NCBI GenBank assembly: GCA_020056305.1
Contig: JAGVIA010000035.1
Location: 1-44,038 of the forward strand
DNA: 44,038 nucleotides
From: an archaeon
GTDB lineage: Archaea > Micrarchaeota > Micrarchaeia > Anstonellales > Anstonellaceae
Reading direction: 5' to 3'
Below the pieces are notes generated by a model. It did not search any database. It was not told the DNA's origin and saw only the letters and a program-made list of their open reading frames with translations. The position numbers and the translations under genes were made by a program. Of this stretch, positions 1 to 44,038 are shown piece after piece (position 1 is the stretch's first letter; the number at the start of each line of letters is the position of its first letter).

Positions 1-9
1 GGATGAAAA

Positions 10-1221
10 ATGAGAAATGGAGACGGGTGCTGGTTTGATGGTTGGGCTGGGAGGTTTTCGAGGTGGGGTTATGCTTTAAATTTGCAACAGCCTAAAAGCA
101 TGATGACAAGCAGACACATCTCCAAAGAAAGCATGGAGGAAAAAGCCAGGAAAATTTGGCAGGTCCCAAGCAAGCCCCTGGCAAAGGGCGCATGGCTCTG
201 GTGGTTCTGGCTCTTTTTCATTCATGATGAGAACACTGTAAAAACCGGCAAATGCCGCCAGCTCATGATTCTCTGGTCAGTGAAAAACGACAGGCAGATT
301 ACGTGCAATGGGCTTGACATCCGCCTTCCCTGGCAGATAAAAGCAGGCAAGGATGGCTGGGAGCTAAATGGCGCCGCAGCAGCATGGTATTTTGACGGCA
401 AGAAGATGCATGACGATTTCGTGTTAGAAACATCCAAAATGTCTCTTGACCCGAAAGAAAAGAGTCTTGTTGCGCCAGGCTCCGCCCCCAGCTCATTTTT
501 CATGCGCGATGATGTGTATATTACAAAAATAAGGTCGGGCTCGCACCAGTTTGAATTCCACGCAATACAGTCTGACAAAAATCCTGCAGTCGGCCCCCAT
601 CAGGGCGAAACCCGCTTTCCCCTAGGGCTCACGGTGGAGGGCACAAGAATTGAAATTCTGCAGCTTTCAGGCACCGAGTGGCACAATGGCATGGAAACCA
701 GCATCCGTGGAACCGCATACTTCCAGAAAATACTGCTCGCAGCCCCGCCACCGCAATGGTATTGGGGCATCTACCATTTCCCTGACGGCAGCTACTTCAC
801 CTACATGCAAACCTATCTTGGCAGGGCGCTTCTTGCAGGCAATGCATGGAAGGGCGCGCACCTCAAAAAGCCCTCCGCGCCCCTAAGTGCCGACATATAT
901 GTTTACCATGCGCCCTCTGGAAGGTTTTTCGAGGGGCACAAGCTGCAAGTCACCCCTGAAAAAATAGAAGACGGGCTCTGGAGGCACAAGCTCTCAGGAA
1001 TAGGGAACGGATTTGAATTGTCCGCAACAGCAGAATCCTATGCGCATTCCTGCTGGAAGTTTGAGAAGAAAATAGGCGTGCTGCCGGCGCGCTCATCTTT
1101 CATGTACAATGAATACCCCTCAGTGCTAACGCACTTGGAGCTGCGCCTTGCAGGCGGCGAAATTCTGCGCTTTGAAAAGGGAGTTGGCAACATGGAAAAC
1201 TCCTGGGGATTTCTCATCTGA
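10..1221 (+). CDS. Hypothetical protein, possibly lipocalin/AttH/CrtC-like beta-barrel fold
   Basis: Long ORF; the C-terminal half has repeated W/G/F beta-type segments (PQWYWGIYHFPDGSYFTYMQTYLG, ENSWGFLI) resembling AttH/CrtC-like proteins. The start may lie further downstream. Confidence 0.4.
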   Translation: MRNGDGCWFDGWAGRFSRWGYALNLQQPKSMMTSRHISKESMEEKARKIWQVPSKPLAKGAWLWWFWLFFIHDENTVKTGKCRQLMILWSVKNDRQITCNGLDIRLPWQIKAGKDGWELNGAAAAWYFDGKKMHDDFVLETSKMSLDPKEKSLVAPGSAPSSFFMRDDVYITKIRSGSHQFEFHAIQSDKNPAVGPHQGETRFPLGLTVEGTRIEILQLSGTEWHNGMETSIRGTAYFQKILLAAPPPQWYWGIYHFPDGSYFTYMQTYLGRALLAGNAWKGAHLKKPSAPLSADIYVYHAPSGRFFEGHKLQVTPEKIEDGLWRHKLSGIGNGFELSATAESYAHSCWKFEKKIGVLPARSSFMYNEYPSVLTHLELRLAGGEILRFEKGVGNMENSWGFLI

Positions 1222-1351
1222 GGGAAACGGGAAAAACGGCTGAAGAAAAAATAGATGCACGCAAAATCCACGGGCGCAGTGCATTTTGGGCATAATGCCA
1301 TGCAATTGCCAACCTGAGTGCTTTATACACTCCGGAGTGCATATTAGCAAC

Positions 1352-1549
1352 ATGAGCGCGGAAGAAAAACAATTCCTCATCAAGGAATGGGACAAGCACA
1401 TTGAAAAAAATGGCCGCAAGCACGAGATAGCGTGCTTCAGCTCTATCCGCGAAGACACGTTTCGGGAAACGTTTCGGGCCGGCATACTCGGGTTTGTGAA
1501 AATCACTGCCGAAGAGAAGAGGCAGCTCATTGCATACACTGGCCTGTAA
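1352..1549 (+). CDS. Small hypothetical protein (65 aa)
   Basis: ATG at 1352 inside the 1286..1549 ORF, preceded by a TATA-like CTTTATACAC and a perfect palindrome; charged helical protein MSAEEKQFLIKEWDKHIEK... Confidence 0.55.
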   Translation: MSAEEKQFLIKEWDKHIEKNGRKHEIACFSSIREDTFRETFRAGILGFVKITAEEKRQLIAYTGL

Positions 1550-1602
1550 TTGCACATAAGCTCTAAAAACTCCTCATTCCATTTCTACTTGCAGGTGTTA
1601 CA

Positions 1603-2016
1603 ATGCAATCCCGCAAGGAAAAAAATGGCTGCTGGCTCATTCTTGAGCGCGGCGAGGAAATCAAATCTACATTGGCAGAATGGGCGAAAAAGGAAAAAAT
1701 ATCCGGCGCATCCATTTCTGGGATAGGCGGCGTCACTGAAGTGGAATTGGCTGCATTCAATCCAGCGGAAAACAGGTGGACAAGAAAAAAATTCACCGAC
1801 CATTACGAGCTTCTCTCCCTGGCTGGCAACATCAACGAAGATGGCTTGCACGCGCACATGGTGATTGGGGATTTGCAATTCAATATCATTGGCGGGCACC
1901 TTAATTTCGCAAAGGTTTCCACATTCGCTGAAATTTTTGCCATCCCAACGCAACTTGTCGGAAAAGTCCCGATGCCGGATATCGCATTGAAGAAAATAGA
2001 CCTGGGCAAGAAGTGA
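1603..2016 (+). CDS. PPC/DUF296-domain protein (possible DNA-binding)
   Basis: ISGASISGIGGVTEVELAAFNP...HYELLSLAGNI...LHAHMVIGD....GGHL matches the PPC/DUF296 pattern. Confidence 0.85.
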   Translation: MQSRKEKNGCWLILERGEEIKSTLAEWAKKEKISGASISGIGGVTEVELAAFNPAENRWTRKKFTDHYELLSLAGNINEDGLHAHMVIGDLQFNIIGGHLNFAKVSTFAEIFAIPTQLVGKVPMPDIALKKIDLGKK

Positions 2017-2021
2017 TTTGC

Positions 2022-2651
2022 ATGGTTTCAACAATATTCCTAGTCAGGCACGGCGAAGCCGAATCAAATGTCGGCAAGTATTTCGCAGGCTGGCTCGACG
2101 TTCCTCTCACTCCATTGGGCAAGCAGCAGGCAGCGCTTCTAAAAAAGCGCTTAGGCAAGGAAAAGATAGAGCGCGCATTCTGCTCCGACCTCACGCGCGC
2201 AAAGGACACGCTTGCCGCCCTCTCCCTAACATGTTCCATAGAATATGCAAAGGAGTTGCGCGAAAAGAATTACGGCAAGGATCTTGAAGGCGTGCGCTGG
2301 GACAGTGATGAGCAGTATGACAAGTACCACCTTGACGCATACGCGCGGGGCCCGGGCGGCGAAAATTGCGCTGATGTGGAAAAGCGCACCATCTCATATT
2401 TCAACAAGAAGATTTTCCCCGCAAAGGAAGACACGGTGCTCGTGGTCTCGCACCACGGCCCGCTTGTGCTGCTCGCATGCCATATCCTCGGCATGCCGAT
2501 AAAGAACTGGCGCAGGCTGCGCCTGGGCAATTGTGGCTTGTGCATAATCGCAAAAGAAGGCAAAACCTGGCGCGTTCGCCTCTGGAACTCGCTTTCGCAT
2601 TACGGGCTGCAGAGCTTCTCCCCGCTTCTTGCAAAGGAGAAAAAGAAATAG
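2022..2651 (+). CDS. Histidine phosphatase family (phosphoglycerate mutase-like)
   Basis: FLVRHGEAESN N-terminal RHG motif, LTPLGKQQA, later VVSHHG. Confidence 0.9.
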   Translation: MVSTIFLVRHGEAESNVGKYFAGWLDVPLTPLGKQQAALLKKRLGKEKIERAFCSDLTRAKDTLAALSLTCSIEYAKELREKNYGKDLEGVRWDSDEQYDKYHLDAYARGPGGENCADVEKRTISYFNKKIFPAKEDTVLVVSHHGPLVLLACHILGMPIKNWRRLRLGNCGLCIIAKEGKTWRVRLWNSLSHYGLQSFSPLLAKEKKK

Positions 2652-2652
2652 C

Positions 2653-3135
2653 CTATCTTCCAAGCCCTTCGACATGCACTTCCGCTGACGCATTCATATC
2701 TAATGCAAGGGGTATGTCCACGCGAACCGTTAGCCTCCATATATGTATCGCGTTGTCATGCCCGAACTCCAAGCTTGTGGGCATTGCATTGTGCGGAAGC
2801 TGGAAAGATGCAGACAACTCCGCCTTGTAAAGAATCTGCTCTCCCGCAATTTTCTTCTCCTGGAAAAACCAGTTGCTGGAGTGCTCGCGAATCTCTGTCT
2901 TGAGGTCGGTGGAGTACGGGACCCCAAGATCCTGCCTCCTCTGCTGCTCGTCCGGCGTCATCATGCGCGTTACCTGCTCCTTTTTCCTCTCGCTACAAGT
3001 TAGCACTGCATAAACCCCCCGCACCTTTGTCGGCCTGGGCAGCTCAAGTGACACTCTTGCATGCACTGCCTCTCCTGCAGAATAAGATGTCTTGTCAAGG
3101 GCAACTGCAACATTGCCAAACGGGCTTGCTGCCAT
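2653..3135 (-). CDS. Arrestin-like/Spo0M-like beta-sandwich protein
   Basis: Internal start MAASPFGNVAVALDKTSYSAGEAVHARVSLELPRPTKVRGVYAVLTCSE...; typical arrestin-N-like VxLDKxxYxxGExVxxxVxL pattern. Confidence 0.5.
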   Translation of the reverse strand: MAASPFGNVAVALDKTSYSAGEAVHARVSLELPRPTKVRGVYAVLTCSERKKEQVTRMMTPDEQQRRQDLGVPYSTDLKTEIREHSSNWFFQEKKIAGEQILYKAELSASFQLPHNAMPTSLEFGHDNAIHIWRLTVRVDIPLALDMNASAEVHVEGLGR

Positions 3136-3188
3136 AATCTCCCTTCCTGCTGCTATATATTTAAATACCAAATCACATTTTTCAGCCC

Positions 3189-3845
3189 ATGGCAGAAACA
3201 ATAAAGCCCCAAAACGTCCCATCCGGCCTCTACCGCCGCGCAGTCGCCTCGAAAACGGGTCAAAAAGAAGAGTCTGAGCAAAAGGAATGGAAGCCGCCTG
3301 AGCGCGAGAAGCCGCCTTCAGAGCCTTCTTCCCTCTCATCATTCGTGCCAATCGTCCTCTCGATGCTTGCGCTTCTTCTTGCAATGTCCGCAATCTACAT
3401 CTCCATGAATGCAAGCAGGCCGCTTAACCCGTCGGAAAAGGCAGAGCTTGCCATTATGGCAGAGTCGCTTCGCACAATCCAGTCCCGCGACGTCTCGTTC
3501 TCCGTGCCGATAAAAACCACGGTGTTAGTAGACCGCTCCATCGCATTCTCGGAGATGTTCCCCCCGGGCTTTTCTGTTCCCCTTGTGTTTTCCATCCCGA
3601 TAAAGGGCAATGTGGTCGCAGTAGCCCCTGACTCAAACACGATAATACCATACTACATTGATGACGAAATCCCGGTGAACATCAGCGTGCCGGTGGATAC
3701 CGCAACCGCATTTGCTGGAAAGGCAATCCGCATCAACAAGGAGATACCAATCGAATCCCGCTTCACCGTGCCTGTGAACATCCGTGCGGCATACGGCAGC
3801 GAGCTAAATGACATAATAGATTCGCTTGACAAGCTGAGCAAGTAA
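3189..3845 (+). CDS. Single-pass membrane protein of unknown function
   Basis: Pro/Glu-rich cytoplasmic N-terminus, one TM segment (FVPIVLSMLALLLAMSAIYISM), then repeating VPI/VPV beta-type segments. Confidence 0.65.
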   Translation: MAETIKPQNVPSGLYRRAVASKTGQKEESEQKEWKPPEREKPPSEPSSLSSFVPIVLSMLALLLAMSAIYISMNASRPLNPSEKAELAIMAESLRTIQSRDVSFSVPIKTTVLVDRSIAFSEMFPPGFSVPLVFSIPIKGNVVAVAPDSNTIIPYYIDDEIPVNISVPVDTATAFAGKAIRINKEIPIESRFTVPVNIRAAYGSELNDIIDSLDKLSK

Positions 3846-3908
3846 AATGAAGCCGGCAAAGGGCACGCCATCATTGTGCAAATATTTTTTCCATTCGCCG
3901 GCTGCCTC

Positions 3909-4556
3909 TTATTTCCCGGCAAGCTCTGCCTCAATTATTTCCGCAACGCCCGACTGCCCTTGCCACTTCTTCTCCACTTTTTTCACGACGACTTTTTTTG
4001 AGAAGAACGGCGCATCACAAACAAACGTTTCGCCCTCGCCGCCTTCAAAGAAGAAATGCGCAGAAGGGCTGCGCTTTTTCATGTCCGCCATGCATGCGGC
4101 ATCAAATTTGCGCCACAGGAAATCCTCGCCAAGCCCTTCTGCCGCAACCGCGGCAACGCGCGCATCAAAATACTCTGCGACTTCGGATGCAAGCGCCTCT
4201 TTTTTCCTCCAAATGGGCGCAAAGCTCCGTATCCCAAGCTCGTCCGCTATCTGGTCTATCCTCTGCTTCTGGTACTCGCTCTCAATCGCGCCTGCCACCA
4301 CGCCATCCACATGCATTTTGGCAAGCGCCTTCTTCATATCTTCCAGCTCCCGCTCATTGCCCGTTTTCACATATTCCAATGGCAGCCCCATCGCCTCCGC
4401 CTGCAACTTGCACCACTCTACATTGGGGCGGTGGAACATCATCGAGTCCTCTCCGGAAACCATTGTAAGGAGTGAAACGTCCCAGCCGGAAAAAAGAGCG
4501 CAAAAGGCGGCAAACGCGCTGTCCTTGCCCCCTGAGAACAAAACAGCGACTTTCAT
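3909..4556 (-). CDS. dph6: PP-loop ATPase, diphthine--ammonia ligase-like (Dph6/MJ0570 family)
   Basis: MKVAVLFSGGKDSAFAAF PP-loop SGGKDS; VDGVVAGAIESEYQKQRID; GEGETFVCDAPFF. Confidence 0.85.
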   Translation of the reverse strand: MKVAVLFSGGKDSAFAAFCALFSGWDVSLLTMVSGEDSMMFHRPNVEWCKLQAEAMGLPLEYVKTGNERELEDMKKALAKMHVDGVVAGAIESEYQKQRIDQIADELGIRSFAPIWRKKEALASEVAEYFDARVAAVAAEGLGEDFLWRKFDAACMADMKKRSPSAHFFFEGGEGETFVCDAPFFSKKVVVKKVEKKWQGQSGVAEIIEAELAGK

Positions 4557-4582
4557 AAAATCATCCTGGTGGGAAAAGAAAA

Positions 4583-4686
4583 TGGACTGGATGGGATTTT
4601 TGGGCAGCAAAGATAGTTTCTACCAAAGCTCGAACCCATGGCCTCTTCGTTGCGAACGAAGCGATCTACCGCTGATCTACCAGCCC
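4583..4686 (-). tRNA. tRNA-Ala (anticodon CGC) with a ~32-nt intron in the T-loop
   Basis: Minus strand: GGGCTGG TA GATC AGCGGTA GATC G CTTCG TTCGCAA CGAAG AGGCC ATGGG TTCGA [~32 nt] AT CCCAT CCAGTCC A. Acceptor and T-stem pair fully across the intervening sequence, with the G3:U70 Ala identity pair. CCA is not encoded. Confidence 0.88.
4598..4629 (-). other. Putative tRNA intron (non-canonical position, about 58/59)
   Basis: Removing this segment restores T-arm ATGGG-TTCGAAT-CCCAT. The exact boundary is ambiguous by 1-2 nt because of an A-run; UUUGG/CCAAA can pair inside the element as part of a relaxed bulge-helix-bulge. Confidence 0.75.
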
Positions 4687-4694
4687 GTGTTCGT

Positions 4695-4722
4695 TAATTT
4701 ATAAAGCCGCATTTAAATACCT
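4695..4722 (-). promoter_or_regulatory. AT-rich archaeal promoter element upstream of tRNA-Ala
   Basis: Minus-strand GGTATTTAAATGCGGCTTTATAAATT directly upstream of the tRNA 5' end (4686). Confidence 0.5.
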
Positions 4723-4730
4723 TCGAGGTT

Positions 4731-6773
4731 GTGGATCATAAGGTATATATACTACTTGTGGGAGAAGAAATAACAATAGGTGTCTATTTGTTTTACAAAC
4801 CTCAAGCGCCAGCGCACAAGCCCTTTCGGCCTATCGCAAGGCTCGCATTCTACGGTGCCATATTGCTTGCAACTTCAGTATTTCCGCCAAAAGCTTTCAG
4901 CTCATCCATCTCAACCAGCAACACTTCTCCAAACCCTGATAAAATCGAGATAAAGGTAGAGCGGCACACTGCTGGCAGTGAAATACGCAACTCCACTGCC
5001 TCTGGTATTGCCGCGAACATGCTCTCAAGGGAGACCGGCCTTGCGCCCTCAGCGCTAATCCGCAATCATCGCTCGCAAGTGCTTTCGCTTGCATCGCAGC
5101 TTGAGCGCAAAGGCAAACCGCTCACCACTGCCAAATACAATCTTGTTTTTGAAGGCGAAACGCTCTCAATTCCGATTTCAGCCCTGAAAGCAGCGTGCAA
5201 TACACTTGGCGGCGAAAATGATTTGAATCCGAAGACTGGCAAGGATTTGGCAGGCTCGCCATCAACGCATCCAGACGACAGCCCGAATGCCAATCCATCC
5301 CCCGCAACGGATGCGGGACAAGGTCTGAATTCAAATGCGCCAACTTCTCCCGATGCAGCCGGTTTGCAATCAAACCCGCCAACTTCTGGCATTTCACCGG
5401 AAAAATCTCAAACAGACGGTGCAAACAGTCTGGATGCATTCAAAACGCCAGACAAGCAGCCGCGCCCGTTGGGATACGTTCCACCGGATTTCCGAAACTT
5501 GGATTTTGACAGCGGGAAAATTGGCAAAAAGGCAGGTTTGGATCCAGCCTATGCCGGCCTGGCATATGTGCCTCCGGATTTTAGGGATTCGACAAAAAAG
5601 GACAGCGGCAGGAAATCCGAAGCCATTGCAACGCCACGCGGCCTTGACCTCACGGGCTCAAAGCCAGACTTTGGCGGGCCATCATTCCCATGGGGCTTTG
5701 CAGGCTTGCTTTTGGCAGGCGGTGCGGCAATCGTATTTGCAATTGACAAGCTTCTCACGCGCATGATGAACCGCTCCGCATGGCGCGCAGTGCGCCAGAG
5801 GACTCTTTTTGGCGAGATGCTCGAAAATATCCGCGGCATCCCCTCAGCCATCGCTGATTTTGCCCGGTCTGTGCGGGAAAAGCGCTCCAGCATGCGCGCT
5901 CCTGCCATTTTCAGCCCAGCCCGAACATTCGACCCAAGGCAGATATCCAGCTTCCCCGAGCTGGTGCGCGACTCGCTCAAGGCAATACGCGACAACGACC
6001 CGAGCTGGCAGAAAGAAGGCGAGCTTCTGCATCTGATCGGATTCATGAACGCCTCTTTAGGCGACCTGGAGCTTTCCTATCTTGTCAGGCGATACATCAA
6101 GAGCATGCCTCTTCCAAACCCGCTTGGGCTAAATGTCGCAGCAAAGCTTGAGGAAAGCCTGGAGACTGGAAAATACAATGCGCAAGTGGGCAGGCTTGTG
6201 CCATTTGACTCGTCAGCACTTGACGCGCGCATCGTCGTGAACGGGGAAAGCACGCCCGAATCCGATGTCATAATGATGCTCATGAACGAGAAATTCACCC
6301 TCTACAAGCGCATGGCAGAACCAGTCACGCCAGGGCCGGACGGCGGCGGCCCGGGCAAGCGGCGCATGCCAGAAGGCGAGGAAAATGGCTTTTCTGCAAC
6401 TACCTCGCACGTTTCTTCAGCAAGCCAAAACGGCACTTCAAATTCTTCAGCCCAACCTCCCATGCTATCGCGCTTTGACTCCCGCAGGCTCACACCTGAA
6501 GAGCGCGCGATTTTCGGCGACATAATCGCCTGGGCGGCAAAAGAATACGCCGTACGCCCGCGCGGGCAGAAGCAAAATGTGCTAATCGAGGCATACAATG
6601 CCGTTCTCATGCAGTTCAACATGCCTATTGCCTACTCCACGATACAAACTTACATGAAAAAGGCGCAGGCGGAAACAGGAAGCAAGAGCCAGCCGGCAGT
6701 GAACAGAACAGCAAACGCCCCAGCCCGCATCCTAAAATTCGAGCAGCCTTCTCCTCGTGCTAACGCTGCCTAG
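4731..6773 (+). CDS. Large membrane-anchored protein of unknown function with Pro/Ser/Asn-rich linker
   Basis: ORF of 680 aa with an N-terminal hydrophobic segment (FYGAILLATSVF), a low-complexity linker, two copies of a YVPPDFR motif, an internal TM (FPWGFAGLLLAGGAAIVFAIDKLL), and a charged C-terminal helical domain. True start uncertain (GTG at 4731 or later). Confidence 0.7.
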   Translation: MDHKVYILLVGEEITIGVYLFYKPQAPAHKPFRPIARLAFYGAILLATSVFPPKAFSSSISTSNTSPNPDKIEIKVERHTAGSEIRNSTASGIAANMLSRETGLAPSALIRNHRSQVLSLASQLERKGKPLTTAKYNLVFEGETLSIPISALKAACNTLGGENDLNPKTGKDLAGSPSTHPDDSPNANPSPATDAGQGLNSNAPTSPDAAGLQSNPPTSGISPEKSQTDGANSLDAFKTPDKQPRPLGYVPPDFRNLDFDSGKIGKKAGLDPAYAGLAYVPPDFRDSTKKDSGRKSEAIATPRGLDLTGSKPDFGGPSFPWGFAGLLLAGGAAIVFAIDKLLTRMMNRSAWRAVRQRTLFGEMLENIRGIPSAIADFARSVREKRSSMRAPAIFSPARTFDPRQISSFPELVRDSLKAIRDNDPSWQKEGELLHLIGFMNASLGDLELSYLVRRYIKSMPLPNPLGLNVAAKLEESLETGKYNAQVGRLVPFDSSALDARIVVNGESTPESDVIMMLMNEKFTLYKRMAEPVTPGPDGGGPGKRRMPEGEENGFSATTSHVSSASQNGTSNSSAQPPMLSRFDSRRLTPEERAIFGDIIAWAAKEYAVRPRGQKQNVLIEAYNAVLMQFNMPIAYSTIQTYMKKAQAETGSKSQPAVNRTANAPARILKFEQPSPRANAA

Positions 6774-6803
6774 AAAAAAAATAAAAAAGAAGGGAAAAAT
6801 TCC

Positions 6804-7877
6804 CTAGAAGTTCAACGACTCGACATCCGCAACCATCGGCTTCTCCTCTTCCTTGTTGTTTATGCCGAACATCTGCGCGCATTTCAATCCCGTCACAATG
6901 GCGGTGACTGAGACGTTCTGCCCGTTCTCCGGTGACAGGCGCGCGCCGACCTTGATGTCTGCGCTAGGGTCGAATTTCTCCGTTATTCCCTCGCCTATTG
7001 CAATAGCATCGCCAAGCGTGAGCTCTGCGCCGCCGTCTATGTGCAAAAGCGATGCCTTCGCGCCCTCATAGCTGACATCGAGGAGCGGGTGCGTCAGCGT
7101 GTTCTTGATGACGCGCTCGACTCGGTCCTGGCCAGTGCCCTCGCCGACTGAAATAAGCGCAATTCCGCCGTTTTCCATGACCGCGCGCACGTCCGCATAG
7201 TCAATATTCATAAGAGACGGGAACATTATGGTGTCCGCAATGCCGCGCACCGCCTTGCCGGTTATCATGTCCGCAAGCGTGAACGCCTCGTTTATCGGCA
7301 AGTTCGGCGCATATGCCGCAAGGCGGTTGTTGTCAATTACTATTACTGTGTCTGACTTTGCCGCAAGCTGGGAAAGCCCCCACTGCGCCTTCTTTAGCCG
7401 CGCCCTCTCAAGGGCAAACGGGTAGGTAACCATTGAGACGACCACTGCGCCCTGCTGCTTTGCGATTTCTGCAATTACCGGGGCTGCGCCAGTGCCTGTC
7501 CCGCCGCCCATGCCCGCCGTAAGGAACACAAGCTCATTTTCGCCGATTATTTCACGTATTTTTTCCCTTGAGGCTTCCGCGCACTTTGCGGCAACTTCCG
7601 GGAAGCCGCCTGCGCCCAATCCCTTTGTGACGCTCTGCCCGATAAGGACTTTTTTGTGCGCCTGCACCATGCGCAGATGTAGCGCATCGGTGTTTATGGC
7701 AACAGTTGTCGCCGACTTTATGCCGCCTTTCATGATGCGGTCAACGGTGTTGCACCCGCCGCCTCCAACGCCGATTACGGCAATCCGCACCTTGTCATTG
7801 GACATGAGCTCTTCGGTCGTTCCGGACCGCACATCCACCCTGGAAGTAGAAGCCTGCTTTATTATATCCTCAAACAT
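6804..7877 (-). CDS. ftsZ: Cell division protein FtsZ (paralog A)
   Basis: [32 protein letters not shown] tubulin/FtsZ signature, NIDYADVRAVM; ATG at 7877 preceded by GAGGTG. Confidence 0.97.
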   Translation of the reverse strand: MFEDIIKQASTSRVDVRSGTTEELMSNDKVRIAVIGVGGGGCNTVDRIMKGGIKSATTVAINTDALHLRMVQAHKKVLIGQSVTKGLGAGGFPEVAAKCAEASREKIREIIGENELVFLTAGMGGGTGTGAAPVIAEIAKQQGAVVVSMVTYPFALERARLKKAQWGLSQLAAKSDTVIVIDNNRLAAYAPNLPINEAFTLADMITGKAVRGIADTIMFPSLMNIDYADVRAVMENGGIALISVGEGTGQDRVERVIKNTLTHPLLDVSYEGAKASLLHIDGGAELTLGDAIAIGEGITEKFDPSADIKVGARLSPENGQNVSVTAIVTGLKCAQMFGINNKEEEKPMVADVESLNF

Positions 7878-7962
7878 CTGTCCCACCTCTATTTTAGTGC
7901 CTTTTTCGCACCAGTCTGGTCGCGATTCGGATTAATGGGCTCGATATTTAAATATATTTCCT

Positions 7963-8074
7963 TTTTGCCACGGAGCTTGGTGGCAAAATCGTTGCAACGC
8001 AAGCGTTGCAAATCGGTTTTGCGGATTTTTTGGGAAATTCAATTCCGAATACCAAAATAAAAAATTCCGCAAAA
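7963..8074. repeat. Cluster of three inverted repeats between ftsZ and a small Cys4 protein gene
   Basis: TTTTGCCAC/GTGGCAAAA (7963-7988), TTGCAACGC-AA-GCGTTGCAA (7992-8011), TTTTGCGGA/TCCGCAAAA (8017-8074). Confidence 0.8.
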
Positions 8075-8159
8075 CATGCTTCATTTTACGCCGATAAAAT
8101 GCAAAACTTGTGCACCAATTATAAATTTTTTGCAGCCAATCGCTTGCAGGGCGATACAT

Positions 8160-8285
8160 ATGTTCAACAACTACCTCATGTGCGAAGTGTGCAAGACCGA
8201 GCTGACAAGGCCGACTCAGAAGCAGATGATAGACAAGCAAGGCTTTGCGCATTCTTATTGCGCAGGCTGCTACCCGAAAAAATAA
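8160..8285 (+). CDS. Small zinc-ribbon-like protein (41 aa)
   Basis: MFNNYLMCEVCKTELTRPTQKQMIDKQGFAHSYCAGCYPKK with CxxC...CxxC spacing. Confidence 0.65.
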   Translation: MFNNYLMCEVCKTELTRPTQKQMIDKQGFAHSYCAGCYPKK

Positions 8286-8288
8286 ATC

Positions 8289-9029
8289 CTATTTCTTGGC
8301 GAGCTTCCACATCATGGCAAAATGGCTGTCGTAGGATTTCTTCAGCTTCGCGCTGCGAACGCGAATGCCGACAAAATCGTCCTCGAAAGGTATGAAGAAT
8401 ATTATCGTCTTCTCCCCGTAAATCATGATGGAGACCGGCAGCCTGTAAGGCGACGGGATGAACCTCACCTGCTGCAGCGGCGCGTCAAAATCCGGATGCC
8501 CCCTCATTTTCTCATCGGCAATCAGCCGCCTGCTTATCTTGCGCGCAACCCTTGCCTTCTGCCATTTCTCCCACCACTGCCGCGCAAGCCGGTAAGCCCC
8601 GCCGGTGTAGCCTACTGCGCGCTGCTCCCCCCGCTGCGTAAGCACATCTGCAAGCAAGGTCTTCATGCCCTCGACCCCGCGGAAAACCTCGACATCGGTG
8701 TCCTCTTTCGATTTCGGGATTTTCTTGAGCGCCGGTATTATCTGCGCAATCGCCATGCGCTCTTTTTCCAGCTCCTCCTCCTTCTCCTTTATGACATCAA
8801 GGAATTTTTCTGGCGCCGCAGCGGAAAAATACCGCCTGTTCTCGCGCACCACGTATGACACGAGCCCCTTGTTGAGCAGCCGGTTCAGCGCCTCATACAC
8901 GTGCGGGCGGGAAATTTTTGCCGATGCGGCAACCTTGCTCGCAAGGCACGGGCCTTCCTCAAGAAGCCGCAGGTAGACGTCAGCCTCGCTCTGCGTGAGG
9001 CCTGCCGGCATGAGAAGATGCGAGTCCAT
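8289..9029 (-). CDS. TrmB-family-like transcriptional regulator
   Basis: LTQSEADVYLRLLEEGPCLASKVAASAKISRPHVYEALNRLLNKGLVSYVVRENRRYF...P..FL wHTH typical of TrmB; C-terminal sensor-like domain. Confidence 0.85.
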   Translation of the reverse strand: MDSHLLMPAGLTQSEADVYLRLLEEGPCLASKVAASAKISRPHVYEALNRLLNKGLVSYVVRENRRYFSAAAPEKFLDVIKEKEEELEKERMAIAQIIPALKKIPKSKEDTDVEVFRGVEGMKTLLADVLTQRGEQRAVGYTGGAYRLARQWWEKWQKARVARKISRRLIADEKMRGHPDFDAPLQQVRFIPSPYRLPVSIMIYGEKTIIFFIPFEDDFVGIRVRSAKLKKSYDSHFAMMWKLAKK

Positions 9030-9080
9030 AGTTGTACATGTGCAGGACAACACATATTTAAGTATGCCATATTCCCCATT

Positions 9081-9090
9081 CCCATATGGG
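9081..9090. promoter_or_regulatory. Palindrome CCCATATGGG in the divergent TrmB-like/91-aa ORF intergenic region
   Basis: Perfect 10-bp palindrome with outer CCC/GGG extensions (9075-9096), between divergent starts 9029(-) and 9100(+). Confidence 0.5.
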
Positions 9091-9099
9091 GTGGGGTGC

Positions 9100-9375
9100 A
9101 TGAAAAGCATTTGCGAGCACAAGTTTGAGCGGCCGAACCCGAAAAAGCCGGATTACAGCAGGCACAGTCATGACCTTGCAGCGATGACGGAGCTTTCCAT
9201 AAGAAAAAACCTGCGCACAGGCAATTTCGAAATTTTCAACACGCGCACATGCCAGGTTTTCTGGGATGTCCCCTCGCTTGCGGCTGCGGTAAAAATCGCA
9301 AACGAAATCGAGCAGGAGGAGAACACTGCCGCAAAATGCGGGCCGTCATGCCCTGGAAAAACGTGCGGCGCGTAA
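9100..9375 (+). CDS. Small hypothetical protein with Cys-rich C-terminus
   Basis: MKSICEHKFERPNPKKPDYSRH...CGPSCPGKTCGA; 91 aa from ATG 9100. Confidence 0.6.
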   Translation: MKSICEHKFERPNPKKPDYSRHSHDLAAMTELSIRKNLRTGNFEIFNTRTCQVFWDVPSLAAAVKIANEIEQEENTAAKCGPSCPGKTCGA

Positions 9376-9528
9376 GCTGCCGCGAATAAATTTACAAAAA
9401 GAAGAGGAAAGAAAAATAACTGGAAAAACTCCAAGATAAAAAAATAAGCGCAAAGAAGGAAACGGCAAGAAGCGAATAAAGAATAGAAAAAGAAAGAAAA
9501 AATAAAAAAAGAAAAAAACCGGGTATTT
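9376..9528 (-). terminator. Poly-T-rich region (minus-strand sense) downstream of the second ftsZ
   Basis: Minus strand reads GGTTTTTTTCTTTTTTTATTTTTTCTTTC..., consistent with archaeal oligo-T termination. Confidence 0.5.
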
Positions 9529-10587
9529 CTACCCGATTATTTCGATGTCCGAGTAGGTCGGCTCTTTTGTTGGCTCGTCCAATGAGGTGCCAAACACGTT
9601 GGCTCCCTTGACGCCGGTCACAATGGCAACTATTTCAAGTTTCCCATCGTATCCCGGGATCAGCCTTGCGCCCCACTTCACGTTTGCCTCGGGGTCCATC
9701 TTCTCGGTGATGATTTCACCGGCTTTGATGGCGTCTCCGAGCGTGAGGTCAGCGCCTCCTGATATGTGGATAAGAGCTCCGTTTGCGCCCTCGTAGTCCA
9801 CATCGAGCAGCTTGTTTTTGAGCACGCCTTCTGCTGCAGACCTGACTTTGTCGGTTCCTTTCCCTTCACCTACTGCGATGAAGCCGACGCCGCCGCCCTG
9901 CACGATTGCGCGCACATCCGCAAAGTCGATGTTGATCAACGATGGCTGGGTGATTGTCCAAACAAGCCCACCGACTGCCTTTGCAAGGATTTCATCCGCA
10001 ACCGCGAATGCCTCATTCATCGGTAAGTTCGGGACAAGCTTGACAAGCCGGTTGTTGTCCAGCACTATGACGGAGTCCACGGTTTTGCGCAGCTTCGCGA
10101 TGCCCTCGTCAGCCTTCGCGCGCCTTGCGCGCTCCAGGTTGAACGGATAGGTCACGAACGCCACGGTTATTGCGCCCTGCTCCTTTGCGATTTCCGCAAT
10201 GACAGGAGCTGCGCCAGTTCCCGTTCCGCCTCCCATGCCTGCGCACAGGAAGACGAGATGCGCTCCCTCTAGCACTTTTTCCAATAATGGCCTGTCGACT
10301 TCGGCGGACTTCGCACCGGTCTCCGGGTATCCTCCTGCGCCAAGACCCTTGGTAACGCTTTTACCAATAAGTATCTTCTTGGCCTTCTCGTGTATCATGT
10401 TGAGGTGCTGCCTGTCAGTATTGACTGCCACAAGCTCGCATCCCTTGACGCCCGAGCGGATTAGCCGGTTTATGGTGTTGTTCCCGCCGCCTCCTATTCC
10501 TACTGTCACGATCTTAATTTGGTCTGAGCCAAAAGATTCCGGAGCTGGCTCCTGCTCTTCCAGTACTGACTTTACAAGGCTTTCCAT
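9529..10587 (-). CDS. ftsZ: Cell division protein FtsZ (paralog B)
   Basis: [64 protein letters not shown] start at 10587, AT-rich promoter at ~10615-10625. Confidence 0.97.
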
Positions 10588-10768
10588 ACAGATCGCCAAG
10601 CGTTCCACTCACACGAGATTTAAATAGGTTCCCATCATGTGCCTGTTATAACGACGGAAAAAGAAATTCGAAAGCGCCGGCAAGCTGTTGTGGTGGACAA
10701 ATGCTACCATCGGCAAGGCACTTTAATTAAGCTTTAAATCAGCCCATCCCATACTACTAACGAGCTTT

Positions 10769-13660
10769 ATGGTTCCAAAAGCAGAAGCCAGTTTTACAGA
10801 GCGCATTCTCAAGGCATTCCGAAAGATAAACTCCGAGATAACTGTAGATTCCCTTGAGCATGATTTCAGCCCGCGCCTTGTTGAGCATTTTGTCAAGGAA
10901 GTGCTCGGCTACCAAGGGAACGAATACATTTTCGAGCGCGGGAGGACCGACATAACGCTTCTTGATGAGAGCAAGCGCCGCGTTGTAGTCATGGAAACGA
11001 AACGCCCGAAAGAAAGCCTTGATGCGGAAAAATGGCGGATGCAGGCAGGCAAGTATGCCGACTCATCCACGCTTTTTGTCGGGCTCACCAACGGCTACCG
11101 CTTCCTGCTATGGCAGGTGAAGAAAGGCGGCGAGCGTGAACTCAAGGCGGACATTGATTTCAAGGGGCTCATCGCCTCCAAGCGGGCAAGCGAGGACAAG
11201 CTTACCACAAAGGAAACCGAGCAGCTTCTATTTCTCAATAATCTCACAAAAGAGCAGGTCTGGAGCGTGGACAAATACTCAAAGTTTGATGAGTATTACG
11301 CAACCATAGATGTTTCCGATGAGGGCGGCTTCTCAAAGCTCATTGAGCAGCTCAATTACATCTCAAACGACCTTTTGCGCCAATACACCTACTCTGCCTT
11401 TGACGAGTATTACGCGGGTTATGCGCAGTACAAGCAGACAAAGGGGGAGCTTGACGAGATAAAAAAAGCAAACGGCAACAACAAAAAGCACGCTGCCGAT
11501 ATTGCAAGGTTCGAGCTCAAGACTGAAGGCAAATACCAGAAATACGCATCTTTCTGGGGCTACTATTACTGGAAGGCTGTTTCCAACAGGCCAGATGACA
11601 AGGAGGAGGAGAACAAGCGCGTTTTCTGCCAAGAGTCCATTTATCTCCTTCTCAACAGGCTGCTATTCATCCGGATTTGCGAGGACAGGGGGCTTGTTTC
11701 CAAGAAAATCTCCAACGGCGGGGCCGAGAGGCTGCGCGAGCAGCTCATGGAGCCTGTTCTGGGGGACACCGGCGTTTTCAAGCAGATAGTGCAGTTCTCC
11801 TATGGCGGCGCCAAGAACATTTACCACCATTTCTATGAGAAAAACAACCCGCTTGACTGGTATGAAAGCGGGGACGGGGAGCTTAGCTCTGTGCTCAACA
11901 AGGTGCTGTGGATTCTGAACCAGTTCAACTTCGCCGGAGTTGACAGGGACATCCTTGGGAAATTGTACGAGAAATTCCTGCCCAAAGATGAGCGGAAAAA
12001 GCTTGGGGAATTTTATACGCCCGATGAAGTGATAGACTACATACTCGATGCGGTTGAGTATGTGCCCTCCAAGGCGATTGAGGGCAAGGATTTGATAGAC
12101 CCGGCCTGCGGCTCCGGCGGCTTCCTTGTGCGTGCCGCGCGGCGGCTGATTGCCCGGCAGGCGGTGAAGTTCGGGAAAGCCACGCCCAAAGAGGCGCTGG
12201 ACAACAAGCGCTGGAGCGAAGTTTATTCTAGGCTCACGCCCAAGGAATGCGAAGAGATTGTGAATTCCGTTGCCATGCACATACACGGCTTTGACATAAA
12301 CCCGTTTGCCGTGGGAATTTCTGAAATGAACCTGCTTTTCCAGATAATTGATTTGTATTCAAAGGCTGCAAAGGCAAATAATTCTTTCAAGGTGCCGCGC
12401 TTCAAGGTCTATGAAACCGATTCGCTTGAAATGCCTACCACACAGTCCAACTTGACGCATTTCTACGGTGCGACCGGGAAGAGCCTTGCGAAGGACAAGG
12501 ATGCAAGTGACGAGTTGAAAAGGAAGAAATACGATTTTGTGGTGGGAAATCCGCCTTATGTGAGAACACACGAACAAGAATTAACCAAAAATAGAATACT
12601 AACCGACTATTCTGATGTTGCAGAAGGGCAGTTCGACCTTTTCATTCCGTTTGTTAAATTTGGGTGGGAGTTGCTTAAACCCGAGGGAAAAGAAAGCTAT
12701 ATCATATCCAACAAACTTCTTTCCAATGACTATGCAAAAAAACTAAGGAAATTTTTACTTGAAAAAACTACGATTGAACAAATAATTGATTCTTCAGAAG
12801 TTTTGTGGTTTGAGGCATCTGTTTATCCGATAATTTTTGTTGTTAGGAAGGCTGAAAAGAATGGAAATATTGTTCCGCTTGGGCATATAACCTCGGAAGC
12901 GGAGCTGATTTGCGATAAGATTCATCTTATAGAGCTGCCAGTCGGACGCATAAGCGCGCTCTACAATTCCATCATACCATCAGTACAGTCGAAAAAGGAA
13001 TTTGATTTGCTTGTAAGGCTATCTGGTTTTGAGAAACATTTCAAAGTTTTTAGACCTAAACCAACAAGTGTTTCAATGATAGGTGAATCTGAATTAGCGG
13101 GGAAACCAGAGTTCGCGCAGGAGCAACACGTCCAAGTTGTTTCTAATGAAGATGTAAGGTCGTTTCATATAACTCCCCAAAATTGGTATATAGATAAAAA
13201 ATTGAAAGATACACCCGAAACCCCGCATGTTCTGATGAAAAAATTATGTAAGGATTTAACTGCATCACCAAATCCAGAAAAATTTGCAGCAGTAAATACC
13301 ACATATGTGGTTCAATCAGACAATAACCTTCCAGCAGAGCTTATATCTGCTATGATAAATTCAAAAGTTCTAAACTTCTATGCTAAACGATTATTTTTCT
13401 CCACACATATGCGTGGTGGTTACATAGAGCTTCGAACCAAACAAATCGAAAACCTGCCGGTCACACTTTCTAAGACAATCGCGCAAAAAGAAATTTCAAA
13501 AAAGATAACTGATAAAGTGAAGGAAATCCTCAAACTCAAGAAGAAGGACAAGACTGCGGACATCACAAAGCTGGAGATAGAAATAGACGACCTCGTTTTT
13601 GAGCTTTATGGAATTACGCCAGAGGAGAGGAAAATCATAGAGAAGGCAGTTGAAGGATGA
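10769..13660 (+). CDS. Single-chain restriction-modification enzyme (N6-adenine MTase with N-terminal nuclease-like domain; type IIG/Eco57I-like)
   Basis: N-terminal RTDITLLDESKRRVVVMETKRPKE (D..ExK), DPACGSGGFL (motif I), VVGNPPYVRT (motif IV NPPY), C-terminal target-recognition-like region. Confidence 0.9.
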   Translation: MVPKAEASFTERILKAFRKINSEITVDSLEHDFSPRLVEHFVKEVLGYQGNEYIFERGRTDITLLDESKRRVVVMETKRPKESLDAEKWRMQAGKYADSSTLFVGLTNGYRFLLWQVKKGGERELKADIDFKGLIASKRASEDKLTTKETEQLLFLNNLTKEQVWSVDKYSKFDEYYATIDVSDEGGFSKLIEQLNYISNDLLRQYTYSAFDEYYAGYAQYKQTKGELDEIKKANGNNKKHAADIARFELKTEGKYQKYASFWGYYYWKAVSNRPDDKEEENKRVFCQESIYLLLNRLLFIRICEDRGLVSKKISNGGAERLREQLMEPVLGDTGVFKQIVQFSYGGAKNIYHHFYEKNNPLDWYESGDGELSSVLNKVLWILNQFNFAGVDRDILGKLYEKFLPKDERKKLGEFYTPDEVIDYILDAVEYVPSKAIEGKDLIDPACGSGGFLVRAARRLIARQAVKFGKATPKEALDNKRWSEVYSRLTPKECEEIVNSVAMHIHGFDINPFAVGISEMNLLFQIIDLYSKAAKANNSFKVPRFKVYETDSLEMPTTQSNLTHFYGATGKSLAKDKDASDELKRKKYDFVVGNPPYVRTHEQELTKNRILTDYSDVAEGQFDLFIPFVKFGWELLKPEGKESYIISNKLLSNDYAKKLRKFLLEKTTIEQIIDSSEVLWFEASVYPIIFVVRKAEKNGNIVPLGHITSEAELICDKIHLIELPVGRISALYNSIIPSVQSKKEFDLLVRLSGFEKHFKVFRPKPTSVSMIGESELAGKPEFAQEQHVQVVSNEDVRSFHITPQNWYIDKKLKDTPETPHVLMKKLCKDLTASPNPEKFAAVNTTYVVQSDNNLPAELISAMINSKVLNFYAKRLFFSTHMRGGYIELRTKQIENLPVTLSKTIAQKEISKKITDKVKEILKLKKKDKTADITKLEIEIDDLVFELYGITPEERKIIEKAVEG

Positions 13661-14180
13661 AAAGTGGGAGATTATTACTTTCATTGTGTTGAAACACGTG
13701 TGGGAATTCACTATGGAATCCCTTCTTCTCTAGCTCTTTGAAAAACAAATCTCGTGTTTTTTCCAAGTCTGAAAATTTTCCTTCTTCATATTCATCATAT
13801 GAAAAGGGATGATGATCCAAATCATATAAATATTTTTTGCATTTTTGGCATTCTCCGTTCTCAAGAAACATCTTTGAAAGACCTGACAGATTCAGATGGA
13901 ATTGCTTATTCGGGCCGTGATTTTTCGGGTCAATGACAAATTCGATAGTATGGCTTTCTCTTGGCATCCGTCCTCCCTCATAGTCTGAAGAGTGAGTTAT
14001 CTTTATTATCGGAGTTCTATTATCTTTGTAGGGTTTTGCAAATTTATAGCTCAAGAAACTATATACTTCGCGTTCCTTTGTTGGAGCTAAAGTATTGGTT
14101 GTCTGCATAAACCTATCCCAAAAGATGGTTTCAGAGTGATACACTGTTTTTCCGTCAGTTCTGTCAATAAACTCTTCCAT
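13635..14180 (-). CDS. Hypothetical protein (181 aa), tail-to-tail overlap with the RM gene
   Basis: ORF on minus strand overlapping the RM stop by 26 bp; contains CQKCKKYLYDLDHHPF; lower GC than flanks. Confidence 0.6.
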   Translation of the reverse strand: MEEFIDRTDGKTVYHSETIFWDRFMQTTNTLAPTKEREVYSFLSYKFAKPYKDNRTPIIKITHSSDYEGGRMPRESHTIEFVIDPKNHGPNKQFHLNLSGLSKMFLENGECQKCKKYLYDLDHHPFSYDEYEEGKFSDLEKTRDLFFKELEKKGFHSEFPHVFQHNESNNLPLFILQLPSL

Positions 14181-14189
14181 CTTTTCGCC

Positions 14190-15938
14190 TCACTTCCCCT
14201 TTCTTTGCATCTCATACATCTCTATTATCTCATTAGTAGTGGTGGCATCTTCCGGCCCCTTGTCATCGCGCAAACTTACCATACGCGGAAAGCGCAATGC
14301 ATATCCTGTGTCCCCAACCCTGCCGCATGTGTGCATGGGCGAAAGGGTAATCTCATCAGATGCAACCGTTATCACATACTTTAATTCCGTCCAGAAGTCC
14401 GGCACCACATCTGACAGCAGTTTCTTCGGCTTCTCCTTAGTCTTTATCTTCTCTAGCATCTCCTCGAAATTCACCATTTCCTCTTCAGTGAATCCGCCCC
14501 CAATTCTCGCAATAGTCTCAAAATTCCCAGTGTCCTCATTTAGCACTGCCCCAAGCAAGCCACCAAATTTGAATTCCTCCCTCGCGCCCTTGCCAAGATA
14601 ATAGCCGCATATCACAACATCAACAGTGTCCACCATCGCGCCATAGGATTTCTTCAATTTTATCCACGCGAATTTCCTTGCGCCCGCGACATAGGGCGCA
14701 GCCATGTCCTTTGCAATGATGCCCTCAAGCCCCTCTGCAATGCATTTCTGGAAATATTTTTCAACCTGCGCGGCATTTGTTGCAATTATTTGGTCAGACG
14801 CGACAATGGTTTTGTTTTTTTTCACAAGCTGCTCAAGCGTTTCCCTTCTTTTCGCATATTCTATCTGCGTGTAATCCTTTCCGTCCAGATACAAAACATC
14901 AAATGCGAACAATCTCAGCGGGAACTCCTTCGACATTGCCTCCACGCCGTATTTGCGCTTGCGCTGTATCGTCTGCTGGAATGAGAAATACCTTTTTTCC
15001 TTGACAGAATATGCAAGCGCCTCGCCTTCCAAAATGAATTCCTTCGCATTGATTTCAAGCGCTGCTTGCACAATTTCAGGAAACATTTTTGTCATCCTCT
15101 CAAGCTTGCGCGAAAATATTTCCACCTGCTTCCCTGTTTTGTGCACCTGCATGCGAAGCCCGTCATATTTTGCCTCAACCGTCACTTCCTTCTGCTCACT
15201 ATTTTTTGCAATTTTCTCGTAAATTTCCTCAGCAGTAGGAAGCCTTTCCGCAAGCGCGGGGCGGATGGGTTTCAGCGGCGCGGGCTTGAATTTCTCCACA
15301 GCAACCTCGCCTCCTTCAAAAAACATCCTTGCAACATATCCCAAGTCCGAGCACAAATTATACGCGCGCTCGATTTTCACGCGCAGGGATTTGTCGCCTG
15401 CCTTATACGTTGAGAGCGCATCCAATATTGTCGGGTCGCCCACTCCCAGCCGCAGCTTCCCGAGCGTGAAGCGCACAATATATTTTGCCTCAAGCACACT
15501 TGCATTATTGAGCAGCTCAGCAACGGATTTTATCTTGCCTTCCTGCGAGCCATGCCCGCTCAATTTCGCAAGGCGCAAAAACGATTCGAACACTTTCGCA
15601 ACGGTCAGTTCGCTTGTGCACAGGCTCATTTGCGCCTTCTTCTGCAGCAATTTCTCGGCAACAAGCCCCAAATCCCCCATCCTCTTGTATTCCCGCTCAA
15701 CATTCGGGCGCGTCTGCCCCGATGACAATGCAATTGCCTCGATGACGAATTTCTCGCCCACGCCCAAGTCAATGCCCTCGTACGCGGGCGCAATGCTTCC
15801 CTGGCACAAATACACAATGCGTTCTGCCTCCCCTCTGTCCATTTTTGTAAATAGCGCGGCAAGGATGGCGGTCATCTCCAATCTGGATGCAGTGCCTTCC
15901 AATTTCTCAAAAACAGCCGCAAGTTCGGAGAATTGCAT
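14190..15938 (-). CDS. lig: ATP-dependent DNA ligase
   Basis: VEAKYDGLRMQVHK (motif I KYDGxR), ILEGEALAY, EGIIAKD, FAWIKLKKSY motifs. Confidence 0.97.
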   Translation of the reverse strand: MQFSELAAVFEKLEGTASRLEMTAILAALFTKMDRGEAERIVYLCQGSIAPAYEGIDLGVGEKFVIEAIALSSGQTRPNVEREYKRMGDLGLVAEKLLQKKAQMSLCTSELTVAKVFESFLRLAKLSGHGSQEGKIKSVAELLNNASVLEAKYIVRFTLGKLRLGVGDPTILDALSTYKAGDKSLRVKIERAYNLCSDLGYVARMFFEGGEVAVEKFKPAPLKPIRPALAERLPTAEEIYEKIAKNSEQKEVTVEAKYDGLRMQVHKTGKQVEIFSRKLERMTKMFPEIVQAALEINAKEFILEGEALAYSVKEKRYFSFQQTIQRKRKYGVEAMSKEFPLRLFAFDVLYLDGKDYTQIEYAKRRETLEQLVKKNKTIVASDQIIATNAAQVEKYFQKCIAEGLEGIIAKDMAAPYVAGARKFAWIKLKKSYGAMVDTVDVVICGYYLGKGAREEFKFGGLLGAVLNEDTGNFETIARIGGGFTEEEMVNFEEMLEKIKTKEKPKKLLSDVVPDFWTELKYVITVASDEITLSPMHTCGRVGDTGYALRFPRMVSLRDDKGPEDATTTNEIIEMYEMQRKGK

Positions 15939-16005
15939 ACGTCTCCATTCTCATAAAGAATTTTAAAGTCTGATTGATTTGGAAAAGCTACAGGTGCAAC
16001 AACTG

Positions 16006-18750
16006 ATGTCTAATTACGATAACGGGCAGCAGCGCGCCGCGGTTCCAAGCCTGCGCCAAATGCGCAGGCCGCGCTCCTCCGGGAGCGCGCCGCTTATTGG
16101 CGGTGCTGCTGCCTGTGTCAAAGGCCAGGGTGCGGTCGAGTTCGTCGCAATACTCGGCATGATGCTTCTCATCGTTCTCGTAGTGTTGACAATCTCCAAC
16201 CAGCGCTTAATCGACTTATCCACGCAGAAGATAATGGTCGAATCGCGCTCGTCAGTGAAAAACCTTGCGGACGCCGCAAACCACGTTTATTCCCAGGGAA
16301 TAGGCGCAAAAAAATACGTCTTCATCCGGCTTCCCGTCGATGCAAACCTCTCCAAATCCTTCATCGCAAACCGGACCATCATCCTAAACGTGCGCGGCAC
16401 GGACATTTCCGCGCTCACAGACGGCAACGTCACCGGCAACTTCCCAAGCAGCGCAGGCGGTTCCTGGCTCAAGGTGGAGTCAATGGGAAGCTACGTCCAG
16501 ATCGGAAACTACTACCTTGAGCTGGATTCGGGCTCGCTCTACGTGAACATGGCAAACACGACGAACAAGACCGTAACTATCCGGGCATTGAACTGGGGCA
16601 ACCGCTCAATAAACGTAACGCTTTACCCGACATGGACGGACTCGCCGGACGCCTCAAGGCGCGTCAACCTGACAGTCCCGACACTTACTGCTGAGATATT
16701 GGAGGCATCAAGCGAAACGTTCACCCTCCAGTTCAACTCCGGCAACCGCACCGGAGGCATTTACACTGGCCTGCTGACTTTTGTTGCCAATTTCACAGAC
16801 GGGGGCGCAGGCCCGTACGAAACTGCAGACGTGCCTGTCACGGTTGAAGTGAGCATCCAGCCAGTCTACCGAAACATTCGCGAGGACATAAACCAAAGCA
16901 CGCTTGTCATCGTCCTTCTCTCAAACGCCACAACGGTATCCATCGGTAAGAACCTTTCTTTGGGCGGCGGCCCGTTCAACAACCCTTACAACATAACCCT
17001 CTTTGTGTGCGCAAGGCCTGACAGCGACGTTTCCGACGTGCACATCTACTCCCTCAACCAAAGCGTTTCAATATTTGGCATATTCGGCCTAGAATACTAC
17101 ACTGGCACGATTACGCCAAGCCAGTGCAAATTCCGCAACATCAATCTCACCTCTAACGCAACCCCGGTAACTGGCATATTCAACGAAACTATAATCGCAA
17201 TACCTGTAAACGCCTCCACTCCTCTTGCTGCCAACAACGCAACATTGCTGATAGGCGCGGCAATTGACGCGACTGGTCCCGCAGTTCTTGCCGGCAACGT
17301 ATCGCTAAGCCCCGCCTACCCCCGCACTAGCGTGAACATAAGCGCGAACATAAGCGACACTGGAGGCCTCTCTGGGCAGGTCTGGATAAACACATGCATC
17401 CTCCAAAACGCCTCTGTGCGGAACTATTCGATGGGCGCCTCTGATGGCGCATACGACACCCAGCTGGAGGTAGCTTCCTACAATTTCACCTCTATTTCCG
17501 ATGGCAATGTGAGCCTGAACATAACCTGCAACGATAGCTTCAACAACTGGGGCACGAACTACACCCTGAACTTCACGGTGGACTCCATTCCGCCCCAGCT
17601 CCTTAGCACGAATTTCGGGGCTTATTGCGGCTCGTATGGCAACCCGTGCGGAACAGGAGTCTTTCCGAACGGCACGAGATTCTTCTATCTCTCAAATCCG
17701 GTATGGCTCAATGCCACTGTGAACGATTCTGCAACCGGCGGCGCGAACATCACGGCGTGCGATGTGTATGTCGACACCGATGTGACGCCACTATCCATGG
17801 TCGCGTCAGACGGCACATTCGATTCATCATTTGAGTATGCGAATGTTTCGCTCGGCTCGCTTGCAGCAAACTCCACGCACAACCTCACAGTCAACTGCAC
17901 GGACAGGCACGGCAACATTGCGACAAACTACACTCAGTTCGTCGTAAACACCTCTTGCCAGAACATCGACACCGCAGTCACCGTGACACTGCAGTCCGAT
18001 GTCCACGCATCCGGAGGCGGCACGTGCTTCAACATAACGGCAAGCGGCGCCAACCTCAACTGCAACAATTACGCCATATCCGGACTGTCCAATGCCGGAA
18101 CCTACGGAGTCTACGTCAACGCAAGCAATGTCGGCGTGGGAAACTGCACGGTCACCAGCTTTGACTCGGGCATCCTCTACAACCGGACGCTTTACGGCAG
18201 GATAGAAAATGTGACAACAAACAGCCACACAAACGCCGGCGTATACCTGCTCTCAACAAACCTTTCGAACATAAGTGGCATAAGCGCAAGCTCGAACGCA
18301 ATCGGCGCCTACCTTGTAAACGTGACCGGGGGGAACATTACCTCGGGCACGATGTATGAGAATGCGGCTGGCGCAACCGCCCTTCTCTTTTCGCAGACAA
18401 GCAGCGTCAAGGTAACGCGCGTCTACATGAACGCAACCGGCTTCCACATCCGCCTTGACTACTCATCGACGAACAACACATTCTTCTACAACAACATAAC
18501 CGGAAGCGGAGTATGGGTCAACAACACCGGAACTGCAAATGACAACTATTTCAACACGTCGCTTGGAAGCGGGGCAGGCGCGGGCAATTACTACTGGAAT
18601 GTTACGCTCTACGATGCGAACGATTCCATATCCAGCCCGGACGGCTTTGCGGACAAGGGCACGCAATACCCGTTCAACTGGACTTACTTAGGCTCGCTCT
18701 GGAACGTGTCAGGCAATGATTCCGGCCCTGCCACAAGCAGGCAGTCATGA
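16006..18750 (+). CDS. Giant surface protein: class III/pilin-like N-terminus plus right-handed beta-helix-like ectodomain
   Basis: GQGAVEFVAILGMMLLIVLVVLTISNQR pilin-like segment after a ~45-aa leader; very high density of N-x-S/T sequons; repeats such as NNTFFYNNITGSGVWVNNTG and CFNITASGANLNCNNYAISG. Confidence 0.8.
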   Translation: MSNYDNGQQRAAVPSLRQMRRPRSSGSAPLIGGAAACVKGQGAVEFVAILGMMLLIVLVVLTISNQRLIDLSTQKIMVESRSSVKNLADAANHVYSQGIGAKKYVFIRLPVDANLSKSFIANRTIILNVRGTDISALTDGNVTGNFPSSAGGSWLKVESMGSYVQIGNYYLELDSGSLYVNMANTTNKTVTIRALNWGNRSINVTLYPTWTDSPDASRRVNLTVPTLTAEILEASSETFTLQFNSGNRTGGIYTGLLTFVANFTDGGAGPYETADVPVTVEVSIQPVYRNIREDINQSTLVIVLLSNATTVSIGKNLSLGGGPFNNPYNITLFVCARPDSDVSDVHIYSLNQSVSIFGIFGLEYYTGTITPSQCKFRNINLTSNATPVTGIFNETIIAIPVNASTPLAANNATLLIGAAIDATGPAVLAGNVSLSPAYPRTSVNISANISDTGGLSGQVWINTCILQNASVRNYSMGASDGAYDTQLEVASYNFTSISDGNVSLNITCNDSFNNWGTNYTLNFTVDSIPPQLLSTNFGAYCGSYGNPCGTGVFPNGTRFFYLSNPVWLNATVNDSATGGANITACDVYVDTDVTPLSMVASDGTFDSSFEYANVSLGSLAANSTHNLTVNCTDRHGNIATNYTQFVVNTSCQNIDTAVTVTLQSDVHASGGGTCFNITASGANLNCNNYAISGLSNAGTYGVYVNASNVGVGNCTVTSFDSGILYNRTLYGRIENVTTNSHTNAGVYLLSTNLSNISGISASSNAIGAYLVNVTGGNITSGTMYENAAGATALLFSQTSSVKVTRVYMNATGFHIRLDYSSTNNTFFYNNITGSGVWVNNTGTANDNYFNTSLGSGAGAGNYYWNVTLYDANDSISSPDGFADKGTQYPFNWTYLGSLWNVSGNDSGPATSRQS
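16049..16089. repeat. Two back-to-back hairpins in the leader-coding region
   Basis: GCCTGCGC-CAAAT-GCGCAGGC (16049-16069) followed directly by CGCGCTCC-TCCG-GGAGCGCG (16070-16089). Confidence 0.8.
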
Positions 18751-18805
18751 GCGCCGGTGCAAAAACAATATATACGCAAAGGGCGAAATTGGCAAAGGCA
18801 CCACC

Positions 18806-21800
18806 ATGGATTTTGAGCAGAACAATGCAAATGAGCGCAAAGCTCATAGCACAGCGGCTTGCCATGGGCAAGGTGCGACACGCTCGAACTATCGTTCGAC
18901 CTATCGCGCCCGTCTTGGACAGGGCGCGACCGAATTCATCGCGATAATGGCAATGGGCCTGCTCATCGTCCTTGTCATAATAACCGTCGCAAACCAGCGG
19001 CTTATCGACCTCACAACCCAGAAGGTGATGACTGAGGCCAGAAGCGGCGTGAAGGACCTATCAGACACTGCAAACGAGGTCTACAAGCAGGGATATGGCG
19101 CGCGCAAAAACGTATTCATAAAGATACCGACAGACACCGACTTCGACCGTTCCTACATCGGGACGCCGCCTGGCGCAACTGCGACTGCCTCGCGCACAAT
19201 AAACCTGAACGTGAAGGACACTGACATAACCGCGCTGACAGACGGCCCGGTGTCAGGCGCATTCCCGCGCTCAAGCGGAGGCCACTGGCTCAAAGTCGAG
19301 TCAAAGGGCAGCTTTGTCAGCATAGGCAGCTATTTCCTCCAGCTCGATTCCGGCTCGCTCCACGTCCAAATGCATAACAATTCGCACCAGAACGCCACGG
19401 TGCGCGCATACAACGTGGGCAATGAAACTATCACCGTCACCACCCAGCTGACATGGACCAATGTCTCCGCCGGCATGAACATGTCAATGGTTTGGTCCAA
19501 TGCAACAATCCCTGCTGGCACAAACTCAAACGCAAGCTTCAACTTCACATTTGACTCGGGCTATCTTGCAGGCATTTATTCCGGCGATGTTGTCTTTTTT
19601 GCCAACACGACATCAGGGGGCACTGCCATAAACGAGTCGCTGACGCTCCCAATAGCCGCCGAGGTCACCATAAGCCCATTTTATCCTGCATACAACAATG
19701 CGACGATAAACCTGAGCACCGTCCTCCTCTACATGTTCACGAACCTGACGAATTCAACAATCACCATCGGCAAAAATGTTACCGGCGGCGGGCCTGCGAA
19801 CAACCGGGAGATAACCTTGTTCATCTGCGCCCAGCCTGGCACAAACATAACAAACGTGAGCGTCTACTCCCTAAACTATTCTCAAAGCAGCTTTTTTGTC
19901 GGGAGCCAGCCCTGGTACGCCGGCCCCATAAACCCGAACGCCTGCATTTCCCGTGTTGTCAACTTCACCTCCTCGCTTAGCGCCCTGACCGGCTCCTCAG
20001 CAGAGACAATTGCCGCAACCGCGACCAACGGCAGCACATACGCTTACTATTATACTGCATATATCGGCGTAAATGTGAGTATCGATGCGACAGGCCCCAA
20101 TGTCACGAACGCCTCGCACTCGCCAGCCTACCCTCAAATTAGCACGCTTGTCACAATCCACGCAAACATCACTGACAGCGGCGGGGCGCTGGGGCAGTCC
20201 TGGATAGAAAACTGCACTGCTTGGGTGAATGGGTCTGTCTATTACATGGCGCCAAATGACGGACTCTTCAACACTACATCGGAGGGCGCAAACACGAGCA
20301 TGACCCCTGCAAACGACGGAACCTTCCTTGTAAACGTCTCCTGCAACGACACGATGGGGAACTATGGCGCCAACCGCTCGATCAACTTCACCGTGGATTC
20401 GGTGGCGCCCATCATACTCGCCTTTGGCGCAAGCTGCGGGGCAGTAGGCGCCCCCTGCAACAGCGGCACCTATTCCAACGGCACCCAGTACTTCACATTC
20501 ACAGCAAGCCAGGCGCTCTTTTTCAATATGAGCGTAAACGATACTGGCAGGGGCGGCTCCAGCATCTCTGATTGCAACTTCAGCATTGACGGCGGCACCG
20601 TCTACTCCGTCAATGCAACCGACGGCATGTTTGACAGCGCCTTTGAGTATGGCAATGCCACCATAGGCACGCTGTCAGCAGGCGACCATGTGCTCACGGC
20701 AAACTGCTCGGATGTTTACGGGAATGGCGCGTCCAACACCACCAACTTCATCGTGGGGCTTGCGGCATGCCAAAACCTGGGCACGGCAAGCAAGACCTAT
20801 GCCCTTTCCCAAAACGTCAACTCGAGCGGCACATGCTTCAATGTCACTGCAAGTGGCGTCACCCTAAACTGCGCAGGCTATTCCATAACCGGCACGAACG
20901 CCACGAACACCTCCGCAGTCTTCTCCAACATGAACCTGACGGCGCTGCAAAACTGCAATGTCAGCAACTACTCATACGGCATCCTGTTCAACCAAAGCAA
21001 CAACAGTGTGATTTCCGGAGGCGCATTCAACTCCTCATCAAGCTCTGCAATCTGGCTGGCTGGGGCTACTAACGCCAGCATAAGCGGCGTAACGGCAACC
21101 GGTACCGATGCGGCATACAGCCTATATGCCACGGGCACGGCAACAACCAGCGGGCTTAGCATTTCCTCTTCCACCTTCAATGCGACCGGCAGCATGTCTG
21201 GCGCACGGTTTGATTACATCACAGGGGCAACGTTTTCCGGCATCACGGCGCAAGCCAATGGGGGCGTAGGCTTCTACTGCTGGAACTGCAACAACAGCAT
21301 CTTCACAGGAGGCACTTGCGTCTCCAATGCGAGCACAGGCTTCTACCTCACCGGCTCGAACAATAGCGTCCAAGGCGGCACAATGATTTCCACCACCGGC
21401 TCAGGCATATCCATGTCAGGCGCAAGCAACAACACCCTGAACGGCATGAACGCGTCAAGCGGAAGCATAGGCATCGGCATATTTGGCACATCAAACTACA
21501 ACACCATTGCGAACTCATCCATCACCTGCGGGATGGGTGGCTCAACCCCCTATGCAATTTTGCTAACAGGCGCCATCTTCAACAATTTCACAAACAACAA
21601 CATCACGGCAAACTGCCAGCGGGGGATAAGCATTGCCTCAACCGTAAACGACAGCATATTCACCTACAACCGCATAACCGCAAACAACTCGGCAGGGCAG
21701 GGGGTGATAGTCATTGGGCCGGTGAATGCGTTCAGAAACACATTTCTCTACAACAACCTCACGCAGATAAACGACACCGCAACCGCAAACGGCGCGTATG

Positions 21801-22198
21801 TGATAAATATGTTAGGCACCAACCTACCCAACCAGACCTTCGCATATAACCTCCTCAACGCAACAAACGGCACGTTCCTCCGCAACCAAGGGACTGGCAG
21901 GCTCCTGAACTTCACTTACAACACAATGGTGGGCACGGCAACCATGTGGATAAACAACACGGATGCAAGCGCGAATTTCAGCATCCTTGTGGGCGGCAAA
22001 TGGCAGGGGAACTCTTATCCCAACACAACGCTCTATGACTGCGTGGACAGCGACGCCATTCCCGACGGATACTGCGACAGCGGCACTGCATACCCGTTCA
22101 ACGCAACCACCTTAGGCGCGCTCTGGGGCGGTGGTGTGACGGCGACCGGAATAGGGAACGACTCGGGCCCTGCGACAACAAGGACAGCGTGGCCGTGA
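18806..22198 (+). CDS. Giant surface protein, paralog of the preceding gene
   Basis: ATG 18806; GQGATEFIAIMAMGLLIVLVIITVANQRLIDLTTQKV shared with the upstream protein; beta-helix-like repeats and dense sequons. Confidence 0.82.
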   Translation: MDFEQNNANERKAHSTAACHGQGATRSNYRSTYRARLGQGATEFIAIMAMGLLIVLVIITVANQRLIDLTTQKVMTEARSGVKDLSDTANEVYKQGYGARKNVFIKIPTDTDFDRSYIGTPPGATATASRTINLNVKDTDITALTDGPVSGAFPRSSGGHWLKVESKGSFVSIGSYFLQLDSGSLHVQMHNNSHQNATVRAYNVGNETITVTTQLTWTNVSAGMNMSMVWSNATIPAGTNSNASFNFTFDSGYLAGIYSGDVVFFANTTSGGTAINESLTLPIAAEVTISPFYPAYNNATINLSTVLLYMFTNLTNSTITIGKNVTGGGPANNREITLFICAQPGTNITNVSVYSLNYSQSSFFVGSQPWYAGPINPNACISRVVNFTSSLSALTGSSAETIAATATNGSTYAYYYTAYIGVNVSIDATGPNVTNASHSPAYPQISTLVTIHANITDSGGALGQSWIENCTAWVNGSVYYMAPNDGLFNTTSEGANTSMTPANDGTFLVNVSCNDTMGNYGANRSINFTVDSVAPIILAFGASCGAVGAPCNSGTYSNGTQYFTFTASQALFFNMSVNDTGRGGSSISDCNFSIDGGTVYSVNATDGMFDSAFEYGNATIGTLSAGDHVLTANCSDVYGNGASNTTNFIVGLAACQNLGTASKTYALSQNVNSSGTCFNVTASGVTLNCAGYSITGTNATNTSAVFSNMNLTALQNCNVSNYSYGILFNQSNNSVISGGAFNSSSSSAIWLAGATNASISGVTATGTDAAYSLYATGTATTSGLSISSSTFNATGSMSGARFDYITGATFSGITAQANGGVGFYCWNCNNSIFTGGTCVSNASTGFYLTGSNNSVQGGTMISTTGSGISMSGASNNTLNGMNASSGSIGIGIFGTSNYNTIANSSITCGMGGSTPYAILLTGAIFNNFTNNNITANCQRGISIASTVNDSIFTYNRITANNSAGQGVIVIGPVNAFRNTFLYNNLTQINDTATANGAYVINMLGTNLPNQTFAYNLLNATNGTFLRNQGTGRLLNFTYNTMVGTATMWINNTDASANFSILVGGKWQGNSYPNTTLYDCVDSDAIPDGYCDSGTAYPFNATTLGALWGGGVTATGIGNDSGPATTRTAWP
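18884..18929. repeat. Two adjacent hairpins in the leader-coding region of the second giant pilin-like gene
   Basis: TCGAAC-TATC-GTTCGA (18884-18899) and TCGCGCCC-GTCTTGGACA-GGGCGCGA (18904-18929). Confidence 0.8.
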
Positions 22199-22203
22199 TT
22201 CCA

Positions 22204-22602
22204 ATGCTAAAAGGCCAATCAAGCGTCGAATACATCATCATCATGTCAGGCCTGCTAATCATCCTTCTCGCGGTCACAATCGTGCGCGTGGGGATGGAGC
22301 AGCAGGCAAACAGGCTCCGGCTCCAGCTTGACGCGGAGCGCGTTGCAAACAAGCTTGCCGGGGCAATGGATGCGGCGCATTCCGCCGGCAACGGGACCGT
22401 GTTCGCCTTTTACAACAAGGCAGACCCGTCGTTTTCCATAAACATAACCGGAAGGTTCCTTCGCGTAATTTACAACCAAAGCTACGCAAGCGCATCCTTA
22501 GTCACGAACGCGACAGTGCAGGCCGATTCCAATCTTGTAAACCAGTACATATACGTAAACAATTCAAACGGTGTCATATATGTCGGAAATTACACGTCGT
22601 AG
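22204..22602 (+). CDS. Small pilin-like protein with class III signal peptide
   Basis: MLKGQSSVEYIIIMSGLLIILLAVTIVR: QxSxEY motif followed by a hydrophobic helix. Confidence 0.85.
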   Translation: MLKGQSSVEYIIIMSGLLIILLAVTIVRVGMEQQANRLRLQLDAERVANKLAGAMDAAHSAGNGTVFAFYNKADPSFSINITGRFLRVIYNQSYASASLVTNATVQADSNLVNQYIYVNNSNGVIYVGNYTS

Positions 22603-23248
22603 CATGCGGCAATTGCAGCATAAACGCAGCCATGCGCCACAACGGATCAGCAATGCAAGCGAGTGCCGGGGCATAACGCATCGTCCGCATCAGGATCGCA
22701 TTGCACGCCGCGGCCAGACGGTGACTCTCGACTTCATCTTCTCAGTTGGCATCTTCATGGCAATCCTCCTCATACTATTCCCGCTCTGGGCGACTGTGCG
22801 CACGCAGCTTTTCACATCAACTTATGACCGGGAGCTTGCGCGCATAGTGCTTGGCGTTTCCTCAAGCCTTGTGGAGGGCCCCGGCTCGCCCACGAACTGG
22901 CAATTCAGCAGCTTTGACAATGCAACGGCATACGGGCTGGCGTTTGGAAGAAACAGGCTCATGTACGGAAAGATGCTCAACTTCACCAGCATGAACGCCA
23001 CGAATTACACGCGCATCAAGCAGTATCTTGGCGCAGGGAGGTACGAGATGAACGTGAAGCTGCTATACCTCAACGACACCGTGCTAAACGATTCTGGTTC
23101 AAGCCCGCCCCTGCCGCTTTTCTTCGGCCTCACAACCCCCTCAAATGAAACAGTGCGGTATACCTCGCAGGCGATAGAGCGCCTCGTCCTTGTGAACCAG
23201 TCGCTCTACAAGCTGCGGGTGGAAGTTTGGAGGAACATCACAACATGA
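22571..23248 (+). CDS. Pilin/secretion-associated membrane protein with long basic leader
   Basis: RRGQTVTLDFIFSVGIFMAILLILFPLW after a ~45-aa basic leader; overlaps the previous gene's end and the next gene's start. Confidence 0.7.
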   Translation: MSYMSEITRRSMRQLQHKRSHAPQRISNASECRGITHRPHQDRIARRGQTVTLDFIFSVGIFMAILLILFPLWATVRTQLFTSTYDRELARIVLGVSSSLVEGPGSPTNWQFSSFDNATAYGLAFGRNRLMYGKMLNFTSMNATNYTRIKQYLGAGRYEMNVKLLYLNDTVLNDSGSSPPLPLFFGLTTPSNETVRYTSQAIERLVLVNQSLYKLRVEVWRNITT

Positions 23249-23715
23249 AACTATCAAGCAGTCGCGCAAGGGGCATAGCCCTCACGGTAGAGGTAATCAT
23301 AGCTTTGCTCCTCGCATTCATGACCATCATAATAACGTTCAGCCTCCTCAATAATGCCAGGCCTTCAGCAATAGAATTCGCCCATATGCGATCAATTTCC
23401 TTTGACGTCTTAACGGTTCTTGAAAAAACAGGCTCGCTCACAAGCCCGTTTGACCACCTGGGAATCTCAAATGCCACCAACACAAGCTCCATCCGCGAAG
23501 TGCTTCGCCAGACGCCATATTTCTTCTGCGCCAAGCTGGATGCGTACCAGAACTCAACCTATATCAACTACACGGTCGTCAAGGCCAATTGCGATTACAG
23601 CTCCGAGGACTTCCAAGTGGCATGGCGGACATTCCAGTACCCCGTGAATGCAACGGATTACCGGTACTTCACTGCCAGGCTCACATCCTGGTACAAGAGG
23701 GTCGGCACGACATGA
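23245..23715 (+). CDS. Pilin-like membrane protein
   Basis: MKLSSSRARGIALTVEVIIALLLAFMTIIITFSLLNN; short basic N-terminus plus one TM helix. Confidence 0.7.
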   Translation: MKLSSSRARGIALTVEVIIALLLAFMTIIITFSLLNNARPSAIEFAHMRSISFDVLTVLEKTGSLTSPFDHLGISNATNTSSIREVLRQTPYFFCAKLDAYQNSTYINYTVVKANCDYSSEDFQVAWRTFQYPVNATDYRYFTARLTSWYKRVGTT

Positions 23716-24659
23716 ACTCAAAAAAAGGCATAATCTATTCGATTGCGGTCCTTGCATTCTCCCTAGTGATAGTAGGGCTGGCGCAGTTTGCCATCGAGCA
23801 GCACGACGCATCCAAGTCGGATTTTGTCGAAATCGAGAATATCGTGGCTGCCGGCTATGCATTTGATGACGTTTCCGACGACCTGCGCTATCTCACGGGC
23901 GCGGACATTGCACTTGAGCGCAATTCCACAACGCTGATAATACACTACTATGACAAGACTCCGTTCCTCCCGGTTGGCAGTCCCCTCGTGAACGAAACCA
24001 CATACGCAACGTACCTCTCAGGGGATTACTTTACCCTCAGCCGCAGCAACCTCTCCCTTAACGCATCGTCGCTCAATGGCACATCCGCGCCTGTCATCTA
24101 CCTTGCATACGACCTTGGGGGCGTAAACGACACCAACACTTCGATATACCACCAGATAGGGAGCGAAGTTGACATCGCGCAGATAAACATTTCAAACCGC
24201 TTCAAGCCCTATCGCATGGATTTTGTGATACGCTGCAACCTATCGGGTGTGATCCTCAATTCCACATCCAATGACACGACGGTCGGCCCGTCCCTGCTCG
24301 CATACGTGGATTACCAAGATCCAATCTTCAAAATCAACCAGCTATTCAACTTCAACCTGACAAACGGCACGGGCACTTCGGACACAAACAAGAGCATCAC
24401 CATTAATTTCCTTCCATACGGGAACAACTACTTCCAGATCGCGTTCAACGGCAGCGAATTTTCCCACACCCCGGAGCAGGGAGAGCCGTACAAGGTCAAG
24501 TTTGTCTCGCTGCGCAACTCCAACTGCGCATGGAACGCCTCTGTTTTCGTGAACACGACTGACTACCCTGCCGAATTTTTTGCATACTACAACGCATGGG
24601 CGAATTTCACGCACGGCAACCTCTCCAAAATCGGAATGGTGCCCATAGGCAGGGCGTAA
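23712..24659 (+). CDS. Pilus-locus membrane protein with extracellular domain
   Basis: MNSKKGIIYSIAVLAFSLVIVGLAQFAIEQ; N-terminal TM, sequon-rich ectodomain; 4-bp overlap with upstream gene. Confidence 0.7.
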   Translation: MNSKKGIIYSIAVLAFSLVIVGLAQFAIEQHDASKSDFVEIENIVAAGYAFDDVSDDLRYLTGADIALERNSTTLIIHYYDKTPFLPVGSPLVNETTYATYLSGDYFTLSRSNLSLNASSLNGTSAPVIYLAYDLGGVNDTNTSIYHQIGSEVDIAQINISNRFKPYRMDFVIRCNLSGVILNSTSNDTTVGPSLLAYVDYQDPIFKINQLFNFNLTNGTGTSDTNKSITINFLPYGNNYFQIAFNGSEFSHTPEQGEPYKVKFVSLRNSNCAWNASVFVNTTDYPAEFFAYYNAWANFTHGNLSKIGMVPIGRA

Positions 24660-24801
24660 GAACAGCAGAAGCAGGAGCCAACAAAGTGCGTTTCTCCATC
24701 CTGCGCATCTGGTGGCATTCGCATTTTTTCCATGTCAGCGAGCAGTCCCTCCAATTCCCAAAAAACGCATGTTTAAATAATGTAAATCGGTTGTAGCAAC
24801 G

Positions 24802-26529
24802 ATGCTAGTAACCAAGATTGACCAGCTTGTCGACCTTGCCCGTGCGCAAAAGAGCCCGACACTGGAGTTTGCCGCAACAAAGCTCGACTTGCCGATAAAG
24901 GCGGTCGAGGCAATCGCAAGCATGCTTGAGCGGGGCAATGTTGTCGAAATCCGCTACCCTGTCAACATCCTAGAAAAGCCATACCTGGTCTTCCGCGGGC
25001 TGCCCCCGGAGCCTGCGCCAAAGCAGGAGGGCGAGCGCGGCAAGGTCATCCTCACCTACTCCTTCAAGGCAGACCGCGTTCCCGCAACAGTGCAGGTGTC
25101 AGACACGGGCCGCGAAAAATATTACACCATTTCCCTAGTCGAGCTCTCGCAGCCCACGCGCATTTTCCTTGACGAGATAAAAGAGGAGCTTCTCCGCTCG
25201 GTCCCCGCAGAGCAAAGCGACGTATCCGACGTGGAGAAGCTTGCGAAAATAAAGTCCGACTTCTCAAGAAAGATAGAAAAATACCTCGAAACCTACCACC
25301 TCGGGCCAGAAACAAGCGAGCTTCTCACGGGCATGCTGCTCCACATAATGTTCGGGCTTGGCGAGCTTGACATGCTCACGCAGGACGACTCGCTTGAGGA
25401 AATCGCAGTCATCAACAGCAAGCAGCCTATCGGCATCTACCATAGAAAATTCGGCTGGCTCAAAACTAACATGTACATGCCGGACGAGGATGCGATATTC
25501 AACTATTCCTCGCAAATAGCCCGCCGCGTCGGAAGGCAAATCGCGGTCCTCACGCCCATACTGGATGCACGGCTGGAAACAGGCGACCGCGTGAACGCAA
25601 CCCTTGCGCCAATATCCGCTCATGGGAACACCATCACAATCAGAAAGTTCGCAAAAGACCCCTGGACAGTCATCAACCTAATCACAGACCAGTCGCACAC
25701 CATGACTACTGAGATGGCAGGCATGCTCTGGCAGGCAATCCACTATGAGATGAATGTGCTGGTTGCAGGCGGCACAGCATCCGGAAAAACATCCGCCCTA
25801 AACGCGCTTCTCGCATTCATCCCGCCAAACCAGCGCATCCTGACAATAGAGGATACAAGAGAGCTTGTGCTGCCGTCCTTCCAGTGGAACTGGATACCGA
25901 TGCTCACGCGCAACTCGAATGCGGAAGGGCTTGGGGAAGTTAGCATGCTGGATTTGATGGTATCCGCATTGCGCATGAGGCCTGACCGCATCGTGCTGGG
26001 AGAAATGAGGCGCCAGAAGGAGGCAGAGGTGCTATTTGAGGCAATGCACACTGGCCACTCGGTCTACTCCACGCTTCACGCCGATACCTCAAATCAGGTT
26101 ATTCGGCGCCTGACAAACCCGCCCATTGACATGCCGCCCTCGGAAATCGAGGCTCTGCACCTTGTTATCGTGCAATACCGTGACAGGCGGCGCAACCTGA
26201 GGCGCACCCTTGAGATATGCGAGATGACCTCGGGCGCCGGGAACGACGAGCTGTCAGCGAACATCATCTATCGCTGGCGGCCGCGCACCGACACTTTTGA
26301 GAAGGTGGGCGAGCCCACCAAATATTACAAGGAGCTCAACCTGCACACCGGCATGACGAAGGACGAGATAGTCTCGGACATAAAAAACCGCGCAATGATA
26401 CTTTCCTGGATGCTCAAAAACAAGATGTATTCGCTTGAGGCAGTCGGCAAGGTCATGTCAATCTATTATGCCGACCCGAAAAGCGTGATTGAGCTTGCAA
26501 GGGGCAATCTTGGGATAAGAAAGCCATAA
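24802..26529 (+). CDS. Type II/IV secretion system ATPase (GspE/VirB11/archaeal pilus family)
   Basis: LVAGGTASGKTSALNALLAF Walker A; LTIEDTRELVLP; HTGHSVYSTLHAD His box. Confidence 0.95.
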   Translation: MLVTKIDQLVDLARAQKSPTLEFAATKLDLPIKAVEAIASMLERGNVVEIRYPVNILEKPYLVFRGLPPEPAPKQEGERGKVILTYSFKADRVPATVQVSDTGREKYYTISLVELSQPTRIFLDEIKEELLRSVPAEQSDVSDVEKLAKIKSDFSRKIEKYLETYHLGPETSELLTGMLLHIMFGLGELDMLTQDDSLEEIAVINSKQPIGIYHRKFGWLKTNMYMPDEDAIFNYSSQIARRVGRQIAVLTPILDARLETGDRVNATLAPISAHGNTITIRKFAKDPWTVINLITDQSHTMTTEMAGMLWQAIHYEMNVLVAGGTASGKTSALNALLAFIPPNQRILTIEDTRELVLPSFQWNWIPMLTRNSNAEGLGEVSMLDLMVSALRMRPDRIVLGEMRRQKEAEVLFEAMHTGHSVYSTLHADTSNQVIRRLTNPPIDMPPSEIEALHLVIVQYRDRRRNLRRTLEICEMTSGAGNDELSANIIYRWRPRTDTFEKVGEPTKYYKELNLHTGMTKDEIVSDIKNRAMILSWMLKNKMYSLEAVGKVMSIYYADPKSVIELARGNLGIRKP

Positions 26530-26544
26530 GTTCATGGTGCTAAC

Positions 26545-27432
26545 ATGAGAATCCCGCTGATGCTAATCTCATTGGAAGCCGCGCCAGCCCTTGGCAACCG
26601 CTTCCGCGGGCTTGGCATCCGCCTCTCCTCATTCTACCCGGGCCTCAAATACGACCTGCGCAACGCCGCCCTTGACATCGGAGTGGAGCAATTCTGCGTT
26701 GCCGCATTTTTCTCGGCATTGATATGGGCCACGATATTCGGCGTGTTCCTCTTAGTTGTCGGGCAGATACGCCCTGAGCTTCCCGCGCCCATAAAGATAC
26801 TTGGGCCCGGCCTTGCATTTTTTGTGACCCTCATATTCTTCATCGTCCTCCACCTGTCATACCCCAAGGTGATTGCGAAAAACATCGCGGACAAAATCGA
26901 CCGCGACCTCACTTTTGCCGCCCGCGACATGCTGATTCAGATAAGCTCAGGCATCCCCCTCTACACAGTGCTTCGCAACATCTCCGAATCGGATTATGGG
27001 CAGGTGAGCAAGGAGTTCACAAAGGTGATAAACGACATACGCGGAGGCCAGTCGCTGGTGACTGCGCTTGAGAACATGGCGCTTCGCAGCCAATCGCAGT
27101 ATCTCAAGAAGACCGCCTGGCAGCTCATCACCGCGGTGCGCGCAGGCGCAAACCTTTCAAGCTCCCTAAAGGGCATCGTGAAGCTGCTTGTGGATTACCA
27201 GTTCTCGCTCAACAAGAGCTACAACGCCGAGCTCAACTTCATCGTGCTAATCTACCTTCTCGTCTCCGCAGTCGTGCCGACAGTGGGAGTCACGGTGCTT
27301 GTGATTTTCTCAGTGTTCGGCATACTGGGCATCACCCCCGAGCTTTTTGCCGCGATAGTCACAGGCTCGTTCATTGTGCAGCTCGGAATGATCGGCTATG
27401 TCTTTGTGAAGCGGCCGAACATGTATGTGTAA
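26545..27432 (+). CDS. Type II secretion system F/TadC-like membrane protein
   Basis: T2SSF-type region ISSGIPLYTVLRNISES...ALENMALRSQSQYLKKTAWQLITAVRAGANLSSSLKGI with flanking TMs. Confidence 0.88.
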   Translation: MRIPLMLISLEAAPALGNRFRGLGIRLSSFYPGLKYDLRNAALDIGVEQFCVAAFFSALIWATIFGVFLLVVGQIRPELPAPIKILGPGLAFFVTLIFFIVLHLSYPKVIAKNIADKIDRDLTFAARDMLIQISSGIPLYTVLRNISESDYGQVSKEFTKVINDIRGGQSLVTALENMALRSQSQYLKKTAWQLITAVRAGANLSSSLKGIVKLLVDYQFSLNKSYNAELNFIVLIYLLVSAVVPTVGVTVLVIFSVFGILGITPELFAAIVTGSFIVQLGMIGYVFVKRPNMYV

Positions 27433-27492
27433 AACCAAAAATGAAAGCGGAAATGGCATGCCAATTTATCGGCGTGCGCAAGCGTGTGAAAA

Positions 27493-28536
27493 ATGGCAAA
27501 GAAGTATATCATATACAGAAAATTCGCATTCACGCTCCCTCCCAGGCAGGTGACGGCAGTCTCAAAGATGCTAAATTATGCCGGCATCCCAACCTCCCCG
27601 GAGATTTGGGTGGGCTCAAAGCTCGTGCTCGCGCTTCTTGCTGGAATAATCGGCGCGCTCATCCCATTCACGATATTCCGCTTCGCAGGCGTGTTCGGCC
27701 TCTCATTCACCGATGCAACCACCTCTGATGTCATCCTGATGCTTGGCATGTCTTTTGCCACCGGCGCGTTGCTGTTCGCAACAGTTGCCATCCTCTTCTA
27801 CCTGCACCTCTACTACATCATACACGACCGCACGCACCGCGTCGAGGCAATCCTGCCTGACTTCCTTCTAATGGTCGCGGCGAATCTGCGCGCAGGCCTC
27901 ACGCCATTTTCCGCGCTCCAGGTTGCCGCCAGGCCCGAGTTCGGCCCGCTTGAGGCAGAGGTGCGCATCATCTCATCGCGCTCGATGGGCACGGAATCAT
28001 TCACTGATGCGCTGCGCAAGCTCACGGACCGCGTTGACAGCAACGTGCTTCGCCGCACCATCAACTTCTTTGAAAACGGCCTGAAAAGCGGAGGAAAGCT
28101 CGCGCAGCTGCTTGAAACTTCCGCAGACGAGATCCGCGAGATGGACGAGCTCAAGCGCGAGATGATGCTAAACACCAAGACATATGCCATTTTCCTTATC
28201 TTCATCCTGATTTTCGGCCTTCCGCTCCTTCTTGCAATATCGACTGAGTTCCTTGGCACTTTCACAAAGATCCAGAGCCAGCTCAGCACGGATGACCTAA
28301 AGGGCGTAAGCGCAATTTCCGCGCCCAAGATCTCAATTGACGTGGGCTTCATCAACCAGATGGCAGGCGTCATCATAATCGGCACATCCATCCTCATCAG
28401 CATACTGGTGGGCGTGATTTCCGAGGGCAAAATACTGTACGGGCTCAAATACGCAGTGCCCCTCTCCATAGCATCGGGCACAATGTTCATGATTTGCAAG
28501 ATGATGATCGGCGGATTCATTGGGCAGCTTATTTGA
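27493..28536 (+). CDS. Second type II secretion system F/TadC-like membrane protein
   Basis: LMVAANLRAGLTPFSALQVAARPEFGPLEAEV... FFENGLKSGGKLAQLLETSADEIREMDELKREM; TM segments on both sides. Confidence 0.9.
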   Translation: MAKKYIIYRKFAFTLPPRQVTAVSKMLNYAGIPTSPEIWVGSKLVLALLAGIIGALIPFTIFRFAGVFGLSFTDATTSDVILMLGMSFATGALLFATVAILFYLHLYYIIHDRTHRVEAILPDFLLMVAANLRAGLTPFSALQVAARPEFGPLEAEVRIISSRSMGTESFTDALRKLTDRVDSNVLRRTINFFENGLKSGGKLAQLLETSADEIREMDELKREMMLNTKTYAIFLIFILIFGLPLLLAISTEFLGTFTKIQSQLSTDDLKGVSAISAPKISIDVGFINQMAGVIIIGTSILISILVGVISEGKILYGLKYAVPLSIASGTMFMICKMMIGGFIGQLI

Positions 28537-28558
28537 AATCACCCAGCGCGTGAATGCC

Positions 28559-29182
28559 ATGAAGCAATCCCTTGTTTGGTACGCATCCTACGGCTCGAAT
28601 CTTCTAAAGAGCAGATTCATGTGCTATATTGAAGGCGGAAAGCCAGAAGGCAGCGATAAAGTCGAAACAGGCTGCGAAGATAAAACTCCTCCGAGCGAAG
28701 ACAAGCAAATATTTATCCCCCATCAGATGTATTTCGCCAAAAACTCGCCACGTTGGCAGAATGGTGGCATTGCATTCATAGATGTCGAAAAAGGCATTAA
28801 GCGCACAACGTTGGGGCGAATGTATCTGATAACGGAGAGTCAGTTCAGGGATGTTGTCAAGCAGGAAAATGATTGTGTAGCATTTTCTATCGATTTGGAA
28901 AAGGTAAAAGAAAAAGGCAGTTTTGTTTTTCACAATTCATGGTACGGGCGAATCATATATCTAGGCGAGGACGGCGGCTATCCTGTCTTCTCATTTACTG
29001 CTCCATGGTCCATGGGCGAAGTCGAAACCACAAAACCCTTGCCAAGTTATTTGAAAATCATAATTCGCGGGCTAAAGGAAGCGTATCTGGATAAAAAAGA
29101 CAGCGAGCTGCTTGATTATCTGGCAAGCAAGCCAGGCATAACTGAAAATTACCGAAAAGAGCAATTACGCACGCTTGTCTAG
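28559..29182 (+). CDS. Hypothetical protein with YASYGSNL motif (gamma-glutamylcyclotransferase-like fold candidate)
   Basis: LVWYASYGSNLLKSRFMCYIEGGKPEGSDK.. FIPHQMYFAKNSPRWQNGGIAFID. Confidence 0.6.
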   Translation: MKQSLVWYASYGSNLLKSRFMCYIEGGKPEGSDKVETGCEDKTPPSEDKQIFIPHQMYFAKNSPRWQNGGIAFIDVEKGIKRTTLGRMYLITESQFRDVVKQENDCVAFSIDLEKVKEKGSFVFHNSWYGRIIYLGEDGGYPVFSFTAPWSMGEVETTKPLPSYLKIIIRGLKEAYLDKKDSELLDYLASKPGITENYRKEQLRTLV

Positions 29183-29191
29183 GGCGTTTTT

Positions 29192-30175
29192 CTACCATCC
29201 CAGCACATACGCAAACATGAGCGGCGCAACGATTGTGGCATCAGACTCGATTATGAACCTCGGCGTGCTTGCCTCAAGCTTGCCCCACGTGATTTTCTCA
29301 TTGGGCACCGCGCCCGAATACGAGCCATAGCTTGTTGTCGAATCCGATATCTGGCAGAAGTAGCCCCAGAATTTTGCCTCCTTGAACAAATCCTGCGCGA
29401 TAAGGGGCACCACGCATATCGGGAAATCCCCGGCAATGCCGCCGCCTATCTGGAAAAACCCAATGCTTGAATCCTTCGTCTCTTTCTGGTACCATGCTAT
29501 CAGTTCCGTCATGTAGTTTATGCCGCTCTTTATCGTCTCAACGTTCTTTATCCTGCCATCCGCGCAGGCAGCCGCAAAAACATTGCCCAGCGTTGAATCC
29601 TCCCAACCCGGGACAAATATCGGCAAATTTTTCTCTGCGGCAGCCACAATCCAGCTGTCCTTGGGGTCTATCTGGTAAAATTTCTTGTAAATGCCCGTGT
29701 TAATGGCCTCGTAAATGAACTCGTGCGGCAGCCTCTTCTTCCCTGCCATGTCATCTTTTTTCCAAAGCTCTAAAATAAGCCGCTCAACCCTGCGCATTGC
29801 CTCCTCTTCTGGTATGCACGTGTCTGTCACGCGATTGAGGTGCCTGTTCAGCAAATCCTCCTCATCCTTTGGCGACAAATGCCGATAATGTGGCACGCGC
29901 ACATAATGCTTGTGCGCAACGAGATTGAACACGTCCTCTTCCAGGTTCGCGCCAGTGCATGTGATCGCATGCACTTTTCCCGCACGTATCATTTCCGCAA
30001 GTGATTTTCCAAGCTCCGCGGTGCTCATTGCGCCAGCAAGGGTGACCATCATCTTGCCGCCTGACTCGACGTGTTTTTTGTATGCTTCCGCGGCATCAAT
30101 TAGCGTTGCCGCATTGAAATGCAGGAAATGTTCCTTCAAAAAATTGCTTATCTGGCCATTCTTCATTTGTTTCAC
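29192..30175 (-). CDS. Deoxyhypusine synthase-like protein (DHS family, noncanonical motif)
   Basis: MMVTLAGAMSTAELGKSLAEMIRAGKVHAITCTGANLEED, VPGWEDSTLGN, IGGGIAGDFPICVVPL; canonical GGGxxKHH lysine motif not present. Confidence 0.85.
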   Translation of the reverse strand: MKQMKNGQISNFLKEHFLHFNAATLIDAAEAYKKHVESGGKMMVTLAGAMSTAELGKSLAEMIRAGKVHAITCTGANLEEDVFNLVAHKHYVRVPHYRHLSPKDEEDLLNRHLNRVTDTCIPEEEAMRRVERLILELWKKDDMAGKKRLPHEFIYEAINTGIYKKFYQIDPKDSWIVAAAEKNLPIFVPGWEDSTLGNVFAAACADGRIKNVETIKSGINYMTELIAWYQKETKDSSIGFFQIGGGIAGDFPICVVPLIAQDLFKEAKFWGYFCQISDSTTSYGSYSGAVPNEKITWGKLEASTPRFIIESDATIVAPLMFAYVLGW

Positions 30176-30235
30176 GCAAAAAATTATCTGTTAAATAATA
30201 AAAGGCTTTGTAAATTTTTTTTGAGAAAAAAATAT

Positions 30236-30336
30236 TTGCAAGCCGTCGCATGCAAGCCAAAAAAACCTTGCAATGGCGCACTCTGCCAAAAAAGCCGCTC
30301 AAATGCCCGCCTTGCCAAAAAAATGCAGCATGCTGC
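30236..30336 (+). promoter_or_regulatory. Structured thrS upstream region
   Basis: Inverted repeat TTGCAAG/CTTGCAA (30236-30273) and perfect palindrome GCAGCATGCTGC (30325-30336), with recurrent GCCAAAAAA elements. Confidence 0.4.
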
Positions 30337-30377
30337 CAAACTAAAGGCTAAAAAATCCCCTTTTCCAATCTATTGAT

Positions 30378-32342
30378 ATGAAAATTCTAACGATACACTC
30401 TGATTTCATCGAGTTTGAGCCGCTTTCCAAGGCAGTCAAGGCAGCGGAGGAAATAACTAAGGAGAAAAAGCGCATTGAGGAATGCCTGGTGGCATTCGCA
30501 TCAGTGGAAAAAGACGACACTGACATTGATGGCGTGGCAGAGCAGGCTGCAAAAGAAATACTGAAAGTGTGCAACCAGGTGAAAACAAAGAAGGTGGTGC
30601 TCTACCCGTTTGTGCATCTCACATCATCCCCCTCGCCTCTGGATACGGCGCTTGCAACACTGAAAAAAACCGAATCCATCCTTGCCTCTGACGCCTCTTA
30701 CTCCATTACGCGCGCGCCATTTGGCTGGTACAAGTCATTTGACATCAAATGCAAGGGCCACCCGCTCTCCGAGCTCTCAAGGCATTTTGGCGCAGAAGGC
30801 GCATATGCGAAGGGCGGGAAAGATGCGAAGGAAGCAGGAATCGGCGGAAAGGACGCAAAAGGCGCAGGGCATATGCAAGTAAAAGACATTTCATCTGCCG
30901 CCCATGCATCCGCCCCAAAGGAAGTAGTTTCTGAATCCCTAAAGGCAGATGACTGCGTGAAGCGCGAATATTTCATACTCTCGCCAGACGGCACTCTTCT
31001 GCCAGCAAGTTCCTTTGTCTTCTCCAAGCATCCGCTCCTAAAAAAGTTTGTGAATTACGAGACGAACAAGGTGCGCGCCTATGACAAGGAGCCTCCGCAC
31101 ATCGCGCTCATGCGCGAGCATGCAATCGCATCGCACGAGCCTGCGTCCGACTCCGGCAACCTGCGCTGGTATCCAAACGGCCGGCTCATGAAAAAGCTCA
31201 TTGAGCGGCGCATCATGGACATCTGCATCGGATATGGCGCAATGGAAGTCGAGACCCCGATAATGTATGACTTTGAGCACCCATGCCTCAAGAAATACCT
31301 AAACCGCTTCCCTGCGCGCCAATACGTCGTTAAAAGCGACGAAAAGGAGTATTTCCTGCGCTTTGCCGCATGCTTCGGGCAATTCCTAATCGCCTCCGAC
31401 ATGGTAATCAGCCACAAGAATTTGCCAATAAAGCTCTTTGAGCTCACAAAATATTCATTCCGCCGCGAGCAGTCCGGCGAAGTGGCTGGATTGCGGCGCC
31501 TTCGCGCATTCACAATGCCTGATATGCACACCTTTGCAAAGGATGCCGATGGCGCGCGCACCGCCTTTACCGAACAGTTCAACCTCTGTGTAGACTGGAT
31601 GGACATGCTCGGTCCCTCATACGAGGCAGCATTCCGCATCCAGCGCGACTGGTACAATGAGAACAAGGAATGGTATGCCGCGCTTGTGAAGCGCTTTGGC
31701 AAGCCGGTGCTTGTGGAAATGTTCTCCGAGCGCTATGCATATTTCATCACCAAGTTTGAATTCAACGTAGTTGACTGCCTTGACAAGGCATCAGCGCTTT
31801 CCACCGTTCAAATAGACGTTGAGAATGCGGAAACGTTCAACATCTCCTATGTTGATGAGAAAGGGCAGAAGCAGCGCCCATATCTTTTGCACACGTCTGT
31901 TTCCGGCAGCACAGACCGCAACATCTATGCGCTTCTCGAATGGGAGGCAATGCAAAAGGCAGCAGGCAAGACGCCAATGTTCCCGCTTTGGCTCTCGCCT
32001 TCGCAGGTAAGAATAGTGCCAGTCTCGGATGCGCAATTGCCCCATTGCGAAAAAATGCTTTCGCTGCTAAAAGCAATGGATGTGCGCGCGGACTTGGATG
32101 ACCGGGGTGAAACATTGCAAAAGAAGGTGCGCGATGCCGAGCAGCACTGGGTTCCCTTCATCGCAGTAATCGGGGACAAGGAAATCCAGAGTGGAAAGCT
32201 GGCGGTTCGCGTGCGCAAAACCGGAAAGCAAGTGCTTCTCTCGCCCGAAGAGCTCTGCGCAAGCATCACAGAAGAATGCAAGGGCATGCCATTTGAACCA
32301 CTCTCGCTTGCAGACCACCTTACGAAGAGACCGGTAATCTAG
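30378..32342 (+). CDS. thrS: Threonyl-tRNA synthetase (archaeal type)
   Basis: Archaeal editing-domain N-terminus MKILTIHSDFIEFEPLSKA; catalytic motifs RNLRW.., KLFELTKYSFRREQSGEVAGLRRLRAFTMPDMHTF. Confidence 0.95.
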   Translation: MKILTIHSDFIEFEPLSKAVKAAEEITKEKKRIEECLVAFASVEKDDTDIDGVAEQAAKEILKVCNQVKTKKVVLYPFVHLTSSPSPLDTALATLKKTESILASDASYSITRAPFGWYKSFDIKCKGHPLSELSRHFGAEGAYAKGGKDAKEAGIGGKDAKGAGHMQVKDISSAAHASAPKEVVSESLKADDCVKREYFILSPDGTLLPASSFVFSKHPLLKKFVNYETNKVRAYDKEPPHIALMREHAIASHEPASDSGNLRWYPNGRLMKKLIERRIMDICIGYGAMEVETPIMYDFEHPCLKKYLNRFPARQYVVKSDEKEYFLRFAACFGQFLIASDMVISHKNLPIKLFELTKYSFRREQSGEVAGLRRLRAFTMPDMHTFAKDADGARTAFTEQFNLCVDWMDMLGPSYEAAFRIQRDWYNENKEWYAALVKRFGKPVLVEMFSERYAYFITKFEFNVVDCLDKASALSTVQIDVENAETFNISYVDEKGQKQRPYLLHTSVSGSTDRNIYALLEWEAMQKAAGKTPMFPLWLSPSQVRIVPVSDAQLPHCEKMLSLLKAMDVRADLDDRGETLQKKVRDAEQHWVPFIAVIGDKEIQSGKLAVRVRKTGKQVLLSPEELCASITEECKGMPFEPLSLADHLTKRPVI

Positions 32343-32406
32343 GGAAAAAATAAAACAAAAAAGAAGGAAAAAAAGAAAAAATAAAGAAAAAATAAAAGAA
32401 AGAAGG
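32343..32406 (-). terminator. Poly-T tract (minus-strand sense) between convergent thrS and argG
   Basis: Plus strand GGGAAAAAATAAAACAAAAAAGAAGGAAAAAAAGAAAAAATAAAG..., i.e. T-rich when read in the argG direction. Confidence 0.5.
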
Positions 32407-33675
32407 CTACTTCTTTTCCTTCCTCCTCTTCCCCATCTTCTCAATAATGGCCCTGTGCGCCATGAGCCTTATCGCGTTCACCTTGATGAACCCTGCCGAG
32501 TCCATCTGGTTGAACCCGCCCTCAATGTGCATCGAGCCCAAATCCTGGTCGTACAATGACGATGGCGATTCTCTCGCTCTCGTGAACACATTCCCCTTGA
32601 AAATCTCAAGGGTCACCTTGCCGTCTATGAACTCCTGGCTCTTGTCAAACGCGGCATTGAGGAAATCCATTTCGGGCGAGAACCAGAACCCGTTGTATAT
32701 TATCTCGGCATATCTGGGCGTGAGCATGTCGCGCAGCCTCATCACTTCCCTGTCCATGGCAATTGACTCAATGTCCTTGTGTGCGGTGTGCAATATCGTG
32801 CCGCCCGGAGTCTCATACAGCCCGCGGGACTTGATGCCCACAAACCTGTTCTCAACCATGTCTATTCTCCCCACGCCGTTCTCGCCGCCCACCTTGTTCA
32901 GATACAAGAACAGCTCAAGCGGCTCTTCCTTCACAGTGCCATCATTCTTGTTCACGACTTTCACCGGCGTGCCATCCTTGAAATAAATTTCAAGCACAGT
33001 GCTCTTGTCAGGAGCCTTTGCCACCGATACGGTCCTCGAATACACGCTTTCATCCGGTATTTTTCCAGGATCCTCAAGAATGCCTGCCTCATGCGAGATG
33101 TGCATCAAATTCTCGTCCTCCGAGTAGGGTTTCTTGAGCGTAGCATCTACTGGAATGCCGTTTGCTTTCGCATATTTTATCAGGTCATCCCTGCCTTTGA
33201 ACTGCGCAAGGAACTCGGCATTCTTCCACGGCGCAATGATTTTGATTTTCGGATTCAGCGCAAGATATGACAGCTCGAATCTCACCTGGTCATTGCCCTT
33301 GCCCGTCGCCCCGTGCGAAACATATTGTGCGCCCTCTTCCATTGCAACAGACATCTGGTATTTTGCAATAAGGGGCCTTGCAAGCGATGTGCCCATCAGG
33401 TATCTCCCCTCATATATAGCATTCGCCCTTATCGCGGGGAATATGTAATCCGTGACAAACTCCTTCTTCAAGTCCTTGATGATGACTTTTGACGCGCCGA
33501 CTTTGAGCGCCTTTGCCTTGGCTTTCTCAAAATCCTCCTGCTGGCCGACATCTGCAATGTACGCAATCACTTCGTAGCCCTTGTCAAGCAGCCACTTGAG
33601 TATGCACGACGTGTCCAGCCCGCCTGAATATGCGAGCACAACTTTCTCCTTCACGTTGCCATTTGCCATTTTCAC
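32407..33675 (-). CDS. argG: Argininosuccinate synthase
   Basis: [52 protein letters not shown] motifs. Confidence 0.97.
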
Positions 33676-33803
33676 AACCTCCCAAGAACCTAAATTGGAT
33701 TGAACCTTTGCAGAATTCTTCCACCAAGCGCTATTAAAAATCCTTCTGGCGTAAAATAGATAAAATAAGACATGGAATGTATTATTTGATACAAATGGGT
33801 TGT

Positions 33804-34451
33804 GTTATGAAAAAATCACCTGAAAAATCCTCAATAGCCTCCTCAGTTTTCTCCTACCTTGATGCCGACCCCTACATCCGCCAGTCAATACGCTTAGGCA
33901 TCGCCAACCTGTCCGCCATTGCGGGAAAAATACGCACGGAGAAAATGCCCAAAAGCAGCCTCGGGGCAATAAAAGCAGCCGTCCGCCGCTACGGGGGCAG
34001 CCAGAAATTCTACGATTACTCTGCCAATTTGCGCGAGCTTCTCAAAAAGACGCGCATGAGCCTCACAAGCAATGCGGCAGTAATGCTCCTCAAGCCCCAC
34101 ACTTTCACTTATGCAGACCGCATCTTCAAGGCATTGGGCGGCAAGGAATTCGCCATGATAAGCTCGAACGATTTCATCACGCTAATCCTCCCTGACGAGC
34201 ACGTTTCGGCGGTCGCAAAGGCAATTGGGAGAGGCAACATCCTAGAAACAATACGCGACCAGTGCATAATCACGCTTGCAACCTCTTCCGAATTGGAGGT
34301 CAAGCCAGGCTGGGTTGCATTCTTCGCAGAGGCGCTTGCGCGAGGGGGCATAAATATCCGGGAGTTCTACTCCTGCTACACCGACACTGTATTCGTCGTG
34401 GCGAAAAAGGATGCGACAAAGGCGTATGAATTGCTAAGCAAGCTGCTCTGA
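33804..34451 (+). CDS. ACT-domain-like regulatory protein (putative)
   Basis: C-terminal half with an ACT-like pattern ([47 protein letters not shown]); N-terminal helical/HTH-like region. Start approximate (MKKSPEKSS). Confidence 0.55.
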
Positions 34452-34474
34452 AGAAACATGCCAGCGCAGCGTTC

Positions 34475-35524
34475 TCAGCCGCAAAGGGCAGCAGAGACTT
34501 TCCTGAATGCCTCTTTGAGCATTTCTATTTTTTGATTCGGGCAGATCCTTATAAATTTCTTATAGCCGCCAAAATCGCTTCCAGATGCAACTGCCACCCC
34601 TTCCCCGAGAAGCCGCATTGCGAACAAGTCTGCATCCTCAATCCCGCGGTGTGTTGCAAATATGTATATGCCCGCCTGCGGCTTTGCAAACTCAAATCCC
34701 GCTTTCCCAAGCGCTTGCTGCGCAACAAAAAGCCGCTTTTTCCACACGCCTCTATTTTCCTTCAGTATCCCCTTCTCATTCTCCAGGCAAGCAATCCCGG
34801 CGCGCTGCACGAATTCCGGCACGCACGTTGTAGTTATCTGGTTGAATGAGATGATTTTTTTGGCGATTTCCTTCTCCGCTACAACATAACCCAACCGCCA
34901 GCCCTCCATGCAAAACTCCTTTGAGAATGAGCGCACCCGAATCGTATCATATTTCGGTATCGCCTTGAACGAAAGCCCCTTGTAAGCCTCGTCCAGAATC
35001 AAATGCGTCTTGCTTTTTGCGCATTCCCCTATCGCCTCTTGCACCAGCGCCTCATTGTAAACAGTGCTTGCCGGATTCAGTGGATTGCATATTACTGCAA
35101 CGTCGCATTTCTTCATTTCCATCGCATCAAAAGCCCACGAATCCTCAAGCTTTGTCTTAAGCATCATGGGTTTCATCCCAAGCTGCCTTGCCGCAAGCTC
35201 ATACGCCGGCCAATGCGGCGATGGCATTGCTACTTTTCCTCCTGGCTTTCCAAGCACTGAAAATAGTGCAAACAAAAGCGGCTTTGCCCCTGCGCCAACC
35301 ACGACATTTTCAACTTCGCATTCTTCCCGCTGGGCAATCTTTTCCCGCAATTCGAATAGCCCGGCAGACGAGCCGTACCCGGATTTGCCGCTTCTCATGC
35401 ATTTTGCCGCCGCTTCCACTGCGCATTTGGGTGTCGGAAGATTTGTGCCCCCGATATTGAGCCGTATCACCCGCTTCCCTTCCCTCTCAAGCGCAAGCGC
35501 CCGCTCGGCAAGCTCATAGAACAT
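34475..35524 (-). CDS. Class I/II PLP-dependent aminotransferase (probably aromatic)
   Basis: LNIGGTNLPTP..., NPLNPASTVYNE, LILDEAYKGLSF, RSFSKEFCMEGWRLGYVVA PLP-lysine motif; terminal position in the aro operon. Confidence 0.9.
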   Translation of the reverse strand: MFYELAERALALEREGKRVIRLNIGGTNLPTPKCAVEAAAKCMRSGKSGYGSSAGLFELREKIAQREECEVENVVVGAGAKPLLFALFSVLGKPGGKVAMPSPHWPAYELAARQLGMKPMMLKTKLEDSWAFDAMEMKKCDVAVICNPLNPASTVYNEALVQEAIGECAKSKTHLILDEAYKGLSFKAIPKYDTIRVRSFSKEFCMEGWRLGYVVAEKEIAKKIISFNQITTTCVPEFVQRAGIACLENEKGILKENRGVWKKRLFVAQQALGKAGFEFAKPQAGIYIFATHRGIEDADLFAMRLLGEGVAVASGSDFGGYKKFIRICPNQKIEMLKEAFRKVSAALCG

Positions 35525-35528
35525 CGCA

Positions 35529-36317
35529 TCACCTCAGGTTCTTTCGCAGCTTCTCAAAAAACCCTTTCGCCTCATCGTAGTCCCTTCCCTTTATCACGTG
35601 CTTGAGGAACTCGAGCCTTGCAGTGATATTCTCAAGCTGCGAAAGGGAATTGGGGTTGAAAAGTATTTCAGCAAGCAGCCAGTCGTCCTCGGACAGCAAG
35701 CCCCTTGCAATCTCGCGGTGCTTCCTAAACGTAGTCCCAGGCACAGCTTGCGAATCCATGCACGCGGCAAACACCATCGAGGATGCAAAAGGCGTGGTGA
35801 GCGAGTATGCCATTACCCTGTCATGCTCCTCAAATGTGTATTCGAATATGTGGAGCCCAAGCTTCCCGAAGAATGCGCGGAAGAATTCCGCCCCATCCTT
35901 GCAGGATTCCTTGATAATGACGGCATTTTCATTTCCCAGCGCCTCAACATTCGCGAACGTCGGGCCGAACATCGGGTGCGTGGAAACAAAATCGAAGCCG
36001 CATTTCCCGTAGTATCCTGATATTCCCCCCTTCACGGATGCGACGTCGGCAAGGATGCAGCCAGAAGGCAGGTGCGGCGCCGCAGCCTCAAAAGCATTCA
36101 CGGTCTTCTGCAGGCTCACGGCATTTATCAAAATATCCGGCTTGAAATCCGCAAGCTGCTCCAATCGTGCAAGCGGGCTTGCAGCAGCCTTGCATGCGGC
36201 TGCCGCCCTCTGTGCCTTTGCCAAGTCCAAATCGTACACTGCGACGTCATGCCCCTTGCTCAATTCCCTTGCAAGCCACGAGCCCATGTGGCCCGCCCCA
36301 ATTATTGCTATTCTCAT
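35529..36317 (-). CDS. tyrA: Prephenate dehydrogenase
   Basis: MRIAIIGAGHMGSWLARELSKGHDVAVYD Rossmann; SVKGGISGYY; STHPMFGPT. Confidence 0.9.
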   Translation of the reverse strand: MRIAIIGAGHMGSWLARELSKGHDVAVYDLDLAKAQRAAAACKAAASPLARLEQLADFKPDILINAVSLQKTVNAFEAAAPHLPSGCILADVASVKGGISGYYGKCGFDFVSTHPMFGPTFANVEALGNENAVIIKESCKDGAEFFRAFFGKLGLHIFEYTFEEHDRVMAYSLTTPFASSMVFAACMDSQAVPGTTFRKHREIARGLLSEDDWLLAEILFNPNSLSQLENITARLEFLKHVIKGRDYDEAKGFFEKLRKNLR

Positions 36318-37387
36318 TTTTCCGCCTCCTTGTAGAACCCAAGCACCTTGAATGACGCGCACTCCTCCCTTGCAAGTGCAAGTGCGCCTGTCACCTTCCC
36401 GTCATCCTCCCTTCCTTGGAAGTCAAGCAGGAAAGCGAACTTCCCAGGGTCGTTTCGAATGGGCCTTGACTCTATCCTTGTGAGGTTTATACCGCTGTCC
36501 GCAAAGGCCTTGAGCACGCCAAAGAGCGCGCCGGCCTTGTGCTTTGTCGAAAACATTATTGAGCACTTGTTGCCGCTGCCAAGGGCGTTCTCCCGTGACA
36601 GCACCAAAAAGCGCGTGGAATTCGACTCATGGTCCTCGATATTCTCTTTTATTATCTCAAGGCCGTAGAGCTCGGCGCACAGGCCGCTTGCAATCACTGC
36701 GACTGCCTTGGGCCTCTCGGCAGACAGCATTTTCGCAGCGCCTGCGGTGTCGTAGAAAGGCCTTGGCTCTAGCTTGTTCCTCGCCAAAAAGCCCCGGCAC
36801 TGCCCAAGCGCCTGCGGGTGCGAGTAAACAACCCGTATCTCCCGGTAATCGGTGTCCGGGAGCGCAAGCAGGCAGTGGTGGATGGGCGTTCTCACCTCTG
36901 CCACTATTTTCAGGCCAGTCTCGACCAGCAGGTCATTTACCGAAGTGACCGAGCCTTCCAGCGAGTTTTCAACGGGCACTACGCCACAATCAAGCTGCCC
37001 GCTTTCAACGCCTTCGAAAACGTCCTGGAATTCCATGCACGGTATGGGGACAAGCGATTTGTCATGCGCCCTTGCCGCAAGCTCGCTGTATGCGCCGTGC
37101 TCGCCCTGGAAGCCGACCAGCTTCAAATCCTGCGACTGAAGGCGCTTGCTCTCGCTAATTATCGATGCGAATATCTTTTCCCTCATCTCCGGCTGGATAA
37201 GCCCGACGGGATTGAGGTTGACCTTCTGGAGCACTTCCTCCTCCCGCTTTGCATCGGTCACGCCGCCTTTCAGCTTCTTCGTCCACAATCCAAGCTCCAT
37301 CCGCTCGTTTAGCAGCTTGAGGATTTGCGAATCGATAGCATCGATCATCTTTCGTATTGCCGCAAGATTGCCATTTTTTTCATCCAT
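36314..37387 (-). CDS. pheA: Chorismate mutase/prephenate dehydratase (P-protein)
   Basis: N-terminal CM-like IRKMIDAIDSQILKLLNERMELG; PDT VGFQGEHGAYSELAA, VPVENSLEGSV, ESNSTRFLVL; ACT ESRPIRNDPGKFAFLLDF. Confidence 0.95.
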   Translation of the reverse strand: MDEKNGNLAAIRKMIDAIDSQILKLLNERMELGLWTKKLKGGVTDAKREEEVLQKVNLNPVGLIQPEMREKIFASIISESKRLQSQDLKLVGFQGEHGAYSELAARAHDKSLVPIPCMEFQDVFEGVESGQLDCGVVPVENSLEGSVTSVNDLLVETGLKIVAEVRTPIHHCLLALPDTDYREIRVVYSHPQALGQCRGFLARNKLEPRPFYDTAGAAKMLSAERPKAVAVIASGLCAELYGLEIIKENIEDHESNSTRFLVLSRENALGSGNKCSIMFSTKHKAGALFGVLKAFADSGINLTRIESRPIRNDPGKFAFLLDFQGREDDGKVTGALALAREECASFKVLGFYKEAEK

Positions 37388-37402
37388 ACAATCGCCCCCG
37401 TA

Positions 37403-38398
37403 TCACTTTCCAAGCACCCTTGGAACCTTCCCCTCCAGCATCATCAGGTCCGCAAGCACGAGTGCCACTGCAGCCTCAACGACAACAGGGGCGCGAAGCG
37501 CAATGCACGCATCATGCCGCCCCTCAACCGTTATTTCCGCCTGCTTCCCGCTTTTCATCGAAACTGTTTTCTGGCCCTTGCTTATGCTTGAGGCGGGCTT
37601 TACTGCAACGCGCAGCACCAGCGCATTTCCGTTTGTGAGCCCGCCATTTATCCCGCCTGCATTGTTCGTCCTTGTTCTGCCTGCGGCATCCAATATCTCG
37701 TCGTTGCATTCGCTGCCCCTCATCCTTGCAGATGCAAACCCCGCGCCAAACTCTACCCCCTTCACCGCAGGTATGGAGAATATCACATGCGCGAGTAACG
37801 ATTCCGCCGAGTCAAAGAACGGCTCGCCAAGGCCCACTGGCAATCCGCTTGCCCGGCATTCAACTATCCCGCCGACAGAGTCGCCCTCCCTCATTGCAGC
37901 GGCAACAACCGCATCAATGTCATTTGAGCCTCCTGCCTCAACCAGCCTCGCCTCTATCTTTACCGGCTTAATTATCTTTTTTGCAATCGCACCTGCCGCA
38001 ACCACGCAGGCAGTAAGCCTGCCGGAGAAATGCCCCCCGCCCCTGTAATCCTCAAACCCGCCGAACTTTGAGCGCGCCACAAAATCCGCATGCCCTGGCC
38101 GAGGGGTATCCCTCATTTTCTCGTATGCCCCTGAGTCAATGTCATTGTTTTCAAAAAGCACCAGTATGGGCGCGCCGGTTGTTTTCCCCTCAAACACGCC
38201 GCTCTTAATCAGCGGTGCATCGGCCTCCTTTCTTGCCGTGGTGCCCGCGCCCCCGCCCATCCTCCTCTGCAAATCCGGCAGCAAGTCCCCTGCCGAAACA
38301 GGAAGCCCAGCAGGGCAGCCGTCAATGAGCACTCCAACTGCCTGCCCATGCGACTCGCCCAGCACGCTTACCCGAAACAATCTCCCAAATGTGTTCAT
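37403..38398 (-). CDS. aroC: Chorismate synthase
   Basis: MNTFGRLFRVSVLGESHGQAVGVLIDGCPAG; DTPRPGHADFVARSKF; GGHFSGRLTA; GGISNG-like GGINGGLTNG. Confidence 0.97.
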   Translation of the reverse strand: MNTFGRLFRVSVLGESHGQAVGVLIDGCPAGLPVSAGDLLPDLQRRMGGGAGTTARKEADAPLIKSGVFEGKTTGAPILVLFENNDIDSGAYEKMRDTPRPGHADFVARSKFGGFEDYRGGGHFSGRLTACVVAAGAIAKKIIKPVKIEARLVEAGGSNDIDAVVAAAMREGDSVGGIVECRASGLPVGLGEPFFDSAESLLAHVIFSIPAVKGVEFGAGFASARMRGSECNDEILDAAGRTRTNNAGGINGGLTNGNALVLRVAVKPASSISKGQKTVSMKSGKQAEITVEGRHDACIALRAPVVVEAAVALVLADLMMLEGKVPRVLGK

Positions 38399-39633
38399 TC
38401 CATCGCCTCGCTTAGCTTCTCAAAGAAATCCGGAAACGACTTTGAGACGCAACTATCATCATTTATCAAAATCCCTTTTTTCGATGTTAGCGCCGCAACA
38501 GCGCATGCCATCGCTATCCGGTGGTCCCCGCGCGATTCCACTTTTCCGCCGTGCAATTCCTTTCCCTCTATCTCCATCACATCTCCCGCTATCCTCACCT
38601 TCCCTCCGATTTTCGCAAACTCTTCTGCAAGCGCAGATGCGCGGTCGCTCTCCTTGTTCCTCAAGCGCCCAACGCCCGCAATTTTGCTTATCCCCCTGCA
38701 ATTGCACGCAAGCGCAACAAGGGGCGGGAAGAGGTCCGGGCAGTCAGTTGCGTCAAAATCAAATGCGGCAAGCCTGCTTTTTTCAACGCGCACGCCCCCA
38801 TTGCCAACAATGACTTTTGCCCCTGCATTTTCCAGCGCTAATACTATCCTTTTGTCCGCCTGTTCTGTTTTGGCATCAAGGTTCATCACTGTCATCCTGC
38901 CTGCTATTGCGCCAGCCACCAAGAGGAATGCGGCGCCCGACCAGTCCCCCTCAACATCGTAAGTGCAAGGCATGCATTTTTGCCCGCCATTGATTGAAAA
39001 CTCTGCCAAGCCCTCATCATGCCCTATTTCCACCCCGAATTTCTCCAACAGCGAAACGGTCATACGCACATACGGCTTGCTTCTCAAGTTTTTCACTTCC
39101 AGCATCGAATCTTTTTTGCACATCGGAAGCGCGAGTAGCAGCCCTGTGAGGAACTGCGAACTCTCAGACCCGTCTATCCCAACCCTGCCCCCATGCAGCG
39201 GCCCCTTTACAATTACCGGCGCAAACCCGTTGTTCGTTTTGCATTCCGCGCCCAGCTTGTGCAGGGGCCCTTCCATCATCCCCACATGCCTTTTGCGCAG
39301 CGAGCCTTTTGCCTCAAGTGAGAATTCCCTGCCAAAAAGCGCAGCAATTGGCGCGAACATGCGCATGCAAAGCCCGGACTCATTGCAATCAAGCACAATG
39401 CCTTTTGGCTCGCCGCCTCCTTCTATCACAATTGCATCTTTTGCTTCTCCTACTTTTGCCCCAAGCGCTTTTGCAATTCCTATCGCCGCAAGCGCGTCAT
39501 CGCAGAATGACGGATGGATAATGGACGATCTGCCGCTCGCCAGCGCAGCAGCTGCCACTGCGCGCTGCATCATGCTCTTTGAGGGCGGCGCAGCCGTTTT
39601 CCCACCAATGCTAGACGGTTTTACGAATCTCAT
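38395..39633 (-). CDS. aroA: 3-phosphoshikimate 1-carboxyvinyltransferase (EPSP synthase)
   Basis: PPSKSMMQRAVAAAALASG; GSESSQFLTGLLLALP; RNKESDRASALAEEFAKIGG; DHRIAMACAVAAL. Confidence 0.97.
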   Translation of the reverse strand: MRFVKPSSIGGKTAAPPSKSMMQRAVAAAALASGRSSIIHPSFCDDALAAIGIAKALGAKVGEAKDAIVIEGGGEPKGIVLDCNESGLCMRMFAPIAALFGREFSLEAKGSLRKRHVGMMEGPLHKLGAECKTNNGFAPVIVKGPLHGGRVGIDGSESSQFLTGLLLALPMCKKDSMLEVKNLRSKPYVRMTVSLLEKFGVEIGHDEGLAEFSINGGQKCMPCTYDVEGDWSGAAFLLVAGAIAGRMTVMNLDAKTEQADKRIVLALENAGAKVIVGNGGVRVEKSRLAAFDFDATDCPDLFPPLVALACNCRGISKIAGVGRLRNKESDRASALAEEFAKIGGKVRIAGDVMEIEGKELHGGKVESRGDHRIAMACAVAALTSKKGILINDDSCVSKSFPDFFEKLSEAME

Positions 39634-40927
39634 CCAAAATCAACTTCGCGCAATCTGACGCGCTCTTTCCCTCAGTGCAGACTGCCAAATCGCATGCTTT
39701 TGCATACGCTGGCAGCCTTGCCAAAAGCAGCCTCTCCAGCGCATCCAAGCGGTTCCCATCCCCAAGCAATGGCCTGTTCCTGCCTTTCCCGACCCTCTTT
39801 TCCATCTCTCTTGCAGATGCGAACAGCCACGTGACAGAGCAATTTCTCCCAAGCATTTCCACATTCTCCGCATCAAGCACTGCCCCGCCGCCGCATGCAA
39901 TGACGCAATCGCGGACTCCATTAAGCTTGGCTATTTCCGCCCTCTCCATTCCCCGGAAAGCAGCCTCGCCTCTTTTCTCGAATATCTTGTTTATCTTTCC
40001 TTCCCTTCTCTCAATCTCCGCATCAATATCAACAGCTTTCATCCCTGCGAGCTTCGCAATCTCCATTGCAACCGTTGACTTCCCAGTGCCCATCATGCCA
40101 ATGAGCGCGATGTTCTTTTTTTCACCTGCAGCTTCCTCTTCCGAGCATGCGGCCCTTCGCATCGCTGCAACCGGCGCTTTTTTGCCTGTGAATATCTCAA
40201 ACACCCTGATGCCCTGGTGAAGCAGCCACTCGCGCCCGCCTATAACTTTGCATCCTGCCTTTTTTGCATCAGCGCAAAGCGCGGTTTCTGCAGTGTAATT
40301 CGCATCAAGCACTGCCATATCTCTCCGCAAAAGCTCCGGCGCCACAATGCGCCCCGTGCCGCTGATGCATGAAACGATAACGCCGGCATCACGCAGCGCC
40401 GCGCCCAATTCCTCTATCCCATGCGAACAAAAGCCGCACCGCATCTCCGCAGCCAATTCTTCAGCTTTCTCCGCAGTCCTGTTCGCTATCGTAACGCTTG
40501 CTCCGGCTTCAATGAGCGCAATCGCTGCCGCTTTTGCAGCCCCGCCTGCCCCAAGCACAACTGCTTTTTTCCCAGAAAGCACAATCCCGTTCCCTTCCAG
40601 CGCGCCCCTTACCCCAGCAATGTCGGTATTGTGGCCGACTGCCCTTCCTTTCTCAAACATCACTGTATTTACCGCTCCTGCCTTTCTTGCACTATCCGCA
40701 AGCCCGTCAACGAGCTTGGCAAAATCCATCTTGAAGGGCGTTGTGACGTTCATCCCGCGCAGCCCCAGCGCCTTCGCGGCAAAAAGCGCCTCCTTTGCGC
40801 TGCCTGATGCGAGCCTCACGTATATTGCATCCATCCCAAGCGCCTCAAATGCCGCATTGTGCATCTGCGGGCTTAGGCTATGCATTATCGGCCTGCCGGT
40901 GACTGCAAACAAAAGTGCATCAGCCAT
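39611..40927 (-). CDS. aroE-aroK: Shikimate dehydrogenase-shikimate kinase fusion
   Basis: N-terminal AroE (AVTGRPIMHSLSPQMHNAAF, NVTTPFK, VLGAGGAAKAAAIAL) joined to P-loop kinase (IALIGMMGTGKSTVAMEIAKLAGMKAVDIDAEIERREG..IACGGGAV). Confidence 0.95.
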   Translation of the reverse strand: MADALLFAVTGRPIMHSLSPQMHNAAFEALGMDAIYVRLASGSAKEALFAAKALGLRGMNVTTPFKMDFAKLVDGLADSARKAGAVNTVMFEKGRAVGHNTDIAGVRGALEGNGIVLSGKKAVVLGAGGAAKAAAIALIEAGASVTIANRTAEKAEELAAEMRCGFCSHGIEELGAALRDAGVIVSCISGTGRIVAPELLRRDMAVLDANYTAETALCADAKKAGCKVIGGREWLLHQGIRVFEIFTGKKAPVAAMRRAACSEEEAAGEKKNIALIGMMGTGKSTVAMEIAKLAGMKAVDIDAEIERREGKINKIFEKRGEAAFRGMERAEIAKLNGVRDCVIACGGGAVLDAENVEMLGRNCSVTWLFASAREMEKRVGKGRNRPLLGDGNRLDALERLLLARLPAYAKACDLAVCTEGKSASDCAKLILDEIRKTV

Positions 40928-41669
40928 TTTCCAATTCCCCCATGAGCTTTCGCATTTTTTCCGCTGCCATCTGCCCTTCCGCAGTCTCTTTTCCTTCCCC
41001 AAGCGACGCAAACGTGAACGGGCTTCCCAGAAGCGGCGCCACTATCCTGGTAATCTTTCCCATCGCGCCCATGCCAATCACAATGATGCTGCGCCCACTG
41101 TAATTCCCTTGCCCGCCGGCAGCCACATGCCTGCTGCCCTCCTGCCCAACAGCCTCCTCCTCCTTGCCCTCTTGCCGTGCCGATGCCATGCCCTCCAGCG
41201 CAGGCGAATCCAGAAGCCCCAGCAGCCTAGCATTATCCTGCTTCGCATTCACCTTGCACGCGATCTTTGCAATGTCCGCGCCAGACTCAAAGCACCAATT
41301 CAGCGTCTGCTCAAGCTCTGCGCGCTTTGGCGTCTTCTCGTAATTATGGTAAGAGCAAATGACCTTGCATCCGCGCTCCTTTGCCCTCTGGACAATCCCG
41401 CGCTTGCATTCCTCGCCTGCCTCCACATCAACATCCACGAAAGCCGCGCCCGCATCAATAGCGGCAAGCAGGCGCCTTTTCCGCTCGCCCTCAGCAATCA
41501 CATTCCCACGGCACGTTGCAATCAGCCGCACCGGCTGCGAAAATATTTTTCTTATCTCCTCATCCGTTATCTTCCCCATCCCGTCCAGCCTGACCTCTGC
41601 AAACTCCAGCCCGGCTAGCGCGGCAATGCAAATCTCTGGCGATTTTTCCAGAATGCTAATGCAAATCAT
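40920..41669 (-). CDS. aroD: 3-dehydroquinate dehydratase, type I, with low-complexity insertion
   Basis: FAEVRLDGMGKI, VRLIATCRG, KVICSYHNYEKTP, DIAKIACKVN; C-terminal VIGMGAMGKITRIVAPLLGSPFTFASL. Confidence 0.93.
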   Translation of the reverse strand: MICISILEKSPEICIAALAGLEFAEVRLDGMGKITDEEIRKIFSQPVRLIATCRGNVIAEGERKRRLLAAIDAGAAFVDVDVEAGEECKRGIVQRAKERGCKVICSYHNYEKTPKRAELEQTLNWCFESGADIAKIACKVNAKQDNARLLGLLDSPALEGMASARQEGKEEEAVGQEGSRHVAAGGQGNYSGRSIIVIGMGAMGKITRIVAPLLGSPFTFASLGEGKETAEGQMAAEKMRKLMGELENG

Positions 41670-42684
41670 CCAAAACACCCTCGATTTCCCCCATCTTCAC
41701 TTCAGCCACTTTTGCCTTTCCAATCCCTTCCAGCAGCACAAAATTAACCGCATCTCCCTGCCGCTTCTTGTCCTTGGATATGGCATCCACCACTGCGCTC
41801 CTGTCGAATTTGGCGCCAGTTGGCAGGCCTGCTTTTGCAAGCAGCATCTCAAGCCTTATTGCATCCTTTTCCTGCAGCATCCCCTTTGTTACGGAAAGCC
41901 TTGCTGCCAAAACCATGCCAACGCTAATTGCATCCCCGTGCGGCATGCCGCACACCTTCTCAAGCGCATGGCCGATCGTGTGCCCGAAATTCAGCTTCCG
42001 CCTCTCCCCCGCTTCCCGCTCGTCCGTGGAAACTATCCCTGCCTTCACGGCAAGCGAATCGTGCACGACCTTTTCTATTGCCGTGCGGTGCAACTTTAGC
42101 GCGGCTTCGCAATTCCCCTCAAGGTATGCGAAAAGCGCAGCATCACCGATAGCCGCGCTCTTTATCGCCTCGGCAAGCCCGTGGCTTATCTCTTCCCTTG
42201 GCAATGCCGCAAGAACGTCAAAATCGCAAAGCACGAACTTAGGCTGCGCAAACGTGCCCACGAGATTCTTGTAGCCCAAAAAATTCACGCCGTTCTTGCC
42301 TCCGATTCCGGCATCCACCTGCGCAAGAAGCGTGGTTGGCGCAAACCCGAACGGCAAGCCGCGCAAGTATGTTGATGCAACAAAACCAGCGACATCGCAA
42401 ACAATGCCGCCTCCTATCCCTATCACAAACGTCGAGCGGTCTGCCCCGAGTGCAAGCAGCTGCTCATATGCGCTCTCCACTGTTGCAAGAGTCTTCTCGC
42501 CCTCCCCCTGCCCAATCTCAATGACTGGCGCTTTTGGGAAGAGGCTTCCGTGCAGGCGGCGCACATTCGCATCGCTGATTATCACTGTGTTTTTTGCGCC
42601 TGCGTAATCCATGAGCCTGCTTATTGATTCCCCTAGCACTATTTTGCACTCGCCGCTTTTCGCAGCCAATTTGAGCATTCTCAT
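41656..42684 (-). CDS. aroB: 3-dehydroquinate synthase (bacterial-type AroB)
   Basis: [101 protein letters not shown]. Confidence 0.97.
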
Positions 42685-43724
42685 ATCCTTCCCTCCTTTG
42701 AGCCGGCGCCAGCCTTCACCACATGCGCATGAGCGCCTGTAGTGCCGCCTTTCTCCCGCATCTCCTTGCCTTCTGCAGCATTTTCACTTTGCCCTGCAGC
42801 GCCGCCTCTCCCGCCCTCATTGCCTCCTGCAGCCTTTTCACTATGCGTCGCAGCATGCCCCATCTCCGACCTCCCGTCCAGTGCAGCAGATGAAAAGCGC
42901 AGTGCAGAATTTGCGCCACGCTCCTCGACGAATTTATGCAGCGCGCGCAGCTCTTTTGCCATTGTTGCAAACTGGCTTGGCAGCAGCGCCTGCTCCTTAT
43001 CCGAGAGCGCCACGGACGGGTCGTGATGCACCTCGACAATTATCCCATCCGCTCCGCACGCAACAGATGCAAGGCTCATCGGCCCAATCAGGCTCACTCT
43101 CCCAGTGCCGTGCGTCGGGTCTGTAATGACGGGCAGGTGCGTGAGCTCGCGCGCCGAGGGCACCGCGCTCAAGTCGAGCGTGTTCCTTGTGTAAGTCTCA
43201 AAAGTGCGTATGCCCCTCTCGCACAATATGACATCCGGGTTCCCCTCGTTCAGTATGTACTCCGCGCAGTTGAGCCACTCCTCAATGGTTGAGTACATGC
43301 CGCGCTTTAGCAGCACGGGCTTGTTCGATTTTCCAACTTCCTTTAGGAGCGAGAAATTCTGCATGTTTCTCGTGCCAATCTGCAGCACGTCCGCGTATTC
43401 GCACACCCACGAGACGTCGCGCGTGTCAGTAACCTCCGTCACAATGGGCAGCCCGGTCTCCTCGCTTGCCTTCCGCAGTATCTTGAGTCCGCGCAGGCCC
43501 AGCCCCTGGAACGCGTATGGCGAGGTCCTTGGCTTGAAAGCGCCCCCCCGCAGCATGTCTGCTCCAGCGTCCTTGACAGCGCGCGCTATGGCGAGTGTCT
43601 GCTCCTCGCTCTCAACGCTGCACGGGCCGGCGATTATGGTGAAGCCCTCGCCCACCAACACGTCGCCCACCCGCACAATCGTCCTACCATTGCCGTTCAA
43701 TGCGGCCAATTTTATGTTTTTCAT
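42681..43724 (-). CDS. aroF: DAHP synthase (type I beta, AroF/AroG-like) with Gly/Ala/Glu-rich C-terminal extension
   Basis: [72 protein letters not shown]. Start at 43724 or 43736. Confidence 0.95.
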
Positions 43725-44038
43725 ATGAACACCCATTTTCAAAATTATCATTATATCAGCTAGCCCCCGGAAAAACCCTGAAAACGAAAACAGATCCAGA
43801 CGGCTTTCCTAGGAGCTATAGCCGAAGCTAAAAGTATAGAAGAAGTTCTGCTGCCAATTTTGCTTCGGTTCGTTCATCATTATCACAGTGGAGAATACTC
43901 TGTAGCAATACGTATATAAAGTTGACTGGAAAACTCAAAAGAGCCTGTTGCAAATTGCCTCTGAAGCTTCTTCTTAGGGAAAGCTGCTTACGACTTTTGT
44001 GAGAATAAAGCCTCAGTCGGAGTCTTCGACCCCTTGCA

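Follow-up and report, generated by a model that had tools for sequence, protein, structure and literature searches.

Within a 44,038-nucleotide contig of an archaeon of the family Anstonellaceae (Micrarchaeota), the whole of which is referred to here as the window, one type IV pilus operon fills 16.1-28.5 kb on the forward strand, and it begins with two large paralogous genes encoding putative modular pilins, BHP1 and BHP2. We propose, with good confidence, that the operon specifies an ATPase-built type IV filament on which the BHP pilins would present glycosylated adhesin arms, most likely at or near the tip. The unusual part is the size plasticity of these arms at one syntenic locus. An earlier sequence-only reading of this DNA had described a pilus locus with large pilin-anchored adhesins, a view that the conserved operon, the predicted fold, and the domains present support well; its other suggestion, a piston-like export system, finds no positive evidence in the locus.

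Organization of the operon

The genes are arranged in the order BHP1, BHP2, P3, P4, P5, P6, FlaI/TadA-like ATPase, TadC1, and TadC2, all on the + strand, and each was found where the sequence-only reading had placed it. An ATP-dependent DNA ligase gene next to BHP1 (14190..15938, - strand; PF01068, E = 1.8e-51) lies outside the pilus system and serves as a synteny anchor. The BHP1 ORF (16006..18750) contains a leader up to ~16122 (VKG/Q), a pilin module (16120-16869), Ig-like domains, and a beta-helix with cap that reaches the C terminus; the paralogous BHP2 ORF (18806..22198) carries Ig-like domains and a beta-helix at residues ~604-930. The exact starts of both proteins are uncertain, there being no start codon immediately upstream of the class III motif, and the leaders are roughly 20-45 residues long. 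Counted from the motif, BHP1 comprises 876 aa (KGQGAVEF, 16120-18747) and BHP2 1,093 aa (GQGATEF, 18917-22195).

BHP2 is followed, as the earlier reading had it, by a small QSSVEY pilin and three more proteins with an N-terminal TM segment. P3 (22204..22602; 132 aa, LKG/QSSVEY) is a small class III pilin and likely the shaft (major) subunit; it matches PF04021 (Class_IIIsignal) at 18.5 bits, below the cut-off of 23.7, and its orthologues (31-50%) are located at the same operon position in relatives. Among the N-terminal-TM pilin-like proteins, P4 (22571..23248; RRG/QTVTLDF) has a match to PF23958/DUF7287 below cut-off and is, of the operon's small subunits, the one recovered most widely, P5 (23245..23715; 156 aa, ARG/IALTVEV) has orthologues at the same position in relatives, and P6 (23712..24659; 315 aa, KKG/IIYSIAV) has orthologues of which the one in genome G001 extends into a long ectodomain. 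The class III motif is present in BHP1, BHP2, P3 and, by eye, P4. No Pfam or NCBIfam match to Flp pilin or TadE/TadF/TadG was detected for the pilin-like proteins of the locus.

The assembly ATPase (24802..26529; Walker A GGTASGKT at residue 323), matched in 59/59 genomes searched, had been called GspE-type; it is indeed a secretion ATPase (T2SSE, 116 bits against a cut-off of 24.9, E = 1.7e-33), but FlaI/TadA-like and not GspE proper. Its best NCBIfam model is the archaellum FlaI, at 281 bits and below the 550-bit cut-off. An archaellum was rejected on this score and because no operon protein matches the FlaF/G/H families, and a Tad (T4c) pilus was rejected on a TadA-family score of 177 bits against a cut-off of 373. 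The two platform proteins, TadC1 (26545..27432; T2SSF, E = 4.3e-16) and TadC2 (27493..28536; T2SSF, E = 5.4e-15), both score over the cut-off, in agreement with their earlier description as TadC-like. The window contains no prepilin peptidase gene, as had been remarked, and the recommended search elsewhere in the genome located a single copy on contig C104 (G000:C104:17845-18147; Peptidase_A24, 39.7 bits, cut-off 26.5) that carries both aspartate motifs (YYDL and GGAD). The type IV pilus features found are a secretion ATPase, two TadC/FlaJ platforms, class III pilins, and a prepilin peptidase encoded in the genome.

Predicted modular structure of BHP1 and BHP2

BHP1 and BHP2 are 52% identical in the pilin module (profile E = 3.2e-82 for BHP1) and 42% identical across the following ~460 residues. 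The class III motif has its Q3 and E7 in all of the 27-30 homologues compared, and about ten further columns are invariant or nearly so. The BHP1 module was predicted by AF2 with a pLDDT of 92.5 as a single N-terminal helix (2-59, ~57-58 residues) and a beta domain, i.e., the long alpha1 helix and beta domain of a modular pilin; the model of the whole BHP2 consists of a helix (2-58), the beta domain, an Ig-like stack, and a right-handed beta-helix, with low confidence in the last 160 residues. The beta-helix-like ectodomains of the earlier reading are also recognized by PF13229 over its cut-off of 25.9 bits, in BHP2 at 32.2 bits (E = 1e-7; NosD, E = 1.8e-5) and in BHP1 at 30.1 bits by genome search. 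Each BHP is thus predicted to be a modular pilin, in which a helix and beta domain are followed by Ig-like domains and then, as modelled for BHP2, by a right-handed beta-helix.

Two search results count against this reading. The top 50 Foldseek matches of the pilin module included ASH/PapD-like Ig folds and no type IV pilin, and the sole type IV pilin in a PDB sequence-profile search, 8qqj PilA5, was not significant (E = 0.68). A PDB fold search with full-length BHP2 returned tandem-Ig architectures only, which are uninformative on function. One marginal match in a PDB sequence search of BHP2 (E = 0.0038) was judged to be due to chance, and a viral origin was dismissed as no PHROG match was found.

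Both ectodomains are dense in sequons, as had been noticed: BHP1 contains 60 against 20±4 in shuffled sequences (24 reversed motifs), and BHP2 73 against 28±4 (27 reversed motifs). P6 has 19 (4.8 in shuffles), and the cytoplasmic ATPase has 2 against 2.8 expected, i.e., no excess. The 2.5- to 5-fold excess is confined to surface subunits, and a composition effect is ruled out by the shuffles and the reversed motif. The BHP arms are therefore probably studded with sugars, to judge from sequon counts. A point against the proposed filament is that the oligosaccharyltransferase STT3 was not found in this MAG, although it is present in 21/39 genomes of the relatives search.

Operon conservation and arm size in relatives

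In the synteny comparison that the earlier reading had recommended, the order [large pilin]-P3-P4-P5-P6-ATPase-TadC-TadC is repeated across Micrarchaeota and Diapherotrites, and partial versions occur in Altiarchaeota, Woesearchaeota, and other DPANN. The pilin encoded by the head gene has 590-835 aa in most of the Micrarchaeota/Diapherotrites loci examined, with a tail of the VWA, PKD or RTX-like kind; that the operon starts with a large pilin is therefore the rule here and not an oddity, and the premise that ordinary archaeal pilins are small fails for genes in this leading position. Pfam matched VWA tails in L031 and L032, and the DxSxS motif also occurs in L022, L029, and L030; other homologues end in LamG, beta-helix, RTX-like repeats (L045), or DUF2341 (G013). 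These tails belong to known adhesive folds. In relatives, LamG domains form part of either a BHP-type pilin or a protein encoded at the P6 position; none was matched in the window genome itself.

The DNA ligase adjoins the BHP genes in nine related loci (tblastn 54-66%). At this single locus the BHPs range from ~250 aa in genus g2, through ~900/1,100 aa in the window genome, to 4,874 aa, counted from its motif, for BHP1 of the closest relative, G005, which also has a fragment pair of at least 3,505 and 6,622 aa, located where contig C1 ends and where C4 begins. If these are one gene, as synteny implies, BHP2 of G005 probably has at least 10,127 residues (>30 kb) and would exceed the protein of 9,409 aa that has been described as the largest in cultivated archaea. 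An assembly artefact was ruled out: the C1 region has no N stretches, the giant frames lack repeated 60-mers and have at most two repeated 40-mers, their GC3 resembles that of the operon ATPase, and their modules are mutually only ~26-35% identical. Tandem repeats were likewise discarded as the cause of size, TRF detecting none in the window genes or in the L172 part of G005 BHP1. No size claim was based on the 1,865-aa frame of G001 (L118), since it includes a long stretch of masked bases.

The Ig/beta-helix module is present once in each window BHP. We put at about even chances a broader proposal, that the tandem pilins of this lineage are the largest pilus subunits known and that their arms grow by repetition of this module, so that arm length at one pilus locus is varied more than tenfold, which tunes the choice of cells that can be reached.

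Proposed function and alternatives

In the filament that we propose, class III leaders would be trimmed by the cell-wide prepilin peptidase, and the ATPase and two TadC platforms would polymerise pilins through packing of their long N-terminal helices, P3 probably forming the shaft and P4-P6 likely being minor or priming subunits. The helix and beta domain would allow the BHPs to enter the filament with the glycosylated Ig/beta-helix arm facing outward. A position at the tip or close to it is the most likely, since arms this bulky would collide within the shaft, but the presence of two large pilins in tandem makes a single place there less obvious. The arm would be the adhesive part and may bind a partner or host cell surface or extracellular polysaccharide. 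Arms appear exchangeable between loci (beta-helix, LamG, VWA, RTX-like) and may be lengthened by added modules, which would permit fast change of reach and binding range. Attachment to a host or partner is plausible, and the giant arms of the relative suggest a rapidly evolving device with which the cell would grapple onto other cells or surfaces.

BHP1 and BHP2 could instead be the shaft subunits, in which case glycosylated arms would densely cover the filament and make it a sheathed or decorated appendage. The two tandem copies heading the operon and the ~250-aa BHPs of genus g2 are compatible with this, but in a helical shaft only long linkers would keep arms of 600 to several thousand residues from clashing, P3 is better sized as shaft subunit, and the decorated filament known from archaea, the hamus, consists of an S-layer-like protein that has no relationship to pilins (PMC4460559); we regard this arrangement as unlikely. 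Still less probable is that the pilin-like helix is an anchor only and the BHPs form an S-layer-like coat. Archaeal surface-layer proteins, too, are typically sequon-dense and have Ig/beta-helix folds, yet the invariant class III Q and E and the fixed place in a pilus operon argue otherwise, and the S-layer-like proteins encoded next to the operon in genus g3 do not resemble the BHPs, having N- and C-terminal TM segments and 7-8% sequons. True S-layer proteins, with a Sec signal and C-terminal anchor, were excluded by the class III N-terminus, the pilus operon, and the lack of a C-terminal hydrophobic segment or membrane anchor in either BHP.

The machinery is common to type II secretion, Com pili, and type IV pili, and DNA import has been proposed for DPANN pili (PMC9563170), so that a pseudopilus pushing proteins out or a filament pulling DNA in was also considered. 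No effector or DNA-uptake genes were recognised in the operon, however, and its variable parts are adhesive folds, which makes this the most improbable reading of all. Export and S-layer explanations are both weaker than the adhesin-arm filament.

The BHP locus joins two open problems, the means by which host-dependent DPANN archaea hold on to partner cells and the length that a type IV pilin can reach while still being secreted and assembled. Its natural variants at a single syntenic position have arms that range from almost none to several thousand residues, and the operon family at large adds several kinds of adhesive fold, a series for asking whether arm type and length set partner range.

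Comparison with known systems

Modular type IV pilins have been described in Streptococcus sanguinis (PilB/PilC) and in more than 1,200 bacterial proteins, with adhesion shown (Raynaud 2021, PMC8179133). The BHPs share with them a class III pilin module with a grafted non-pilus domain, and VWA and LamG-type lectin tails occur in both families, but the BHPs are archaeal, occur in two tandem copies, and carry sequon-rich Ig and beta-helix arms; the longest case cited there has 860 residues, against 4,874 and at least 6,622 in G005. By gene content (ATPase, two TadC, at least five class III subunits, and large adhesin-like proteins) the locus resembles archaeal clade 1 T4P of methanogens and Thermococci, the Epd system (Makarova 2016, PMC4858521), a likeness extended by DUF2341 in the G013 giant. 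The large adhesins are proteins of their own in the model described there, whereas here the arm is fused to the pilin and the locus contains no EppA or FleN/MinD gene.

The related Micrarchaeon Mia14 has LamG surface proteins adjoining T4P genes (Golyshina 2017, PMC5498576), while in the window's relatives LamG lies within BHP-type pilins or P6-position proteins. The giant SPEARE and nanohaloarchaeal surface proteins are likewise very large modular adhesins of host-dependent DPANN archaea, but mostly have a C-terminal membrane anchor and cytoplasmic domain (PMC6642349, PMC10266531), and the BHPs are N-terminally pilin-anchored within a pilus operon; the BHPs were not assigned to SPEARE since they have no C-terminal hydrophobic segment and no VirB4/restriction-like Pfam domain. 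Pilus-like genes with adhesion-domain pilins appear in passages of Hamm 2019 (PMC6642349), which note 'archaellin'/pilins with Ig and PKD domains in Nanohaloarchaeota and pilus-like structures in Woesearchaeota and Diapherotrites; those passages mention neither beta-helix arms nor a comparison across the operon nor the size range. Ig-bearing DPANN pilins and pilus-linked LamG proteins have thus been noted before, and the BHP locus is a further form of these.

The pilus operon and its genomic setting

Nine co-directed genes on the + strand (16.0-28.5 kb), with mostly overlapping or short gene joins, encode two tandem large pilin-like proteins (BHP1 and BHP2), the small class III pilin P3, further pilin-like proteins with an N-terminal transmembrane segment (P4, P5 and P6), an ATPase and the platform proteins TadC1 and TadC2. 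The window is one complete contig, G000:C40, of a 1.38 Mb assembly that is 90% complete, and the nearest relatives of its ATPase carry the label Candidatus Micrarchaeota. In domain searches the ATPase matched T2SSE, both TadC proteins matched T2SSF, BHP2 matched Beta_helix and NosD, and P3 gave a sub-threshold match to Class_IIIsignal. A glycine junction precedes the hydrophobic segment in all six surface proteins, i.e., VKG/QGAVEF (BHP1), RLG/QGATEF (BHP2), LKG/QSSVEY (P3), RRG/QTVTLDF (P4), ARG/IALTVEV (P5) and KKG/IIYSIAV (P6); the leader length of BHP1 and BHP2 is not fixed because their start codons are uncertain. Directly 3' of TadC2 lies a gene (28520-29182, +) for a 220-aa protein without a Pfam family.

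One Peptidase_A24 gene with the aspartate motifs YYDL and GGAD was found on contig C104 of the same genome. Three additional T2SSE matches were obtained, one on C34 accompanied by two TadC-like genes, one on C37 together with a single FlaJ-like protein, and one on C72; the last is weak, its 533-aa frame opens with a PIN-like stretch, and it is probably not a pilus ATPase. On C34 (L130, 7394-14114) the genes for this second secretion ATPase and the two TadC-like proteins have a gene for a 1,027-aa protein without a Pfam family between them. On C65 (L175, 6910-13492) small pilin-like genes form another cluster, which lacks an ATPase and adjoins a gene whose 642-aa product has a pair of Kazal-type protease-inhibitor domains.

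Elsewhere in the window, two ftsZ genes lie close together (6804-7886 and 9529-10608, both on the - strand) and flank a gene for a TrmB-like regulator (8289-9122). An Eco57I-type restriction-methylase of 963 aa with a TaqI_C-like specificity domain (10769-13660, +) is partly in a stretch of 41% GC, compared with 47-55% around it, and was probably acquired recently between ftsZ and DNA ligase.

Architecture and N-glycosylation signal of the BHP proteins

In the alignment of 27-30 BHP homologues, Q3 and E7 are invariant and a conserved signature, VYxQGxGAKK, follows about 56 residues further on. The confident AlphaFold model of the BHP1 module (pLDDT 92.5) comprises a single helix (residues 2-59) together with one beta and one Ig/ASH-like domain. 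BHP2, modeled from the motif (pLDDT 72.5, final 160 residues unreliable), has a helix (2-58), a beta domain, an Ig-like stack and a beta-helix (604-930). A C-terminal membrane segment is absent from both proteins. Since Foldseek matched the models to Ig/ASH/PapD-like domains and the PDB sequence search gave no significant pilin, the assignment of BHP1 and BHP2 as arm-carrying pilins is based on their motif, their long helix and the operon context.

N-glycosylation sequons number 60 in BHP1 (20 in shuffles), 73 in BHP2 (28), 10 in P4 (2) and 19 in P6 (5), with no excess for the reversed motif and none in the cytoplasmic ATPase. The oligosaccharyltransferase STT3, present in 21 of the 39 genomes of the relatives search, was not found in the 90% complete window assembly, which is likely explained by incompleteness or divergence.

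Conservation and size range

The order class III pilin (590-835 aa)-P3-P4-P5-P6-ATPase-TadC-TadC recurs, with small variations, in Micrarchaeota and Diapherotrites (L013, L015, L019, L020, L022, L023, L026, L027, L029-L032 and L045); these loci, like the others with L numbers, are metagenome-derived contigs, several of them end-truncated. The head-pilin tails carry VWA (Pfam; L031 and L032), a DxSxS motif as in VWA (L022, L029 and L030), PKD (L020) or RTX-like GGxGxD repeats (L045); the remaining tails yielded no domain assignment. Strong module matches were detected in 54 of the 245 genomes of the phylum, and outside the window genome, its closest relative G005 and G008 (of the same genus as G005) no module-bearing open frame exceeds 912 aa. 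The sequence-only reading had taken large pilins to be exceptional, a premise that must be corrected because the head gene is usually large; BHP1 and BHP2 of the window stand at the upper end of the pilin size range. In genus g3, whose pilus operons are without strong BHP genes, proteins of 1,074-1,510 aa with 7-8% sequons and transmembrane segments at both termini are encoded near the operon (L122, 10362-14891; L125, 9263-12484; L126, 5279-9139) and are probably S-layer proteins.

DNA ligase adjoins the BHP genes in nine loci, eight from the family to which the window belongs and the ninth from elsewhere in its order. In genus g2 (G001, G007, G009 and G015) both BHPs are short, at roughly 250 residues apiece, and LamG-type tails or proteins occur instead at the P6 position or next to it. 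The ATPase of G005 shares 68% identity with that of the window, and BHP1 of this relative has 4,874 aa counted from the motif. BHP2 of G005 remains open until contig C1 ends, after at least 3,505 aa. Where contig C4 starts, a frame of at least 6,622 aa is already open, and immediately behind it come P3-P6 and the ATPase and TadC genes. The two contig ends share no sequence overlap; as both fall at the position of the window's BHP2, a single gene encoding 10,127 residues or more is likely. In the part of G005 BHP1 that was scanned, beta-helix stretches number 13 and LamG domains two; the first part of BHP2 has 22 beta-helix stretches, the second a further 24 along with five LamG domains. Toward its C terminus G005 BHP1 (L172) also has NHL repeats similar to the NHL domain of teneurin. 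The giant genes lack long DNA repeats and share the GC3 of the rest of their operon, both of which speak against misassembly. Similar genes in G008 are interrupted by contig ends. The window BHPs look like one-module versions of the G005 arms, since their Ig/beta-helix module matches many separate positions along them.

In the module tree, the window genome groups with G005/G008 with good support (100/97), and the short pilins of g2 fall in a separate group. Because the window BHP1 pairs with the window BHP2 (99/97), the two tandem copies either originated independently in each lineage or became homogenised there.

Comparison with known systems

DPANN pilin-like proteins with Ig/PKD domains are already on record (PMC6642349), an association of LamG proteins with T4P loci has been described for Micrarchaeon Mia14 (PMC5498576), and uncharacterised DPANN pilins were noted before (PMC6393860); the archaeal T4P census, in its main text, mentions neither DPANN nor Micrarchaeum (PMC4858521). 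The largest protein reported for cultivated archaea has 9,409 aa (PMC10266531). The literature searched, excluding preprints and most subscription papers, held no prior description of a beta-helix arm on a pilin, of arms at both the BHP and P6 positions, or of the extreme pilin length range. The simplest reading is that these operons would build a type IV filament displaying exchangeable adhesive arms. We propose the arm-bearing BHP pilins, here described from sequence, as the archaeal counterpart of the bacterial modular pilins (PMC8179133); by the steric argument made for the latter, the BHP arms would be positioned at the filament tip.
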